In this document: one piece after another, positions 1 to 64,000 of the stretch | Position numbering within the stretch: position 1 is the stretch's first letter | Layout: each line of letters starts with the position of its first letter | Source: Lutibacter sp. | GTDB taxonomy: Bacteria > Bacteroidota > Bacteroidia > Flavobacteriales > Flavobacteriaceae | Direction: 5' to 3' | NCBI RefSeq assembly: GCF_016342705.1 | Contig: NZ_JAEINV010000008.1 | Span: 62,001-126,000, forward strand | Length of the DNA: 64,000 nt | Notes under the pieces: generated by a model | Databases searched by the model: none | What the model was told of the DNA's origin: nothing | Seen by the model: the letters and a program-made list of their open reading frames with translations, nothing else | Program-made: the position numbers and the translations under genes

Positions 1-1630
1 AACAATTGCTAGTTTTTTAATATTAGCAATGCTAGGTGTCATAGTTATAATAAATAGGTATTCTGCAATTCAATCAAATTTTACTATTCCTATATCTATT
101 TTAGCGATCCATTTTTTATTAAATGTGCTTGCGTTAATTTCTAGCCGTTATTTATTTAAAGAGGTGTATAATTATGTAATGTCTGGCTTTGGAGTCCAAA
201 AAAAAGTAATCATTTATGGTGCAGGAGAAGCAGGGATGTTGGTGTACTCTATTTTATCTGAAGACAAAAAGAATAAAACAAATGTGATTGCATTTATTGA
301 TGACGATAAGAGTAAAATAGGAAAAAAAATTAATGGAATAAGCGTGTATGAGTCTTCTAAAATTGATGAAGAATTTATTAGTGATAAAGAAGTACATGAA
401 ATTATTATTTCCATTCAAAATATACGCCCTTCTAAATTATTAGAATTGGTTGATAGGCTTTCGAAATTACCTTCAAAAGTGAAAATTGTACCTCCTGTAC
501 AATCTTGGATTGATGGAACCTTAAATCCGAAACAAATTAAAGCGGTTAAAATAGAAGATTTGTTAGGGAGAGCACCTATTTCATTAAATAACCCAACGCT
601 TCAAAAAGAGTTTGATCATAAGGTGATATTAGTCACAGGAGCAGCAGGTTCTATTGGTAGTGAAATTACCCGTCAAATTTCAAAATTCAATGTTAAAAAT
701 TTGATATTGGTAGATCAGGCAGAATCTGATTTATACAACTTACAACAATATTTAGTGCATAAACAGTTTAGCAATGTAAAAGCAATTGTTGCAGATGTAC
801 GCAATAAAAATAGAATGGAGGGATTGATAAAAAAGTATCAGCCAGCCATTATTTTTCACGCAGCAGCTTATAAGCATGTGCCTTTTATGGAGGAAAATCC
901 AAATGAGGCCGTAAATACAAATGTTGTTGGCACTAAAATTATGGTAGATTTAGCCATTCAGTATCAGGTAGAGAAATTTGTGTTCATTTCTACAGATAAA
1001 GCTGTAAACCCAACAAATATAATGGGTGCCACCAAGCGAATTGCTGAAATGTATATTAATTGTTCCAATGCAAAGGGTATTACCAAATTTATTACCACAA
1101 GGTTTGGAAATGTGTTGGGTTCTAATGGATCTGTAATTCCACTTTTTCAATCTCAAATAAAAAGAGGAGGACCAATTACGGTAACCCACAAGGATATTAC
1201 ACGATATTTTATGACCATTCCTGAGGCGTGTCAATTGGTTTTAGAAGCGGGTTGTATGGGGAATGGTGGTGAAATTTTTGTATTTGATATGGGCGATTCC
1301 ATTAAAATATTTGATTTAGCGTTGAATATGATTCGATTATCGGGACTCAAATACCCTTCCGAAATTGATATAAAAATTACGGGTTTACGTCCAGGTGAAA
1401 AAATTTATGAAGAATTATTAGCTTCGGGTGAAAATACAACCACCACGTACAACGAGAAAATTATGATTGCCAAAGTAAAAAAATTAGATTTTGATAAAAC
1501 TACCCGTAAAATTGAACAATTAGTGGCTCTTAATGGAAATTTAAATTTTGAAGAAACGGTTTTAAAAATGAAAAAAATAGTGCCAGAATTTATCTCTAAT
1601 AATTCAAAGTATGAATTATTAGATAGTTAA
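1..1630 (+). CDS. Membrane-anchored nucleotide-sugar 4,6-dehydratase (CapD/WbpM/FlaA1 family), 5' end cut off
   Basis: The reading frame is open to the left edge, so the true start lies outside the window; family members are about 620-650 residues and only about 540 are here. The first visible residues are hydrophobic (end of the N-terminal membrane segments). A first Rossmann-like domain carries a Gly-rich GAGEAG motif near nt 220-240. A second SDR domain has TGAAGSIGSE near nt 635-665. The catalytic Tyr of the usual YxxxK is replaced by Met (Met codon 1022, Lys codon 1034), which is typical of UDP-GlcNAc 4,6-dehydratases of this group. It probably makes a deoxy-keto sugar nucleotide for the polysaccharide exported by the next genes. 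Exact substrate is not readable from sequence. Confidence 0.9.
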   Translation, partial: TIASFLILAMLGVIVIINRYSAIQSNFTIPISILAIHFLLNVLALISSRYLFKEVYNYVMSGFGVQKKVIIYGAGEAGMLVYSILSEDKKNKTNVIAFIDDDKSKIGKKINGISVYESSKIDEEFISDKEVHEIIISIQNIRPSKLLELVDRLSKLPSKVKIVPPVQSWIDGTLNPKQIKAVKIEDLLGRAPISLNNPTLQKEFDHKVILVTGAAGSIGSEITRQISKFNVKNLILVDQAESDLYNLQQYLVHKQFSNVKAIVADVRNKNRMEGLIKKYQPAIIFHAAAYKHVPFMEENPNEAVNTNVVGTKIMVDLAIQYQVEKFVFISTDKAVNPTNIMGATKRIAEMYINCSNAKGITKFITTRFGNVLGSNGSVIPLFQSQIKRGGPITVTHKDITRYFMTIPEACQLVLEAGCMGNGGEIFVFDMGDSIKIFDLALNMIRLSGLKYPSEIDIKITGLRPGEKIYEELLASGENTTTTYNEKIMIAKVKKLDFDKTTRKIEQLVALNGNLNFEETVLKMKKIVPEFISNNSKYELLDS

Positions 1631-1645
1631 CTGGTAATTATTAAA

Positions 1646-1653
1646 TATATTTG
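1646..1653 (+). promoter_or_regulatory. Putative Bacteroidota -7 promoter box for the wza-wzc pair
   Basis: TATATTTG matches the TAnnTTTG -7 consensus and ends 13 nt before the exporter ATG at 1667. No good TTG -33 element is seen at the usual distance, so this is a motif-only call. Confidence 0.45.
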
Positions 1654-1666
1654 TAAAAAAGGACAT

Positions 1667-2422
1667 ATGAAAAAAAGCTACATATATAAAAATATACTGT
1701 TACTGTTGGGGTGCATTGCAATTACGTCGTGTGTTTCAAAAAAAGATATGGTGTATTTTCAAAATGAAGAAACCATTCAAAATGAAGTTTTAAAAAACTA
1801 CGCGCCTAAAATTCAAACAGACGATATTGTATCAATTTTTGTGAGCGCCCAAGATACGGAGGCAGCCGCACCTTTCAATTTATTTCAAGGTGGAAGTCAA
1901 GCCAATGCAAACAAACCAATTACCTATTTAGTAGATATTCAAGGTGAAATTACCTTTCCAGTATTGGGGCAATTAAAAGTAGTGGGATTAACAACCAACG
2001 AACTTAAAACGTATGTAACGGGTAAATTAGAAAGTCATTTAAAAGATCCAGTAGTAACTATACGATTAGAAAACTTTAGAATTACAGTACTTGGTGAGGT
2101 TAAAAGTCCCGGAGCATTTAATGTAACTAGTGAACGTATTTCAATTCCTGAAGCTATTGGTTTGGCGGGTGATTTAACCATACAAGGAAAACGAAAAAAT
2201 GTGCTGCTCATTAGAAACAATAATGGTACCATTGAAAAAACAAGATTGGATTTAACGAATGAGTCATTATTTGCTTCGCCTTATTATTATTTAGCTCAAA
2301 ATGATATTTTGTATATTGAACCAAATAGAGCAAAAGTAAATTCATCGGCCATTGGTACTACGTCTTCATTAATTTCAATAGCAACTGCTGTTCTTTCTTT
2401 AGTGTTAATTTTAACACGTTAA
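1667..2422 (+). CDS. Polysaccharide export outer-membrane lipoprotein (Wza/BexD family)
   Basis: 251 residues. An N-terminal signal peptide ends in a lipobox (ITSC, Cys22), so it should be a lipoprotein. The body has the Poly_export domain (about residues 40-130) followed by a SLBB-like segment (about 135-215) and a hydrophobic C-terminal helix (about 228-250). The family forms the outer-membrane channel for capsule or exopolysaccharide, working with a Wzc-type co-polymerase. That partner follows after 10 nt, which supports the role. It is shorter than E. coli Wza (about 380 residues) but usual for Bacteroidota. Confidence 0.9.
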   Translation: MKKSYIYKNILLLLGCIAITSCVSKKDMVYFQNEETIQNEVLKNYAPKIQTDDIVSIFVSAQDTEAAAPFNLFQGGSQANANKPITYLVDIQGEITFPVLGQLKVVGLTTNELKTYVTGKLESHLKDPVVTIRLENFRITVLGEVKSPGAFNVTSERISIPEAIGLAGDLTIQGKRKNVLLIRNNNGTIEKTRLDLTNESLFASPYYYLAQNDILYIEPNRAKVNSSAIGTTSSLISIATAVLSLVLILTR

Positions 2423-2432
2423 AAAATATAGT

Positions 2433-4790
2433 ATGCAACAAGAAAATCAATTAAACCCAATCCATTTTAACGAAAATACCATTAATTTAAGAGAAGAGCT
2501 TGAAAAGTATTTGTTTTACTGGAAGTGGTTAGTGTTAGGAGCTGTTTTATGTGTAGTTGCTACTTTTTTTTATGTACGTTATATGCCAAATTTGTACGAG
2601 GTTTCTACAACGCTATTAATTGATGATAGCGAAAAAGGGGGTGTAACAGAGCTTTCTGCTTTAGAAAATTTAGGATTATTAGGCAATACCAAGGCATCAT
2701 TAGACAATGAAATTGAGTTGCTAAAATCTAGAAGTTTAATGGAAAGGGTGGCGAAAGATTTACAGCTAAATGTGCAGTATTTTAATCAAGGGCGCGTTAT
2801 TGAATCGGAAATGTTCTTTAAAACATTACCTATTAAAATTAATTTTTTAGAGGATGATGTTTTGCTAAATAAATTAACAACTTCTTTTTCTATCATTGTA
2901 AAATCAGCTACCACGTTTGAATTTATTGAAAACAATACAACAACACGGTATACTTTTGGAGAAAAAATAACCACTAGTTTTGGAGCAATTATTGTAACTC
3001 CTTTTATGGTAGATACACATGATTTTGATAAGGAAATTATTGTAAAAATAAATCCGTTAAAAGGTATTGTAGAAAATTACAGAAATAAAATTCAAATTCA
3101 AATTTTAAAAAATTCGAGTGTTCTTAAAATTAGTTTGGTAGATGAGGTAAAAGTAAAAGCGGAAGAAATTTTAAATAATTTAGTGGCACAATACAATAAA
3201 GATGCTGTTGCCGATAAAAATTTAATAGCTAACAATACCAATAAGTTTATTAATGAACGTATTGAAATTATTAATGAAGATTTATCGGAAGTTGAAATTG
3301 GTGCAGAACAATTTAAAACAACTAATAGATTAACTGATATTAGTTCAGAGGCCGGATTGGTGTTGCAAAACAAAACTGAAATTTCAAAAAAAGCCATTGC
3401 TATCAGCACTCAAATTAAATTAGTGAATTACGTAGCTGATTTTGTAGCCAAAAATGAAGGCGAAATATTGCCTGAAAACTTAGGTTTTAATGAAAGTGGC
3501 ATTAATGAAAGTACTGCTAAATATAACCAGTTAATATTAGAAAGAAATAGAATTTTAAGAAGTGCTACACAACAGAATCCTGTAGTGGTAAATATAAACA
3601 AACAAATTTCTCAATTACGAGCTGGAATTCAGCAAGGATTAACGAGTTTAAAGTCTTCTTTAAATATTTCATTACAAGATATTAAAAGGCAGGAAGGATT
3701 ATTTAATGCTAAAATTGCTGAAGTACCTAAACAAGAACGCGAGTACAGAAGCATTCAGCGTGAACAACAAATTATTGAAGCATTGTATTTATATCTACTT
3801 CAAAAAAGAGAGGAAAATGCAATTTCTTTAGCCGTTACATTACCAAATGCTAAAATAATTGATACCGCTTTTGGAAGTGATATTCCTGTGGCGCCGCAGC
3901 GAAGAATGTATTATTTAGCAGCGCTGGTTGCCGGAATTTTAATTCCGTTAGGTATTATTTATATCTTATTGTTGTTAGATAATAAGGTGCATTCTCGCAA
4001 AGACGTAGAAGCAGTTTTAAAAGTGCCTATTTTAGGAGATATTCCTAAATCTATATCTGATAAAAAAGTGGTAGTGGGTGAAAATGAACGGAATAGTGCT
4101 GCAGAATCCTTCAGATTGTTGCGAACAAACATCAACTTTATGTTGTCTAAAGTAAAAGATGGTGGTAAAACCATATTTATAACTTCTACCTTAAGTGGGG
4201 AAGGGAAAACGTTTATAGCCATAAATATAGCTTCTGTTTTGGCCTTGTCTAATAAAAAAGTATTATTGATTGGTGCAGATATTAGAAAACCTAAAATCTC
4301 GGAATACCTAAATACGCCGTTAGAAAAAGGATTGACACATTTCTTAATGGATGATCAGATGAAAGTGCAAGACGTAATTACTACTATTTCTGAATCTAAA
4401 TTTGACTTATTACATTCAGGAATCATTCCTCCAAATCCATCTGAATTATTAATGAATGGTCGTTTTGAAGAAGTATTAGCTTATGGTAGACAACATTATG
4501 ATTATGTAATTGTGGATACAGCGCCAGTAAACATTGTAACTGATACCTTATTGTTAAGCAACCAAGCAGATATGTTTATTTATGTGGTTCGTGCTAATTT
4601 CTTAGATAAACGATTGTTGGATGTCCCTAAGTTGTTATTTGCGGAAAAAAGGTTGCCGAACATGGCGGTTTTAGTAAATGATACCGATTTTGAAAGAGGC
4701 TATGGTTATGGATACGGCTATGGTTATGGCTATTCAGATAGTGAGCAAAAGAAACCTTGGTGGAAAAAGGGATTAAGTTTTAGGTCTTAG
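2433..4790 (+). CDS. Polysaccharide co-polymerase / BY-kinase (Wzc family)
   Basis: 785 residues. A Wzz-type N-terminal part has one membrane helix near residues 33-53 and a long coiled periplasmic region; a second helix lies near 490-513. The cytoplasmic kinase domain has the Walker A motif TSTLSGEGKT (Lys592), a Walker A' motif around GADIRKP and a Walker B motif around DYVIVDTAP. The C-terminus has six Gly-Tyr repeats, the tyrosine cluster that BY-kinases autophosphorylate to control chain length and export. It sits directly after the Wza-like gene. Its stop codon overlaps that of the convergent phosphatase gene. Confidence 0.93.
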   Translation: MQQENQLNPIHFNENTINLREELEKYLFYWKWLVLGAVLCVVATFFYVRYMPNLYEVSTTLLIDDSEKGGVTELSALENLGLLGNTKASLDNEIELLKSRSLMERVAKDLQLNVQYFNQGRVIESEMFFKTLPIKINFLEDDVLLNKLTTSFSIIVKSATTFEFIENNTTTRYTFGEKITTSFGAIIVTPFMVDTHDFDKEIIVKINPLKGIVENYRNKIQIQILKNSSVLKISLVDEVKVKAEEILNNLVAQYNKDAVADKNLIANNTNKFINERIEIINEDLSEVEIGAEQFKTTNRLTDISSEAGLVLQNKTEISKKAIAISTQIKLVNYVADFVAKNEGEILPENLGFNESGINESTAKYNQLILERNRILRSATQQNPVVVNINKQISQLRAGIQQGLTSLKSSLNISLQDIKRQEGLFNAKIAEVPKQEREYRSIQREQQIIEALYLYLLQKREENAISLAVTLPNAKIIDTAFGSDIPVAPQRRMYYLAALVAGILIPLGIIYILLLLDNKVHSRKDVEAVLKVPILGDIPKSISDKKVVVGENERNSAAESFRLLRTNINFMLSKVKDGGKTIFITSTLSGEGKTFIAINIASVLALSNKKVLLIGADIRKPKISEYLNTPLEKGLTHFLMDDQMKVQDVITTISESKFDLLHSGIIPPNPSELLMNGRFEEVLAYGRQHYDYVIVDTAPVNIVTDTLLLSNQADMFIYVVRANFLDKRLLDVPKLLFAEKRLPNMAVLVNDTDFERGYGYGYGYGYGYSDSEQKKPWWKKGLSFRS
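4698..4733 (+). repeat. Six Gly-Tyr codon pairs at the end of the BY-kinase gene
   Basis: An in-frame 6-nt repeat (GGN TAY six times) encodes the tyrosine tail. Third positions vary (ggc, ggt, gga), so it is not a perfect DNA repeat, which suggests selection on the protein. Confidence 0.9.
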
Positions 4791-5533
4791 CCCTCTTGTG
4801 CAAAGCGTGCATTGTTTTCTAAAATAGGTTGAATGAGTTTCACTATTGATGGATTGTTGATTTTTTCAAGATAGTTTAAATGCTTCCTATGGTGCACATC
4901 AATGCCCGTGAAATCTATCAAATTTTCTTTTAATAATTTTTTTGAAATTGCTTGTACATCAATTCCATAATAATTTGATAAGGATAGTAAATTGAGTTGA
5001 AACAAACAACCAACTTCTTTTAATTTATGGTATTCTTTAAAGTTTTGGTGAAAAAAAGCATACCGTTCCGGATGTGCTAAAATAGGTTTGTAACCTGCGA
5101 GTTGTATTTCAAATAATAGTTCATACAAATTAACAGGAGCGCTCATGTAGGAGAGTTCAACCAAAATATAATTAGCTTTTACCGTTAGCAGTTGCTGCTC
5201 TTTTAATAAAGTACTAAAATTACTATCCAACATATATTCTGCCGCTAAATACAAGGTGATAGCATTAAATTTCTCTTTTTTTAAATACGCTTGTAATTCC
5301 TGAAATCGCTGTTCTAAATACGTTCGGCTATTTTCCCAAACGCCTTCCATAATATGAGGTGTTAAAACTATTTTTTGAATACCGTAATCTTCCAACTTTT
5401 TTAATAAGTCTAATGATTCCTCAAAACTTTTAGAACCATCATCTACACCAGGCAATAGATGCGAATGTAAATCCATATAATTTGATGGGAAGTTGTTAAC
5501 TAATGGATTTTTAGGTTTAAAAAGGGAAAACAT
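4787..5533 (-). CDS. Tyrosine-protein phosphatase of the CpsB/YwqE (PHP) family
   Basis: 248 residues. The N-terminus has the metal-binding DLHSHLLPGVDDG motif (Asp21, His23, His25), and further His residues follow in TPHIMEG and LAHPERY. This is a Mn-dependent PHP-fold phosphatase that, in Gram-positive and Bacteroidota loci, dephosphorylates the Tyr-rich tail of the partner BY-kinase. The gene is convergent with the kinase gene and the two stop codons overlap (4787-4790). Start chosen at ATG 5533, with a -7 like box 26 nt upstream. Confidence 0.9.
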   Translation of the reverse strand: MFSLFKPKNPLVNNFPSNYMDLHSHLLPGVDDGSKSFEESLDLLKKLEDYGIQKIVLTPHIMEGVWENSRTYLEQRFQELQAYLKKEKFNAITLYLAAEYMLDSNFSTLLKEQQLLTVKANYILVELSYMSAPVNLYELLFEIQLAGYKPILAHPERYAFFHQNFKEYHKLKEVGCLFQLNLLSLSNYYGIDVQAISKKLLKENLIDFTGIDVHHRKHLNYLEKINNPSIVKLIQPILENNARFAQEG

Positions 5534-5558
5534 AGGTATTAAATTGGTTTTTATTATG

Positions 5559-5566
5559 CAAAAATA
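5559..5566 (-). promoter_or_regulatory. Putative -7 promoter box for the phosphatase gene
   Basis: On the minus strand it reads TATTTTTG (TAnnTTTG), 26 nt before the ATG at 5533. No clear -33 box. Confidence 0.4.
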
Positions 5567-5597
5567 ACAAATGACGGGTTCTTAAAAATAGTTTTTA

Positions 5598-6977
5598 CTA
5601 AAAGATTCCCTTTTTGCTTAGTGAGATAAATCCACCAATATTTGACGGACTGTAATTGCCAAAATCTGCTGCAATACCTATTGAAATATCAAAAGGAAGC
5701 TGTTTTTCAGGTAATGAACATTCAAAACTTGTTGAAAATTGATTTTTCTCAGAGTTTGGCGTATTAAACCACCCAGGGTAATTGGTGTATGTAATATTAC
5801 TTTTATAAAAAATGTTTTCAAACACATATCCTTTTAACCCAATATGAACGGCGGTAAATCTGCTTTCACCAATACCGGGAGTTATTCCGTCAACAGTTGG
5901 TCGGGTTAAAAATAAGGGAGCCCCAATGGTACGCCCAAAATACGTCCAGCCACTTCCGTAAATTTTATTGTTAAAATAATTATCATAGCCGCTAACACCA
6001 CTTGTACCACTTTGGTTTTTAGTATTGATAAGTTCTGTTACAAGATGTGTTAACCAATTTTTAGGATTTTTAAAATCTATAAAAAGGCCAAGCAAACCAT
6101 CGGGATAATTCATAAATTCTCTACCAGAGCGGTCTTCAAATGGATGTGAATAATACAAGCTCCAGTGGGTATTCATTCCGGTATGATCTAATTGTACTAA
6201 ATAACTGCCAACGTGATTTCCTAAAGCATTTACTTGTTCACCTTCATAAGCGTTTGAGCCGCCGGCAGTGCCTGTAATTATTTTTAAATAATCTTTAAAA
6301 GATGCTGGATGTTTCCCAAATTCTTCAGTGGTTCCTCCCCATTGCACAAAATGATCGAGCCCAATAGTTAAATTTAAGGTTGAAGACATTTTAGATTTCA
6401 TAAATAAACTTTTATGATGTACATGGGTATTGTCAGAAATGCGCGGGTCGTTTAGTAGATATTCCGCGTAATTTAGTTTAAAAGACAGCCAATTTTTAGC
6501 AAATGGAGCTGAAATAAAACCATCTGTTTGTAGCTCAATACCAGGAAATGCTCTGGTGTTTAAAGAGTTTATAAGATTTCCATTAGATAAAGACAGTCCT
6601 TCAAAAAGAACGGCATCATCTTTTGCACCTAAAGTTAACACCCATTTTTTATAAGAAACGCTTCCGTACAATTCATTTATAAAAACATCATTTTCTGTAG
6701 CTGTATATCCTGTTAAACTTGCTTTAAAAGAAAAGGAAAAATCACTATTTATTTTCTGAAAGTCTGAAAACAGGGTACTTTTTAAGCGGATATTGTTGTC
6801 ATTTGGAATAGCACCATTCCTATTTGAAACAAGCCAAAAAGGCAAATTATTTTCCGAAGCTATAGCACTATTTAGTTCAAATTCATAGAGTGTAGAGTTT
6901 TTTTGAGCGTAGGATAGCTGTATTAAACTGATAATTAAAATAGGAACAATATAAAATTTGAATTGGGAACATTTCAT
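5598..6977 (-). CDS. Capsule assembly Wzi family outer-membrane protein
   Basis: 459 residues with a Sec signal peptide (about residues 1-24, cleavage after YAQ). The rest is rich in alternating aromatic/polar strands, as in an outer-membrane beta-barrel. The early segment LPFWLVSNRNGAIP resembles the start of the Wzi/caps_assemb_Wzi family, whose E. coli member anchors capsule on the cell surface. The location beside wza/wzc/cpsB genes fits. Family identity is from recall of motif and context rather than from a search. Confidence 0.75.
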   Translation of the reverse strand: MKCSQFKFYIVPILIISLIQLSYAQKNSTLYEFELNSAIASENNLPFWLVSNRNGAIPNDNNIRLKSTLFSDFQKINSDFSFSFKASLTGYTATENDVFINELYGSVSYKKWVLTLGAKDDAVLFEGLSLSNGNLINSLNTRAFPGIELQTDGFISAPFAKNWLSFKLNYAEYLLNDPRISDNTHVHHKSLFMKSKMSSTLNLTIGLDHFVQWGGTTEEFGKHPASFKDYLKIITGTAGGSNAYEGEQVNALGNHVGSYLVQLDHTGMNTHWSLYYSHPFEDRSGREFMNYPDGLLGLFIDFKNPKNWLTHLVTELINTKNQSGTSGVSGYDNYFNNKIYGSGWTYFGRTIGAPLFLTRPTVDGITPGIGESRFTAVHIGLKGYVFENIFYKSNITYTNYPGWFNTPNSEKNQFSTSFECSLPEKQLPFDISIGIAADFGNYSPSNIGGFISLSKKGIF

Positions 6978-7280
6978 AAACGAATGATATTTTTGTAAAG
7001 GTAATTAATTTTTGAAATGAATATGTATGGTCAAAAAATGTCCTTGTGATTGAAATGCGAGCTAACTATTGTAGCTTAAATTTAAGATATTTCATTTAAA
7101 TAAACAGCTTTCCTGAGTGAATTCGGCTAAAAATAAGATAAATCAATCTTGTAAAAGAAGAATAAATTCAAAAAGATGAAAGTTTTTTTACGAATAAAAC
7201 ATTTATATTTTAAATTTTTATTAAAAATACAAGAATTTCTTTTTTGTTAAAAAAAATAGTGTATTTATAAAATTAATGTA
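6978..7280. other. AT-rich intergenic stretch with no recognised gene
   Basis: Region between the Wzi-like gene (minus) and the Phe/Tyr leader (plus). It should hold the minus-strand promoter of the Wzi-like gene, but I find no CAAAnnTA match close to its start. No ORF, hairpin or repeat stands out. Confidence 0.5.
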
Positions 7281-7288
7281 TAGATTTG
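7281..7288 (+). promoter_or_regulatory. Putative -7 promoter box of the aromatic operon
   Basis: TAGATTTG matches TAnnTTTG and ends 18 nt before the leader ATG at 7307, placing transcription start just ahead of the leader peptide. The -33 element is not evident. Confidence 0.5.
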
Positions 7289-7306
7289 CTGTCATAATTA
7301 AAGAAA

Positions 7307-7369
7307 ATGATAACAAATAACACTTGGAATAGCTTCTATTTTTACTTTTATTTTAGCAATAAGAGGTGA
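7307..7369 (+). CDS. Phe/Tyr leader peptide of the aromatic amino acid operon (attenuator)
   Basis: A 20-codon ORF reading MITNNTWNSFYFYFYFSNKR. It holds seven consecutive aromatic codons (Phe/Tyr alternating, 7334-7354) plus one Trp. It lies 84 nt upstream of a Phe/Tyr biosynthesis operon and is followed by a terminator hairpin (7410-7440). Codon content matching the operon's end products, the small size and the downstream terminator are hallmarks of ribosome-mediated attenuation. Stalling at Phe/Tyr codons would leave 7368-7377 free to form the antiterminator. Not experimentally shown here. Confidence 0.85.
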   Translation: MITNNTWNSFYFYFYFSNKR

Positions 7370-7415
7370 GGCTTTATACGTGATATTTAACAATTAAAAT
7401 ATATAATAAGGTCTC
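7368..7415 (+). promoter_or_regulatory. Antiterminator pairing of the Phe/Tyr attenuator
   Basis: gaggctttat at 7368-7377 can pair with ataaggtctc at 7406-7415 (10 pairs, two of them G-U). The 5' arm overlaps the leader stop codon (7367-7369). The 3' arm takes up six bases of the terminator stem that begins at 7410. A ribosome at the stop codon would block it; a ribosome stalled at the Phe/Tyr codons would not. Confidence 0.7.
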
Positions 7416-7440
7416 GAAAAATTTTCGGGACCTTTTTTTT
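7410..7440 (+). terminator. Intrinsic terminator of the Phe/Tyr attenuator
   Basis: ggtctcgaaaa (7410-7420) pairs with ttttcgggacc (7422-7432), with one G-U pair and a very small loop, followed directly by eight T. It stands only 13 nt before the pheA ATG, so it would stop transcription before the operon. Confidence 0.85.
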
Positions 7441-7453
7441 GATGTAAACAAAA

Positions 7454-8272
7454 ATGAAGGTAGCAATACAAGGAATTAAAGGATCTTTTCACCATATAGT
7501 TGCTGAGCAATATTTTGGTGAAAATATAGATTTGGTGGAGTGTTTATCATTCGGTGAAATGCCAAATTTATTGCTAGATAAAAAAGTTGAAGTACTTATT
7601 ATGGCTATTGAAAACTCTATAGCTGGTGCAATTTTACCAAATTACGCCTTAATTGATGACAACAATTTAGCAATTAGCGGAGAATATTATTTATCCATTT
7701 GTCATAATTTAATGGGGTTGCAAGGTCAAACTATTGAAGATATTACGGAAGTATATTCACATCCAATGGCTTTATTGCAATGCCATAGTTTCTTTAAAAA
7801 TTATCCTCATATTAAATTAATTGAAGATAAGGATACGGCTTCTGTTGCTAAAAGAATTCACGACCAACAGTTAAAAGGAGTAGCAGCTATTGCCAGTAAT
7901 TTAGCTGCAGATATTTATAATTTAACTATTATAGCGCCAGAAATTCAAACTATAAAAGACAATGCCACGCGGTTTTTTATTTTAACTGGGACTGAAAAAA
8001 GAACCAATGTTTCTTCCAATAAAGCCTCTATAAAATTTATAACAAGTGATGATACGGGTAGTTTGGCAACTGTACTTACAATTTTAGCGAAGCATAATTT
8101 AAACTTATCTAAAATACAATCAATGCCAGTAATAGATACACCTTGGAAATATGCATTTTTTGCAGATTTTATTTTCGACAGTTATGCAGATTATTACAAT
8201 GCAATTGTAGCAGTAAAAAAAGAAGTGGAGGCATTAACGGTTTTAGGTGAATACAACAAAAGTAAAAGATAA
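7454..8272 (+). CDS. pheA: Prephenate dehydratase
   Basis: 272 residues. Converts prephenate to phenylpyruvate in phenylalanine synthesis. The catalytic domain (about residues 1-180) ends with the conserved TRF motif (172-174) within NATRFFILTG, and an ACT domain follows (about 190-268), the usual Phe feedback site. The ACT ESRP motif appears in the variant form KIQSMP. It is monofunctional, as usual in Bacteroidota, with chorismate mutase fused to the DAHP synthase at the end of the operon. It is the first gene after the attenuator. The stop overlaps the next ATG by one base (TAATG). Confidence 0.95.
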   Translation: MKVAIQGIKGSFHHIVAEQYFGENIDLVECLSFGEMPNLLLDKKVEVLIMAIENSIAGAILPNYALIDDNNLAISGEYYLSICHNLMGLQGQTIEDITEVYSHPMALLQCHSFFKNYPHIKLIEDKDTASVAKRIHDQQLKGVAAIASNLAADIYNLTIIAPEIQTIKDNATRFFILTGTEKRTNVSSNKASIKFITSDDTGSLATVLTILAKHNLNLSKIQSMPVIDTPWKYAFFADFIFDSYADYYNAIVAVKKEVEALTVLGEYNKSKR

Positions 8273-9420
8273 TGATACAAAAAGCAGATAGATTAAACGA
8301 TGTAAAAGAATACTACTTTTCAAAGAAATTGAGAGAAGTAGCTGCTTTAAGAACTGCAGGGAAACCTGTGATAAATATAGCTATTGGAAGCCCAGATTTG
8401 CATCCTTCTTCAACTGTAATTGAAGCTATTCAACAAGCAGTAACATTGCCAAATGCACATCAATACCAAAGTTACCAAGGGATTCCTGAGTTACGTGAAG
8501 GAATGGCGCAATTTTACAATGAAAAATATAATGTTACCTTAAATCCTGCAACAGAAATATTGCCTTTAATGGGTTCAAAAGAAGGAATTATGCTTATTTC
8601 ATTGGCTTTTTTAAATAAAGGAGATAAGGTTTTAATTCCAAATCCAGGGTATCCAACTTATGCATCAGTTACTAATTTAGTAGAGGCTGACACCATTTTT
8701 TACAATTTGAATGCTGAAGATAATTGGTTGCCAAATTTTGAGGAAATTGAAAAGAATGACCTTTCAAAAGTAAAAATAATGTGGGTGAATTATCCACATA
8801 TGCCCACGGGTGCAGTGGCTTCAAAAGAAGATTTTAAACAGTTAATTGCATTTGCTAAAAAACACGCTATTTTAATTGTAAATGATAATCCGTATAGTTT
8901 TATTTTAAACGATCATCCGTTAAGTATTTTAGCGGTTGAAGGCGCAAAAGAAGTGTCTATTGAATTAAATTCGTTGAGTAAAACGTTTAATATGGCGGGT
9001 TGGCGTGTAGGAATGGTTGTGGGTGATGCGGAAATTATTAAAACTATTTTAGAGGTTAAAAGTAATATGGATTCTGGAATGTTTTTAGGAATTCAAAAAG
9101 GAGCAGTAGAAGCCTTTAAATTATCCAATGATTGGTTTCACAAGCAAAATGAAATTTATCAGGAAAGAAGAGCGATGGTTTGGAAAATATTTGACGCTTT
9201 AAATTGTACATATGATAAAACAATAGGAGGTTTATTTGTTTGGGCTAAAATTCCAGCAGGCGAAAATTCAGAAGCATTAACAGATAAGTTATTGTATGAA
9301 AAAGATGTATTTATTACGCCTGGAACTATTTTTGGAACGAACGGAGAAGGTTATATAAGAGCCTCTTTATGTGTAGATGTAGCTACTTTAAATGTAGTTT
9401 TAAATAGAATAACAGCTTAA
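8272..9420 (+). CDS. Aromatic-type aminotransferase (class I/II, PLP)
   Basis: 382 residues, fold-type I aminotransferase. The PLP-binding Lys is in SLSKTFNMAGWRVG (Lys237), with NPGYPTY earlier and a late substrate Arg in GEGYIRASL. Its position between pheA and tyrA suggests transamination of phenylpyruvate and 4-hydroxyphenylpyruvate to Phe and Tyr. Other substrates such as aspartate, or a LL-DAP-aminotransferase-like role, cannot be excluded from sequence. Start ATG overlaps the pheA stop, indicating translational coupling. Confidence 0.88.
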   Translation: MIQKADRLNDVKEYYFSKKLREVAALRTAGKPVINIAIGSPDLHPSSTVIEAIQQAVTLPNAHQYQSYQGIPELREGMAQFYNEKYNVTLNPATEILPLMGSKEGIMLISLAFLNKGDKVLIPNPGYPTYASVTNLVEADTIFYNLNAEDNWLPNFEEIEKNDLSKVKIMWVNYPHMPTGAVASKEDFKQLIAFAKKHAILIVNDNPYSFILNDHPLSILAVEGAKEVSIELNSLSKTFNMAGWRVGMVVGDAEIIKTILEVKSNMDSGMFLGIQKGAVEAFKLSNDWFHKQNEIYQERRAMVWKIFDALNCTYDKTIGGLFVWAKIPAGENSEALTDKLLYEKDVFITPGTIFGTNGEGYIRASLCVDVATLNVVLNRITA

Positions 9421-9430
9421 AAATTGTAAC

Positions 9431-10279
9431 ATGGAAAAAGTAGTTGTTATTGGTTTGGGTTTAATTGGTGGTTCATTAGCATTGGATTTAAAGCAACGCA
9501 TTGCATGTAAAGTGTATGGAATTGACCAAAACCCTGAACACATTGAAAAAGCAAAAGCATTAGGGATTATTGATGATGAAATTGATTTTTCTGAAATTAA
9601 AAACGCTTCAGTGGTTATTATTGCAGTGCCGGTAGATATTATTCCACAGGTTGCTGTTAAAGTATTAGATATAGTTTCTGAAAACACCTTAGTTTTTGAT
9701 GTAGGTTCTGTGAAAAATAATATTTGTGTGGCTATTGAAAACCATCCGAAACGTAAAAATTATGTAGCAGCGCACCCTTTGGCTGGAACGGAATTTTCTG
9801 GACCAGAAGCGGCGATATTAAATTTGTTCGACAATAAAGTGAACATCTTGTGTGAATCGGATAAATGCGACTGGAAAATTTTAGATAAAGCCTTAAGCTT
9901 GTTTAAAAAATTAAATATGCGCATTAAAATGATGAACCCTGTGGAACACGATAGACATATTGCGTATGTTTCACATCTATCGCATGTAAGTTCTTTTATG
10001 CTGGGGAAAACAGTATTGGAAATTGAAAAAAATGAACAAGCAATTTTTGATATGGCAAGTACAGGTTTTGCTTCCACAGTGCGTTTAGCAAAAAGTTCTG
10101 CAACCACGTGGACTCCTATATTTCTTCAAAATAAAGAAAATTTAATTCGTTCTTTGGAAGAATACATCAAAAATTTAAATGAATTTAAAGAAATGATTGA
10201 AACTGATAATAGAGAAGGGTTGACTGAAACTATGAAAAGTACCAATTATATAAAAACAATATTAAACGGAATAAAATAA
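9431..10279 (+). CDS. tyrA: Prephenate dehydrogenase
   Basis: 282 residues. Oxidises prephenate to 4-hydroxyphenylpyruvate for tyrosine synthesis. The N-terminal NAD-binding Rossmann motif is VIGLGLIGGSLA; the substrate-binding region includes HPLAGTEFSGP and the catalytic-region HDRHIAYVSHLSH. No ACT domain is seen and the length equals the minimal family form. It lies 10 nt after the aminotransferase gene and 21 nt before the DAHP synthase gene. Confidence 0.95.
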   Translation: MEKVVVIGLGLIGGSLALDLKQRIACKVYGIDQNPEHIEKAKALGIIDDEIDFSEIKNASVVIIAVPVDIIPQVAVKVLDIVSENTLVFDVGSVKNNICVAIENHPKRKNYVAAHPLAGTEFSGPEAAILNLFDNKVNILCESDKCDWKILDKALSLFKKLNMRIKMMNPVEHDRHIAYVSHLSHVSSFMLGKTVLEIEKNEQAIFDMASTGFASTVRLAKSSATTWTPIFLQNKENLIRSLEEYIKNLNEFKEMIETDNREGLTETMKSTNYIKTILNGIK

Positions 10280-10300
10280 ACAACTAAAAGAAGTATTAAA

Positions 10301-11377
10301 ATGGAAATTACTAAAGAGAATAGAAAGTGGTTAGATGCAATGGGGTTGTCTCATCCAATTGTAATTGCAGGACCTTGTAGCGCTGAAACAGAAGATCAAG
10401 TGTTAAAAACGGCACATTTGTTAAAAGATACAGATGCCAATGTTTTTAGAGCAGGTATTTGGAAACCAAGAACACGACCAGGAGGTTTTGAAGGCGTTGG
10501 AGAAATAGGATTACCATGGTTGCAAAAAGTAAAAGAAGAAACAGGAATGTTGGTGACTACAGAAGTTGGGAATGCGCAACATGTGGAATTGGCTTTAAAA
10601 TATGATATTGATATTCTTTGGATTGGGGCAAGAACAACAGTAAACCCATTTGCGGTACAAGAAATTGCAGATGCTTTAAAAGGTGTGAATAAACCAGTAT
10701 TAGTTAAAAACCCTGTAAATCCAGATTTAGCGTTGTGGCTAGGTGGAGTAGAACGTTTTCAGGCGGCTGGAATTTCTCAATTAGGAGTTATTCACAGAGG
10801 TTTTTCAACCTATAATTCGCTTCATTACAGAAATAAACCAAAATGGCATTTAGCAATTGAATTAAAAAAGGAATTTCCAGATTTACCTTTAATTTTAGAT
10901 CCTTCTCATATTTGTGGGCGTAGAGATACATTATTAGATGTTTCTCAAACTGCTTTAGACTTAAATTATGATGGTTTAATGGTAGAAACTCATATTGATC
11001 CAGACAAAGCTTGGAGCGATGCAGCGCAACAAATTACACCAGCACAATTACACCAAATGACGCTAGATTTAAAAATTCGTCAAAAAAGTAGTACTGGACA
11101 AGAATTTCAGCGTAAACTAAATATGCATAGAAAGGAATTGGACTTAATAGATAATGCTATTATAGATATTTTAGCAGATAGAATGACTATTGCAGAAGCT
11201 ATTGGGCGATTAAAACATAAAGAAAATGTGGCAATTCTTCAAAGTGGAAGATGGGCAGATATTTTACAAACAATGATTCAAGCTGGCGCAGATAAAGGGT
11301 TAAGTCGCGAATTTGTAGAAGAAATTTTCAAAGCCATTCACGTTGAATCTATCAACATTCAACACAATGTAAAATAA
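10301..11377 (+). CDS. Bifunctional DAHP synthase / chorismate mutase
   Basis: 358 residues. The N-terminal DAHP synthase domain (about 1-260) has GPCSAET, the substrate-binding KPRTRPGGFEG, IHRGFSTY and DPSHICGRRD. The C-terminal AroQ-type chorismate mutase domain (about 270-355) starts around RKELDLIDNAIIDIL. It catalyses the first shikimate step and the chorismate-to-prephenate step that feeds both pheA and tyrA. The fusion supplies the mutase missing from the separate PheA and TyrA proteins. Last gene of the operon; a strong terminator follows. Confidence 0.95.
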   Translation: MEITKENRKWLDAMGLSHPIVIAGPCSAETEDQVLKTAHLLKDTDANVFRAGIWKPRTRPGGFEGVGEIGLPWLQKVKEETGMLVTTEVGNAQHVELALKYDIDILWIGARTTVNPFAVQEIADALKGVNKPVLVKNPVNPDLALWLGGVERFQAAGISQLGVIHRGFSTYNSLHYRNKPKWHLAIELKKEFPDLPLILDPSHICGRRDTLLDVSQTALDLNYDGLMVETHIDPDKAWSDAAQQITPAQLHQMTLDLKIRQKSSTGQEFQRKLNMHRKELDLIDNAIIDILADRMTIAEAIGRLKHKENVAILQSGRWADILQTMIQAGADKGLSREFVEEIFKAIHVESINIQHNVK

Positions 11378-11378
11378 T

Positions 11379-11412
11379 AAAAAAAAGGGAAGCATTTGCT
11401 TCCCTTTTTTTT
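11379..11412. terminator. Bidirectional terminator between the aromatic operon and a convergent gene
   Basis: gggaagc (11387-11393) and gcttccc (11398-11404) form a 7-bp stem with loop attt, flanked by A runs upstream and T runs downstream. It can therefore serve both strands; the minus-strand gene ends at 11411. Confidence 0.85.
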
Positions 11413-11866
11413 ATTGTATTAATCTCTTAAAGATAAAACGAGTAATATAAATACCGTTGCCATCTCCTTTGCCAGCATCACTTTCTACACCGCTAACTAC
11501 AAAAGCTAAATCCCAACTTTCACTAACCATGGTGTTAATTTTTGAGCTAATAATAGCATCGTTAGAAGCAATATTTTTAAAATTAATACCTGCAATACTA
11601 TAAAAATTCAATAGTTTAGTTTCCTCGAAATCGTCAATTTTAACGTCAGAACGTTTTGATTTGTTTTGTTTGTCATTTTCAGCAGTTCTTTCAGATGTAA
11701 AATCTTGATAGTTTTGTTCCTCCGAAGATGAAATAATTCGGGATCTTCCTAAACCCATTGGCACAATAGATTCAATACTAGTAATTACTTTGTATTCATA
11801 ATTTTGAGCTTGAATTTCAAATACTGCCAAAAATAAAATTACAGTTGTAAATAAAAATCTTTTCAT
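11411..11866 (-). CDS. Secreted protein of unknown function
   Basis: 151 residues from ATG 11866. A longer frame reaches an ATG at 11887, but that leaves almost no room after the -7 box at 11896-11903, and the 11866 start gives a clean signal peptide (MKRFLFTTVILFLAVFEIQAQ). The mature part has an acidic, Ser-rich middle and a C-terminal region ending in TRFIFKRL. I do not recognise a family. Probably periplasmic or outer-membrane associated. Monocistronic between two convergent/divergent neighbours. Confidence 0.75.
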   Translation of the reverse strand: MKRFLFTTVILFLAVFEIQAQNYEYKVITSIESIVPMGLGRSRIISSSEEQNYQDFTSERTAENDKQNKSKRSDVKIDDFEETKLLNFYSIAGINFKNIASNDAIISSKINTMVSESWDLAFVVSGVESDAGKGDGNGIYITRFIFKRLIQ

Positions 11867-11895
11867 TGTTTTTAAATTTAAATTCATGTATTTAT

Positions 11896-11903
11896 CAAAA
11901 TTA
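11896..11903 (-). promoter_or_regulatory. Putative -7 box for the secreted protein gene
   Basis: Minus strand reads TAATTTTG (TAnnTTTG). It supports the start at 11866. Confidence 0.4.
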
Positions 11904-11959
11904 AGACTATTATTTTACGAATGAAATAAAATAATTTAGATTGATAAAAAATAATCTGT

Positions 11960-11967
11960 TATTTTTG
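11960..11967 (+). promoter_or_regulatory. Putative -7 box of the polyprenyl synthase gene
   Basis: TATTTTTG ends only 8 nt before the ATG at 11976, so the mRNA would have a very short or no leader. It also overlaps the alternative GTG start at 11967, arguing against that start. Confidence 0.45.
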
Positions 11968-11975
11968 TGAGTCTT

Positions 11976-12953
11976 ATGAAGCCAATAGAAATTATAAAAC
12001 AACCAATTCTTGAAGAAATGGAGCTTTTTGAAAGTAAATTCAGAGAGTCTATGGTTTCAAACGTGCCTTTATTAAATAGAATTACACAGTACATAGTAAG
12101 AAGAAAAGGAAAACAAATGCGTCCAATGTTTGTTTTTTTGGTAGCTAAAATGGTTTCTAATGGAAATTTTGAAGAGCGTACTTACCGAGGAGCATCTATT
12201 ATTGAATTAATTCATACGGCAACATTGGTACACGATGATGTGGTTGACGAAAGTAATAGAAGAAGAGGGTTTTTCTCAGTAAATGCACTTTGGAAAAATA
12301 AGATTGCGGTGCTTGTTGGCGATTTTTTATTATCGAAAGGTTTATTGTTATCTATTGATAATGATGATTTTGATATTTTAAAGCTGATTTCTGTGGCGGT
12401 TAGAGAAATGAGTGAAGGTGAATTACTTCAAATTGAAAAAGCAAGACGGTTAGATATTACTGAAGAAATTTACTTTGAAATTATTAGGCAAAAAACGGCT
12501 ACATTAATTGCGGCTTGTTGTGGAATTGGCGCAGCATCTGTTGGAAGTTCAAAAGAAGAAATTGAGAAAATGCGATTGTTTGGCGAACTTATTGGCATTG
12601 CCTTTCAAATAAAAGATGATTTATTTGATTATACGGAAGATAAAATTGGAAAACCAACTGGGATAGATATTAAAGAACAAAAAATGACGTTGCCTTTAAT
12701 TTACACATTAAACAATTGTAGTTCAGAAGAAAAAAAATGGCTCATTAACTCTGTAAAAAAACATAATAAAGATAAAAAGCGGGTAAAAGAGGTGATTGCT
12801 TTTGTAAAGGAAAAAGGAGGCATGCAATATACAGTTCAAAAAATGAAAGAATACCACTCTAAAGCCTTAGATATTTTAGAAACTTACCCAAACTCAGAGT
12901 ATAAAGAGTCGCTTTTAACAATGGTTAATTATGTTATAGAACGAAAAATATAA
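11976..12953 (+). CDS. All-trans polyprenyl diphosphate synthase
   Basis: 325 residues. Two Asp-rich motifs bind Mg-diphosphate: HDDVVDESNRRRG (DDxxD type) and QIKDDLFDY. Elongates allylic diphosphates with IPP, most likely to make the menaquinone side chain (octaprenyl synthase/IspB-like), in the cytosol. Start taken at ATG 11976 rather than GTG 11967 because of the promoter position. Its TAA stop abuts the stop of the convergent GH3-family gene with no spacer. Confidence 0.9.
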   Translation: MKPIEIIKQPILEEMELFESKFRESMVSNVPLLNRITQYIVRRKGKQMRPMFVFLVAKMVSNGNFEERTYRGASIIELIHTATLVHDDVVDESNRRRGFFSVNALWKNKIAVLVGDFLLSKGLLLSIDNDDFDILKLISVAVREMSEGELLQIEKARRLDITEEIYFEIIRQKTATLIAACCGIGAASVGSSKEEIEKMRLFGELIGIAFQIKDDLFDYTEDKIGKPTGIDIKEQKMTLPLIYTLNNCSSEEKKWLINSVKKHNKDKKRVKEVIAFVKEKGGMQYTVQKMKEYHSKALDILETYPNSEYKESLLTMVNYVIERKI

Positions 12954-14465
12954 TTAGTTCAGTATTAAAAGTTCTTCTAAATGGGTTCTGGAATTAGATA
13001 ATCTTGGCACTTTATGTTGCCCGCCTAATTTACCTTGTTGTTTTAACCAATCATAAAATAAACCCGTTCTTGCAATATTTATTTTTGGTATTTCTAATGT
13101 TAAGTTGTTATAGCGTTTGGCTTCATAATCTGAATTAGCGGATTTTAAAGCATTGTCTAAAAGTTCTGTAAAATAATTGATGTTTTCTGGTAGTTTTTTA
13201 AATTCAATCAACCATTCATGTCCGCCAGATTTTTTTCCATTCATAAAAATGGGTGCAACAGTATATTCCGAAACTTGTGCTTTTGTTTTTAAACATGCTT
13301 GTTTTAAAGCATTTTCTGCATTTTCAATAATCAATTCTTCGCCAAAAACATTTATAAAATGTTTGGTTCTGCCAGTAATTCTAATTCTATAAGGATCTAA
13401 ACATGTAAATTTTACGGTATCGCCAATTAAGTAACGCCATAAACCACCATTAGTGGTAATTACCATAGCGTAATTAACTTTTAATTTTACTTCAGAAAGT
13501 GGGATAGCTTTAGAGTTTTCATCATTGAATTCATCCATTGGAATAAATTCATAAAAAATCCCATAATCTAACATTAGCAATAAATCTAATGAATGGTTAA
13601 CATCTTGTATGGCGAAAAATCCTTCTGAAGCATTGTACGTTTCAAAATATTTAAACCCTTTTTTAGGAATAATTCTTTTAAACTGTTCTCTGTAAGGATT
13701 GAAATTTACACCACCGTGAAAATAGACTTCAAGGTTTGGCCAAACTTCTAAAATGTTATTTTTTCCTGTTTTTTCTAAAACTCGGTTTAATAAAACCAAC
13801 ATCCATGATGGAACACCAACCAAACTGGTAATATCTTCATTAATAGTTTCATCAACAATGGCAGCCATTTTTGTTTCCCATTCGCTCATTAAAGCGGTTT
13901 CTTGTTTTGGAGCACTACTAAAATCTGCCCAAAAGGGCAAATTTTCAATAATAATAGCCGATAAATCGCCAAAATAAGTGTTGTTGTCTTCATACACAGC
14001 GCTACTTCCTCCCAATCGTAATCCTTTTCCGGTAAACAGTTGTGCTTCAGGGTTGTTGTTTATATACAATCCCAACATATCTTTTCCTGCTTTAAAGTGG
14101 CAACCTTCTAGCGCTTCTTCACTTACAGGTATAAATTTACTTTTAGAATTTGTTGTTCCACTAGATTTAGCAAACCATTTAATAGGCGTTGGCCAAAAAA
14201 CATTTTGTTCTCCTTTTCTAGTTCTGTCAATTAAATGCTCAATAGATTCATAGGTTTGAATAGGTACCTTTCTTGTAAATTCTTTATAGCTATTGATAGC
14301 GTCAAATTTATATTGAAGTCCAACTTCAGTATCCTTTGCTTTGTACAATAATTTAAACAATAATTCATTTTGAACATCAATTGGGTACTTTATAAATAAC
14401 TCCATTTGATGTTTACGTTTTTTTAAAAACCATGAAATTATTGAATTTACAATTGGGAATGGCAT
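12954..14465 (-). CDS. GH3 auxin-responsive-promoter family protein (acyl-adenylate/amide synthetase fold)
   Basis: 503 residues. The sequence has the GH3 family layout: an early ATP-binding SSGTTNSKSKFIPVS motif (the P-loop of the ANL-type adenylation fold), YNASEGFFA near the middle, and GDTVKF/RITGRTKHFIN, like the hinge of adenylating enzymes. Plant members conjugate amino acids to hormones; the role of bacterial members is not established as far as I know. No biosynthetic neighbours point to a substrate. Common in flavobacteria as a single gene. Confidence 0.85.
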   Translation of the reverse strand: MPFPIVNSIISWFLKKRKHQMELFIKYPIDVQNELLFKLLYKAKDTEVGLQYKFDAINSYKEFTRKVPIQTYESIEHLIDRTRKGEQNVFWPTPIKWFAKSSGTTNSKSKFIPVSEEALEGCHFKAGKDMLGLYINNNPEAQLFTGKGLRLGGSSAVYEDNNTYFGDLSAIIIENLPFWADFSSAPKQETALMSEWETKMAAIVDETINEDITSLVGVPSWMLVLLNRVLEKTGKNNILEVWPNLEVYFHGGVNFNPYREQFKRIIPKKGFKYFETYNASEGFFAIQDVNHSLDLLLMLDYGIFYEFIPMDEFNDENSKAIPLSEVKLKVNYAMVITTNGGLWRYLIGDTVKFTCLDPYRIRITGRTKHFINVFGEELIIENAENALKQACLKTKAQVSEYTVAPIFMNGKKSGGHEWLIEFKKLPENINYFTELLDNALKSANSDYEAKRYNNLTLEIPKINIARTGLFYDWLKQQGKLGGQHKVPRLSNSRTHLEELLILN

Positions 14466-14511
14466 GTTTTATTAAGTATCTTTAGCGAGTTAAATTTAAG
14501 AAAAATTTGCT

Positions 14512-15309
14512 ATGCAATATCAAACTGTTTTAAAAAAAATGATGACAGAGTTAAATGAAGAGGTTCATTACTACTTAGAGGTAGAAAATGACTTTTTAAA
14601 TTTAAATCAATTATTAAATAAACAAATTGAAATTAGTTTTGAAGGGTACGAGTGTTTGTGTTGTGGGTTAAATAAAAAAATATTTCGTCAAGGCTTTTGT
14701 TACGATTGTTTTTATTCGAGCGCGCAAGTGGGTGACTGGATTATGAAACCGGAATTAAGTACGGCACATTTAGATATTGAAGATCGTAATTTAGCTTATG
14801 AAAAAAGTGTGCAATTACAACCTCACGTGGTATATTTAGCGTTATCAAGTGATGTAAAAGTTGGTGTTACCAGAAAAACACAAATTCCAACCAGATGGAT
14901 AGATCAAGGAGCTTCCAAAGCTATTGAAATTGTTGAAGTACCAAATAGATATTTAGCAGGGATTACTGAAGTTGCGTTAAAAAACCATGTTTCTGACAAA
15001 ACGAGTTGGCAAAAAATGTTGAAAAATGATGTTTTAGAGGCTGATTTAATTGAAGAACGTGAAAAATTAAAAGCTTTTATTCCAGAAGAAGCGCAGCCTT
15101 ATTTTTTAGCTAATAATGGAAAAGTGGTGGAAATTAACTATCCTGTTCTCCAATATCCAACGAAGATAAGTTCTCTAAACTTAGAGAAAACACCATTATT
15201 TTTAGGAAAATTAGTTGGTATAAAAGGGCAATATTTAATTTTTGATGATTTTACTGTTTTTAATGTGAGAAATAGTGAAGGTTATAAAGTGATTATTACC
15301 ATCAATTAA
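14512..15309 (+). CDS. DUF2797 family protein
   Basis: 265 residues. An N-terminal zinc-ribbon-like Cys cluster (CLCCG then CYDC) is followed by HVVYLALSSDVKVGVTR, QIPTRWIDQGA and IVEVPNRYLAGITEVALK, the GIY-YIG-like core I recall for DUF2797. The VYLA...KVGVTR pattern resembles the GIY-YIG nuclease strand pair. Function unknown; possibly nucleic-acid binding by analogy only. It is divergent from the GH3 gene and convergent with the small lipoprotein gene (3 nt apart). Confidence 0.75.
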   Translation: MQYQTVLKKMMTELNEEVHYYLEVENDFLNLNQLLNKQIEISFEGYECLCCGLNKKIFRQGFCYDCFYSSAQVGDWIMKPELSTAHLDIEDRNLAYEKSVQLQPHVVYLALSSDVKVGVTRKTQIPTRWIDQGASKAIEIVEVPNRYLAGITEVALKNHVSDKTSWQKMLKNDVLEADLIEEREKLKAFIPEEAQPYFLANNGKVVEINYPVLQYPTKISSLNLEKTPLFLGKLVGIKGQYLIFDDFTVFNVRNSEGYKVIITIN

Positions 15310-15312
15310 GTA

Positions 15313-15669
15313 TCACTTTCGGGAATCTTCCCAAACCATCGTTTTTTTAATTTCGCCTTTAAAAGAGGGACAATTTCCATCTCCATTTCCGGTAAATCCG
15401 CCATCAGGAGCACAAACTAGTTCACATTTATTAGTATATAAATAGTTGTATTGGTCGCAACAATCAGAGGTTATATAAAAATACGTTTTTGCATCAACTT
15501 CCCATTTCCAAATTTTGGTGGGCGGATTTGTAACTTCAGTAGTTAATATTTCAGCTATTTTATTTTTTATGCACACTGGAATTTCTTCCGATGTTTCATC
15601 CGTTGGGCATCCAGTTAGAACTGTTATTAAAAAAAACGAAGCTAAAGTGAATTTTAAATATCGTATCAT
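15313..15669 (-). CDS. Small Cys-rich lipoprotein, unknown function (DUF6970-like)
   Basis: 118 residues. Signal peptide with lipobox LTGC (Cys21). The mature part contains WKWEVDAKTYFYITSDCCDQ, a C-x-LVC segment and GGFTGNGDGNCPSF, a compact Cys-rich fold likely stabilised by disulfides. The pattern matches small Bacteroidota lipoproteins that I recall as DUF6970, but the domain name is uncertain. Exposed to the periplasm or cell surface. Likely own promoter at 15688-15695. Confidence 0.75.
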   Translation of the reverse strand: MIRYLKFTLASFFLITVLTGCPTDETSEEIPVCIKNKIAEILTTEVTNPPTKIWKWEVDAKTYFYITSDCCDQYNYLYTNKCELVCAPDGGFTGNGDGNCPSFKGEIKKTMVWEDSRK

Positions 15670-15687
15670 ATATCGTTAAATATCAGT

Positions 15688-15695
15688 CAAATATA
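15688..15695 (-). promoter_or_regulatory. Putative -7 box for the small lipoprotein gene
   Basis: Minus strand TATATTTG, 19 nt ahead of the ATG at 15669. No -33 box at normal spacing. Confidence 0.4.
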
Positions 15696-15732
15696 AATAT
15701 TTTACAAAACAAAAGTTGTGTATAACAGTTTG

Positions 15733-16425
15733 TTATTCAATTAATTTTATTTCTTCACCCATTTTTAAATGAAAGCGAGTTTTAAATAAATAAACGATAA
15801 AATATAAAACGGGTGTGTCTAAAATTGCAATGATAATTTTAAATAAAAAGCCACTAATTAGCAAAGTGCTAAATAAATTCCATGGGAGTACTTCAAACAA
15901 ACAAAGGAGTGTAATAACTGTTAACGTATCAATAAATTGAGAAGAAAATGTTGAAAAATTATTTCGAATCCATAAATGCTTGCCATTTGTTTTTTGTTTC
16001 CAATAATGATAAATTTTAATATCAATAAATTGGGCAAACAAATATGCTAACATAGATGCCAATACAGCAATGGGTGACAAACCAAATACTTTTGAAAAAG
16101 TTTCATTATCAATAGGAGAATTACTAATAGCTGGGGCATAATTTGCTAATAGAATAATTGTCATTGAAAAAAGTGATGCAAAAATTCCAGCAATTACCAC
16201 TTGATTGGCTCTTTTTTTACCATAAATTTCAGAAATAACATCGGTTATTAAAAATGTGATTGGATACGGTAAAATACCAACGGATAATTCAAAATTAAAC
16301 CAACCAAAAGGATTCCAGTAAAAGAATTTTTGAAAAATAAGGTTAGAAGCTACTAAAGCAGCAATAAACATAGCTGCCAAAATTAAGAATATTGTAAAAG
16401 CTTCAGATCTTTGTTCAATTTTCAT
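15733..16425 (-). CDS. Queuosine precursor transporter (YhhQ / Vut_1 family)
   Basis: 230 residues from ATG 16425. A longer frame to 16536 would run across the fabD promoter and the first fabD codons, so it is rejected. About six hydrophobic helices, with FPITFLITDVISEIYGKKRA, ASMLAYLFAQFIDIKIYHYWK and SQFIDTLTVITL, the family signature with conserved Asp/Glu in helices. E. coli YhhQ imports preQ0/preQ1 for tRNA queuosine. Inner membrane. No queuosine synthesis genes in the window. Confidence 0.88.
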   Translation of the reverse strand: MKIEQRSEAFTIFLILAAMFIAALVASNLIFQKFFYWNPFGWFNFELSVGILPYPITFLITDVISEIYGKKRANQVVIAGIFASLFSMTIILLANYAPAISNSPIDNETFSKVFGLSPIAVLASMLAYLFAQFIDIKIYHYWKQKTNGKHLWIRNNFSTFSSQFIDTLTVITLLCLFEVLPWNLFSTLLISGFLFKIIIAILDTPVLYFIVYLFKTRFHLKMGEEIKLIE

Positions 16426-16435
16426 AAGGAGTGAA

Positions 16436-16469
16436 TTTGTCCGAATATAGTAAATATTTCGTATTTTTG
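16436..16469 (+). promoter_or_regulatory. Putative promoter of fabD (TTTG ... TATTTTTG)
   Basis: -33 TTTG at 16436-16439 and -7 TATTTTTG at 16462-16469, spaced 22 nt, within the range I recall for Flavobacterium promoters. It is 31 nt before the fabD ATG at 16501. Confidence 0.6.
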
Positions 16470-16500
16470 CATTTTTAAATAAATATTGAAAATAGAACAA

Positions 16501-17385
16501 ATGAAAGCATATATTTTTCCAGGACAAGGAGCACAATTTACAGGGATGGGTTTAGATTTATACAATAATTCTCCAATTGCACAAACTCTTTTTGAACAAG
16601 CAAATGAAATTTTAGGTTTTTCAATAACGGACGTTATGTTTGAAGGAACCGCTGAAGAATTAAAAGAAACGAAAGTAACCCAACCAGCAATTTTTTTACA
16701 TTCAGTAATTTTAGCTAAAACCTTAGGAGATAGTTTTAAACCAGAAATGGTTGCCGGACATTCTTTAGGAGAACTTTCTGCTTTAGTAGCTAATGGGGTT
16801 TTAACTTTTGAAGATGGATTGAAATTGGTTTCAAAAAGAGCTTTAGCCATGCAAAAAGCGTGTGAAATGCAACAATCTACAATGGCAGCAGTTTTAAATT
16901 TAGACGATGCTATTGTTGAAGAGGTTTGTGAAAGTACAGCAGGAGTTGTTGTCGCTGCAAATTATAATTGTCCAGGTCAATTAGTTATTTCAGGTGAAAT
17001 AGATGCTATTGATAAAGCTTGTGCTACATTATTGGAAAGAGGCGCAAAACGCGCATTAAAATTACCTGTTGGTGGAGCGTTCCATTCGCCTTTAATGGAA
17101 CCTGCACGAGAAGAATTAGCTGCAGCAATTGAAGCAACAACTTTTAGCGCACCAACGTGTCCTATTTATCAAAATGTGGTTGCAAAAGCCGTGACAGACC
17201 CAAATGAAATTAAAGTAAATTTAATTGCACAATTAACTGCGCCAGTGCGTTGGACACAATCTGTTCAAGCCATGATTGCAGATGGCGCTTCAGAATTCAT
17301 TGAAGTAGGACCGGGGAAGGTTTTACAAGGTTTAGTAAAGAAAATAAATAGAGATGCTGTTGCGGGATCAGCAGTGTTGTTATAA
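16501..17385 (+). CDS. fabD: Malonyl-CoA:ACP transacylase
   Basis: 294 residues from ATG 16501 (the in-frame TTG at 16486 would add five residues not expected for the family). N-terminal YIFPGQGAQF and active-site GHSLGE (nucleophile Ser) are clear; the catalytic His lies in GGAFHSPLM. Transfers malonyl from CoA to ACP for fatty acid synthesis in the cytosol. It stands alone rather than in a fab operon, with its own promoter and terminator. Confidence 0.95.
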   Translation: MKAYIFPGQGAQFTGMGLDLYNNSPIAQTLFEQANEILGFSITDVMFEGTAEELKETKVTQPAIFLHSVILAKTLGDSFKPEMVAGHSLGELSALVANGVLTFEDGLKLVSKRALAMQKACEMQQSTMAAVLNLDDAIVEEVCESTAGVVVAANYNCPGQLVISGEIDAIDKACATLLERGAKRALKLPVGGAFHSPLMEPAREELAAAIEATTFSAPTCPIYQNVVAKAVTDPNEIKVNLIAQLTAPVRWTQSVQAMIADGASEFIEVGPGKVLQGLVKKINRDAVAGSAVLL

Positions 17386-17395
17386 TACCAAAAAA

Positions 17396-17431
17396 TAAAA
17401 AAACCTTTGTGAACTCACAAAGGTTTTTTTT
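17396..17431. terminator. Bidirectional terminator between fabD and galE
   Basis: aacctttgtg (17402-17411), loop aact, cacaaaggtt (17416-17425): a perfect 10-bp stem flanked by A and T runs, serving the convergent genes fabD and galE. Confidence 0.88.
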
Positions 17432-17446
17432 ATTTTTAAATTGATT

Positions 17447-18454
17447 TTACTTAAAAGTCTCCTGCCATTTCCAAGCAGAAAGTAGGGCTTCATCTAATGA
17501 TAATTCTGTTTTCCAACCTAATTCCGTATTTGCAAAATTGGTATCTGCATAGGCAGCGGTAACGTCACCAGATCGTTTATCAACTAATTTATAATTCACT
17601 TTTTTTCCAGTTACTTTTTCAAATGAATTGATAACTTCTAAAACGGAATTTCCTTTTCCAGTTCCTAAGTTAAAAACTTCATATTGAGATTTGTTTTTAT
17701 TTTCAATTAAACGTTTTAAAGCAACAATATGTGCTTTTGCAACATCTACCACATGAATATAATCACGAACGGCCGTTCCGTCTGGGGTATCATAATCACT
17801 TCCAAAAACAGATAATTCTTTTCTAATTCCAGCTGCAGTTTGCACAACATAAGGAATTAGATTTTGAGGAACACCAATAGGTAATTCTCCAATTATTGCT
17901 GATGGATGTGCGCCAATTGGGTTGAAATAACGCAATGCAATGGCTTTTAAATCAGAAATTTTAGAGATGTCCTTAATAATTTCTTCGCCAATTTGCTTGG
18001 TATTTCCGTACGGAGATTCTGCTGGTTTAATGGGTGCATTCTCAGTAATTGGTAATTCATCAGCTTGCCCATATACTGTACACGATGAGCTGAAAATAAA
18101 ATTATTTAAATTGTTTGCTTTCATTTCTTGTAAAATGTACACCAAAGAACCAATATTGTTTTCATAATATTCTAATGGTATTTGTACGCTTTCACCAACA
18201 GCTTTAAAAGCCGCAAAATGAATTACTCCATCAACTTTATGGTGTTCAAAAAATATTTTTACAGCAAGTTTATCTTTTAAATCAATATTATGATATTCAG
18301 GTTTAATGCCAGTAATTGAGGTGATTTTATCTAAAACATCAATACTTGAGTTTGATAAATTATCAATTATAATGACTTCAAATCCTTCGTTTTGTAATTC
18401 AACAACAGTGTGTGAGCCAATAAAACCAAGTCCACCAGTTACTAAAATTTTCAT
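17447..18454 (-). CDS. galE: UDP-glucose 4-epimerase
   Basis: 335 residues. The NAD-binding GGLGFIGSHTV at the N-terminus and catalytic YGNTK (YxxxK) with SSSCTVYG are typical of GalE. Interconverts UDP-glucose and UDP-galactose (or the GlcNAc forms). It follows the DegT aminotransferase gene after 11 nt, so the two are likely co-transcribed from the promoter near 19626. Together they could supply nucleotide sugars for surface glycans. Confidence 0.93.
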   Translation of the reverse strand: MKILVTGGLGFIGSHTVVELQNEGFEVIIIDNLSNSSIDVLDKITSITGIKPEYHNIDLKDKLAVKIFFEHHKVDGVIHFAAFKAVGESVQIPLEYYENNIGSLVYILQEMKANNLNNFIFSSSCTVYGQADELPITENAPIKPAESPYGNTKQIGEEIIKDISKISDLKAIALRYFNPIGAHPSAIIGELPIGVPQNLIPYVVQTAAGIRKELSVFGSDYDTPDGTAVRDYIHVVDVAKAHIVALKRLIENKNKSQYEVFNLGTGKGNSVLEVINSFEKVTGKKVNYKLVDKRSGDVTAAYADTNFANTELGWKTELSLDEALLSAWKWQETFK

Positions 18455-18465
18455 AATATTTGTTT

Positions 18466-19599
18466 TTATTTATTAATAAATTCAATCACTTTTGAAGTAA
18501 TAAAAGTAATTTGCTCATCATCTAATTCAGTATGCATAGGTAATGAAATCACTTCTTTTACTAATTGATTAGTTACAGGGAAATCGGCCTCGTTATAGCG
18601 TGTATCTGTATAAGCTTTTTGACTGTGCAATGGTATTGGATAATACACACCACAAGGAATACCATTTTCATTTAAAAATGCCGCTAACTGATCTCTATCA
18701 ACGTTCAATACTTTTAAAGTGTATTGATGAAATACGTGGCAATCACAATTATCACAAATAACTGGAGTAATAATATTTTTTTCATTAGCAAAAGCAGCAT
18801 TGTATTTTTTAGCAGCTTCTTGTCTTGCTTTATTATATGAATCTAAATGCACTAGTTTAGTGCTTAATACAGCGGCTTGAATACTGTCTAACCTTGAGTT
18901 AACACCAACAACATCATGATGATAACGCACATACATTCCGTGGTTTACGATACCTCTAATTTTATGAGCTAAAGCATCATCATTCGTAAAAATTGCACCT
19001 CCATCACCATAGCAACCTAAATTTTTTGAAGGAAAGAAAGATGTTGAAGCAGCGTGCCCAATAGTTCCTGCTTTCTTTTTAGAGCCATCTTTGTAGGTGT
19101 AACTAGCTCCAATTGCTTGCGCATTGTCTTCAATAACAAATAAGTTATGTTCTGCAGCAATTTCCATAATAGCTTCCATATTGGCAGTTCTTCCAAATAA
19201 ATGAACAGGAACAATAGCTTTGGTTTTAGGTGTAATAGCCTTTTTAATTGCTTCAATAGAAATATTAAAATCTATTGGATCAACATCTACTAAAACCGGA
19301 GTTAAATGCAATAAAGCAATAACTTCTACTGTAGCAGCAAATGTAAAATCAGCAGTGATTACTTCATCGCCAGGTTGCAAATCTAATCCCATCATTGCTA
19401 TTTGAAGGGCATCAGTTCCATTTGCACAAGGAATAACGTGTTTTACACCTAAATAATTTTCTAATTCTTTTTGGAAATTGTGGACTTCCGGACCGTTTAT
19501 AAATGTAGCTGACTTTAAAACTTCAGAAATTCGAGCATCAACTGTATCTTGGATTTTTGCATATTGACTTTGTAAGTCAACCATTTGAATTTTTTTCAT
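18466..19599 (-). CDS. DegT/DnrJ/EryC1/StrS family aminotransferase
   Basis: 377 residues, fold-type I PLP enzyme. Motifs: PCANGTDALQIAM, EVITADFTFAAT, EDNAQAIGA and the PLP-Lys region TSFFPSKNLGCYGDGGAI. Late HVFHQYTL and CGVYYPIPLH match the sugar aminotransferase class (WecE/VioA/WbpE-like). Transfers an amino group to a keto-sugar nucleotide. It may act with a dehydratase such as the one at the start of the window, but that link is inference. Confidence 0.9.
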   Translation of the reverse strand: MKKIQMVDLQSQYAKIQDTVDARISEVLKSATFINGPEVHNFQKELENYLGVKHVIPCANGTDALQIAMMGLDLQPGDEVITADFTFAATVEVIALLHLTPVLVDVDPIDFNISIEAIKKAITPKTKAIVPVHLFGRTANMEAIMEIAAEHNLFVIEDNAQAIGASYTYKDGSKKKAGTIGHAASTSFFPSKNLGCYGDGGAIFTNDDALAHKIRGIVNHGMYVRYHHDVVGVNSRLDSIQAAVLSTKLVHLDSYNKARQEAAKKYNAAFANEKNIITPVICDNCDCHVFHQYTLKVLNVDRDQLAAFLNENGIPCGVYYPIPLHSQKAYTDTRYNEADFPVTNQLVKEVISLPMHTELDDEQITFITSKVIEFINK

Positions 19600-19625
19600 G
19601 TGTAGATTATATGAATTCTAACTAA

Positions 19626-19656
19626 CAAATTTACAATAAAACCAGCTAGATTCCAA
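19626..19656 (-). promoter_or_regulatory. Putative promoter of the DegT-galE pair
   Basis: On the minus strand, TTG (plus-strand 19654-19656) and TAAATTTG (plus-strand 19626-19633) are spaced 20 nt, close to the Flavobacterium consensus. The gene starts at 19599. Confidence 0.55.
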
Positions 19657-19685
19657 TCATAAACAGCGATAAATACTACAACGTT

Positions 19686-20573
19686 TTATTCAAATAAATC
19701 GGATGATAAATAGCGATCTCCTCGGTCGCAGATAATGGCTACTAACACTCCTGAGTGTATTGTTTTTGCTAGTTTTAAAGCTGCAGCAACAGCTCCGCCA
19801 CTGCTCATTCCAGCAAAAATACCTTCTTCTTTTGCGAGTCTTTTGGTCATAATTCTCGCTTCTTCTTCACTTACTTCTAGTACTTGATCTACTTTTTTTG
19901 GATTGAAAATTTTCGGTAAAAACTCAGGTGACCATTTTCTAATTCCAGGAATTTTAGAATTATCTGTTGGCTGTGCCCCAATAATTTGAATGTTGCTGTT
20001 TTTCTCTTTTAAATAGGTTGAAGTGCCCATGATGGTACCTGTTGTTCCCATTGCAGAGATAAAATGGGTAATTTCACCGTTGGTATCTCTCCAAATTTCA
20101 GGACCTGTAGTTTTGTAATGTGCTTTCCAATTATCATTATTTGCAAATTGATTTAGCATGAAATATCCTTTTTCTTTTACTTGGTTTTCAGCGTATTCGC
20201 GTGAACCTTCTATACCAACTGCAGAAGGTGTTAAGGTTACTTTTGCACCATAAGCTTCCATAGTTTGAATCCGTTCTTTTGTGGAATTTTCAGGCATTAC
20301 CAATTCTATATGAATCTCAAATTGTTGCGCAATCATAGCTAAAGCAATTCCTGTATTTCCACTAGTAGCTTCAATTAAATAATCTCCTTTTTTTATGTCT
20401 TTTCTTTCTATTGCTGAAGATATCATATTGAAAGCAGCTCTATCTTTTACACTTCCTCCCGGATTATTTCCTTCTAATTTAAGATATAATGACACACCTT
20501 CTTTTACTAAAATATGTTGTGCTTTTACCAAGGGTGTATTCCCAATAAAATCAAATAAACTACGATTTTGCAT
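19686..20573 (-). CDS. cysM: Cysteine synthase (CysM type)
   Basis: 295 residues. PLP Lys in PGGSVKDRAAF, phosphate-binding EATSGNTGIAL, and GTTGTIMGTSTYLKE. Makes cysteine from O-acetylserine and sulfide (or thiosulfate for true CysM). The second-half motif PGIRKWSPEFLPKIF is closer to CysM than CysK, so I favour CysM. It starts 2 nt after the serine acetyltransferase gene that makes its substrate. Confidence 0.9.
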   Translation of the reverse strand: MQNRSLFDFIGNTPLVKAQHILVKEGVSLYLKLEGNNPGGSVKDRAAFNMISSAIERKDIKKGDYLIEATSGNTGIALAMIAQQFEIHIELVMPENSTKERIQTMEAYGAKVTLTPSAVGIEGSREYAENQVKEKGYFMLNQFANNDNWKAHYKTTGPEIWRDTNGEITHFISAMGTTGTIMGTSTYLKEKNSNIQIIGAQPTDNSKIPGIRKWSPEFLPKIFNPKKVDQVLEVSEEEARIMTKRLAKEEGIFAGMSSGGAVAAALKLAKTIHSGVLVAIICDRGDRYLSSDLFE

Positions 20574-20575
20574 GG

Positions 20576-21361
20576 TTATATTTTTGTTTTTAATTTTATT
20601 TCTGCTTTATGATATACTAATGAATTTTTAGGAATGGATTCTGTAATCCAAACGTTCCCTCCAATAATTGTATTTTCTCCAATAATTGTATTTCCCCCTA
20701 AAATGGTTGCGTTGGCATAAATGGTAACATTGTCTTCAACAGTTGGGTGACGCTTGGTGTTTTTAAGGCTTTTTTCCACTTGTAAAGCTCCTAAAGTAAC
20801 ACCTTGATAAATTTTCACATGGTTTTTAATTAGGCAAGTTTCACCTATTACAGTACCCGTTGCGTGATCAATAAAAAAGGAATTTCCAATGGTTGCTCCT
20901 GGGTGGATATCTGTACCGGTTTTGCTGTGTGCAAACTCACTCATTAACCTTGGGATAACTGGTGTGTTTAATTTAAAAAGCTCATGACTAAAACGATAAA
21001 TAGCAATGGCATAAAAACCTGGATAGGCCAAATATACTTCTTCAATATTATTAGAAGCTGGATCGTTATCTACCAATTCTTGCGCATCTAAATTTAAATT
21101 TTCTAAAATTTCAGGTAGTTTTAATAAAAATTTCCCCCAAATCTCTGTACATCTACCATCTTTTAGAATGCAGGCTAAATTGTAAATTTCTTTAAAATCT
21201 AGTTCTAATTGCTCAATATTTTTTGCAACACACGCATTGGCATCAAACAACGTATAAAATAAATTAGTTGTAAATATTTCAGTTTTATCTTTTAGGCTGA
21301 AATCTAAATGAGGCCTGTTTTTATTGGCTATAATTTTTTGAATAATTGTTTCTTTCGTCAT
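20576..21361 (-). CDS. cysE: Serine O-acetyltransferase (EpsC/CysE type)
   Basis: 261 residues from ATG 21361; an in-frame TTG at 21370 is a weaker start. The N-terminal helical part is followed by left-handed beta-helix hexapeptide repeats (about residues 165-255), with IHPGATIG, IDHATGTVIGETC and VTLGALQ. Acetylates serine with acetyl-CoA to O-acetylserine, which the next gene product uses. Longer at the N-terminus than minimal CysE, as in the EpsC form. Confidence 0.92.
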   Translation of the reverse strand: MTKETIIQKIIANKNRPHLDFSLKDKTEIFTTNLFYTLFDANACVAKNIEQLELDFKEIYNLACILKDGRCTEIWGKFLLKLPEILENLNLDAQELVDNDPASNNIEEVYLAYPGFYAIAIYRFSHELFKLNTPVIPRLMSEFAHSKTGTDIHPGATIGNSFFIDHATGTVIGETCLIKNHVKIYQGVTLGALQVEKSLKNTKRHPTVEDNVTIYANATILGGNTIIGENTIIGGNVWITESIPKNSLVYHKAEIKLKTKI

Positions 21362-21388
21362 AATAATCAATTTCTAATAAAGTTTAAG

Positions 21389-22123
21389 CTACCATTTTTT
21401 ATACACTTCTTCAAATGGAATTCTGAAACGTTCTCCATAAACGCCTTCAGGTTTTCTAATTCCACATGAAATAACCATATTGATTTCAGCACTTAATGGC
21501 AAATTTAATATTTTTTTAATGCGAAGTGTATCGGCACCTTCCATTGGACAGGTATCATATCCTTCAGCCGCCATACTTAACATAAAAGTTTGTGCTGCTA
21601 AACCAGCGCTTTTGTGCGCTACAATACGCATATCGGATTTTCTGAGTTGTCTGTAGCTTGGTTTAAAAATACCTGTGAACCAAGAAATTAAATATTTTAA
21701 AAGTCCAAAAACCCCCAAAAAGTCTGCATATACAAAAGGAATTAGTTTACTGTAATAATTAATGGCAAATTTTTCACGCTTTGTATAGGTTGCAACATCT
21801 TTTTCTCCAAAACTACTTTTTAAATGTGCTAGATTTGCTTGGGCTCTTTTTTTCCATAAATCTTTCCTCACCACAATAACCACCATTTCTTTGGCAGTTT
21901 TTGCAGCACTTTGATCTAAACAAGCAGTTGTTAATTGTTCTAGAATATCTTCTGAATTGATATGATGGAACTCCCATAATTGCATGTTACTGCTATTTGG
22001 TGCTAAGGTAGCTTGTTGAAGGCAGCTTTTAACTATCTCAGTGTCAATATTCTGCATTTCATTGTAAACTCTTACAGAACGTCTAAAGTTAAGGGCGTTT
22101 AAAAAACTTGTTTGTGTTTTCAT
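21389..22123 (-). CDS. Nitroreductase family protein
   Basis: 244 residues from ATG 22123. FMN-binding N-terminus NFRRSVRVYNE; substrate/FMN region LAPNSSNMQLWEFH and AAEGYDTCPMEG near the C-terminus, typical of NfsB-like flavoproteins. An insertion rich in aromatic residues (YADFLGVFGLLKYLISWFTG) could make it membrane-associated. Physiological substrate unknown. It precedes cysE by 27 nt, so it may be co-transcribed with the cysteine genes. Confidence 0.85.
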   Translation of the reverse strand: MKTQTSFLNALNFRRSVRVYNEMQNIDTEIVKSCLQQATLAPNSSNMQLWEFHHINSEDILEQLTTACLDQSAAKTAKEMVVIVVRKDLWKKRAQANLAHLKSSFGEKDVATYTKREKFAINYYSKLIPFVYADFLGVFGLLKYLISWFTGIFKPSYRQLRKSDMRIVAHKSAGLAAQTFMLSMAAEGYDTCPMEGADTLRIKKILNLPLSAEINMVISCGIRKPEGVYGERFRIPFEEVYKKW

Positions 22124-22197
22124 AGGGGTAAAACTACAAAAAAAATACACCCAAAAACATAAGGTATCTTGGGTGTATTTTAAATTAGTGTTAAATT

Positions 22198-23313
22198 TTA
22201 TATAATAGTTGATTGGCCTAAATCTATATTGTTTTTATTGTAAAATGTATTTTCATCATCTAAAATAAAGTCACTTAAAAAACTTCCAACATTAGTGGTT
22301 GAAAAATGGTTTGTTGAATTTAAATCGGGTGTTGAAATGTTTAATTCAATAGATTTTTGAACGGCAATTCTAATATCTTCGGCTTCATCATGCAGTGAAA
22401 AATGATCTAATAACATAGCCGCTGATAATACAGATGCCAGCGGATTTGCAATGTTTTTTCCTTTTGCTTCTGGGTAAGATCCGTGTATAGGTTCAAATAA
22501 AGCTGTTTTTTCACCTATGGAAGCAGATGCTAATAGGCCAATAGAGCCAGCAATTACACTAGCTTCATCAGATAAAATATCCCCAAATAAATTTTCTGTT
22601 AATATAACATCAAATTGTGTTGGCTTTAAAATTAGTTGCATAGCAGCAGTATCAACAAATAAAAATTCTAATTTGATATCAGGATATTGTTGTGCAATTT
22701 CTGTAACTCTTTTTCTCCATAATCGAGAGGTTTCTAAAACATTCGCTTTATCTACCAATGTTAATTTTTTCCGTCTAACTTGTGCGGCATTAAATGCTAA
22801 ATGAGCAATTCTGTCAATTTCTTCACTAGTATAGGTACAACTATCTGATGCCGTTTTGCCATCTTCGCTAATCTTGTGCTCTCCAAAATAAATACCACTA
22901 GTTAATTCTCTATAAATTACAAAGTCAGTTCCTTTAATAACATCCTTTTTTAAGTTAGATTTATGAATTAAGGCTGGATAGGTTGTTAATGGACGAATAT
23001 TAGCGAATAACCCCAAACTTTTTCTTAATTTAAGTAAGCCTTGCTCTGGTCTTATGGTAGCTTCCGGATTATTGTCATATTTTGGATCGCCAATTGCACC
23101 AAACAAAACAGCATCTGATTTTTTGCATATTTGTAAGGTATCTTCAGGTAAAGGGTTTCCTGTTTTTTCAATAGCAATTGCGCCTACATGAGCTTTTTCA
23201 AAAATAAAAGTGTGCCCATATTTTTCAGCAATAGCATCTAATACTTTTACGGCTTGTTGGGTAACTTCCGGACCAATTCCATCACCGGGAAGCAAAGCGA
23301 TTCTTAATTCCAT
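22198..23313 (-). CDS. leuB: 3-isopropylmalate dehydrogenase
   Basis: 371 residues. LLPGDGIGPEV at the N-terminus, the substrate arm LRKSLGLFANIRP, and ENLFGDILSDEAS with GSIGLLAS match LeuB. Oxidatively decarboxylates 3-isopropylmalate in leucine synthesis, cytosolic. It is downstream of leuA on the same strand but separated by 235 nt containing a hairpin and its own -7 box, so it may be transcribed separately. leuC and leuD are not in this window. Confidence 0.94.
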   Translation of the reverse strand: MELRIALLPGDGIGPEVTQQAVKVLDAIAEKYGHTFIFEKAHVGAIAIEKTGNPLPEDTLQICKKSDAVLFGAIGDPKYDNNPEATIRPEQGLLKLRKSLGLFANIRPLTTYPALIHKSNLKKDVIKGTDFVIYRELTSGIYFGEHKISEDGKTASDSCTYTSEEIDRIAHLAFNAAQVRRKKLTLVDKANVLETSRLWRKRVTEIAQQYPDIKLEFLFVDTAAMQLILKPTQFDVILTENLFGDILSDEASVIAGSIGLLASASIGEKTALFEPIHGSYPEAKGKNIANPLASVLSAAMLLDHFSLHDEAEDIRIAVQKSIELNISTPDLNSTNHFSTTNVGSFLSDFILDDENTFYNKNNIDLGQSTII

Positions 23314-23341
23314 TCTATAAATTTTAAATAAAAGGTAACGA

Positions 23342-23349
23342 CAAATATA
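23342..23349 (-). promoter_or_regulatory. Putative -7 box for leuB
   Basis: Minus strand TATATTTG, 28 nt ahead of the leuB ATG at 23313. A TTTG occurs further upstream but at short spacing. Confidence 0.4.
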
Positions 23350-23482
23350 CTACTAAACTACAAATATTTAGAGCTTATAAATTTAAAGTTAAGTACTTTT
23401 TTTTGAAGATGCAATTTTAAGTTTTAAACTATACCGTTTTTTTATAAAGGACTTGTATTGTTTTTTTGCATTTATTAAAATA

Positions 23483-23509
23483 GTTGCATTCAAAAAGTTT
23501 GAATGCAAC
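23483..23509 (-). terminator. Perfect 12-bp hairpin after leuA
   Basis: gttgcattcaaa (23483-23494) and tttgaatgcaac (23498-23509) with a 3-nt loop. Read on the minus strand it is followed by tatttt rather than a clean T run, so it is a weak terminator or an RNA-stabilising structure at the 3' end of leuA mRNA. Confidence 0.55.
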
Positions 23510-23548
23510 TAGAAAGATATATTAAAAATAGCTTAAAAGAAGTAATAT

Positions 23549-24724
23549 TTATACCGCTATTTTACTTTTAGAAATGTGGTTTAGTTCCATTAAATGATGA
23601 ATGTCTTCATCGTTAACTTCTTTATGATGATCGGCAAATTTTAAAAATTGTGGGTAAATGTCATCTAATTGAATTTTAGTCAATTCATATCCAACATTTT
23701 TTGCTCTATAGGCTAAGGCAGCTCTTCCGCTTCGGGCAGTTAATACAATAGAAGATTCTGTAACTCCAACATCCGCTGGATCAATAATTTCGTAAGTTTC
23801 TCTGTTTTTAATAACACCATCTTGGTGAATTCCAGAACTGTGGGCAAACGCATTTTCACCAATAATTGCCTTGTTTGGTTGTACTACCATTCCCATACTT
23901 TGCTGCACTAATTGGCTTGTGCTATATAATAATTTGGTATTAATGTTGGTGTCTAAGTTTAAATAAGGATGTTGTTTTAAAATCATGACGACTTCCTCCA
24001 AAGCGGTGTTTCCGGCTCTTTCTCCAATACCGTTAATAGTACATTCTATTTGACGTGCACCATTTTGAACTCCTGCAATAGCATTGGCAGTTGCCAAACC
24101 TAAATCGTTATGGCAATGACAAGAAAGAATAACATTATCAATTCCTTTGACATTTTCTTTTAAAAATTTAATTTTTGCACCATATTCATCGGGTAAACAA
24201 TAACCTGTAGTATCTGGGATGTTTAAAACCGTAGCGCCTGCTTTTATAACACGTTCTAGTACTCTAGCTAAATAAACATTATCTGTCCTACCAGCATCTT
24301 CAGCATAAAATTCAACATCTTCAACAAAAGTTTTGGCATAAGTAACAGCTTGTACCGCACGTTCTATAATTTTATCTTGTGTGGAGTTAAATTTGTATAA
24401 AATATGAGAATCAGAAGTTCCAATTCCTGTATGTATTCTGGGTCTTTTAGCGTATTTTAAAGCGTCAGCAGCAACTTGAATATCTTTTTCATTTGCTCTG
24501 GTAAGACCACAAACTGTTGCGTTTTTAACTAATTTAGAAATGGCTTCAACTGAAGTAAAATCTCCAGGGCTAGATATTGGAAAACCAGCTTCAATCACGT
24601 CAACTCCTAGGGTATCTAATCTTTCTGCAATTACCAATTTTTGTTGTGTATTTAACTTGCAACCTGGCACTTGCTCACCATCTCTTAAGGTTGTGTCAAA
24701 AATTTGGACTTTATTTTTACTCAT
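23549..24724 (-). CDS. leuA: 2-isopropylmalate synthase, short form
   Basis: 391 residues from ATG 24724 ([21 protein letters not shown]). A frame to 24790 exists but would contain the promoter box at 24756-24763. HMGL-like TIM barrel: [12 protein letters not shown] with metal ligands, and [13 protein letters not shown]. Condenses acetyl-CoA and 2-oxoisovalerate, the first leucine step. It ends soon after the barrel and hinge and has no C-terminal LeuA allosteric dimer domain (full LeuA is about 500+ residues). A citramalate or homocitrate synthase reading is less likely given leuB next door. Confidence 0.9.
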
Positions 24725-24755
24725 TTCTGATTTTTTTTTATCACATTTGATGTAC

Positions 24756-24763
24756 CAAAAATA
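24756..24763 (-). promoter_or_regulatory. Putative -7 box for leuA
   Basis: Minus strand TATTTTTG, 31 nt before ATG 24724. It leaves a 5' UTR of about 25 nt, too short for a leader peptide like those of the ilv operon. Confidence 0.45.
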
Positions 24764-24875
24764 GCGGGAAAGGATTATTGATTTTACCACTTATTTTTAT
24801 TGTTTACTATATTCAAATGAATAAAAAATTTTGTAAATTACTGAAAATCAACATTAAAAAAATAATTTAGATACA

Positions 24876-26420
24876 ATGGCTATTGACCAAAAAGATGCAC
24901 TTTTTACGTTAGTAAAATCGCTTTCTAAATCAGAAAAGAGACAATTTAAGTTGTATGTAGGTAGATTAGGAGGAAATGCCGATGCAAATTTTATGGCGTT
25001 GTTTAATTTATTAGACAAAGTTGTATCTTATGATGATGAGCTGATTTTAAAAAAAACGAACATAAAAAAACAGCAAATTTCAAATACAAAAGCACATTTA
25101 TATAAGCAAATATTAGTGAGTTTGCGTTTTAACCCAGTACATCATAATGTAAGGGCGCAAATTAGAGAACAGTTTGATTTTTCGGCCATTTTGTATAATA
25201 AAGGGTTGTACAAACAAAGTTTGAAAATTTTAGATAAAGCAAAAGAATTAGCTTTAGTAAATGAAGAAAATAATTTAGCGTATGAAATTGTAGAGTTTGA
25301 AAAAGTAATTGAGTCGCAATATATTACCAGAAGTTTGAGTAATAGGGCCGATGAGCTTTCTGAGCAGGCCAAAAAATTGAGTTTAATAAATGTTCGCACT
25401 AGTAAGCTTTCCAACTTATCATTACAATTGTATAGTTTATTGTTAAAAGAAGGGTATGCAAAAGACAATGCTGATATAAAAAAGGTAAATACTTATTTTC
25501 AAAAACGTTTGCCAAAATATGAAATTTCAGAATTAGGCTTTAAGGAGAAACTTTTTTTATACAAGGCATATTTGTGGCATAGTTTAATTATGCAAGATTT
25601 TTTATCAAGCTATAAATACTCACAAAAATGGGTAGATTTATTTGATGAAAACCCGGAAATGAAAATTCAAAATCCTGTGTTTTATTTAAAAGGTGCAAAT
25701 TATTTATTAGAATCGTTATTTTTAAGCAAGCATATAACAAAGTTTAATAGTGTTTTAAAAACCTTAAGTAACGATATTAAAAATGAAAAAGTTGCGATTA
25801 ATGAAAATACCAAAACGCTTATATTTTTATATTTTAACCAAAATAAATTAAATCTTCATTTTCTAGAAGGAAAATTTACACAAGGTCTTCCATTTGTAGT
25901 TAAATTACTTGCCAAACTAGAAGCATATGAAAATCAAATAGATGAACATCATATTATGGTATTTTATTATAAAATAGCTTGTATGTATTTTGGAGCTGGT
26001 AAAAATGAAGATTGCATTTTTTATCTTGAAAAGATTATAAATAATAAAGATTTAAAAATGCGTGAAGACTTATTATGTTATGCACGTGTTTTAAATTTAG
26101 TAACGCATTACGAAGCTGGAATTGACTATAATATTGAAAAGCTGATAGTTTCAACCTATAAGTTTTTATTAAAAATGAATGATTTGCACCAAGTACAACG
26201 CAAAATGATCGCATTTTTGAAGAATTTAAGCAATATTTATCCACAAGATTTAAAAAAGGAATTTAAAAATCTGCATGGGGAATTATTAATATTTGAAAAC
26301 CATCCATATGAAAAAAGATCCTTTTTATATTTAGACATTCTGTCGTGGCTTGAAAGTAAAATTCAAAATGAAACCGTGGAATCTATCATTCAGAAAAAGG
26401 CACAAAAATTATTAAAATAA
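24876..26420 (+). CDS. Conserved helical (TPR-like) protein, unknown function
   Basis: 514 residues with no signal peptide or membrane segment. The N-terminus KDALFTLVKSLSKSEKRQFKLYV is basic and distinctive; the rest is predicted alpha-helical with repeated short amphipathic helices (for example ILYNKGLYKQSLKILDKAKELA), as in TPR superhelices. I recall similar proteins widely in Bacteroidota but know no function. It stands alone between the divergent leuA promoter and the ilv attenuators. Cytosolic; possibly a protein-protein or nucleic-acid scaffold (inference). Confidence 0.7.
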   Translation: MAIDQKDALFTLVKSLSKSEKRQFKLYVGRLGGNADANFMALFNLLDKVVSYDDELILKKTNIKKQQISNTKAHLYKQILVSLRFNPVHHNVRAQIREQFDFSAILYNKGLYKQSLKILDKAKELALVNEENNLAYEIVEFEKVIESQYITRSLSNRADELSEQAKKLSLINVRTSKLSNLSLQLYSLLLKEGYAKDNADIKKVNTYFQKRLPKYEISELGFKEKLFLYKAYLWHSLIMQDFLSSYKYSQKWVDLFDENPEMKIQNPVFYLKGANYLLESLFLSKHITKFNSVLKTLSNDIKNEKVAINENTKTLIFLYFNQNKLNLHFLEGKFTQGLPFVVKLLAKLEAYENQIDEHHIMVFYYKIACMYFGAGKNEDCIFYLEKIINNKDLKMREDLLCYARVLNLVTHYEAGIDYNIEKLIVSTYKFLLKMNDLHQVQRKMIAFLKNLSNIYPQDLKKEFKNLHGELLIFENHPYEKRSFLYLDILSWLESKIQNETVESIIQKKAQKLLK

Positions 26421-26457
26421 AAATGAAAATTTTGTATTTTTTTTCAATTAAAATTCA

Positions 26458-26465
26458 CATATTTG
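26458..26465 (+). promoter_or_regulatory. Putative -7 box of the ilv operon upstream of both leaders
   Basis: CATATTTG (one mismatch to TAnnTTTG), 10 nt before the first leader ATG, with TTG 23 nt upstream. Confidence 0.4.
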
Positions 26466-26475
26466 TCAATATATA

Positions 26476-26535
26476 ATGAAAAATTCAATTATAAATATAC
26501 TATTTAATCAAGTCGTTGTAATTAGTTACAGTTAG
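26476..26535 (+). CDS. First branched-chain leader peptide (attenuator 1)
   Basis: 19-residue ORF reading MKNSIINILFNQVVVISYS: four Ile, three consecutive Val and one Leu. It lies upstream of ilvD and is followed 30 nt later by a terminator (26566-26598). A small hairpin (26517-26521 with 26526-26530) falls on the Val-Ile codons and could act as the pause structure. Composition matching the pathway products supports ribosome-mediated attenuation. A convincing antiterminator could not be drawn by eye for this copy. Confidence 0.75.
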   Translation: MKNSIINILFNQVVVISYS

Positions 26536-26565
26536 CGGCTGGATTGTATTATATTTTAAATAATT

Positions 26566-26598
26566 AAAACCTTCCTAATTTTTTAGAAAGGTTTTTTT
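26566..26598 (+). terminator. Terminator of branched-chain attenuator 1
   Basis: aaaaccttcctaa (26566-26578) pairs with ttagaaaggtttt (26583-26595) except one C/A mismatch, loop tttt, followed by a T run to 26598. It has no other gene to serve, since the upstream gene ends at 26420. Confidence 0.8.
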
Positions 26599-26609
26599 AT
26601 AAATATCAA

Positions 26610-26675
26610 ATGAAAATAATAATTAGAAATATCGTCATTTTAAAAGGTGTTAGTATTCGTTTACTAATAAGTTGA
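26610..26675 (+). CDS. Second branched-chain leader peptide (attenuator 2)
   Basis: 21-codon ORF starting MKIIIRNIVILKG and ending VSIRLLIS, with seven Ile, three Leu and two Val. It begins 11 nt after the T run of terminator 1 and has its own terminator (26705-26738). The stop codon (26673-26675) lies inside the 5' arm of a possible antiterminator. With the first leader it forms a tandem attenuator in front of ilvDBNCA. Confidence 0.78.
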   Translation: MKIIIRNIVILKGVSIRLLIS

Positions 26676-26715
26676 TGTGTTTTTAATTGGAATAAAATTT
26701 AAAGCCTGTATCAAC
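26671..26715 (+). promoter_or_regulatory. Antiterminator pairing of branched-chain attenuator 2
   Basis: gttgatgtg (26671-26679) can pair with tgtatcaac (26707-26715): nine pairs, three of them G-U. The 5' arm covers the leader stop codon and the 3' arm covers most of the terminator 5' stem. This is the same design as at 7368-7415. Confidence 0.65.
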
Positions 26716-26738
26716 TAAAAATTGTTACAGGTTTTTTT
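26705..26738 (+). terminator. Terminator of branched-chain attenuator 2
   Basis: cctgtatcaa (26705-26714) pairs with ttgttacagg (26722-26731) with one T/T mismatch, loop of 7, then seven T (26732-26738). Flanking A and T bases can lengthen the stem. Confidence 0.8.
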
Positions 26739-26862
26739 ATTCAATTATCATTGTAAAAAAATATTGCGTAACTATCAGAAAAACAGTTGAATATATGGAA
26801 TAAACAGAAAGTGAATATTGTAATAAAAGCAATAAAAAAATGTAAAAAACAAATACCTAATT

Positions 26863-26870
26863 TAAATTTG
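26863..26870 (+). promoter_or_regulatory. Possible internal -7 box downstream of both attenuators
   Basis: TAAATTTG is a full match to TAnnTTTG, 78 nt before the ilvD ATG and after both terminators. No TTG at -33 spacing. If active it would give basal ilv expression that escapes attenuation. Confidence 0.3.
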
Positions 26871-26948
26871 TAGCTTGTTGTAAAATAAGTAGTGAAAAAT
26901 AAATTATTTTAAATATAATTCAATAGAATTAAAAAAAGAATAAAATAA

Positions 26949-28631
26949 ATGCAATTAAATAAGCACAGTAAAAGGGTAACTCAAGACCCAACTCAACCAG
27001 CAGCACAAGCAATGTTATACGCTGTTGGTTTAACCGATGAGGATATGAAAAAACCTCAGGTAGCAATTGCAAGTACCGGATATGATGGAAATCCTTGTAA
27101 TATGCATTTGAATGGAATCGCTTCAAAAATAAAAACAGAGGTCAATAAATTCAACCAAGTTGGTTTAATATTTAATACAATTGGTGTAAGTGACGGTATT
27201 TCAATGGGAACCTTAGGTATGAATTATTCATTACCTTCTCGTGATGTCATTGCCGATTCTATTGAAATAGTAATGAATGCTCAAAGTTATGATGCATTGG
27301 TTACGGTTGTGGGTTGTGATAAAAATATGCCAGGAGCTATTATGGCTATGTTGCGTTTAAATCGTCCATCATTAATGGTATATGGTGGTACTATTGCGTC
27401 AGGAAATTATAAAGGAAAAAAATTAAATATAGTTTCGGCTTTTGAGGCCTTAGGTCAAAAAATAGCCGGTGATATTACAGAGGAAGAATACAGAGAAATT
27501 ATTAAAAATGCTATTCCGGGAGCAGGTGCTTGTGGAGGTATGTATACGGCAAATACAATGGCTTCTTCAATAGAAGCTTTGGGTTTTGCATTACCTTATA
27601 ATTCATCAATTCCAGCTGAAAATCCTCATAAAGAAAATGAAAGTGAGCGCATTGCTGCAGCTATTAAAAATTTATTAGAGTTAGATTTAAAGCCTTTAGA
27701 TATTATTACTAAAAAATCGCTAGAAAATGCGGTGGCTTTGGTAAATGCTTTAGGTGGTTCAACAAATGCAGTTTTACATTATTTAGCAATTGCACATGCT
27801 GCAGGGATTGAATTTACTTTAGAAGATTTTCAACGTGTAAGTGATAGAACACCTTTAATTGCAGATTTAAAACCGAGTGGTGAATACTTAATGGAAGACG
27901 TTCACGGTGTTGGTGGTACGCCAGCAGTTATGAAATATTTGTTAGAACAAGGGTTTTTGCACGGAGATTGCATGACCGTTACGGGAAAAACATTAGCTGA
28001 AAATTTAGCCAATGTAAAAGCATTGTCTTTTGAAGACGATCAAAAAGTAATTCATACCACTGAAAAAGCGTTAAAATCTTCTGGAAATCTTCAAATTTTA
28101 TATGGAAACTTGGCAACAGGAGGTTCAGTAGCAAAAATTAGTGGAAATGAAGGTAATTTATTCGAAGGAAAAGCGGTTGTTTTCAATAGTGAGCAAGAAG
28201 CCAATGATGGAATTGGAGCTGGAAAAGTTTCAAGAGGTGATGTTGTAGTGATTCGTTATGTAGGTCCAAAAGGAGGTCCGGGAATGCCAGAAATGTTAAA
28301 ACCAACGTCTATGATAATGGGGGCTGGTTTAGGAAAATCGGTTGCCTTAATTACTGATGGACGTTTTTCAGGTGGAACGCACGGATTTGTAGTTGGGCAT
28401 ATTACACCAGAAGCACAAAGTGGCGGTGGAATTGCATTAGTTAAAGATGGAGATACTATTGTAATTGATGCTGTGAATAAGAAAATTAATGTAAAGTTAT
28501 CTGATGCTGAATTAGCTGAAAGAAAGGCGAAATGGGTAGAACCTGCTTTAAAACATACAAAAGGAATACTATACAAATATGCTAAAACCGTTTCTTCTGC
28601 TTCAGAAGGTTGTGTAACGGATAAATTTTAA
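26949..28631 (+). CDS. ilvD: Dihydroxy-acid dehydratase
   Basis: 560 residues. Iron-sulfur cluster Cys residues are visible in [17 protein letters not shown] and [14 protein letters not shown]; the C-terminal signature KGGPGMPEM and [14 protein letters not shown] are present. Dehydrates dihydroxy acids to the 2-keto precursors of valine and isoleucine, in the cytosol. First structural gene after the tandem attenuator; ilvB follows after 4 nt. Confidence 0.96.
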
Positions 28632-28635
28632 TTTT

Positions 28636-30369
28636 ATGGAGACATTAAAAAAAGAAAAGCACGAAGCAACCTCTTCAGAAACTGTTAAAATATCAGGAGC
28701 CGAAGCAGTTATTAAATGTTTATTGGCTGAAGGAGTGGATTTGGCTTACGGATACCCTGGTGGTGCAATTATGCCTGTGTATGATGAGATTTATAAATAT
28801 CAAGATCAATTTCATCATGTGTTAACACGTCATGAACAAGGTGCCATACATGCGGCGCAAGGTTTTGCACGTGTAACAGGAAAAGTGGGGATGGTTTTTG
28901 CTACTTCAGGTCCGGGAGCAACTAATTTAGTAACGGGAATTGCAGATGCACAAATAGATTCTACACCATTAGTTTGTATTACTGGTCAGGTTGGTTCACA
29001 CTTATTAGGTTCTGATGCATTTCAGGAAACAGATATAATTGGTATTTCAACACCAGTAACCAAATGGAATTATCAAATCACCAAAGCTTCAGAAATTCCT
29101 GAAGTAATTGCCAAAGCGTTTTATATTGCAAAATCAGGTCGTCCAGGTCCGGTTTTAATTGATATCACCAAAGATGCGCAATTTGGAGAATTAGATTTCT
29201 CCTATAAAAAATGTGAGAAAGTTAGAAGTTATAAAGCCCTTCCAAAATTAAATATTGAAAAGCTTCAAGAAGCTGCCAATTTAATTAATAATGCAAAAAA
29301 ACCATTTATAGTTTGGGGACAAGGTGTTATTCTTGGTAGAGCTGAGCAAGAGTTTAAAAAATTTATTGAAAAAACAAATATTCCTTCAGCTTGTACAGGG
29401 TTAGGATTGTCTGCATTAGAAACGTCACATCCATTACATGTAGGTATGGTTGGTATGCACGGAAATTATGCACCAAATGTATTAACCAACTCTTGTGATG
29501 TTTTAATTGCTATTGGAATGCGTTTTGATGATCGTGTGACTGGAAATTTAGCAACGTATGCAAAACAAGCCAAAGTAATTCATTTTGAAATTGATCCAGC
29601 GGAAGTTGATAAAAATGTAAAAACGGATGTTGCAGTAATTGCTGATGTGAAAGAAACCTTAGTTGAAATCATGCAATATGTAAATGAAGCAGACCATAAA
29701 GAATGGATGCAAGAATTTGATAAATTATATCAAATTGAAAAAGATGCGGTAATTAACTATCAGTTAAATCCTACAAAAGAAGGATTAACAATGGGTGAAG
29801 TTTTAGGAAGTATAAACAAAGAAACCAACGGTGATGCTGTTATAGTTTCAGATGTTGGCCAGCACCAAATGTTTGCTTGGCGTTATGCTAATTTTAATAA
29901 AACAAGAAGTAATGTAACTTCAGGAGGTTTAGGAACTATGGGTTTTGCATTGCCAGCTGCTATTGGAGCTAAAATGGGAGCGCCTGAAAGAGAAGTTGTT
30001 GCTATTATAGGTGATGGAGGTTATCAAATGACATGTAATGAACTAGGAACTATTCTTCAAACAAAAGCTGCAGTAAAGATTGTGGTTTTAAATAATAGTT
30101 ATTTGGGAATGGTACGTCAATGGCAAGAGTTATTTTTTGATAAGCGTTATGCTTCCACAGAGATGGTAAGTCCAAATTTCGTGAAACTAGCAGAAGCTTA
30201 TGATATTAAGGCTGTTAAGGTTTCAAAACGCGAAGATTTAGCGGGTGCAATTAAAACAATGATAGCTTCAAAAGATGCTTTTTTCTTGGAAGTAGTAATT
30301 GAGCAAGAAGACAATGTATTTCCAATGATTCCAACAGGAGCAAGTGTTTCAGATATAAGATTAAGTTAA
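28636..30369 (+). CDS. ilvB: Acetolactate synthase, large (catalytic) subunit
   Basis: 577 residues. ThDP enzyme: activating Glu in LTRHEQGAIHAAQG, the central FAD/regulatory domain, and the ThDP-binding GDGGYQMTCNELGTI with the following NN. Condenses pyruvate with pyruvate or 2-ketobutyrate. About 20 extra N-terminal residues (METLKKEKHEATSSE) precede the conserved start ISGAEAVIKCL. The start is kept because it is 4 nt after ilvD and no later Met is close to the conserved region. Confidence 0.96.
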   Translation: METLKKEKHEATSSETVKISGAEAVIKCLLAEGVDLAYGYPGGAIMPVYDEIYKYQDQFHHVLTRHEQGAIHAAQGFARVTGKVGMVFATSGPGATNLVTGIADAQIDSTPLVCITGQVGSHLLGSDAFQETDIIGISTPVTKWNYQITKASEIPEVIAKAFYIAKSGRPGPVLIDITKDAQFGELDFSYKKCEKVRSYKALPKLNIEKLQEAANLINNAKKPFIVWGQGVILGRAEQEFKKFIEKTNIPSACTGLGLSALETSHPLHVGMVGMHGNYAPNVLTNSCDVLIAIGMRFDDRVTGNLATYAKQAKVIHFEIDPAEVDKNVKTDVAVIADVKETLVEIMQYVNEADHKEWMQEFDKLYQIEKDAVINYQLNPTKEGLTMGEVLGSINKETNGDAVIVSDVGQHQMFAWRYANFNKTRSNVTSGGLGTMGFALPAAIGAKMGAPEREVVAIIGDGGYQMTCNELGTILQTKAAVKIVVLNNSYLGMVRQWQELFFDKRYASTEMVSPNFVKLAEAYDIKAVKVSKREDLAGAIKTMIASKDAFFLEVVIEQEDNVFPMIPTGASVSDIRLS

Positions 30370-30370
30370 G

Positions 30371-30892
30371 ATGGAAGAAATTAAAAATTTTACATTTTCA
30401 GTATATACTGAAAACAACGTAGGAATATTAAATCGCCTTTCGGCAATATTTTTAAAACGTCATATTAATATAGAAAGTATGACTGTTTCAAAATCGGAAA
30501 TTGATAACGTACATCGTTTTACTTTTGTAGTAAATATTTCAGAAATTCAAGCTAGAAAAGTGGTTGGGCAATTAGAAAAGCAAATAGAAGTTATAGGTGC
30601 TTTTTATCATACGGAAGATGAAATAATTTACAATGAAACAGCATTGTTTAAAATTTCTTCCGAGCATTTATATGATGAAGAAATTCAAGAAAAAATGAAG
30701 TTTAGAAGAGCGCATATTATTGCAATAACAGAGCGTTATTTTGTAATTGAAGCATCTGGATTAAAAGATGATATTGATAATATGTACGAAAAATTAAAGC
30801 CGTATGGTTTGTTGCAATTTGTGCGTTCAGGGCGCATTGCAATTACAAAGCCTAAAATGGCAATATCAGAATTATTAAAAGAATTTAACTAA
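30371..30892 (+). CDS. ilvN: Acetolactate synthase, small (regulatory) subunit
   Basis: 173 residues. N-terminal ACT domain [19 protein letters not shown] with NIESM, the valine-binding site of the family, then a second C-terminal domain ending [14 protein letters not shown]. Stabilises the large subunit and confers feedback inhibition. It begins one base after the ilvB stop. Confidence 0.95.
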
Positions 30893-30912
30893 AAAGAATA
30901 AAGAATAAAAAA

Positions 30913-32388
30913 ATGGCAAATTATTTTAACACACTTCCATTACGTTTACAATTAGAGCAATTGGGTCAATGCGAATTTATGGATAGATCTGAATTTAATG
31001 ATGGAGTAGCAGCATTAAAAGGAAAGAAAATTGTAATTATTGGTTGTGGAGCTCAAGGGTTAAACCAAGGTTTAAATATGAGAGACTCTGGGTTAGATGT
31101 TTCTTATACTTTAAGAGCTGAAGCTATTGCTCAAAAAAGACAATCGTTTTTAAACGCTTCTGAAAACAATTTTAAAGTTGGAACCTATGAAGAAATGATT
31201 CCAACAGCAGATTTGTTAATTAATTTAACTCCAGATAAACAGCATACTGCTGTTGTAACTGCAGTTATGCCTTTAATGAAAAAAGGATCAACACTTTCTT
31301 ATTCTCACGGATTCAATATTGTTGAAGAAGGAATGCAAGTTAGAAAAGATATTACTGTAATTATGGTAGCGCCAAAGTCGCCAGGCTCTGAGGTAAGAGA
31401 AGAATTTAAAAGAGGATTTGGTGTGCCAACATTAATTGCTGTGCATCCAGAAAATGATCCTGAAGAAAAAGGATGGGATTATGCAAAAGCATATGCGGTT
31501 GGAACAGGAGGTCATACTGCAGGAGTGTTACGATCTTCATTTGTTGCTGAGGTAAAATCAGATTTAATGGGTGAGCAAACAATTCTTTGTGGATTGTTAC
31601 AAACAGGATCTATTTTATGTTTCGATAAAATGGTTGCTGAAGGTGTAGATGCTGGTTATGCTTCAAAATTAATTCAGTACGGATGGGAAACAGTAACAGA
31701 AGCCTTAAAATATGGTGGAATTACCAATATGATGGATCGTTTATCAAATCCAGCAAAAATTGCAGCTTTTAAAGTTTCAGAAGAATTAAAAGATATTATG
31801 CGTCCGTTATTCCAAAAACATATGGATGATATTATTTCTGGTCATTTTTCTAAAACTATGATGGAAGATTGGGCAAATGATGATGTTAATTTATTAACTT
31901 GGAGAGCAGCAACAGGAGAAACTGCTTTTGAAAAAACACCAGCTGCTGATGTGAAAATTTCTGAACAAGAATATTTTGACAATGGCGTATTAATGGTGGC
32001 AATGGTAAAAGCAGGTGTTGAATTAGCTTTTGAAGCTATGACAGAATCTGGAATTATTGAAGAATCTGCATATTACGAGTCTTTACATGAAACGCCATTA
32101 ATTGCAAACACCATTGCACGTAAAAAATTATTTGAAATGAACCGCGTAATTTCTGATACTGCAGAATATGGTTGTTATTTATTTGACCACGCTTGTAAAC
32201 CATTAATTGCTGATTATGTTAAAAATGCACCAAGTAATTTAATTGGAAAACCGTTTAATAATGGCGCAAATGGGGTTGATAATAAAGAATTAATTGAAGT
32301 AAACGCAGCAATTAGAAATCATCCGGTAGAAGATATTGGAGCGTATTTAAGAGAATCAATGACTGCAATGACTAAAATTGTATCATAA
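30913..32388 (+). CDS. ilvC: Ketol-acid reductoisomerase, class II
   Basis: 491 residues, the long class II form (E. coli type) with a duplicated knotted C-terminal domain. NADPH-binding [20 protein letters not shown], then [17 protein letters not shown]. Converts acetolactate and acetohydroxybutyrate to the dihydroxy acids. Located 20 nt after ilvN and 23 nt before ilvA in the same operon. Confidence 0.96.
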
Positions 32389-32411
32389 AAATAAAAACTT
32401 ATAAAAAGCGA

Positions 32412-33674
32412 ATGGATGTAACTTCTCAAAATAGTATTTCATTAGAGAAAATTTACAAAGCGCAACAGAATATCAAAGGAGTTGTTTTGGCAACTCCTTT
32501 GGTTTTTATGAAAAACTTCTCTGAACGCTATCAAGCTAATATTTATTTTAAAAGAGAAGATTTACAGGTAGTTCGTTCCTATAAAATTAGAGGTGCTTAC
32601 AATAAAATTCAAGGGTTAACAGAAGCGCAATTAGCCAATGGAATTGTTTGTGCAAGTGCAGGAAATCACGCGCAAGGTGTGGCGTATGCTTGTCAGAAAT
32701 TACAAGTAAAAGGTGTAATTTTTATGCCGTTTACTACACCGCATCAAAAAATTGATCAGGTGAAAATGTTTGGTGGAGATTTTATTGAAATCAAATTATT
32801 TGGAGATAGTTTTGATGACAGTCAAAAAGCAGCAGATGAATTTTGCAAAGCCCAAAAAAGCACTTTTGTACATCCTTTTGATGATGTTGATGTAATTGCT
32901 GGACAAGGAACTGTTGGATTAGAAATTTTAAATGATGCTGAAGTTCCTATTGATTATTTGTTTTTGCCTGTTGGTGGTGGAGGTTTGGCTTCTGGAGTAG
33001 GAAGTGTATTTAAAGCATTAAGTCCTTCAACAAAAATTATTGGAGTAGAACCTAAAGGTGCACCATCATTAACAACTTCATTAAAAAATGGGGAAAATAC
33101 CACATTAACAGAAATTGAAAAGTTTGTTGATGGAGCTGCAGTTAAACGCATGGGTGACATCACTTTTGAGTTTTGTAAAGAAGTATTATACGAAGTAGAT
33201 TTAATTGATGAAGGATTAATTTGTTCTACCATTTTAAAGGTGTATAATGAAAATGCATTGGTTGTTGAACCGGCCGGTGCCTTATCAATAGCAGCTTTAG
33301 AAAATCATAAAGAACAGATTAAAGGAAAAAATGTAGTTTGTATTGTGAGCGGAGGTAATAACGATATTACCCGAATGGAAGAAATGAAAGAACGTGCCTT
33401 GTTTTATGAAGGTTTAAAACATTATTTTATCATTAAATTTCCGCAAAGAGCAGGCGCTTTAAAAGAATTTGTGGTAGATGTTTTAGGTCCGAATGATGAT
33501 ATTGCTTATTTTGAATATACCAAAAAGCATAACAGAGATAAAGGTCCGGCGGTTGTTGGAATTGAATTAGATTCAAAAGAAGATTTTGAGCCTTTAGTTA
33601 ATAGAATGAAGGAAAAAGGATTTTTAGGAGAGTACTTAAATGAAAAACCAGAGCTCTTTCAATTTTTAATTTAG
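32412..33674 (+). CDS. ilvA: Threonine dehydratase (biosynthetic type)
   Basis: 420 residues. PLP Lys in RSYKIRGAYNKI, SAGNHAQGVAYAC, and the phosphate-binding VGGGGLASG. A C-terminal ACT-like domain (about 325-420, starting HYFIIKFPQRAGALKEF) suggests isoleucine feedback. It has one such domain rather than the two of E. coli IlvA. Supplies 2-ketobutyrate for isoleucine; last gene of the ilv operon. Confidence 0.95.
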   Translation: MDVTSQNSISLEKIYKAQQNIKGVVLATPLVFMKNFSERYQANIYFKREDLQVVRSYKIRGAYNKIQGLTEAQLANGIVCASAGNHAQGVAYACQKLQVKGVIFMPFTTPHQKIDQVKMFGGDFIEIKLFGDSFDDSQKAADEFCKAQKSTFVHPFDDVDVIAGQGTVGLEILNDAEVPIDYLFLPVGGGGLASGVGSVFKALSPSTKIIGVEPKGAPSLTTSLKNGENTTLTEIEKFVDGAAVKRMGDITFEFCKEVLYEVDLIDEGLICSTILKVYNENALVVEPAGALSIAALENHKEQIKGKNVVCIVSGGNNDITRMEEMKERALFYEGLKHYFIIKFPQRAGALKEFVVDVLGPNDDIAYFEYTKKHNRDKGPAVVGIELDSKEDFEPLVNRMKEKGFLGEYLNEKPELFQFLI

Positions 33675-33688
33675 TAATTAAAGTGTTT

Positions 33689-33713
33689 TTAACAATCTGA
33701 TTTGTTAATTTTT
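33689..33713 (+). terminator. Probable terminator of the ilv operon
   Basis: ttaacaa (33689-33695), loop tctgat, ttgttaa (33702-33708), then five T. The stem is A/T only except for one pair, so strength is uncertain. Confidence 0.5.
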
Positions 33714-33789
33714 AATAGTGTAAATTGTGATTTTGTTAATTATTAAACAAAAATTAAATTGTATTACAAATTTATGTAATATTGTACCA

Positions 33790-33864
33790 ATGAAAATATA
33801 TAAATTAAATATAACTGTTTTAACTCCCCCGCCTACTTTTAGGATGCGCCGCATTGTGCGTTAA
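33790..33864 (+). CDS. Pro/Arg leader peptide of the joint arginine-proline operon
   Basis: 24-residue ORF: MKIYKLNITVLT, then PPPTF, then RMRRIVR and TAA. The three Pro codons are ccc, ccg, cct (33826-33834) and the four Arg codons agg, cgc, cgc, cgt (33841-33861). The GC-rich stretch stands out in AT-rich surroundings. The operon that follows makes both arginine and proline (argG, argC, argD, argF', argB, argE, argH with proA, proB, proC), so the two amino acids sensed would be exactly the two produced. No other leader-like ORF with ATG lies between it and the GNAT gene. Confidence 0.8.
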   Translation: MKIYKLNITVLTPPPTFRMRRIVR

Positions 33865-33889
33865 TTTTACGTATCCAAAAAAAACAGTT
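33813..33889 (+). promoter_or_regulatory. Nested RNA stems across the Pro/Arg leader
   Basis: Outer stem: aactgtttt (33813-33821) with aaaacagtt (33881-33889), nine pairs. Inner stem: ggatgcg (33842-33848) with cgtatcc (33870-33876), seven pairs with one G-U. Ribosomes at the Pro codons or at the Arg codons would disrupt different stems. How this connects to a terminator is not clear. Confidence 0.5.
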
Positions 33890-33960
33890 TATTAATTTCA
33901 TTTTCAATTTTATTTTGTATCATTCTTTTAACATACTATTTAATATCAATTTTATAATTT

Positions 33961-33985
33961 TTTCAATAATTTTTATTGAAATTTT
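33961..33985 (+). terminator. Possible A/T-rich terminator hairpin in the arg/pro leader region
   Basis: tttcaataa (33961-33969), loop ttt, ttattgaaa (33973-33981), followed by tttt. A perfect 9-bp stem, but with little G-C content. Confidence 0.35.
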
Positions 33986-33997
33986 ATATCATTTTTT

Positions 33998-34025
33998 GCG
34001 TCCAATTTGGGCGTGTTATTTTTTT
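33998..34025 (+). terminator. Candidate attenuator terminator ahead of the arg/pro operon
   Basis: gcgtcca (33998-34004) pairs with tgggcgt (34008-34014), two G-U pairs, 3-nt loop, followed by gttattttttt. It is about 70 nt before the GNAT gene. It lies far (134 nt) from the leader stop and I could not draw an antiterminator for it. A further small hairpin, tacgg/ccgta, follows at 34028-34042. Confidence 0.4.
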
Positions 34026-34093
34026 AAGTACGGTTTTTCCGTAAGCTCAGTAATTCATAAAAATTTTAATTTTCAATTTAATAAATTAAGCCA

Positions 34094-34711
34094 ATGAAGG
34101 TTGTAATAGCTAACGAATCGCATGTGAAATACGCTCAATTAATTTGTGAGACTATAGAAGAGTCTGCAAAAGTGAGAGGAACAGGTATAGCACAACGAAC
34201 GCCAGAATATATTACTAAAAAAATAGTGAATGGAAATGCAGTAATTGCTATTCACGAAGATCAATTTGCTGGTTTTTGCTACATAGAATTATGGGATAAT
34301 TTAAAGTTTGTAGTAAACTCAGGGTTGATAGTGCATCCTGATTATAGAAATCAAGGTTTAGCAAAAAAAATAAAACAGAAAATATTAGAACATTCAAAAG
34401 AAAAATATCCAGAAGCTAAAATATTTGGTATTACAACCGGTTTGGCCGTTATGAAAATTAACTACGAGTTGGGTTATCAGCCAGTTACTTTTTCTGAGTT
34501 AACAACCGATGAAGCTTTTTGGAATGGATGTCAAACATGTAAAAATTACGATATTTTAATGCGTACTAACAGAAAAATGTGTTTGTGTACTGGAATGTTG
34601 TATGATCCTAAACATGAAAAAAATATTAAAAAGCACGAATACAATTCAAAAGTGTTAAGCCGATTAAAAAAAATAAAACAAGCATTATTCCTTAAAAAAG
34701 AAAAAAAATAA
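34094..34711 (+). CDS. GNAT-family N-acyltransferase at the head of the arginine operon
   Basis: 205 residues. GNAT acyl-CoA binding signature around LIVHPDYRNQGLAKKIKQKI. The C-terminal part has Cys residues (GCQTCKNYDIL, KMCLCTGMLYDP) and a basic tail. Being first in an operon that otherwise lacks an argA or argJ gene, it is the natural candidate for the glutamate N-acyltransferase that starts the pathway. The acyl group may be acetyl or succinyl; the Ser90 of the transcarbamylase below favours succinyl. Activity is inferred from context. argG follows after 5 nt. Confidence 0.8.
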   Translation: MKVVIANESHVKYAQLICETIEESAKVRGTGIAQRTPEYITKKIVNGNAVIAIHEDQFAGFCYIELWDNLKFVVNSGLIVHPDYRNQGLAKKIKQKILEHSKEKYPEAKIFGITTGLAVMKINYELGYQPVTFSELTTDEAFWNGCQTCKNYDILMRTNRKMCLCTGMLYDPKHEKNIKKHEYNSKVLSRLKKIKQALFLKKEKK

Positions 34712-34716
34712 AGAGT

Positions 34717-35904
34717 ATGGAAAAAGTTGTAGTTGCATATAGTGGAGGTTTAGATACATCATATTGTGTAAAATATTTACAAAATGAATTAAACCTTGAA
34801 GTACACAGTGTTTTGGTAAATACCGGAGGTTTTTCAACCGAAGAATTAAAAGTGGTTGAAGCGAAAGCTTATGAAATGGGTGTAAAATCTCATACCAATT
34901 GTAATATTTTAGAAACATATTATCAAAAAGCCATTAGGTTTATGGTGTATGGAAATGTGTTAAAAAATAATACCTATCCATTATCAGTAAGTGCTGAACG
35001 TGTTTTTCAAGCTATTGAAGTAGTTGAATACGCAAAAAAGATAGATGCGAAATATATTGCACACGGAAGTACTGGAGCTGGAAATGACCAGGTTCGTTTT
35101 GATATGATTTTTCAAACTTTGGCACCAACTATTGAAATAATAACTCCAATTCGTGATTTAAAATTATCACGTCAGGAAGAAATTGAATACTTGAAAAAAC
35201 ATGGTGTAGATTATCCTTGGTCAAAAGCAAAATATTCTATTAATAAAGGAATTTGGGGAACCAGCGTTGGCGGTGTAGAAACATTAACATCAAACCAAGG
35301 GTTACCAGAAAGTGCGTATCCAAGTCAGTTAGAAAAAACAGAACCAACCAATATTAAATTGCATTTTAAAAAGGGTGAATTAGTTGGGTTGAATGATGAG
35401 TTTGATACATCTGTTAATACCATTTTAAAATTAGAAGCTATAGCATCAAAGTATGCTATTGGGCGTGATATTCACGTGGGAGATACTATTGTTGGTATTA
35501 AAGGAAGAGTTGGTTTTGAAGCTGCAGCAGCGGTTGTAACTATAAAAGCACATCATTTATTAGAAAAACATGTCCTTTCAAAATGGCAACAAAATTTGAA
35601 AGAACAATTTGCAAGTTGGTATGGAATGTTATTTCATGACGGACAATATTTTGAGCCAGTGATGCGAAATATTGAAGCTTTTCTAGAAGATTCTCAAAAG
35701 ACAGTTACCGGTGAAGTTTTCTTAACATTAAAGCCTTATCATTTTAGTTTAAATGGTATTGAATCGGATCACGATTTAATGAAATCTAAATTTGGTGAAT
35801 ATGGAGAAACCAATAAAGCATGGTCTGCAGATGATGCCAAAGGATTTATTAAAATTTTAGGAACACCTAATAAAATATTTCACAGTGTAAATTCAGAATT
35901 ATGA
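34717..35904 (+). CDS. argG: Argininosuccinate synthase
   Basis: 395 residues. ATP-binding VVAYSGGLDTSYCVKYL at the N-terminus (PP-loop SGGxDTS), with the later GSTGAGNDQVRF and YSINKGIWGTSVGG. Joins citrulline and aspartate. Part of a tightly packed operon: its stop overlaps the argC start (ATGA, 35901-35904). Confidence 0.96.
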   Translation: MEKVVVAYSGGLDTSYCVKYLQNELNLEVHSVLVNTGGFSTEELKVVEAKAYEMGVKSHTNCNILETYYQKAIRFMVYGNVLKNNTYPLSVSAERVFQAIEVVEYAKKIDAKYIAHGSTGAGNDQVRFDMIFQTLAPTIEIITPIRDLKLSRQEEIEYLKKHGVDYPWSKAKYSINKGIWGTSVGGVETLTSNQGLPESAYPSQLEKTEPTNIKLHFKKGELVGLNDEFDTSVNTILKLEAIASKYAIGRDIHVGDTIVGIKGRVGFEAAAAVVTIKAHHLLEKHVLSKWQQNLKEQFASWYGMLFHDGQYFEPVMRNIEAFLEDSQKTVTGEVFLTLKPYHFSLNGIESDHDLMKSKFGEYGETNKAWSADDAKGFIKILGTPNKIFHSVNSEL

Positions 35905-36878
35905 TTAAAGCAGGAATAATTGGTGGAGCAGGATATACAGCAGGTGAGTTAGTTAGATTATTAATACATCATGCACATATTGAAATAGATTTTGTGTATA
36001 GCACCTCGAATGCTGGAAATTATATTTATGATGTACATCAGGATTTATTGGGAGCATTAGATTTAAAATTTACTGACCAAGTAAATAACAATGTAGATGT
36101 GTTGTTTTTGTGTTTAGGACACGGAAATTCAAAAAAGTTTTTAGAACAACATCAATTTTCTGAAGGAACGAAGATTATAGATTTAAGCAACGATTTTAGA
36201 TTGATAAAAGACGCTGTTTTTCAAGGAAACGAATATGTATATGGTTTGCCAGAATTACAACAACAAAAAATTGAAAAAGCGAATTATATAGCCAATCCAG
36301 GTTGCTTTGCAACAGCCATTCAATTGGCATTATTACCATTAGCAAAAGCTAATTTATTAAATAATTCGGTCCATATAAATGCAACCACAGGTTCTACAGG
36401 AGCAGGCGTTTCACCAAGTGAAACCACGCATTTTAGTTGGAGAGATAATAATTTTTCAGTGTATAAAGCATTTACACACCAACATTTAGGTGAAATTTCT
36501 GAAAGTTTAGGATTGTTGCAACCAAATTTTTCCGAAGAACTATTTTTCATTCCAAATAGAGGGAATTTTAGTAGGGGGATTTTTGCATCTATCTACTTAA
36601 GTTTTGATGAAGCTATAGAAAAAGCCTATGAATTATTTGAAGATTTTTATAAAGACGCCGTTTTTACAAAAGTGTCAAAAAAACCAATTCATTTAAAGCA
36701 AGTAGTGAATACAAACAATTGTTTTATTCATTTAGAAAAATATAAAAACACGTTATTAATTACATCGGCAATTGATAATTTGTTAAAGGGAGCGTCGGGA
36801 CAAGCCATTCAAAATATGAATTTAATGTTTAAATTAAATCAAAAAGAAGGATTGCAGTTAAAAGCCAATTTATTTTAA
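35901..36878 (+). CDS. argC: N-acyl-gamma-glutamyl-phosphate reductase
   Basis: 325 residues. NADP-binding GIIGGAGYTAGELVRLL; active-site Cys in ANPGCFATAIQLAL; HQHLGEI and IPNRGNFSRGI near the substrate. Reduces N-acyl-glutamyl phosphate to the semialdehyde. Family name says acetyl; here the acyl group may be succinyl. proC follows after 11 nt. Confidence 0.95.
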   Translation: MIKAGIIGGAGYTAGELVRLLIHHAHIEIDFVYSTSNAGNYIYDVHQDLLGALDLKFTDQVNNNVDVLFLCLGHGNSKKFLEQHQFSEGTKIIDLSNDFRLIKDAVFQGNEYVYGLPELQQQKIEKANYIANPGCFATAIQLALLPLAKANLLNNSVHINATTGSTGAGVSPSETTHFSWRDNNFSVYKAFTHQHLGEISESLGLLQPNFSEELFFIPNRGNFSRGIFASIYLSFDEAIEKAYELFEDFYKDAVFTKVSKKPIHLKQVVNTNNCFIHLEKYKNTLLITSAIDNLLKGASGQAIQNMNLMFKLNQKEGLQLKANLF

Positions 36879-36889
36879 AAAAATACAAT

Positions 36890-37684
36890 ATGAAAATAGC
36901 CATTATTGGAGTAGGAAATTTAGGGTATTCAATAGCCATTGGAATTCTAACTCAAAAGAATTTTAAATTTAAAAATTTGTATTTAACCAAGCGTGATACG
37001 GAATCTTTAAGTTCTTGGGAAAAATTGCCCAATGTTAAAATTTCAACCGACAATAAAAAAGCTGTTCGTTATTCAGATATTGTTATAATTGCCGTGCAAC
37101 CAAAACAATTACATACCGTTTTAGAAGAAATAAAAGAGGTGGTAAATCCTAAAAAACATACGATTATTTCAGTAGTTACAGGTAGAAAAACGGATGAAAT
37201 TGAAAGTGTATTAGGAAGTGACGTTCCAATTATTAGAAGTATGCCAAATACGGCAATTTCTGTTGGGCAATCTATGACTTGTTTAAGCGCAAATGAAAGA
37301 GGAAAAGAAAATATAGAATTTGCCAAAACAATTTTCAATTCCTTAGGGAAAACCATGTGTATTGAAGAAAAGTTAATGCAAGCTGCCACTGTTATTTGTG
37401 CCAGCGGAATTGCTTTTTGGATGCGTTTAATTCGCGCCACAACCCAAGGAGCTATTCAACTAGGATTCGATTCAAAAGAAGCGCAAGAATTATCTATGCA
37501 AACCTGTTTGGGTGCTGCTAGTTTGTTAATTCATTCAGGAAGTCATCCTGAGCAAGAAATTGATAAAGTTACAACGCCAAGTGGTTGTACAATTGAAGGT
37601 TTAAATGAAATGGAGCACCAAGGATTAAGTTCTTCTTTAATAAAAGGTTTGGTAACTTCTTTCGAAAAAATTAATCAGATTTAA
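36890..37684 (+). CDS. proC: Pyrroline-5-carboxylate reductase
   Basis: 264 residues. NAD(P)-binding IIGVGNLGYSIAIGIL, VVTGRKTDEIESVLG, SMPNTAISVGQSMTC, and C-terminal VTTPSGCTIEGLNEME. Last step of proline synthesis. Its position between argC and argD shows that the proline and arginine genes form one transcription unit. Confidence 0.95.
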   Translation: MKIAIIGVGNLGYSIAIGILTQKNFKFKNLYLTKRDTESLSSWEKLPNVKISTDNKKAVRYSDIVIIAVQPKQLHTVLEEIKEVVNPKKHTIISVVTGRKTDEIESVLGSDVPIIRSMPNTAISVGQSMTCLSANERGKENIEFAKTIFNSLGKTMCIEEKLMQAATVICASGIAFWMRLIRATTQGAIQLGFDSKEAQELSMQTCLGAASLLIHSGSHPEQEIDKVTTPSGCTIEGLNEMEHQGLSSSLIKGLVTSFEKINQI

Positions 37685-37694
37685 CATTTTTATT

Positions 37695-38825
37695 ATGAAA
37701 TTATTTGATGTTTATCCGTTATACAATGTAACTCCAGTAAAAGCTGAAGGATGTTATGTTTGGGATGAGAATAATATAAAATATTTAGATTTATATGGTG
37801 GTCACGGCGTAATTTCTGTGGGACATACGCATCCAAAATATGTTGCTGATTTAACCAATCAACTTCAAAAAATAGGATTTTATTCCAATTCAGTTCAAAT
37901 GCCTTTACAGGTGGAGTTGGCCGAAAAATTAGGAAAACTTTCAGGTAGCGAAAATTACAATTTGTTTTTATGTAATTCTGGTGCGGAAGCTAATGAAAAT
38001 GCCTTAAAATTAGCTTCATTTATTACTGGAAAAAGTAGGGTGCTAGCCTTTACAAATTCCTTTCACGGAAGAACATCGGCAGCTGTGGCTGTAACTGATA
38101 ATAAAAGCATTAACGCGCCTATTAATTTACAACAAAAAGTGACTTTTTTACCGTTGAATGATATTGAATTGGTTATTCATGAAATAGGTAAAGGCGATGT
38201 TGCCGCTGTAATTATTGAAGGAATTCAAGGAGTTGGAGGTTTGGACGAAGGAACTACTGAGTTTTTTCAAGAGGTTCAAAAGGTGTGTAACAAAAATTGT
38301 GTATTGCTAATTTTAGATGAAATACAATCGGGTTATGGAAGAAGCGGAAAATTCTTTGCATTTCAATACCATCATATTCAACCAGATATTATAACAACAG
38401 CTAAGGGAATGGCAAATGGGTTTCCAATTGGAGGTGTTTTAATTTCGGATGTTTTTAAAGCTAAATATGGTAGTTTAGGAACTACTTTTGGTGGAAATCA
38501 TTTAGCATGTACTGCTGCAATTTCAGTATTAGATATTATTGAAGAAGAAAAGTTAATTGCCAATGTAAATGAGGTTTCAAACTATTTTATGGAGGAAATT
38601 AAGCAGATTCCTGAAGTGAAAAAAGTGAAAGGAAGAGGTTTAATGTTGGGTGTGGAATTTGATTTTGAAGTAGGTGAACTTCGAAAAAAATTAATTTTTG
38701 ATAAACATATTTTTACTGGAGGTTCTAACAATAAAAATTTGTTAAGAATTTTACCTCCTTTAACAATTACGAAAGCTCAAATAGATGAATTTATAAAAGC
38801 TTTGAAAGAAGTATTATCACAATGA
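37695..38825 (+). CDS. argD: N-acylornithine aminotransferase
   Basis: 376 residues, class III aminotransferase. LFLCNSGAEANENALKLA, LDEIQSGYGRSGKFFA and PLP Lys in TTAKGMANGFPIGGV. Transfers an amino group from glutamate to the N-acyl-glutamate semialdehyde. An ornithine aminotransferase role linking to proline is possible but less likely given the arg context. Its stop overlaps the proA start by 4 nt. Confidence 0.92.
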   Translation: MKLFDVYPLYNVTPVKAEGCYVWDENNIKYLDLYGGHGVISVGHTHPKYVADLTNQLQKIGFYSNSVQMPLQVELAEKLGKLSGSENYNLFLCNSGAEANENALKLASFITGKSRVLAFTNSFHGRTSAAVAVTDNKSINAPINLQQKVTFLPLNDIELVIHEIGKGDVAAVIIEGIQGVGGLDEGTTEFFQEVQKVCNKNCVLLILDEIQSGYGRSGKFFAFQYHHIQPDIITTAKGMANGFPIGGVLISDVFKAKYGSLGTTFGGNHLACTAAISVLDIIEEEKLIANVNEVSNYFMEEIKQIPEVKKVKGRGLMLGVEFDFEVGELRKKLIFDKHIFTGGSNNKNLLRILPPLTITKAQIDEFIKALKEVLSQ

Positions 38826-40015
38826 AAGGATTAACTTCAAACCAAAAAAATAGTGTTTTAACATCAATGGCCGAATTAATTGCATCGGAAAGAGGTGCAA
38901 TATTGAAAGCAAATAAAATGGATGTTGAAAATTATTCAGGTGAAGATATTGCCATGTACGATCGACTAAAAGTTGATGATGCCAAGGTTGATGGAATGAT
39001 TGTTTCATTACAACAATTAATTGCAGCTATTGATCCAGTAGGAAAAGAATTATACAATTTCACCCACGAAAATGGATTGAAAATGACCAATAAAACAGCG
39101 CCTTTCGGAACTGTTTTAATCATTTATGAATCTAGACCAGATGTCACAGTTGAAGCCGGAGGAATTGCGTTTAAATCGGGGAATAAAATTTTGCTAAAAG
39201 GCGGAAAAGAGTCGCTCAATTCAAATTTAAAAATTGTTGAATTGTGGCATAAAGCATTGGCTGAAAATAATATTTCAACAAATTGGGTAGAATATTTAAA
39301 TTATAACAGAACTGAAACACAGGCTTTTTTAGAACATCCAACTCAAAAAGTAGATTTAATTGTGCCACGTGGTGGTGAAAAATTAATTGCCTTTGTTAAA
39401 CAATATGCAACTTGCCCAGTAATTGTTAGCGGTAGAGGAAATAATTTTGTGTATGTAGATACGGAAGCCGATGTGGAAATGGCTTTATCAGTAATTTTAA
39501 ATGCAAAAGCATCAAAAATATCTGCGTGCAATGCGTTGGATAAAGTGTTGGTAAATACAAATTTAATAAATAAAGAATCCTTTGTTAAAACATTGATTCA
39601 TAAACTGCTAAAGCATAAAGTTGAAATTTTGGGTGATGATGAAATCTCTAAATTTGAAAATATTGCTGCATTTGAAGATGAAGCTATTTGGTATGAAGAG
39701 TTTTTAGATTATAAAATTGTGTTAGGAAGTGTTAAAAACATTGATGAAGCTATTTTAAAAATAAATATTTACGGAGGAGGACATTCAGCAGTGATATTAA
39801 CCGAAAATAAGGAAACGGCTCAATATTTTATGGAATTGGTGGATTCTGCTGCTGTCTATCAAAATGCATCCACACGTTTTACAGACGGCGGTCAGTTTGG
39901 TTTAGGTGGAGAATTAGCAATAAGCACCGATAAATTGCATCATAGAGGACCAATGGGATTACAGCATTTAGTTACTAACAAATGGTACGTGTACGGAAAT
40001 GGGCAAATTAGGTAA
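38822..40015 (+). CDS. proA: Glutamate-5-semialdehyde dehydrogenase (gamma-glutamyl phosphate reductase)
   Basis: 397 residues. ALDH-fold enzyme: PFGTVLIIYESRPDVTVEAG, GGKESLNSN, and the catalytic Cys region KASKISACNALDKVL. Reduces glutamyl-5-phosphate in proline synthesis. The C-terminal FTDGGQFGLGGELAISTDKLHHRGPMG matches ProA. It overlaps argD by 4 nt and proB by 17 nt, indicating translational coupling. Confidence 0.95.
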   Translation: MKGLTSNQKNSVLTSMAELIASERGAILKANKMDVENYSGEDIAMYDRLKVDDAKVDGMIVSLQQLIAAIDPVGKELYNFTHENGLKMTNKTAPFGTVLIIYESRPDVTVEAGGIAFKSGNKILLKGGKESLNSNLKIVELWHKALAENNISTNWVEYLNYNRTETQAFLEHPTQKVDLIVPRGGEKLIAFVKQYATCPVIVSGRGNNFVYVDTEADVEMALSVILNAKASKISACNALDKVLVNTNLINKESFVKTLIHKLLKHKVEILGDDEISKFENIAAFEDEAIWYEEFLDYKIVLGSVKNIDEAILKINIYGGGHSAVILTENKETAQYFMELVDSAAVYQNASTRFTDGGQFGLGGELAISTDKLHHRGPMGLQHLVTNKWYVYGNGQIR

Positions 40016-40775
40016 AAAGAGAATTTTATTAAAAATTGGATCTAATGTATTAACAAAAGAGACCAATCATATTTCTCGTGGAAAAATTGAAGATATTGCC
40101 TGTCAAATAGCAGATTTAAGAGACGATTATGAATTTGTAATTGTAACTTCAGGCGCTATTGCAGTAGCAAAACAATTTGTTCAGTTAGAGAGTAATGGAA
40201 AGGAAATTAATGTAAAACAAGCATTAGCATCCATTGGTCAGCCACATTTAATGCGTATTTATCAAGAAAGTTTTAGAGAACTTGGTTTATTAACTTCTCA
40301 GTGTTTATTGTCGTATTCCGATTTCAAAAAAGAAGAATCTAGAACCAACATTAAAAACACCATAAATGTGTTGGTTGAAAATAGTTATATTCCAATCATT
40401 AATGAAAATGATACGGTTGCCACGGATGAAATTAAATTTGGGGATAACGATAAATTATCGGCATTAACAGCAGCACTTTTAAATGTAGATTTGTTAATTA
40501 TTGCCACCAATACTAATGGAATTTACACCAAAGCCTCCATTGATGCTGATAGCGTAAAAACAATTAAAGAAACTAATAATATTCAGTTGTTAAGAGACCA
40601 AATTCAAGCATCGGTTTCCTTGCACGGAACAGGTGGAATGTCAACAAAAATTGAAGCGTCAGAAATTGCACAAAATGCAAATATTGAAACGTGGATAGTA
40701 AATGGATTAAAAGATAATTTTGTTGTGAACGCAATGAAAAACAAAAGTGAATTCACAAAAATAACAGTAAAGTAA
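39999..40775 (+). CDS. proB: Glutamate 5-kinase, short form
   Basis: 258 residues. Amino-acid-kinase fold: ILLKIGSNVLTKE, VIVTSGAIAVAKQ, ENDTVATDEIKFGDNDKLSAL and GTGGMSTKIEASEIA. It lacks the C-terminal PUA domain of E. coli ProB (367 residues). The ATG lies 17 nt inside proA. Two separate proteins are encoded, not a fused P5C synthase. Phosphorylates glutamate for ProA. Confidence 0.94.
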   Translation: MGKLGKKRILLKIGSNVLTKETNHISRGKIEDIACQIADLRDDYEFVIVTSGAIAVAKQFVQLESNGKEINVKQALASIGQPHLMRIYQESFRELGLLTSQCLLSYSDFKKEESRTNIKNTINVLVENSYIPIINENDTVATDEIKFGDNDKLSALTAALLNVDLLIIATNTNGIYTKASIDADSVKTIKETNNIQLLRDQIQASVSLHGTGGMSTKIEASEIAQNANIETWIVNGLKDNFVVNAMKNKSEFTKITVK

Positions 40776-40776
40776 C

Positions 40777-41724
40777 ATGCAACATTATACCAAAATAAAC
40801 GAGTTAGATAGCTTGCAAAAAACAGTAAAAGAAGCTATTGAATTAAAAAAAAGTGAATTAAAATATAAATTTCTTGGTGAAGGAAAAACCATTTGTTTAT
40901 TGTTTTTTAATAATAGTTTACGTACCCGTTTAAGTACGCAAAAGGCAGCTCAAAATTTAGGTTTGAATACTGTTGTAATGAATTTTGGTAGTGAAGGTTG
41001 GCAGCTAGAGTTTGAAGATGGTGTTGTAATGGATCAGGATAAATCTGAACACGTTATTGAAGCTGCACAAGTAGTTGCGCAATATTGCGATATTGTGGCA
41101 ATTAGAGCTTTTGCCTCTTTAACTGATAAAGAAAAGGACAGTGCAGAAATTGTAATTGAAAGCTTTAAAAAATATGCTAGAATTCCAGTTGTAAATATGG
41201 AAAGCGCTACAGGGCATCCGTTACAAGCATTGGCAGATGCAATTACCATGGAAGAATATAAAGTTTCTCATAAACCTAAGGTTGTATTGTCTTGGGCGCC
41301 ACATCCAAAAGCCTTGCCGCATGCCGTTGCCAATTCTTTTGTTGAAATGATGCAATTGCAAGATGCAGATTTTGTGATTACGCATCCAGAAGGTTATGAG
41401 TTAGATCCAAAAATCACAAAGAATTCTAAAATAGAATACAATCAAAATAAAGCGTTTGAAAATGCTGATTTTGTGTATGTGAAGAACTGGAGTAACTTTA
41501 AAAATTATGGGAAAGTAGTAAATAAAGATGCACATTGGATGGTAACTGCTGAGAAAATGAAGTTGACAAATAATGGGAAGTTTATGCACTGTTTGCCTGT
41601 TAGAAGAAACGTAATTGTTGCTGATGAAGTAATTGATTCGGAAAATTCAATTGTAATTCAGCAAGCAAATAACAGAACCTATTCAGCACAAATTGTATTG
41701 AAGAAAATATTGGAGAATATATAG
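40777..41724 (+). CDS. N-acyl-ornithine carbamoyltransferase (probably N-succinyl type)
   Basis: 315 residues. Carbamoyl-phosphate site FFNNSLRTRLSTQKAA (SxRT), WAPHPKALPHAVANSF, HPEGYELDPK and the C-terminal MHCLPVRRN. This matches the Bacteroides/Xanthomonas acyl-ornithine transcarbamylases, not ordinary ArgF. At position 90, within VVMDQDKSEH, the residue is Ser; I recall Glu here in the N-acetyl enzyme and Pro in the N-succinyl enzyme, with Ser substitution shifting specificity to succinyl. It is followed by a repeat-containing gap before argB. Confidence 0.9.
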   Translation: MQHYTKINELDSLQKTVKEAIELKKSELKYKFLGEGKTICLLFFNNSLRTRLSTQKAAQNLGLNTVVMNFGSEGWQLEFEDGVVMDQDKSEHVIEAAQVVAQYCDIVAIRAFASLTDKEKDSAEIVIESFKKYARIPVVNMESATGHPLQALADAITMEEYKVSHKPKVVLSWAPHPKALPHAVANSFVEMMQLQDADFVITHPEGYELDPKITKNSKIEYNQNKAFENADFVYVKNWSNFKNYGKVVNKDAHWMVTAEKMKLTNNGKFMHCLPVRRNVIVADEVIDSENSIVIQQANNRTYSAQIVLKKILENI

Positions 41725-41744
41725 TTTAAATACAACTAAAAGTC

Positions 41745-41824
41745 GTCAACCTGAACTTGTTTCAGGTTTTCATACGAATTTGTACTTTAGTTGATAAGAT
41801 TCTGAAATAAGTTCAGAATGACGA
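41745..41824. repeat. Palindromic intergenic repeat, copy 1
   Basis: Starts CGTCAACCTGAACTTG and ends ATAAGTTCAGAATGACG. CGTCA/TGACG ends form the outer inverted repeat, with two inner CTGAA...TTCAG palindromes. Lies between the transcarbamylase gene and argB. Such elements recur in flavobacterial genomes. Confidence 0.8.
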
Positions 41825-41839
41825 TTTAAATTTAAAACA

Positions 41840-42622
41840 ATGAAAAAAGAGCTTTTAAAAATAGTAAAAATTGGCGGAAATGTAATTAATGATGAAATTG
41901 CTTTAACTTCATTTTTAAAAGATTTTGCAGCTTTAGAAGGTCCAAAAATATTAGTGCACGGCGGTGGAAAAAAAGCGACAGAAGTTTCGTCGGCCATGGG
42001 TTTACAACCAAAAATGATTAATGGAAGAAGAGTAACTGATGAAGCCACTGTTGAGGTGGTAACAATGGTGTATGCTGGTTTGTTGAATAAAAAAATAGTG
42101 GCCCAATTACAACAATTTAATTGCAATGCTTTGGGATTGTCAGGAGCTGATGCGAATTGTATTTTAGCGCATAAACGAATTGTAAATGATGTAGATTATG
42201 GTTTTGCAGGTGATGTTGATGCTATCAATGCTGATTTTATTAATGTGTTACTTCAAAATAATATAACACCCGTTTTTTGTGCCATAACACACGACAAAAA
42301 GGGGCAACTGTTAAACACAAATGCCGACACCATTGTTTCAGAAGTAGCTATTGGAATGAGTAAATTATACGATACAGAATTAAATTTTGTGTTTGAATTA
42401 AAAGGTGTTTTAAAAAAAATTGAAGATAAAAATTCAGTGATTTCACATATTAATCCAGCAACTTATAAAGAACTGATTGACGCAGGAATTATTGCAGATG
42501 GAATGCTTCCAAAAATACATAATTGTTTTAATGCGTTAGATAAAGGGGTTGGAAAAGTAAAAATTGGAGACGCATCGTTAGTGCAAACTAATACTATATT
42601 ATATACAACATTAACACTATAA
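41840..42622 (+). CDS. argB: N-acylglutamate kinase
   Basis: 260 residues. Amino-acid-kinase fold: VKIGGNVIND, ILVHGGGKKATEVS, GLSGADANCI, and DGMLPKIHNCFNAL. Phosphorylates N-acylglutamate, the second step of the linear arginine pathway. Separated from the preceding gene by 115 nt holding repeat copy 1. Confidence 0.94.
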   Translation: MKKELLKIVKIGGNVINDEIALTSFLKDFAALEGPKILVHGGGKKATEVSSAMGLQPKMINGRRVTDEATVEVVTMVYAGLLNKKIVAQLQQFNCNALGLSGADANCILAHKRIVNDVDYGFAGDVDAINADFINVLLQNNITPVFCAITHDKKGQLLNTNADTIVSEVAIGMSKLYDTELNFVFELKGVLKKIEDKNSVISHINPATYKELIDAGIIADGMLPKIHNCFNALDKGVGKVKIGDASLVQTNTILYTTLTL

Positions 42623-42628
42623 AAGAAA

Positions 42629-42691
42629 CGTCATGCTGAAGTTGATTCAGCATCGCATGCGATGAAACCCTGAAGCAAGTTCAGGGTGACG
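42629..42691. repeat. Palindromic intergenic repeat, copy 2
   Basis: Starts CGTCATGCTGAAGTTG and ends AAGCAAGTTCAGGGTGACG, with an inner GCATGC-centred palindrome (catcgcatgcgatg). Same end sequences as copies 1 and 3; lies between argB and argE. Confidence 0.8.
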
Positions 42692-42736
42692 AAAATAATA
42701 ATAATTGAATAAAAATTCAAATTTTAATATTCAAAA

Positions 42737-43795
42737 ATGATAGAACAACTTACTAAAGAAGCTATTGAGTTATTAAAAAATTTAATTTCAAAGCAATCTT
42801 TTTCTGGTGAAGAAAACGAAACTGCTTTACTAATAATGCAATGGTTTTCACATCATAATATTCAATTTGAAAGTGATAAACATAATGTTTGGGCAAAAAA
42901 CAAACATTTTGATCCCTCTAAAAAAAACATCTTATTAAATTCACATCACGATACGGTGAAACCAAACAAAGGATATACACGTAATCCGTTAAGTCCAGCT
43001 ATTGAAGACGGAAAATTATATGGGTTGGGGAGTAATGATGCTGGAGGTTGTTTGGTTTCTTTATTGGCAACGTTTACCTATTTTTATAACAGAGAAGATT
43101 TAAAATACAATTTTGTAATTGTAGCTTCTGCCGAAGAAGAAAATTCAGGTCCAAACGGATTAAATTCAATGTTGAAAATTATTCCTGAAATAGATTTTGC
43201 CATTGTAGGAGAACCAACATTAATGCAATTAGCTATTGCTGAAAAAGGATTAATGGTGTTAAATTGCGATGCCAAAGGAACTGCAGGTCATGCAGCGCAC
43301 GGAACAGGTGATAATGCCATTTACAATGCCATTGAAGATATTCATTGGTTTCAGACTTTTGAGTTTCCAAAAGTATCGGAAACGTTAGGGAAAGTAAAAA
43401 TGACCGTTACACAAATTGAAGCAGGAAATCAACACAATGTAATTCCTTCCAATTGTAAATATGTGGTTGATGTGCGCGTTACAGATGCATATTCAAACCA
43501 AGAAGTGTTTGAAATTATTGATGCAAATGTAAAATCTGAAGTTTGTCCAAGATCATTGCGGTTAAATTCATCTTCAATTCCTAAAGAGCATGCAATTGTG
43601 CAAGCAGGAATTAAATTAGGAAGAGAAACGTATGGTTCGCCAACACTATCAGATCAAGCTGTTTTAAGTTGTCCTTCATTAAAATTAGGGCCTGGACAAA
43701 GTTTGCGATCTCATACTGCCGATGAATTTATTTATGTTGAAGAAATTGAAGAAGGTATTGATTTGTATATTAAAATATTAGAAGAAATTATTTAA
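42737..43795 (+). CDS. argE: N-acylornithine deacylase (M20 peptidase family)
   Basis: 352 residues. M20 metallopeptidase: LLNSHHDTVKP (first metal ligands), GLGSNDAGG, the catalytic ASAEEENSGPNG and VGEPTLMQLAIAEKG. Removes the acyl group to free the amino acid. If the transcarbamylase acts on succinyl-ornithine, the substrate would be N-succinylcitrulline rather than N-acetylornithine. Linear (not cyclic) pathway, as no argJ is present. Confidence 0.9.
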   Translation: MIEQLTKEAIELLKNLISKQSFSGEENETALLIMQWFSHHNIQFESDKHNVWAKNKHFDPSKKNILLNSHHDTVKPNKGYTRNPLSPAIEDGKLYGLGSNDAGGCLVSLLATFTYFYNREDLKYNFVIVASAEEENSGPNGLNSMLKIIPEIDFAIVGEPTLMQLAIAEKGLMVLNCDAKGTAGHAAHGTGDNAIYNAIEDIHWFQTFEFPKVSETLGKVKMTVTQIEAGNQHNVIPSNCKYVVDVRVTDAYSNQEVFEIIDANVKSEVCPRSLRLNSSSIPKEHAIVQAGIKLGRETYGSPTLSDQAVLSCPSLKLGPGQSLRSHTADEFIYVEEIEEGIDLYIKILEEII

Positions 43796-43800
43796 AAATG

Positions 43801-43846
43801 TTGAATAGTTTATGAGTTTAAAAGTTTAAACCTTTAAACTGTTCAA
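43801..43846. repeat. Inverted repeat between argE and argH
   Basis: ttgaatagttta (43801-43812) pairs with taaactgttcaa (43835-43846), 12 pairs with one G-U, around a smaller internal palindrome gtttaa/ttaaac (43816-43831). Unlike the CGTCA repeats. Possibly an RNA processing or stability structure. Confidence 0.6.
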
Positions 43847-43864
43847 CAATTAAACATTTACACT

Positions 43865-45142
43865 ATGAAACTTTGGGATAAAGGATTTTCAACCGATAAA
43901 AAAATAGATTTATTTACAGTTGGTAATGATAGAGAACTCGATTTAATTTTAGCAAAATACGATGTGATTGGCAATTTGGCACATGCTAAAATGTTACATA
44001 AAATAGGTTTGTTAACGGCGGAAGAAATTGCAGCTATAGAAGTTGAATTAAATTCAATTTTAAAAACTATTGAAGAAGGAAACTTCACCATTGAAGATAC
44101 TTTTGAAGATGTGCATTCTAAGGTAGAATATTTGTTAACTGAAAAGTTAGGCGATACTGGTAAAAAAATTCATACAGCACGTTCTAGAAACGATCAAGTT
44201 TTAGTGGATGTACATTTGTATTTAAAAGATGCTTTAAATGAAATTAATGCAGAAGTTGATGATTTATTTAATTTATTAATTTCGTTGGCAGAACAATATA
44301 AAAATGTATTATTACCTGGTTACACGCATTTACAAGTGGCAATGCCTTCCTCTTTTGGAATGTGGTTTTCTGCGTATGCTGAAACATTGATAGATGACAT
44401 TTACTTTTTAAAAGCGGCATATAAAGTTGCAGATCAAAATCCGTTAGGTTCCGCGGCTGGTTATGGAAGTTCTTTTCCAATTGATAGAGAGGAAACAACC
44501 AAATTATTAGGTTTTGAAACGTTAAAATTCAACTCTGTTGCAGCTCAAATGGGACGTGGAAAGTTAGAAAAATCTGTTTCTTTTGCCATAAGTTCGGTTG
44601 CAAGTACGTTGGCTAAAATGAGTATGGATATTTGTTTGTATATGAGTCAGAATTTTAATTTTATCTCATTTCCTGATGAATTAACTACAGGTTCTAGTAT
44701 TATGCCTCATAAAAAAAATCCAGATGTTTTTGAGTTGATTCGTGGGAAATGCAACAAATTACAAGCGTTACCATACGAGTTTACGTTGATAACAAATAAT
44801 TTACCTAGCGGTTATCATAGAGATTTGCAATTGTTAAAAGAAGGGTTAATTCCATCATTTTCAACGTTAAAAGCTTGTTTAGAAATGTTAACCTATTCTT
44901 TAAAAAACATTAGAGTTAGAACTGATATTGTTGAAGAAGAAAAATATTTGTATTTATTTAGTGTTGAGGAAGTTAATAAGCTAGTTCAAAACGGAACACC
45001 GTTTAGAGATGCTTATAAACAAGTAGGAAAAGATATTAAGAATGGTACTTTTAATCCAGATAAAAGTGTAAATCACACGCACAAAGGAAGTGTTGGTAAT
45101 TTATGTTTAGATGAAATTGTAGCCAAGAAAAATAAAGCATAA
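43865..45142 (+). CDS. argH: Argininosuccinate lyase
   Basis: 425 residues. Fumarase/aspartase superfamily: the signature GSSIMPHKKNPDVFELIRGKC is complete, with ARSRNDQVLVDVHLY and YTHLQVAMPSSFG earlier. Releases arginine and fumarate. Last gene of the operon; a large terminator stem follows. Confidence 0.95.
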   Translation: MKLWDKGFSTDKKIDLFTVGNDRELDLILAKYDVIGNLAHAKMLHKIGLLTAEEIAAIEVELNSILKTIEEGNFTIEDTFEDVHSKVEYLLTEKLGDTGKKIHTARSRNDQVLVDVHLYLKDALNEINAEVDDLFNLLISLAEQYKNVLLPGYTHLQVAMPSSFGMWFSAYAETLIDDIYFLKAAYKVADQNPLGSAAGYGSSFPIDREETTKLLGFETLKFNSVAAQMGRGKLEKSVSFAISSVASTLAKMSMDICLYMSQNFNFISFPDELTTGSSIMPHKKNPDVFELIRGKCNKLQALPYEFTLITNNLPSGYHRDLQLLKEGLIPSFSTLKACLEMLTYSLKNIRVRTDIVEEEKYLYLFSVEEVNKLVQNGTPFRDAYKQVGKDIKNGTFNPDKSVNHTHKGSVGNLCLDEIVAKKNKA

Positions 45143-45150
45143 AATACAAC

Positions 45151-45285
45151 GAGGCTGTTTTAAAATTTTTTATTCGTCATTCTGAATTTATTTCAGAATC
45201 TCATCCTGTAACCATAAAATAGTTAGAGAACCTGAAACAAATTTAGGTTGACGGACACTTAGCATTTAAAAACAGCCTCTTTTTT
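45151..45285 (+). terminator. Terminator stem of the arg/pro operon split by an inserted repeat
   Basis: gaggctgtttt (45151-45161) is a perfect complement of aaaacagcctc (45269-45279), followed by a T run to 45285. The 107 nt between the arms contain repeat copy 3. Without the insert this would be a standard compact terminator. Confidence 0.7.
45175..45253. repeat. Palindromic intergenic repeat, copy 3
   Basis: Starts CGTCATTCTGAATTTATTTC and ends ACAAATTTAGGTTGACG, sharing CGTCA/TGACG ends and CTGAA cores with copies 1 and 2. Located inside the loop of the operon terminator. Confidence 0.8.
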
Positions 45286-45303
45286 ATTTCTTCAAAAGAG
45301 ATT

Positions 45304-46755
45304 TTAATCCATTACAAATTTAAATCCTGCTGAAATAATTCCGGCAGTTAAACCCGTATTCCTTTTGTAATTGCTGTATTTTAAATCCACACTTTTTAAA
45401 CCAAGTTTCCAGATTCTTCGAGAAGTAAATATGTCGGTATAAGAAATTCCAAAACCAAACTGATTGGAGTTGAATTCAGATAAATCATAGTCTGAGGTGT
45501 AAAATTCATTCGTTGATAAAAGTTGCTCATAAGGCGCAAAATAATCCGCAGCCGTTTGAGTATAGTATCTATATGTTGGGTATAACGTAAACTTATCACT
45601 AATTTTAATTGGTAATTCTATGTTGGCAGTATGTGATGTAATTCCCCAATCATCATAATAATACCTATAATACGTTCGTAAAGAAATTATTTCATTTAAA
45701 TAATAATTAAAACGCGCTCCAACAGGTAGTTTAAATCGGGTATCGGGCAAACGTTCAATATCATCTGCCAATTGAAAAACATCGGTATTTTCTTTTGAAG
45801 TATAATTAGCAATACTGGAAGCATTACCAATATAATAGTTAGCTCTATCTCCAAAATACACACGTTGCATTGGGTTTGCTAACCAACCATTTTGTTGAAC
45901 AACATCTAAAAAGACGGAAATTTGTGCCTTTTTGCTCAATATTTGTGAAAAACTGATGGAAGCAGAATACGTATTTCTAGATTTATTTTCAACCAGCGTT
46001 GTATTAAATGGACTCCAAACGGTTGTGCCTGTTTTATTTATAATTGAGCCGTTTTGGTCTAAAATATCAACACCTTCAAAAAAACCATCGTTTAAATTTT
46101 TATTTACTTCTTTGTACGATTTAATTTCTGTAGGATACACTGGCTGCCAACTATCCATATAAATATTGGCTTTTAAACCAATTTCTGTATTTTTTTCATT
46201 AAAAAGTTTGGTAAAATTTCCACCAACACCAATAGAAGTATAATCAAATTCTTTAGCAAAAGATAGGTTTGCTCCAATTATTGAATTTCTATCTTCTGAA
46301 GAATGGCTATAACCAATATCTCCGTTAACCCAAACATCGCTTTTAGAAGCTCCAGATGATTCTACCCAAGGACTTCCAGTTACTGCTCCAGAAGCAACTA
46401 ATTTAGCGCTTTTGTCATCATCTTCATCATCTCCTCCACGTGATGCTCCAGAAGCATCAAACGGATTTAAATTACTAGAAGAAGCTGAACTGTAAGCAGA
46501 TATTGTTGCATCAATGGTGAAAATATCATTATCATTTAAAGGAATTGATACTGTAATTGTTGTTGCTAAATCGGTTAATTTTTCACTTCCAATTCCACCA
46601 GTAACTGCAGCATTATCTCCATCTTGCCCATAAAAACTAGAAATTAAATCAACTTCAGTATTTTCAAGGACACGCTTTTTATACGTATTAGTTTCATTTT
46701 GAGAAAAGCCAAAAAATGAAATAAATAAAATAAATAAACTTATATATTTTTTCAT
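45304..46755 (-). CDS. DUF3570 family outer-membrane protein
   Basis: 483 residues. Signal peptide (MKKYISLFILFISFFGFSQ), an early acidic linker GGDDEDDDKSAK, then long beta-barrel-like alternation ending in Phe-containing SAGFKFVMD. Several Tyr-rich strands (RTYYRYYYDD). I recognise the family as DUF3570, which occurs with ApbE and DUF4266 genes. Probably an outer-membrane barrel; function unknown. Last gene of a four-gene operon, 9 nt after the DUF4266 gene. Confidence 0.82.
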   Translation of the reverse strand: MKKYISLFILFISFFGFSQNETNTYKKRVLENTEVDLISSFYGQDGDNAAVTGGIGSEKLTDLATTITVSIPLNDNDIFTIDATISAYSSASSSNLNPFDASGASRGGDDEDDDKSAKLVASGAVTGSPWVESSGASKSDVWVNGDIGYSHSSEDRNSIIGANLSFAKEFDYTSIGVGGNFTKLFNEKNTEIGLKANIYMDSWQPVYPTEIKSYKEVNKNLNDGFFEGVDILDQNGSIINKTGTTVWSPFNTTLVENKSRNTYSASISFSQILSKKAQISVFLDVVQQNGWLANPMQRVYFGDRANYYIGNASSIANYTSKENTDVFQLADDIERLPDTRFKLPVGARFNYYLNEIISLRTYYRYYYDDWGITSHTANIELPIKISDKFTLYPTYRYYTQTAADYFAPYEQLLSTNEFYTSDYDLSEFNSNQFGFGISYTDIFTSRRIWKLGLKSVDLKYSNYKRNTGLTAGIISAGFKFVMD

Positions 46756-46764
46756 AATTATATA

Positions 46765-46977
46765 TTAATTACATCCGCAACCACCGCCTGATTTTCCTCC
46801 GTTTGCTCCAGAGGCAGCTTCTCTATACACTTGAAAACTAGTTTCAAATTTGTTTATTTTTCTATCAGCTAACACCATATCTGGGTCGTTTAAGTATACT
46901 TTTTCGTATTCTTTTACAACAACACAAGAGCTGCATAAAGCGAGAGTTACTAGCCCTAAAAAAGTTTTTTTAATCAT
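46765..46977 (-). CDS. DUF4266 small lipoprotein with C-terminal Gly-Cys tail
   Basis: 70 residues. Signal peptide with lipobox-like LCSSC (Cys18 as probable lipidation site), a short conserved middle (YEKVYLNDPDMVLADRKI), then a low-complexity tail ending GGKSGGGCGCN. The CGC tail may bind metal, form a disulfide or be modified. The ATG overlaps the apbE stop by 4 nt. Function unknown; the operon suggests a redox role (inference). Confidence 0.85.
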   Translation of the reverse strand: MIKKTFLGLVTLALCSSCVVVKEYEKVYLNDPDMVLADRKINKFETSFQVYREAASGANGGKSGGGCGCN

Positions 46978-47957
46978 ATTTTGTTAATATTTATATTGTT
47001 AGAAGTGTGAATTCCCCCTTTTGAATCGATGATTATACATTCAATATTTTTTAATTGATTTATTCTGTTTAAACCAATTTCAGTTCCCATTACAAATATA
47101 GATGTTGCCAACGCATCGGCTAATTCTGCTTTTGGGGCAAAAACCGAAACACTAATTATTTCGGTAGCTGGGTAACCAGTTCTTGGATCAATAATATGAG
47201 AATAGCGTTTGCCATTAAAACTTACATATTTTTCATAATCACCAGATGTGACTACTGCACTGTTTGAAATTGGTAAAAGTGCAAAAGCATTATTTTTATT
47301 TAACGGATTGGTTATGGCAACTTTCCAATCATCTCCATTTGGTTGTTTCCCCCAAGTATTCATATCTCCAGAAGCATTTATAATTCCGGCAACAACTCCT
47401 TCAGAAATTAATAACGCTTTAGCTTTGTCGGCTGCATACCCTTTTCCTATGGCGCCAAATCCAATTTTCATTCCTTTTAATTTTAGAAATACGGTTTGTT
47501 TTTCTTTATCAAGTAGTATATTTTGAAAACCTACTTTTGAAACCGATTCGTTAATTTCTTTTTCAGAAGGCATTGTTTTCATACTGCCATCAAACTTCCA
47601 AATTTTATCCATAGAAGCATAGCTAATATCAAAAGCACCATCGGTTAATTTTGAAATTGCTATAGCGCGTTCAATTAAATCAAACAATTCTTTATCAACT
47701 TTTACAGGTTGTATTCCTGCATTTCTAATTATTTCTGATGTTTGTGAATTTGGATCCCACGATGAAATTAATTTTTCAATTCGGGTAATTTCCTCAATAG
47801 CTAAGTTAATGTAATAAGAAGCTTTTAATGTATCATTTGCTACCACCGAAATATCAAATCGGCTTCCCATTAATTTCAATGTTTTTCTATGTATTTGTTG
47901 GCTAAATAGCTGTGTAGAACAAAATAAAATTACAATTAAAAATAGTTGTTTTTTCAT
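46974..47957 (-). CDS. apbE: FAD:protein FMN transferase (ApbE family)
   Basis: 327 residues. Signal peptide, then KLMGSRFDISV, IGFGAIGKGYAADKA, GIINASGDMNTWG and HIIDPRTGYPATE, the ApbE hallmarks. Transfers FMN from FAD onto a Thr/Ser of a target flavoprotein in the periplasm. No standard flavinylation target motif (such as in NqrB/RnfG) was seen in the neighbours, so its target is unknown. Overlaps the thioredoxin-like gene by one base. Confidence 0.9.
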   Translation of the reverse strand: MKKQLFLIVILFCSTQLFSQQIHRKTLKLMGSRFDISVVANDTLKASYYINLAIEEITRIEKLISSWDPNSQTSEIIRNAGIQPVKVDKELFDLIERAIAISKLTDGAFDISYASMDKIWKFDGSMKTMPSEKEINESVSKVGFQNILLDKEKQTVFLKLKGMKIGFGAIGKGYAADKAKALLISEGVVAGIINASGDMNTWGKQPNGDDWKVAITNPLNKNNAFALLPISNSAVVTSGDYEKYVSFNGKRYSHIIDPRTGYPATEIISVSVFAPKAELADALATSIFVMGTEIGLNRINQLKNIECIIIDSKGGIHTSNNININKI

Positions 47958-48391
47958 TATTTAAATGAAGTAAGTGTTTTTATGTATTCTGATGGACTTG
48001 TTTTTTTGTAGCCAGTATTTCCTAGCATTTTTCCATTTTTATCTAAAACTGCAACAAAAGGAAAGTAACCTTGTGTGTTGTATTTTTCCATTAGTTGGTT
48101 GTTTTGTTTTTGCTGACTTTCAGTTAATTTATTTTTACTTTTTCTTGGAAAATCTGCCTTTAGCATAATAAAATGCTCTTTTGAATAGTTTATGAATTCT
48201 GGTGTACTCCAAATTTCTCTATCTAGTTTTATGCAAGGCGCACACCAGTCTGATCCTTGAAAAACCAACACAATATTTCTATTTTTTTCAGAAGCTTCTT
48301 TTTTTGCTTTACTAAAATCCGTATTCCATTCCTGCGCATAACTTGTAAAAACTAAAATTAAAAGCAAAACACTTAAAATTATTTTTTTCAT
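47957..48391 (-). CDS. Secreted thioredoxin-family protein
   Basis: 144 residues from ATG 48391 (the longer frame to 48433 adds residues ahead of a clean signal peptide). Signal peptide MKKIILSVLLLILVFTSYAQ, then a thioredoxin fold with active site CAPC (Cys50, Cys53) in FQGSDWCAPCIKLDREIW and cis-Pro region YFPFVAV. Likely a periplasmic thiol reductase or oxidase. First gene of the operon with apbE, DUF4266 and DUF3570, so it may act on Cys residues of the DUF4266 tail (inference). Confidence 0.88.
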   Translation of the reverse strand: MKKIILSVLLLILVFTSYAQEWNTDFSKAKKEASEKNRNIVLVFQGSDWCAPCIKLDREIWSTPEFINYSKEHFIMLKADFPRKSKNKLTESQQKQNNQLMEKYNTQGYFPFVAVLDKNGKMLGNTGYKKTSPSEYIKTLTSFK

Positions 48392-48503
48392 TTTTTTGAT
48401 TGTTAAATTTGTGGTGAATATATTAAATAACACTTTTAAGAGTTTAAACCCTACTATAAGTTTAGCTAAACGTTAACGAACTAAGTATAGGTTTATTTTA
48501 AAA

Positions 48504-49190
48504 TCAAATACAAACATTCCAAATAGGATCATTTGGAGTTTGCGCAACTAATGAGATATTTTCTTTAGTAACAGGGTGAATAAATTCAATTTTACGTGCA
48601 TGTAAATGAATACTTGCATCTTTATTGCTTCTATCAAAACCGTATTTTAAATCGCCTTTAATTGGTGAGCCAATAGCTGCAAGTTGACACCTAATTTGAT
48701 GATGGCGACCAGTTTCTAAATCAACTTCTAGCAAGTGATAATTGTCTAAAGATTTGATAACTTTATAATGAAGAATGGCTTTTTTACTACCTTCAATTTC
48801 AGAAGAATAGGAAGTGGATTTATTGTTTTTTGGATTTTTTCTTAAAAACCCAGTTAAAGTTTCTTCTAATTTGTTCGGTAAATTTTTTACAACAGCCCAA
48901 TAGGTTTTATTCACTTCTTTATTGCGTAACATTTTATTAAAACGTTCCAGTGCTTTGGAAGTTTTGGCAAAAACAACAAGGCCAGTTGTAGGTCTGTCTA
49001 ATCTGTGCACAACTCCTAAAAAAACATTTCCGGGTTTGTTGTAAGTTTCTTTTATATATTCCTTAACAATCTCGCTTAGCGGCGTGTCACCGGTTTTATC
49101 ACCTTGCACAATATCACCAGATTGTTTATTAACAATAATTAAGTGGTTGTCTTCAAATAAAATATTTAAAGTGCTTTTGGTTGAAGCCAT
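48504..49190 (-). CDS. RluA-family RNA pseudouridine synthase
   Basis: 228 residues. Active-site motif HRLDRPTTGLVVFAKT with the catalytic Asp; LETGRHHQIRCQLAAIG later. No S4 domain, so similar to the short RluA/TruC types. Isomerises uridine in rRNA or tRNA; the target base cannot be told. Third gene in a minus-strand operon, 6 nt after engB. Confidence 0.9.
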   Translation of the reverse strand: MASTKSTLNILFEDNHLIIVNKQSGDIVQGDKTGDTPLSEIVKEYIKETYNKPGNVFLGVVHRLDRPTTGLVVFAKTSKALERFNKMLRNKEVNKTYWAVVKNLPNKLEETLTGFLRKNPKNNKSTSYSSEIEGSKKAILHYKVIKSLDNYHLLEVDLETGRHHQIRCQLAAIGSPIKGDLKYGFDRSNKDASIHLHARKIEFIHPVTKENISLVAQTPNDPIWNVCI

Positions 49191-49196
49191 GGTGTT

Positions 49197-49808
49197 TTAA
49201 GAATTTTCTAAAACTTTTTGATTTAAATCATCAATAAAAGTAAGTAATTCTTCTTTTCCTGACGCATCTGTAGCGGAAGTAGTAAAATAAGGAGGCATAC
49301 TTTCCCAAATGGTACTAGTCATAGTTTTGCTATAAATCTGCACATTTCTATTTAATTGAGAAAGTTTAAGTTTGTCAGACTTTGTAAAAACAATACAAAA
49401 AGCAATGCCGTTTTCACCTAAAAACTCCATAAATTCAAGATCAATTTTTTGAGGTTCTAATCTAGAATCTACCAAAACAAAAGTGCAAATTAACTGTTCT
49501 CGTTGCAGAAAATAATCTTTAATAAATTCTTGAAAACCTTGTCGTAAAGATTTAGAAACTTTGGCATATCCATACCCAGGTAAATCAACTAAAAACCAAT
49601 TGGTATTAATTTTAAAATGATTTATTAATTGTGTTTTTCCAGGTTTTCCTGATGTTTTAGCCAATTTACTGTGGCCTGTTAACATATTAATTAAAGATGA
49701 CTTACCAACGTTTGAACGACCAATAAATGCATATTCGGGTAATTGCTCTTTCGGGCATCTTTTTACGTCTGTATTGCTAATAATAAAATCAGCTGTTTTA
49801 ATAATCAT
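49197..49808 (-). CDS. engB: Ribosome biogenesis GTPase EngB (YihA/YsxC)
   Basis: 203 residues. GTPase motifs: G1 GRSNVGKSSL, G3 DLPGYGYAK, G4 TKSD, and G2-region KPGKTQL. Needed for large ribosomal subunit assembly. Preceded by the alpha/beta hydrolase gene with a 3-nt gap. Confidence 0.95.
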   Translation of the reverse strand: MIIKTADFIISNTDVKRCPKEQLPEYAFIGRSNVGKSSLINMLTGHSKLAKTSGKPGKTQLINHFKINTNWFLVDLPGYGYAKVSKSLRQGFQEFIKDYFLQREQLICTFVLVDSRLEPQKIDLEFMEFLGENGIAFCIVFTKSDKLKLSQLNRNVQIYSKTMTSTIWESMPPYFTTSATDASGKEELLTFIDDLNQKVLENS

Positions 49809-49811
49809 CTA

Positions 49812-50576
49812 TTATAGTTTACGTTCCTTAAGCCATTTATGTAAAATTTCATTAAATCTATCGGGATGCTCCATCATTGGTGCATGACCACATTCATCAA
49901 TCCAAAATAAATCTGCATCTGGCAATAATCTTTGAAAATCAACAGCCACTTCTGGAGGCGTAACATTATCATTTCTTCCCCAAATTACACAAGCAGGAGT
50001 GTTTAATTTTGGTAAATCTTTAGCCATATTATGACGAATAGCACTTTTTGCGATAGCTAAAGTTCTAATAACCTTTGTGCGGTCATTAACAGATGCATAA
50101 ATTTCATCTACAGACTCCTTTGTTGCAATTTTTGGATCGAAAAAAACTTCTTCTGTTTTTTTCTTAATGTATTCATAATCACCTCTTTTAGGGTAAGTGT
50201 CTCCTAAAGATTTTTCATACAAACCAGAGCTACCTGCAAGCACTAATGCGCTTACATTTGGTAGGTTTAATTTTGCAAAATACAAAGCAATATGTCCACC
50301 TAAAGAATTCCCAACTAAAATAGCGCTATCTATATTCTTATGTTTCATAAAATCTTTTAAAAATTTAGAAAGATTTTTAACATTTGTTTTTAAAATAGGT
50401 AACGAATATATTGGTAGTTCAGGAATTAAAACTTTATAACCATTTTGTGAAAAATAGTTATAAACACTGTCAAAATTGCTTAAGGCCCCTAATAACCCGT
50501 GAAGCACAATTATTGGTTGTCCTTCACCAGCTTCGATATAACTAAATTTCCCTTCTTTTATAAGATTATGGCTCAT
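49812..50576 (-). CDS. Alpha/beta hydrolase
   Basis: 254 residues. Oxyanion HGLLG, nucleophile elbow GNSLGG (Ser), Asp in WGRNDNVTPP and His in CGHAPMMEHPDRF complete the triad. Substrate unknown; no lid or signal peptide evident, so cytosolic. First gene of the operon with engB and the pseudouridine synthase. Confidence 0.9.
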   Translation of the reverse strand: MSHNLIKEGKFSYIEAGEGQPIIVLHGLLGALSNFDSVYNYFSQNGYKVLIPELPIYSLPILKTNVKNLSKFLKDFMKHKNIDSAILVGNSLGGHIALYFAKLNLPNVSALVLAGSSGLYEKSLGDTYPKRGDYEYIKKKTEEVFFDPKIATKESVDEIYASVNDRTKVIRTLAIAKSAIRHNMAKDLPKLNTPACVIWGRNDNVTPPEVAVDFQRLLPDADLFWIDECGHAPMMEHPDRFNEILHKWLKERKL

Positions 50577-50599
50577 TAATATTGTTTTTAAGCTAAATG

Positions 50600-50607
50600 C
50601 AAAGGTA
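50600..50607 (-). promoter_or_regulatory. Putative -7 box for the hydrolase-engB operon
   Basis: Minus strand TACCTTTG, 23 nt before the ATG at 50576. No -33 match. Confidence 0.4.
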
Positions 50608-50723
50608 ACTATTTTTTCGAAAATACGACTTTTTTATAAATGCACGTAATTAATTATTTAATGGTTTGAAATTCAAAATTATAGCGTAATAATAGGGGTA
50701 AGTGGTAAAAGTTATCAACAAAG

Positions 50724-50748
50724 TGGGATAAAGTGGTAAAATGTGGGA
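50724..50748 (+). promoter_or_regulatory. MraZ operator repeats upstream of mraZ
   Basis: TGGGA (50724), TGGTA (50734) and TGGGA (50744) recur with an exact 10-nt period, each preceded by AAG or ATG; a fourth TGGTA lies at 50703. This matches the TGGG-type repeat array bound by MraZ in other bacteria. The array ends just before the -7 box at 50758, so MraZ binding would block the cluster's own promoter. Confidence 0.75.
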
Positions 50749-50757
50749 AAAAATTTA

Positions 50758-50765
50758 TATTTTTG
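50758..50765 (+). promoter_or_regulatory. Putative -7 box of the division/cell wall cluster
   Basis: TATTTTTG, 18 nt before the mraZ ATG, directly downstream of the MraZ repeats, which occupy the -33 zone. Confidence 0.5.
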
Positions 50766-50783
50766 AATTAATTCAGCAAACTC

Positions 50784-51245
50784 ATGATAAATTTAATTGG
50801 CACATACGAAGGAAAAGCGGATGCAAAGCTAAGGCTTTTATTGCCAGCGCCTTTAAAAAAACAACTTGCTTCTGTGATGCAAGATGGGTTTGTTATGAAA
50901 CGCTCAGTACATGAACAATGTTTGGAGTTATACGCCATGGATGAGTGGAATTTGTTAATGAATGAAATTAGTAGCATTAACAGATTTGTAAAAAAGAACA
51001 ATGATTTTATTAGAATATTTACAGCAGGTATAAAAATTGTTGAATTAGATAGCGCGGGCAGATTACTTATATCAAAAGATTTACAAGCATATGCTGGAAT
51101 CACTAAAGAGATTGTGTTAGCAGCATCTGGCAATGTAATTGAAATTTGGGATAAAGATAAATATGAAGCTTCTATTAATATAGCTCCTGATCAATTTTCG
51201 GCTTTAACTGAAGATGTAATGGGTGGAATTAAAAAAGAACTATAA
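50784..51245 (+). CDS. mraZ: Transcriptional regulator MraZ
   Basis: 153 residues, two AbrB/SpoVT-like halves. The N-terminal INLIGTYEGKADAKLRLLLPA has the MraZ pattern, although the usual DxKGR motif is altered to DAKLRL; the second half has VELDSAGRLLISKDLQAYAGI. Binds repeats upstream of its own gene and represses the division and cell wall cluster. First gene of the cluster; rsmH follows after one base. Confidence 0.93.
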   Translation: MINLIGTYEGKADAKLRLLLPAPLKKQLASVMQDGFVMKRSVHEQCLELYAMDEWNLLMNEISSINRFVKKNNDFIRIFTAGIKIVELDSAGRLLISKDLQAYAGITKEIVLAASGNVIEIWDKDKYEASINIAPDQFSALTEDVMGGIKKEL

Positions 51246-51246
51246 A

Positions 51247-52143
51247 ATGGAATATCATAATCCTGTATTATTAAAAGAAAGTATAGATGGTTTAGCAATT
51301 AAACCTAATGGTGTTTACGTAGATGTAACTTTTGGAGGTGGAGGTCATTCAAAAGAGATATTAAATCGATTGAGTGAAAACGGGAAATTGTTTGGTTTTG
51401 ACCAAGATGAAGATGCGCAAAGAAATGTGATTGACGATCCGAGATTTACTTTGATACCTCAAAATTTTAGACATATAAAAAGGTATTTACGTTTTTATAA
51501 TATTAAAAAAGTAGATGGTGTTTTGGCAGATTTAGGTGTTTCATCACATCAGTTTGATGAAGCGGAAAGAGGATTTTCTACTCGTTTTGATGCAGATTTA
51601 GATATGCGAATGAATCAAACAGGAGAACTATCTGCCTATGAGGTTGTGAATTTATATGATGAAGAAAAATTAGCAAATGTATTATTTCAGTATAGTGAGC
51701 TAAGAAACGCAAAAGCTATTGCTAAAAAAATAGTAAGTGCAAGAATTGAAAATAAAATTAAAACAAGTTTTGAATTAAAAGAAGTGCTTTCGGAATTTGT
51801 TCCAAAAGCAGTTGAGCATAAAATTTTAGCGCAAATATTTCAAGGGATTAGAATTGAAGTAAATCAGGAGATAGAAGTGTTAAAAGAATTTTTATTGCAG
51901 ATTCCTGAATTGTTAAATGTAGAAGGAAGGTTAAGTGTAATATCCTATCATTCTTTAGAAGATAGACTTGTAAAGCGTTTTATGAAAACTGGCCTTTTTG
52001 AAGGTGAGCCAGAAAAAGATTTCTTTGGAAATTTTACGGTGCCTTTAAAAACAGTTGGTAAAATGATAATTCCATCATTTGACGAAGTGAAAATGAACAA
52101 TAGAGCGAGAAGTGCGAAACTAAGAATTGCAACTTTAAAATAA
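51247..52143 (+). CDS. rsmH: 16S rRNA m4C1402 methyltransferase
   Basis: 298 residues from ATG 51247 (an upstream in-frame start at 51223 overlaps mraZ and is not conserved in look). SAM site VDVTFGGGGHSKEIL, then LADLGVSSHQFDEAERGFS and C-terminal ISYHSLEDRLVKRFM. Methylates 16S rRNA C1402. Canonical second gene of the mraZ cluster. Confidence 0.95.
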   Translation: MEYHNPVLLKESIDGLAIKPNGVYVDVTFGGGGHSKEILNRLSENGKLFGFDQDEDAQRNVIDDPRFTLIPQNFRHIKRYLRFYNIKKVDGVLADLGVSSHQFDEAERGFSTRFDADLDMRMNQTGELSAYEVVNLYDEEKLANVLFQYSELRNAKAIAKKIVSARIENKIKTSFELKEVLSEFVPKAVEHKILAQIFQGIRIEVNQEIEVLKEFLLQIPELLNVEGRLSVISYHSLEDRLVKRFMKTGLFEGEPEKDFFGNFTVPLKTVGKMIIPSFDEVKMNNRARSAKLRIATLK

Positions 52144-52488
52144 ATGGGAGTTAAGGATAATATATATAATGTTTTAAAAGGGAAATTTCTAGTTAGTGAT
52201 GATTCCTTTAAAAATTGGAGATTTATATTGTTTGTGGTTGGATTAATGTTGTTGATAATTGCAAGTTCTCATAGTGCTGATAAAAAAGTAATGGAAATTG
52301 CAAGATTGAATAAAGAAATTAACGAGAAAAGAGCAGAATTTGTAGATACTAGAACAATTTTTATGGAAATGAAACTAGAATCTACCATTAGAAATAAAGT
52401 GGTGAGTCTTGATTTAAAACCAAGTGAAAATCCACCTCAAGTAATAAAAGTAGTATCAAAAAAAGTAACATCAAAAAAAAGTAAATAA
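52144..52488 (+). CDS. ftsL: FtsL-like cell division protein
   Basis: 114 residues with a single membrane helix (FILFVVGLMLLIIASS, about 28-43) followed by a coiled-coil-like segment, the layout of FtsL. Sequence conservation is low, so the name rests on topology and on its place between rsmH and ftsI. Part of the FtsQLB complex. It starts right after the rsmH stop. Confidence 0.85.
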   Translation: MGVKDNIYNVLKGKFLVSDDSFKNWRFILFVVGLMLLIIASSHSADKKVMEIARLNKEINEKRAEFVDTRTIFMEMKLESTIRNKVVSLDLKPSENPPQVIKVVSKKVTSKKSK

Positions 52489-54477
52489 TTGGCAGCTACC
52501 CAAAAAGGCATATTAAATAAATTGTACATCGTGTTTGTTATAATCACGTTGTTGTTAATTGCTATTGTGGTAAGGTTAACGGATATTCAATTTACTGATG
52601 GTGAAAAATATAGAGCGCTTTCAGAGCAATTAACGCTAAGAAATGATACCATTTTTGCAAATAAAGGAAGTGTGTTTTCTGATGATGGAAGTTTATTAGC
52701 AACATCTATGTCTCGTTATGAAATTAGAATGGATGCTTTTACGGTTGAAGAAGAAGTTTTTGAAAAAAACATTAGATCACTATCAGAAAGATTATCTAAA
52801 AAATTCGGAAAAACGGCCAGTAATTGGGAAACTAAAATTAGAAAAGCCAGAAATACTAAAAATAGGTATTTATTTATAACAAAGGGTCTTGGTTATAATG
52901 ATTATATGTTGGTAAAAAGTTTTCCAATCTTCAATTTAGGAATGTATAAAGGTGGTTTTATTGCAGAGCAAACAACCGTTAGAGCACATCCACTTGGTAG
53001 AGTAGCGGAAAGAACCATTGGTTATGATGACTATAGAGGAGCTCCCGGAATTGAAGGCGCTTTTAGGTCTAATTTGGTGGGTAGAAATGGGTATAGATTA
53101 AAGCAAAAAATTGCGAAAGGACAATGGAGACCAATTAATGATAATAATGAAATTGAACCTGTTAATGGGAATGATATTGTTACTACAATTAATGTAAATA
53201 TACAGGATATTGCACATCATTCATTATTAAGACAATTAGAATTTTATGAAGCAGATCACGGTTGTGTGGTTGTTATGGAGACTAAAACAGGCGAAATAAA
53301 AGCAATTTCAAATTTGGGTAGAAGTTCAAACGGTAAATATTATGAACGTTTAAATTATGCGGTTGGAGAATCTCATGAGCCTGGTTCTGCATTTAAAGTT
53401 ATGGCTTTTGTAGCAGCTTTAGATGCGGGAGTAATTGACACAAGTACGGTTGTTGATACTGGTGATGGAAGGTATAAAATGTATGGAAGATATATTAATG
53501 ATTCTCATAGAGGTGGTTACGGAAAAATTTCTGCTGCAAGAGCAATAGAAGTTTCATCTAACATTGGCTTAGCAAGACTTATTGAAGAAAATTTTGGTGC
53601 TAATCCACAAAAATTCATTGATATTATTAAAGGAATGAACTTAAACGATTTACTTGGATTGCCAATTAAAGGTGAAGGAAAACCAGATATTCCTGCTCCA
53701 GGTGAAAAAAAATGGAGTAAAAACGCTTTGCCCTCTATGTCGTATGGGTATAATTTACAGTTAACACCAATGCAAACACTTACATTTTATAATGCAATTG
53801 CAAATAATGGTGAAATGGTAAAACCAATGTTTGTGAAAGAAATAAGAACTTGGGATAAGCACGTGGAGTCCTTTAATAAAACAGTTATAAACCCAGCTAT
53901 TTGTTCTCCTGAAACAATTAAAAAAGTTCAAGAGGTTTTAAAAAATGTTGTAAAAAGAGGAACTGGACAAAAAATGTATTCTGAAGATTTTTCAATGGCA
54001 GGTAAAACAGGAACAGCACGTACAGAATATTGGAAGTCAGATTGGGCTGAAAACAAACTTTATATTTCATCTTTTACAGGTTATTTTCCAGCAGAAAACC
54101 CATTGTATAGTTGTATAGTGGTTATTCATAAACCAAAAGTTCAAACTGGTTTTTATGGAGCAGATGTTGCTGGTCCGGTTTTTAAAGATATTGCTCAAAA
54201 AATATACACTTCAAATCATATAATTAATAAAGTAGAAGATAAAACACCGAATTTTAAAGGTGTTCAAAATAATTTTGACACGTATTATGCAAATTCAAAC
54301 AAGGAATTTAATTCAATCCCGAATGTAAAAGGAATGGCGGCTATGGACGCCATTTCTTTACTTGAAAATTTAGGATTAAAAGTGCTGTTAGAAGGAAAAG
54401 GGAAAGTGATAGAACAATCTTTAGAAGAAGGTGTAAAATTAGAAAAAGGAACTATAATAAAAATTAAACTAGCATAA
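52489..54477 (+). CDS. ftsI: Penicillin-binding protein FtsI (PBP3) with C-terminal PASTA domain
   Basis: 662 residues, TTG start directly after the ftsL stop. One N-terminal membrane helix; class B transpeptidase motifs SxxK (PGSAFK, Ser300, Lys303), SSN and KTGTA. A C-terminal PASTA domain (about 600-662, IPNVKGMAAMDAISLLENLGLKV) is usual in this phylum and absent in E. coli FtsI. Septal peptidoglycan cross-linking in the periplasm. No in-frame ATG lies before the membrane helix, so TTG is preferred. Confidence 0.95.
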   Translation: MAATQKGILNKLYIVFVIITLLLIAIVVRLTDIQFTDGEKYRALSEQLTLRNDTIFANKGSVFSDDGSLLATSMSRYEIRMDAFTVEEEVFEKNIRSLSERLSKKFGKTASNWETKIRKARNTKNRYLFITKGLGYNDYMLVKSFPIFNLGMYKGGFIAEQTTVRAHPLGRVAERTIGYDDYRGAPGIEGAFRSNLVGRNGYRLKQKIAKGQWRPINDNNEIEPVNGNDIVTTINVNIQDIAHHSLLRQLEFYEADHGCVVVMETKTGEIKAISNLGRSSNGKYYERLNYAVGESHEPGSAFKVMAFVAALDAGVIDTSTVVDTGDGRYKMYGRYINDSHRGGYGKISAARAIEVSSNIGLARLIEENFGANPQKFIDIIKGMNLNDLLGLPIKGEGKPDIPAPGEKKWSKNALPSMSYGYNLQLTPMQTLTFYNAIANNGEMVKPMFVKEIRTWDKHVESFNKTVINPAICSPETIKKVQEVLKNVVKRGTGQKMYSEDFSMAGKTGTARTEYWKSDWAENKLYISSFTGYFPAENPLYSCIVVIHKPKVQTGFYGADVAGPVFKDIAQKIYTSNHIINKVEDKTPNFKGVQNNFDTYYANSNKEFNSIPNVKGMAAMDAISLLENLGLKVLLEGKGKVIEQSLEEGVKLEKGTIIKIKLA

Positions 54478-55932
54478 TTGAAATTAGTAAAAGACATATT
54501 ATATAAAGTTGGTGTTATTTCTATTCACGGAACCACAAATTCACAAGTGAATGCTGTGGAATTTGATTCTAGACAAGTGAAGAAAAACAGCTTGTTTGTT
54601 GCTCAAAAAGGGTTGATTTTTGATGGGCATTTGTTTATTGATAAAGCAATTGAGCAAGGTGCAATTGTAATTGTATGTGAAACGCTTCCCGAAAAATTAA
54701 ACGGAGATGTTACTTATATTCAGGTTGAAAATTCTGATTCAGCGTTGGCAATTATTGCTTCAAATTTTTATGATAATCCATCTTCAAAATTAAAATTAGT
54801 TGGAGTAACAGGTACTAATGGTAAAACAACTATTGCTTCATTATTATATACTTTATTTCAAAAAGCAGGATTTAGCGCTGGATTATTATCAACTGTGAAA
54901 ATTTTGGTTGATAAAACTCAGTACGAAGCAACACATACAACACCAAACTCATTACTTATAAATAAGTATTTAAATGAAATGGTTGAAGCTGGTTGTGATT
55001 ATTGTTTTATGGAAGTGAGTTCTCACGGAATTCATCAAAAAAGGACGGAAGGATTAGTGTTTGCAGGTGGAATTTTTACAAATTTAACGCACGATCATTT
55101 AGATTATCATAAGACTTTTAAGGAATATAGAGATGTAAAAAAATCATTTTTTGATATGTTGCCAAAAACAGCATTTGCTTTGGTAAATATTGATGATAAA
55201 AATGGTGAAGTGATGCTTCAAAATACAAAAGCAAAAAAATACACATATGCTTTAAAAACAATGGCTGATTACAAAGCTAAAATTATAGAAAACCAGTTTT
55301 CTGGATTGTTTTTAAATATAAATGGTAATGAAGTTTGGGTGAAATTAACAGGTAGTTTTAACGCTTATAATTTATGTGCGGTTTATGGAACTGCCGATTT
55401 GTTAGGCTTAAATACTACAGATGCCTTAACGGCTATTAGTGAGTTGGAAAGTGTGAGTGGAAGATTTCAACATTTTACTTCAAAAGAAGGAATTACGGCA
55501 ATAATTGATTATGCACATACGCCAGATGCGTTAAAAAATGTGCTTGAAACAATTAATGATATTAGAACAGGAAATGAACAAGTGATAACCGTTGTGGGTT
55601 GTGGTGGAGATAGAGATAAAGCTAAGCGTCCTGTTATGGGACGCATAGCTTCTCAATTAAGTTCGCAGGTTATTTTTACTTCAGATAATCCAAGAAGTGA
55701 AGATCCTCAAGTGATACTTAATGAAATTGAAAGTGGTGTTGAAGCTCAAAACTATAAAAAAACAATTACAGTTTTAGATAGAGAGCAAGCTATAAAAACG
55801 GCCACAAAGTTGTCGAAAAAAGGAGACATTATTTTAATTGCTGGAAAAGGTCATGAAACCTATCAGGAAATTAAAGGTGTAAGAACTCATTTTGATGATT
55901 TTGAGATAATAACTGAATTATTAAAAGCTTAG
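54478..55932 (+). CDS. murE: UDP-MurNAc-tripeptide synthetase (meso-DAP adding)
   Basis: 484 residues, TTG start directly after the ftsI stop. ATP site GVTGTNGKTTIASLLY; carbamylated-Lys region; DNPRSEDP, the motif tied to meso-diaminopimelate specificity. Adds DAP to UDP-MurNAc-Ala-Glu. So the wall should be of the DAP type. Confidence 0.95.
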   Translation: MKLVKDILYKVGVISIHGTTNSQVNAVEFDSRQVKKNSLFVAQKGLIFDGHLFIDKAIEQGAIVIVCETLPEKLNGDVTYIQVENSDSALAIIASNFYDNPSSKLKLVGVTGTNGKTTIASLLYTLFQKAGFSAGLLSTVKILVDKTQYEATHTTPNSLLINKYLNEMVEAGCDYCFMEVSSHGIHQKRTEGLVFAGGIFTNLTHDHLDYHKTFKEYRDVKKSFFDMLPKTAFALVNIDDKNGEVMLQNTKAKKYTYALKTMADYKAKIIENQFSGLFLNINGNEVWVKLTGSFNAYNLCAVYGTADLLGLNTTDALTAISELESVSGRFQHFTSKEGITAIIDYAHTPDALKNVLETINDIRTGNEQVITVVGCGGDRDKAKRPVMGRIASQLSSQVIFTSDNPRSEDPQVILNEIESGVEAQNYKKTITVLDREQAIKTATKLSKKGDIILIAGKGHETYQEIKGVRTHFDDFEIITELLKA

Positions 55933-55944
55933 AAATTTAACAAT

Positions 55945-57171
55945 ATGTTATATTATTTATTTGATTATTTAGACAGTCAATTTGATGTTATAGGAGCAGG
56001 ATTGTTCCAATATATCTCATTTCGTTCTGCGCTAGCTTTTATTCTTTCTTTATTGTTTTCAACTATTTATGGTAAAAGAATTATTAACTATTTGCAATTT
56101 AAGCAAGTAGGAGAATCTGTAAGAGATTTAGGATTAGAAGGGCAGGTAGAAAAGGCTGGAACTCCAACTATGGGAGGTGTTATTATTATTTTAGCAACGT
56201 TAATTCCTGTGCTTTTATTAGCGGAATTGGACAATGTTTATATTGTTATTTTGTTAATAACAACTCTTTGGATGGGTATAATTGGTTTTGTTGATGATTA
56301 TATAAAAGTTTTTAAAAAAGATAAGGAAGGTTTAAAAGGGCGGTTTAAAATAGCTGGTCAAATTTCATTAGGAATTTTTGTTGGGGCCATGTTTTATTTT
56401 CATCCTAGTGTTACCATGAAAGAGAAATTACCAATAAAATTTCAATATGTTGCAGAAGATGGAGTGCCGGTATTGTTTGGAGAAGCAAAAAAATCAACAA
56501 AAACTACGATTCCGTTTTTTAAAAATAATCAGTTAGAATATGCCGAGGCTTTAGAAATTTTCGGAAAAGGGTTAAAAGAATATGCGTGGTTGTTATTTAT
56601 TCCAATTGTCATATTTATAATTACAGCGGTATCAAACGGAGCAAATTTAACTGATGGGATTGATGGTTTAGCAGCAGGCTCATCGGCAATTATAGTCCTC
56701 ACGCTCGGTATTTTTGCGTGGGTTTCTGGTAATATCATATTTGCCAATTATTTAGATGTAATGTATATACCAAACTCAGGTGAAATGACCATTTTTATTG
56801 CAGCATTTGTTGGGGCATTGGTTGGTTTTTTATGGTATAATACATATCCGGCTCAGGTTTTTATGGGAGATACAGGTAGTTTAACCATTGGTGGAATTAT
56901 TGCAGTTTTAGCAATTGCAGTGCGCAAGGAGTTGTTAATTCCAATTTTAGCAGGCATATTTTTGGTGGAGAATTTATCCGTTATTCTGCAAGTAAGTTAT
57001 TTTAAATATACCAAAAAAAGATTTGGTGAAGGAAAACGCATTTTTAAAATGTCACCATTGCATCATCATTATCAAAAATCTGGTTACCATGAAAGTAAAA
57101 TTGTTACCCGTTTTTGGATTGTTGGAATTATGTTGGCGGTATTTACAATAGTAACCTTAAAGTTGCGATAA
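55945..57171 (+). CDS. mraY: Phospho-MurNAc-pentapeptide transferase
   Basis: 408 residues, about ten membrane helices. Catalytic Asp motif [21 protein letters not shown] and the C-terminal [17 protein letters not shown]. Makes lipid I. A periplasmic/cytoplasmic loop insertion (about 155-205) makes it longer than E. coli MraY (360), as usual in Bacteroidota. Confidence 0.96.
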
Positions 57172-58506
57172 ATGAAGAATTTGGTAATTCTTGGTGGAGG
57201 AGAAAGCGGTGTTGGAACTGCCATTTTAGGAAAGCAAAAAGGGTACAATGTTTTTGTTTCTGATAAAGGAAAAATTGCAAAAAAATATAAAGACGTTCTT
57301 TTAAATAATGACATTGAATTTGAGGATGGTGGTCATACAGAAGCTAAAATATTTGAAGCGGATGTGGTGATGAAAAGCCCTGGAATACCTGATAAAGTGC
57401 AATTAATAGTTGCGCTTAAAGAAAAAGGAATTCCAGTGATTTCTGAAATTGAGTTTGCTTCAAAATATACTACTGGAACTATTGTAGGAATTACAGGTTC
57501 AAACGGTAAAACTACCACAACAATGTTGGTAAATCATATTTTGAAAAAAGCCAATTTAAATGTTGGAATGGGTGGGAATATTGGAAAAAGTTTTGCACAG
57601 CAAGTGGCTGAGGATAATTTCGGAATTCATGTATTAGAGTTAAGTAGTTTTCAGTTAGATGGTATTGTAGATTTTGCACCACACATTGCTATTTTAACAA
57701 ACATTACGCCAGATCATTTAGACAGATATAACTATCAGTTTGAAAATTATATCAACTCAAAATTTAGAATAACAGAAAATCAAACAGAAAACGATTTTTT
57801 AATATATGATGCTGATGACGAGGTGATTGCAAATTGGTTAAACAAAAATAAAGTAAAAGCAACATTGTTGCCTTTTTCATTAGAAAAGGAATTGGAACAA
57901 GGAGTATTTATAAAAGATAATAATATAATATTAAAATATAAAACTGAACATACAATAATGAGTATAACAACTTTAGCATTAAAGGGGAAACATAACACGA
58001 AAAATGCAATGGCAGCGGCTATGGCATCTTCATTATTAAAAGTTAGAAGCAACACTATTAGAGAAAGTTTAGAGGACTTTGAAGGCGCTGAACATAGATT
58101 GGAAGAGGTGTTAAAAATAAATGGAGTTCAGTATATAAACGACTCTAAGGCAACAAATGTAAATGCAACTTTTTATGCTTTAGAAAGTATGAGAACTCCT
58201 ACCGTTTGGATTGTGGGAGGAGTTGACAAAGGAAATGATTATTTAGATTTAATGCCTTTGGTAAGAGAAAAAGTAAAAGCTATTATTTGTTTAGGTATTG
58301 AAAATCAAAAAATAATTCAAACATTTAATAATGTTGTTGATTTAATAGTTGAAACGGCTGGAGCTGAAGAAGCAGTAAAAGTAGCATACAAAATTGCAGA
58401 AAAAGGAGATACTGTATTGCTATCACCTGCCTGTGCAAGTTTTGATTTATTTGAAAATTATGAAGATAGAGGTAACAAATTTAAACAAGCAGTGAGAGAA
58501 TTGTAA
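57172..58506 (+). CDS. murD: UDP-MurNAc-L-alanine:D-glutamate ligase
   Basis: 444 residues. N-terminal GGGESGVGTAILGK, ATP site GITGSNGKTTTTMLVNH, ELSSFQLDG, and C-terminal LLSPACASFDLFENYEDRG. Adds D-Glu to UDP-MurNAc-Ala. It starts directly after the mraY stop. Confidence 0.96.
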   Translation: MKNLVILGGGESGVGTAILGKQKGYNVFVSDKGKIAKKYKDVLLNNDIEFEDGGHTEAKIFEADVVMKSPGIPDKVQLIVALKEKGIPVISEIEFASKYTTGTIVGITGSNGKTTTTMLVNHILKKANLNVGMGGNIGKSFAQQVAEDNFGIHVLELSSFQLDGIVDFAPHIAILTNITPDHLDRYNYQFENYINSKFRITENQTENDFLIYDADDEVIANWLNKNKVKATLLPFSLEKELEQGVFIKDNNIILKYKTEHTIMSITTLALKGKHNTKNAMAAAMASSLLKVRSNTIRESLEDFEGAEHRLEEVLKINGVQYINDSKATNVNATFYALESMRTPTVWIVGGVDKGNDYLDLMPLVREKVKAIICLGIENQKIIQTFNNVVDLIVETAGAEEAVKVAYKIAEKGDTVLLSPACASFDLFENYEDRGNKFKQAVREL

Positions 58507-59697
58507 ATGAAAAATTGGTTTAAAAATATTGAAGGTGATCGTGCAATTTGGGCGGTAGTTGGTTTTATGGCATTATTGTCGTTTTTACCAATTTACAGCG
58601 CAAGTACAAATTTGGTATATGTTGCCAATAATGGCACGCCAATCTTTCATTTAGTTAAACACGCATTATTATTAGCTGTTGGTTTTATGATTATTTACGG
58701 AGTTCATAAAATTCCATATAGATTTTTTAGTGGAGGTTCTGTAATAATGATTCCTCTGGTTATTGTATTGTTAGCATTTACGTTGGCAAAAGGCTCAACT
58801 ATTGGTGGGGCAAATGCAAGTAGGTGGATTCAAATTCCCTTTATTGGAGTTGGTTTTCAAACTTCAACATTGGCAGGTTTAATTTTAATGATTTATGTTT
58901 CCAGATATTTGGCACAAAACAAAGACAAAGAATTTACATTTAAAGATAGTGTTTTAAAATTGTGGATCTGGGTAGCCATAATATTAGGGTTAATTTTGCC
59001 AGCCAATTTTTCAACTACTGCAATTTTCTTTTTAATGATATTAATGGTCGCCTTTATAGGTGGTTATCCTTTTAAATATTTAGCATCTGTTGTGGGGATA
59101 GGTGTATTTGTGTTTGCTCTATTTGTGTTAACTGCGAAAGCCCTCCCTGGAGTGCTGCCAAATAGAGTAGATACATGGATTAGTAGGGTTGAAAACTTTG
59201 CTAATGAAAATGCAGAGGAAGGTTATCAGGTTGAAAAGGCAAAAATAGCAATTGCAAGTGGAGGAATTCAAGGAAGAGGCCCTGGGAAAAGTGTTCAAAA
59301 AAACTTTTTACCTCAATCTTCATCAGATTTTATTTTCGCAATTATTGTTGAAGAATGGGGCTTAATAGGTGCATTGGTAGTTATATCTTGTTACTTATTT
59401 TTATTAATAAGAATATTAATTGCATCAAAAAAAGCAACTACCATATTTGCAACTTTATTAATTATTGGAGTGGGAATTCCTATAATTATTCAGGCAGTTA
59501 TTAATATGGCTGTGGCTGTAAATTTATTTCCTGTAACAGGACAAACATTGCCATTAATTAGTAGTGGAGGAACATCTATTTGGATGACTTGTATTGCTAT
59601 TGGTATTATATTAAGTGTTACCGCAAATAAAGAAAAAGTAGTAAATCCAGATAATGAAGAAAACCCTTTAGATATTTTACATGAAGCAATCGGTTAA
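58507..59697 (+). CDS. ftsW: Division-specific SEDS glycosyltransferase FtsW
   Basis: 396 residues with about ten membrane helices. SEDS signature region [28 protein letters not shown] and C-terminal [14 protein letters not shown]. Polymerises septal glycan with FtsI. It overlaps murG by 17 nt. Confidence 0.95.
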
Positions 59698-60772
59698 TAT
59701 CATATTAAGTGGAGGTGGAACAGGAGGACATATATATCCGGCTGTGTCTATAGCGAATGAGCTGAAGGAAAAATATCCTGAAGCCCAATTTTTGTTTGTA
59801 GGAGCTAAAGATAAAATGGAAATGGAAAAAGTTCCACAAGCTGGTTATGAAATAAAGGGATTGTGGATTGCGGGTTTACAAAGGCAATTAACGTTAAAAA
59901 ACGCCATGTTTCCGTTTAAACTTATCAGTAGTTTATGGAATGCATATAAAATAATAAAAAAATTTAAACCAACAGTTGTTATTGGTACTGGAGGTTTTGC
60001 AAGTGGGCCAACATTATTTGTTGCAAACAGATTAGGAATAAAAACAGTGATTCAAGAGCAAAACTCATATCCAGGAATAACTAACAAATTACTAAGTAAA
60101 AAAGCTGATAAAATTTGTGTTGCTTATGATGGTTTAGAACGATTTTTTCCTGCTGATAAAATTTTAAAAACTGGAAATCCAGTTCGTCAGGATTTACTGG
60201 ATATTGATTCTAAAAGAGAAGAGGCAATTCAGTTTTTTAATTTAAATAAAGAGCAAAACACATTAGTTATTATTGGCGGAAGTCTGGGTGCTAGAGCGTT
60301 GAACAATTTAATTGAAAAGCATATAAATTGGTTGGTAGAAAAAGGTATTCAAGTTATTTGGCAAACGGGAAAGTTATATTATGATGAGTTTAAAAAATAT
60401 GATGAATTAAAAGGTGTAAAAACCTATGCTTTTTTAAATAGAATGGATTTAACATATGCAGCTGCAGATATTTTAATAAGTAGAGCAGGAGCAAGTTCAA
60501 TATCAGAATTGTGTATTGTTGGAAAACCAGTAATTTTTATTCCATCGCCAAATGTAGCTGAAGATCATCAAACAAAAAACGCATTGGCAATTGTAGATAA
60601 AGAAGGTGCTATTTTATTGAAAGAATCTGAATTAGAGACTTTTAAAAATTTATTTGAAGGATTAATATCAGATGAAGAACTTCAACAAAAATTACGTAAA
60701 AATATTAAAGTATTGGCGTTGCCAAATGCAACAAAAGATATAGTAAAAGAAATAGAAAAATTAATTCATTGA
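59681..60772 (+). CDS. murG: UDP-GlcNAc:lipid I GlcNAc transferase
   Basis: 363 residues. N-terminal [39 protein letters not shown], and C-terminal [11 protein letters not shown] with AEDHQTKNA. Makes lipid II at the inner membrane face. Its ATG is inside the end of ftsW, and its stop overlaps the murC TTG. Confidence 0.96.
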
Positions 60773-62115
60773 ATTTAGATAATATACATAACATTTATTT
60801 TGTAGGTATCGGAGGAATCGGTATGAGCTCACTTGCTTTTTATTTTAAAAGCAATGGGAAAAATGTTGCTGGTTACGATAAAACTCCTACCGAAATTACT
60901 AATTCATTAAAGGAAAAAGGAATGCAAATTCACTTTGAAGATGCTATTGATTTTATTGCTGATGAATTCAAAAATAAAGGGAATACGTTGGTTATTTATA
61001 CGCCAGCAATTCCTAAAAATCATTCAGAATTAAATTTCTTTTTTGATAATAATTATAAGGTTTTAAAGCGTTCAGAAATATTAGGTGAAATCACTAAAAA
61101 TTCATTTTGTTTAGCTGTTGCAGGCACACATGGTAAAACAACTACTTCAACCATGTTAGGTCATATTCTGTTTGAAGCAGGTGTAAATGCAACCTCATTT
61201 TTAGGCGGGATTTCAGAAAATTATAATTCAAATTTAATTTTAGGTGGCTCAGAAGTTTCTGTGGTTGAAGCAGATGAATTTGATCGCTCATTTTTAAGGT
61301 TATCACCAAATATTGCTTGTATTACATCAATGGATGCGGATCATTTAGATATTTATGGAGAACCGGCTGAATTGGAAAAATCATTTAAAGATTTTGGAGC
61401 TAAAGTTTCTGATACATTAATTGTAAAAAAAGGGTTACCAATTGAGGCTTTAACTTTTGGAATAGACGAAGATGCCGATTACAATGCATCAAATATTAAA
61501 ATAGAAAATGGTGCTTATATTTTTGATGTAAAAACACCAACAGAATTTATTAAAGAGGTAAAAATAAATTTACCAGGAAAACATAATGTGCTAAATGCGG
61601 TGGCGGCTTTGGCAATGGCTAATAGTTACGGAATATCATTACCAGTCATTGCCAAAGCTTTACTTTCTTTTAAAGGAATAAAGCGTCGTTTTTCTTATAA
61701 AATTAAAACTGATAATTTGGTTTTAATTGATGATTATGCACATCATCCAACAGAAATTATTGCTGTTGCAAGTGCGGTTAGAGAAATGTATCCTTCAAAA
61801 AAAATAGTAGGTGTTTTTCAACCACATTTATTTAGTAGAACTAGAGATTTTGTAGATGATTTTGCAAAAAGTTTATCATTATTTGATGAATTAATTTTAC
61901 TGGATATTTATCCGGCAAGAGAATTACCAATAGAAGGAGTTAGTTCAAGTTGGTTATTAGACAAAGTTTCCATAGATAAAAAACAGATTTCTTCAAAAGA
62001 GAATTTGTATAAAAATATTTTAAAATCAAAAGCACAAGTAATTGTTATGATTGGCGCAGGAGATATTGGGGAGTTAGTAAGTGTAATAAAATATAAATTA
62101 ACAAGTGAAAATTAA
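60769..62115 (+). CDS. murC: UDP-MurNAc:L-alanine ligase
   Basis: 448 residues, TTG start overlapping the murG stop (TTGA). [18 protein letters not shown] site [39 protein letters not shown] and FQPHLFSRT. First ligase of the stem peptide. Confidence 0.95.
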
Positions 62116-62842
62116 CTGGAACTACATAAAAGGAGTATTCTTAATTACTTTAATTGGGTTTTTATATGGTTTTTCAAATCATAAAAATAATGCCATAAAA
62201 GTGAAGGAAGTTGTAGTTGAATTTGAGCGCGGAAATAACCTTTTTATGAATTATGAAATGGTTAATAAATTGTTAATACAAAATGGAAAAACTGTTAGAA
62301 ATCAAGAAAAATCTGTTATAGATTTACATAAATTAGAGTCTAATGTTCTATCACATCCTATGGTAGAAAATGCGGCTATTTTTTTAACAGTTGATGGTTC
62401 GCTAAAAGCAAAGGTTAAACAGCGTACACCTATAGCAAGAGTGGTGTCTGAAGATGAGAGTTATTATATTGATAGACAGGCTAAAAGGATGCCTTTGTCA
62501 GTAAATCACTCGGAGCGTGTTTTGATTATCTTTGGCGATGTTGAAGAAGAAGATTTTGAAGAAATTCACTTGTTGGCAACAACAATTTTAAACGATGAAT
62601 TTTTAAAAAAACAAATAATTGGTGTGGAATTAGCGCCAGATAATGAGTACGTTTTAGAAACAAGAGTTGGTGAACAAAAAATAATTGTTGGTAAGATTGA
62701 AAATTTAAACGAAAAATTTGAGAATTTAAAATCGTTTTATAACAAAACAATGTTAGATAGTACAATTAATAATTACTCATCAATAAATTTAAAATACCGC
62801 AAGCAAGTTGTGTGTACAAAAGAAGTAGAATATGGAGCATAA
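62105..62842 (+). CDS. ftsQ: Cell division protein FtsQ
   Basis: 245 residues, GTG start 11 nt inside the end of murC. One N-terminal membrane helix (GVFLITLIGFLYGFS, about 8-24), then the POTRA/FtsQ-type periplasmic domain with LHKLESNVLSHPMVENAAIFLTVDG. Bacteroidota FtsQ is divergent; position between murC and ftsA supports the name. The ftsA ATG lies inside its 3' end. Confidence 0.88.
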   Translation: MKINWNYIKGVFLITLIGFLYGFSNHKNNAIKVKEVVVEFERGNNLFMNYEMVNKLLIQNGKTVRNQEKSVIDLHKLESNVLSHPMVENAAIFLTVDGSLKAKVKQRTPIARVVSEDESYYIDRQAKRMPLSVNHSERVLIIFGDVEEEDFEEIHLLATTILNDEFLKKQIIGVELAPDNEYVLETRVGEQKIIVGKIENLNEKFENLKSFYNKTMLDSTINNYSSINLKYRKQVVCTKEVEYGA

Positions 62843-64000
62843 TGATATTTCAGTAGGTTTAGATATAGGAACAACAAAAATTGTTGCTATGATTGGGCGA
62901 AAGAATGAATATGGGAAAATTGAGTTGCTTGGTACGGGTAAAGCAAAAAGTTTAGGAGTACATAGAGGTGTTGTAAATAATATTACACAAACAATACAAT
63001 CAATTCAATTAGCTGTTGATGAAGCTATTGCAGTGTCAGGGATTAAAATAGATGAGGCAGTGGTTGGTATTGCAGGTCAACATATTAGAAGTTTACAACA
63101 TAGTGATTATATAACACGCCCTAATTCTGAAGAAGTTATAAATGATGAAGATTTAGAAAAGCTTGAAAAACAAGTATATAAATTAGTGATGCTTCCAGGA
63201 GAAGAAATTATACACGTTTTACCTCAAGAATTTAAAGTTGATGGACAAGCGGAAATAACTGAGCCTGTTGGAATGTATGGTGGAAGATTAGAAGCAAATT
63301 TTCACGTAGTTGTTGGTCAGGTTTCATCTATTAGAAATATAGGGCGGTGTATTAAAAGCGCCGGATTAAATCTTGCAGGAATAACATTAGAACCTTTGGC
63401 ATCTGCCGAGGCAGTTTTAAGTAATGAAGAAAAAGAAGCTGGCGTTGCTTTAATTGATATTGGAGGTGGAACAACAGATTTAGCCATATTTAAAAACGGA
63501 ATTATTCGTCATACAGCAGTTATTCCTTTCGGAGGAAATGTAATAACCGAAGATATTAAAGAAGGTTGTTCAATTATTGAAAAACAAGCAGAATTATTAA
63601 AAACAAAATTTGGGTCAGCTTGGCCAGGTGAAAATAAAGAGAATGAAATTGTATCAATTCCAGGTCTAAGAGGAAGAGATCCAAAAGAAATTACACTTAA
63701 AAATTTATCTAAAATAATACATGCACGTGTTGTAGAAATTATTGAGCAAGTTTTTTTAGAAATTAAAAATTATGGTCATGAAGAACCAAAGAAAAAATTA
63801 ATAGCGGGAATTGTACTAACAGGAGGCGGCGCTCAGTTAAAACATTTAAAACAATTAGTAGAATATATTACAGGTATGGATACCAGAATTGGATATCCGA
63901 ATGAAAATTTAGCTGGAGATACAGATGAAAGTTTTTCGAGTCCACAATATGCCACTGCAGTAGGTTTATTAATGAATGGATTAAAAAAAATAGATAAACA
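62832..64000 (+). CDS. ftsA: Cell division protein FtsA, 3' end outside the window
   Basis: 389 complete codons to the window edge, starting at ATG 62832 (MEHNDISVGLDIGTTKIVAM) and overlapping the ftsQ stop. Actin-fold ATPase motifs: DIGTTK, DIGGGTTDLAIF, and LTGGGAQLKHL. Links FtsZ to the membrane and the division machinery. The amphipathic C-terminal membrane helix is not in the window. ftsZ is expected next. Confidence 0.95.
   Translation, partial: MEHNDISVGLDIGTTKIVAMIGRKNEYGKIELLGTGKAKSLGVHRGVVNNITQTIQSIQLAVDEAIAVSGIKIDEAVVGIAGQHIRSLQHSDYITRPNSEEVINDEDLEKLEKQVYKLVMLPGEEIIHVLPQEFKVDGQAEITEPVGMYGGRLEANFHVVVGQVSSIRNIGRCIKSAGLNLAGITLEPLASAEAVLSNEEKEAGVALIDIGGGTTDLAIFKNGIIRHTAVIPFGGNVITEDIKEGCSIIEKQAELLKTKFGSAWPGENKENEIVSIPGLRGRDPKEITLKNLSKIIHARVVEIIEQVFLEIKNYGHEEPKKKLIAGIVLTGGGAQLKHLKQLVEYITGMDTRIGYPNENLAGDTDESFSSPQYATAVGLLMNGLKKIDK

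Follow-up and report, generated by a model that had tools for sequence, protein, structure and literature searches.

A candidate arginine/proline leader peptide before an arginine-proline operon of Lutibacter sp., with counterparts in other Flavobacteriaceae

The window, as we call the whole stretch of 64,000 nucleotides analyzed here (contig C34 of the genome coded G000), contains a short ORF that ends in a cluster of arginine codons preceded by prolines and that is followed by genes for the synthesis of both amino acids. The question raised by this locus is whether the ORF encodes a leader peptide through which the operon responds to its end products and, if so, whether one or both of them are sensed. 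The features discussed below are listed first, with hp0, hp1 and hp2 denoting hairpins and R1 the module formed by hp1 and hp2.

33777 to 33784, + strand: TAATATTG, -7 box-like; a similar sequence lies just 5' of the leader ATG in both genus layouts (alignment)
33790 to 33864, + strand: leader peptide ORF of 24 amino acids, MKIYKLNITVLTPPPTFRMRRIVR; unique in the window, with leaders at the same place in the genus and the family
33813 to 33889, + strand: predicted helix A, pairing 33813-33821 with 33881-33889 around the latter half of the leader and helix B
Within 33813 to 33889, + strand: helix B, 33842-33848 with 33870-33876, predicted by folding
33826 to 33834, + strand: proline codons 13-15; two-leader members of the genus have an aligned CCC here, and PPP is confined to G000, G035 and G020
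33841 to 33861, + strand: arginine-rich end RMRRIVR, codons 18-24, overlapping the terminator-like hairpin 33843-33862
33962 to 33980, + strand: hp0 hairpin TTCAATAATTTTTATTGAA; by eye, several two-leader relatives have a hairpin here
33997 to 34025, + strand: hp1 hairpin and a run of seven T, candidate intrinsic terminator of the window clade (pattern match)
34029 to 34043, + strand: degenerate hp2, TACGG TTTTT CCGTA; in relatives a covarying stem with AGGTGNGTCC, the window genome having no R1 match
34094 to 43795, + strand: presumed regulated operon of ten genes, gnat-argG-argC-proC-argD-proA-proB-argF'-argB-argE'

The leader ORF, its operon and its relatives

Translation of positions 33790-33864 (+ strand) bears out the preliminary description of a 24-residue ORF with PPP and four arginines in its last seven residues. 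The prolines are encoded by CCC CCG CCT and the arginines, at codons 18, 20, 21 and 24, by AGG CGC CGC CGT. The claim that chance was an unlikely source also stands, since among the 533 ATG ORFs of 12-40 amino acids in the 64-kb window this one alone contains PPP and it alone has at least four arginines in the last seven residues, and no + strand ORF with such an end appeared when the intergenic region was simulated 3000 times as a first-order Markov chain. A Pfam scan of the peptide returned no family. Just upstream, TAATATTG resembles TAnnTTTG, the -7 box consensus of Bacteroidetes. A palindrome-like sequence, TTGTTAATTATTAAACAA (33733-33750), lies upstream of this presumed leader promoter, and its pattern matches 10 of the 34 genomes of the genus.

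The operon indeed combines arginine genes with proC, proA and proB, as had been claimed, and the leader precedes it as described, although not directly, with 229 nt between the leader stop codon and the GNAT start codon. In this operon argF' is an N-acetylornithine carbamoyltransferase and argE' an ArgE/DapE-like deacylase; argG, argD and the deacylase find their best matches in the corresponding NCBIfam families, at scores under the cut-offs. The only NCBIfam match of the first gene, GNAT (34094-34711), reaches 29 bits against a cut-off of 154, and judged from its place the gene may encode N-acetylglutamate synthase. The 5' neighbor of the leader is a branched-chain group, ilvD, ilvB, ilvN, ilvC and ilvA, as read from the translations. 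Upstream of ilvD (26476-26600 and 26704-26741) an Ile-/Val-rich ORF, MKNSIINILFNQVVVISYS, is followed by what appear by eye to be two hairpins with T runs, and that region is likely a branched-chain attenuator.

A search for GNAT found it in 65 of 100 genomes, the window's own among them, and the upstream regions of 64 were read, G023, split over contigs, being excluded. An ATG ORF with at least three arginines occupies one of two leader places in 33 of the 34 genomes of the genus, and the remaining one, G017, has by eye a homologous leader ORF with a GTG start. Two layouts can be distinguished. The short layout has one leader of some 21 codons, e.g., MKNYNLNTTIVRRFARRPLRA, whose end lies approximately 80 nt upstream of GNAT; the long one has a leader of 24-25 codons about 230-305 nt upstream, often followed by a second ORF with the end RPLRA or similar. 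The short leader is like the long leader in its N-terminal half and like the second ORF in its C-terminal half. The window has the long layout, but its second ORF has decayed, as has hp2 further downstream. In a comparison of L024 with L010, both of the genus, the single layout resembles a fusion of the N-terminal half of the first leader with the C-terminal half of the second ORF. The layouts would then differ by the presence or absence of a module of approximately 160 nt in the 5' region; both are found in several genera.

In the family-wide search 270 of 395 genomes and 149 of 203 genera had GNAT. Gene tables were obtained for 221 operons, four from the window's genus and 217 from other genera, and outside the genus an arginine-rich leader, either single or one of two in tandem, could be called before 203 of the 217. 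The automatic calls demanded at least three arginines, and the arginine count is thus not independent evidence. Four of the calls (G214, G113, G169 and G119) were overridden by hand, and further leaders, some with a GTG or TTG start, were entered by hand. Operons with no leader or proC call were dropped (G247, G119, G149, G229, G347, G388, G358, G378, G282 and G396) or stand outside the analysis table (G483, G485, G492 and G528), and the genus members G020, G024, G032 and G035 were handled separately, outside the table of 203 leaders. First leaders have on average 4.8 arginines in the counted stretch (at least three in 115 of 117) and single leaders 3.6 when the hp1 codons are excluded (at least three in 77 of 86), both figures partly owing to the calling rule. 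In the family, typical C-termini are FVPTRRRP, APVRPFSPRRRP and KIRCTIPGLPVRSRRRF, each followed by the stop codon.

Two features do count as independent evidence, where the ORF lies and in which frame its arginine codons stand. In 53 single leaders, a set selected for ending in proline, CG occupies codon positions 1-2 in frame 167 times, versus 63 and 56 times in the other frames, and arginine occurs 184 times versus 106 expected from a base composition that itself includes the arginine and proline codons. For CC the corresponding counts are 115 in frame versus 70 and 95. Between similar first leaders, 667 of 1581 differences fall at codon position 3, a modest excess. Codon choice is unusual too, as had been noted for ccc and cgc: in 138 first-leader DNAs from the window genome and related genomes CGC makes up 389 of 660 arginine codons and CCC 148 of 191 proline codons, whereas in 15 CDSs of the window the shares are 9 of 126 and 3 of 152.

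Sensing of arginine by the leader is well supported. The preliminary description had named loss of the ORF from a retained operon as evidence against its leader proposal; the proposal survived this comparison, in which genus and family alike were found to keep arginine-rich leaders together with the operon. It had also proposed a search for PPP and arginine clusters in related genomes, and of these the arginine clusters recur, before the 203 of 217 operons, and PPP does not, being present in 3 of 34 genus genomes. A scan with a degenerate DNA pattern for PPP..FRMRR gave apparent chance matches across many phyla, and those loci were not used. In the outgroup family f15 (L174 and L176) there is a leader-like ORF of a different, longer type (MKQVNIYTPSERPVLTIGIGRFSPLDRFRREPNRQ in L174), and in the arginine operon there no pro genes were found.

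Proline as a possible second signal

The case for proline comes from operons that differ in their proline genes. Among the 80 operons first tabulated, 34 have proC, proA and proB, 37 proC only, two none, and seven are others. When the hp1 proline is excluded, proline codons are present in the leaders of 181 of 185 proC-containing operons versus 8 of 18 operons lacking proC. Where we speak of operons without a pro gene, this means no tblastn match of the window ProC, ProA or ProB at E<=1e-8 in the fetched stretch, which for G205 ends at 6 kb. On a FastTree phylogeny of argG and GNAT from 202 operons, midpoint-rooted and with parsimony states, nine losses of leader proline were reconstructed, five of them on proC-less branches that represent 6.8% of the length at risk (P ~1.4e-4). 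Two proC-less events, in G339 and in genus g3, had suggested the hypothesis; without them three of seven losses fall on proC-less branches (P ~0.009). Nine supported independent pairs include two to five concordant and no discordant ones, and the sign test, of low power here, is not significant.

The same contrast can be seen within genera. G542 with proC has the leader MKISYNKIRTNSPILRLRNRRR (RTNSPILRLRNRRR), versus MNTLYSKIRTNSTKLRFRNRRR (RTNSTKLRFRNRRR) in G543, where no pro genes were found; similarly, MYIYPVISMKEIILPILRFRLR in G174 with proC stands against MYIYTVISTTQIIKSSLRLRQSRR in G339, and MITLKNKIRSTVPSTFVRLRRRA in G515 with proC against MISNKNKIRFTAFSSFIRLQRRC in G193 and G540, again with no pro genes found in the latter members. 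The rule has exceptions in both directions. Leader proline is kept in seven operons for which no pro gene was found (G211, G248, G315, G372, G375, G384 and G471), two of which, G248 and G471, belong to the genera of G542/G543 and G174/G339, and it is missing from four with proC (G181, G311, G461 and G487). It is also kept in G202, whose operon has proB only, and, outside the counts, in G149, which has proA and proB without proC (leader MKTLKYIRCSTPGLSARNRRSF). In G074 and G085 of an outgroup family no operon pro genes were found, and an arginine-containing leader-like ORF has four prolines.

A dependence of leader proline on proA/proB within proC-containing operons was considered and rejected for want of a consistent effect: single leaders average 2.0 prolines with proA/proB versus 2.57 without (p 0.04), and first leaders 1.85 versus 1.55 (p 0.22), both before the four overrides.

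The results on proline thus point both ways, and therefore, while arginine sensing is rated high, joint sensing of arginine and proline by the leader is about evenly balanced or somewhat better. Of the dual specificity originally claimed, the arginine part has held, being conserved with the operon, and the proline part has statistical backing from the 181 of 185 versus 8 of 18, limited by the seven pro-less operons that keep proline and by pair tests that are not significant.

The alternative that survives best is a leader in which only the arginine codons are the sensor, with the prolines, slow to be incorporated, sharpening the stall at arginine or the C-rich codons serving RNA structure. 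We regard it as possible though doubtful, a good deal short of an even chance. In the 53 single leaders arginine is in frame and in excess, and proline, with 115 occurrences versus 122 expected from the base composition (proline and arginine codons included), is at expectation; moreover, the last proline of single leaders sits in the hp1 stem, the proline codon of first leaders is mostly CCC, and the seven operons just mentioned keep proline with no pro genes found. Against this, proline has been lost mainly where proC is gone, and adjacent prolines are avoided (PP in 0 of 203 leaders versus 17.6 expected), which would be odd if slow proline were intended. Moreover, with the last codon excepted, the single leaders use the four proline codons about evenly (33, 31, 28 and 23), which speaks for the residue and not the bases, so that CCC kept for structure alone does not hold in general.

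Downstream RNA structures and the possible switch

Between the genes flanking the leader there are two terminator-like sites, versus 0.1 expected in shuffles: 33997-34025, i.e., hp1 with its T run, and 33843-33862, which falls inside the arginine codons of the leader. Outside the window clade hp1 overlaps the end and the stop codon of an arginine ORF. It follows the last arginine codons there and in most genera reads CGCCCGTAAGGGTG, with the stop codon TAA in the loop. About 15 nt 3' of it lies hp2, whose stem varies and whose loop has the conserved motif AGGTGNGTCC. The hp2 stem shows covariation in 63 sequences selected by motif, with 45 cells changed on both sides (17.3 in shuffles, none of 500 reaching 45) and five pairs changed on both sides (3.3 in shuffles, 28 of 500 reaching five); sliding the partner breaks the signal. 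Because the motif served to choose the rows of alignment A2, its invariance there and in the R1 covariance model built on A2 is partly by construction.

The R1 model matches 128 of 199 family genomes, 123 of them with one hit at E<=0.01; of the five second matches four are weak and one (G153) lies beside a second argG copy. In the fetched loci R1 is located 5' of GNAT or, in G149, 5' of another ORF followed by argG. In that genome (L287 from 594), which has the R1 module, the ORF beginning MSTEIKMNTELEM replaces GNAT before argG. Among the 20 listed of the 71 genomes without an R1 match, 18 lack GNAT, the exceptions being the window genome and G109. Rfam release 15 gave no match at gathering score in window positions 26300-34200 and none at E<=1 in seven relatives; three sub-threshold matches, to hepatitis A virus, snoRNA and trypanosome rRNA families, were taken as chance. 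The hp1-hp2 pair is an apparently new, conserved RNA module without an Rfam match. A literature search, conducted mostly outside subscription journals, likewise returned no title or abstract describing an arginine/proline leader or an hp1-hp2 module.

An ordinary intrinsic terminator at hp2 was rejected: at least six T in eight within 20 nt 3' of hp2 are found in 8 of 80 single-leader genomes (shuffles 8%) and 9 of 104 two-leader genomes (shuffles 4%), that is, at about the chance level. T tracts are found elsewhere. After the first leader of two-leader genomes at least nine T in ten occur in 48%, versus 11% in base shuffles (n=134), and in two-leader genomes of other genera helices A and B have as their counterpart a structure whose tail is rich in T. 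Pairing between early leader codons and the sequence before the T tract is better than between mismatched partners, with relatedness not fully removed from this comparison. Pairing of the GGG in the 3' arm of hp1 with hp2 as an antiterminator was tried and rejected as a general rule, with a mean probability of 0.07 and values above 0.5 in 5 of 107 genomes. Thermodynamic folding of single strands found no antiterminator in the window leader, hp1 staying folded in the whole leader and two truncations (G000, G035 and G032).

Ribosome-mediated attenuation is the simplest reading, and on balance we think it probable that the leader peptide controls the arginine/proline operon through the ribosome that translates it. 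When charged tRNA-Arg is scarce, translation of the leader would slow at the arginine codons, and scarcity of charged tRNA-Pro would probably slow it at the nearby proline codons. The stalled ribosome would alter the folding of the RNA downstream and keep the leader from the terminating form, and RNA polymerase would then pass the block before the operon, for which 33997-34025 is the most likely candidate terminator in the window. With both amino acids plentiful the leader would be completed and transcription would stop.

The leader might instead act via Rho, translation or mRNA decay, with the R1 module as the effector. This we consider rather unlikely, even though hp2, with its covarying stem, conserved loop and usually no T tract, is unlike a standard terminator, and even though there is a precedent in orf34 of speF, where according to the available text pausing at arginine codons decides mRNA decay (PMC6386406). 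It sits poorly with the window clade, where a terminator-like site with seven T accompanies a degenerate hp2, and with the T-rich tracts after the first leader in two-leader genomes.

Stalling at PPP in an EF-P-dependent way, which had been offered as a possible additional input, is not supported as a general feature. PPP was found in 3 of 34 genus genomes (G000, G035 and G020), with PSP in the close relative G032 and PP in G028; outside the genus, the 203 leaders without PP compare with a mean of 17.6 in shuffled peptides, never below 5 in 1000. Conserved adjacent prolines, the mark of a polyproline leader, are thus not found, and the prolines are spaced from one another, contrary to what a design for polyproline stalling would call for, the window PPP being a lineage feature. 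As a separate input confined to the window clade, an EF-P-dependent PPP stall seems quite improbable: the motif is shared by G000 and G035 and also by the more distant G020, with synonymous changes nearby and one added codon, but the PSP of G032 and the lack of PP in all of the 203 leaders tell against it. Least credible by far is a chance ORF across a structured untranslated region, for although structures overlap the ORF and its C- and G-rich codons could be their by-product, it is unique in the window, such an end is absent from all simulations, the arginine codons are in frame across 53 single leaders and 203 of 217 operons have a leader in the corresponding position.

Relation to known leader systems

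The varying operon content amounts to a natural experiment, in which the same leader family stands before operons with and without proline genes, and the sensed amino acid can be read from evolution and tested by a few codon swaps. We tentatively propose, at slightly less than an even chance, a family-wide arginine and proline leader system in which proline codons track the pro genes of the operon, a new hp1/hp2 (AGGTGNGTCC) module replaces the standard terminator, and a tandem version exists in many genera. If true, arginine and proline would join the multi-amino-acid leaders, and a concrete mechanism would be at hand for how a large family of environmental bacteria controls its arginine synthesis; the analysis also exposes a conserved RNA module that has no match in Rfam release 15.

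Attenuators of the trp, his, ilv and thr type in Gammaproteobacteria consist of a short ORF with end-product codons before the cognate operon, and sensing of more than one amino acid, as by ilvL and thrL, is an established principle. The window leader is like them in holding end-product codons before its cognate biosynthetic operon, and a conserved short ORF of this kind, by which attenuators are recognized, was indeed found. It is unlike them in that arginine and, putatively, proline are sensed and in that no terminator/antiterminator exchange was found. To our knowledge, tandem leaders and an R1-like module are absent from the classic design, and we know of no arginine codons in MgtL, a leader treated below.

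The transcriptome of Flavobacterium psychrophilum, another member of the Flavobacteriaceae, is reported to give strong indications that leader peptides attenuate amino-acid operons, and the 5' elements named as conserved in the family include those of pheA and hisG; the main text of that report names no arginine or proline leader (PMC9723704). The available parts of two further papers contain no arginine leader of the window kind (PMC7815308, PMC8632094). MgtL of Salmonella, as far as the available text goes, is a leader peptide with proline codons that, unlike the window leader, belongs to a Mg2+-transporter gene and works through Rho (PMC6386406). Rare arginine codons in the leader peptide rbfL of Staphylococcus aureus sense arginine limitation, the accessible part of the paper describing translation control of the biofilm regulator rbf and no arginine operon, unlike the window leader (PMC13009471). 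In speF orf34/speFL of Salmonella two consecutive arginine codons sense arginine by ribosome pausing, and the available text reports no proline sensing; orf34 has a Pfam family (DUF2618, PF10940) and, unlike the window leader, controls polyamine synthesis via Rho, translation and RNase G (PMC6386406), the two having in common that each is a short upstream ORF with arginine codons.
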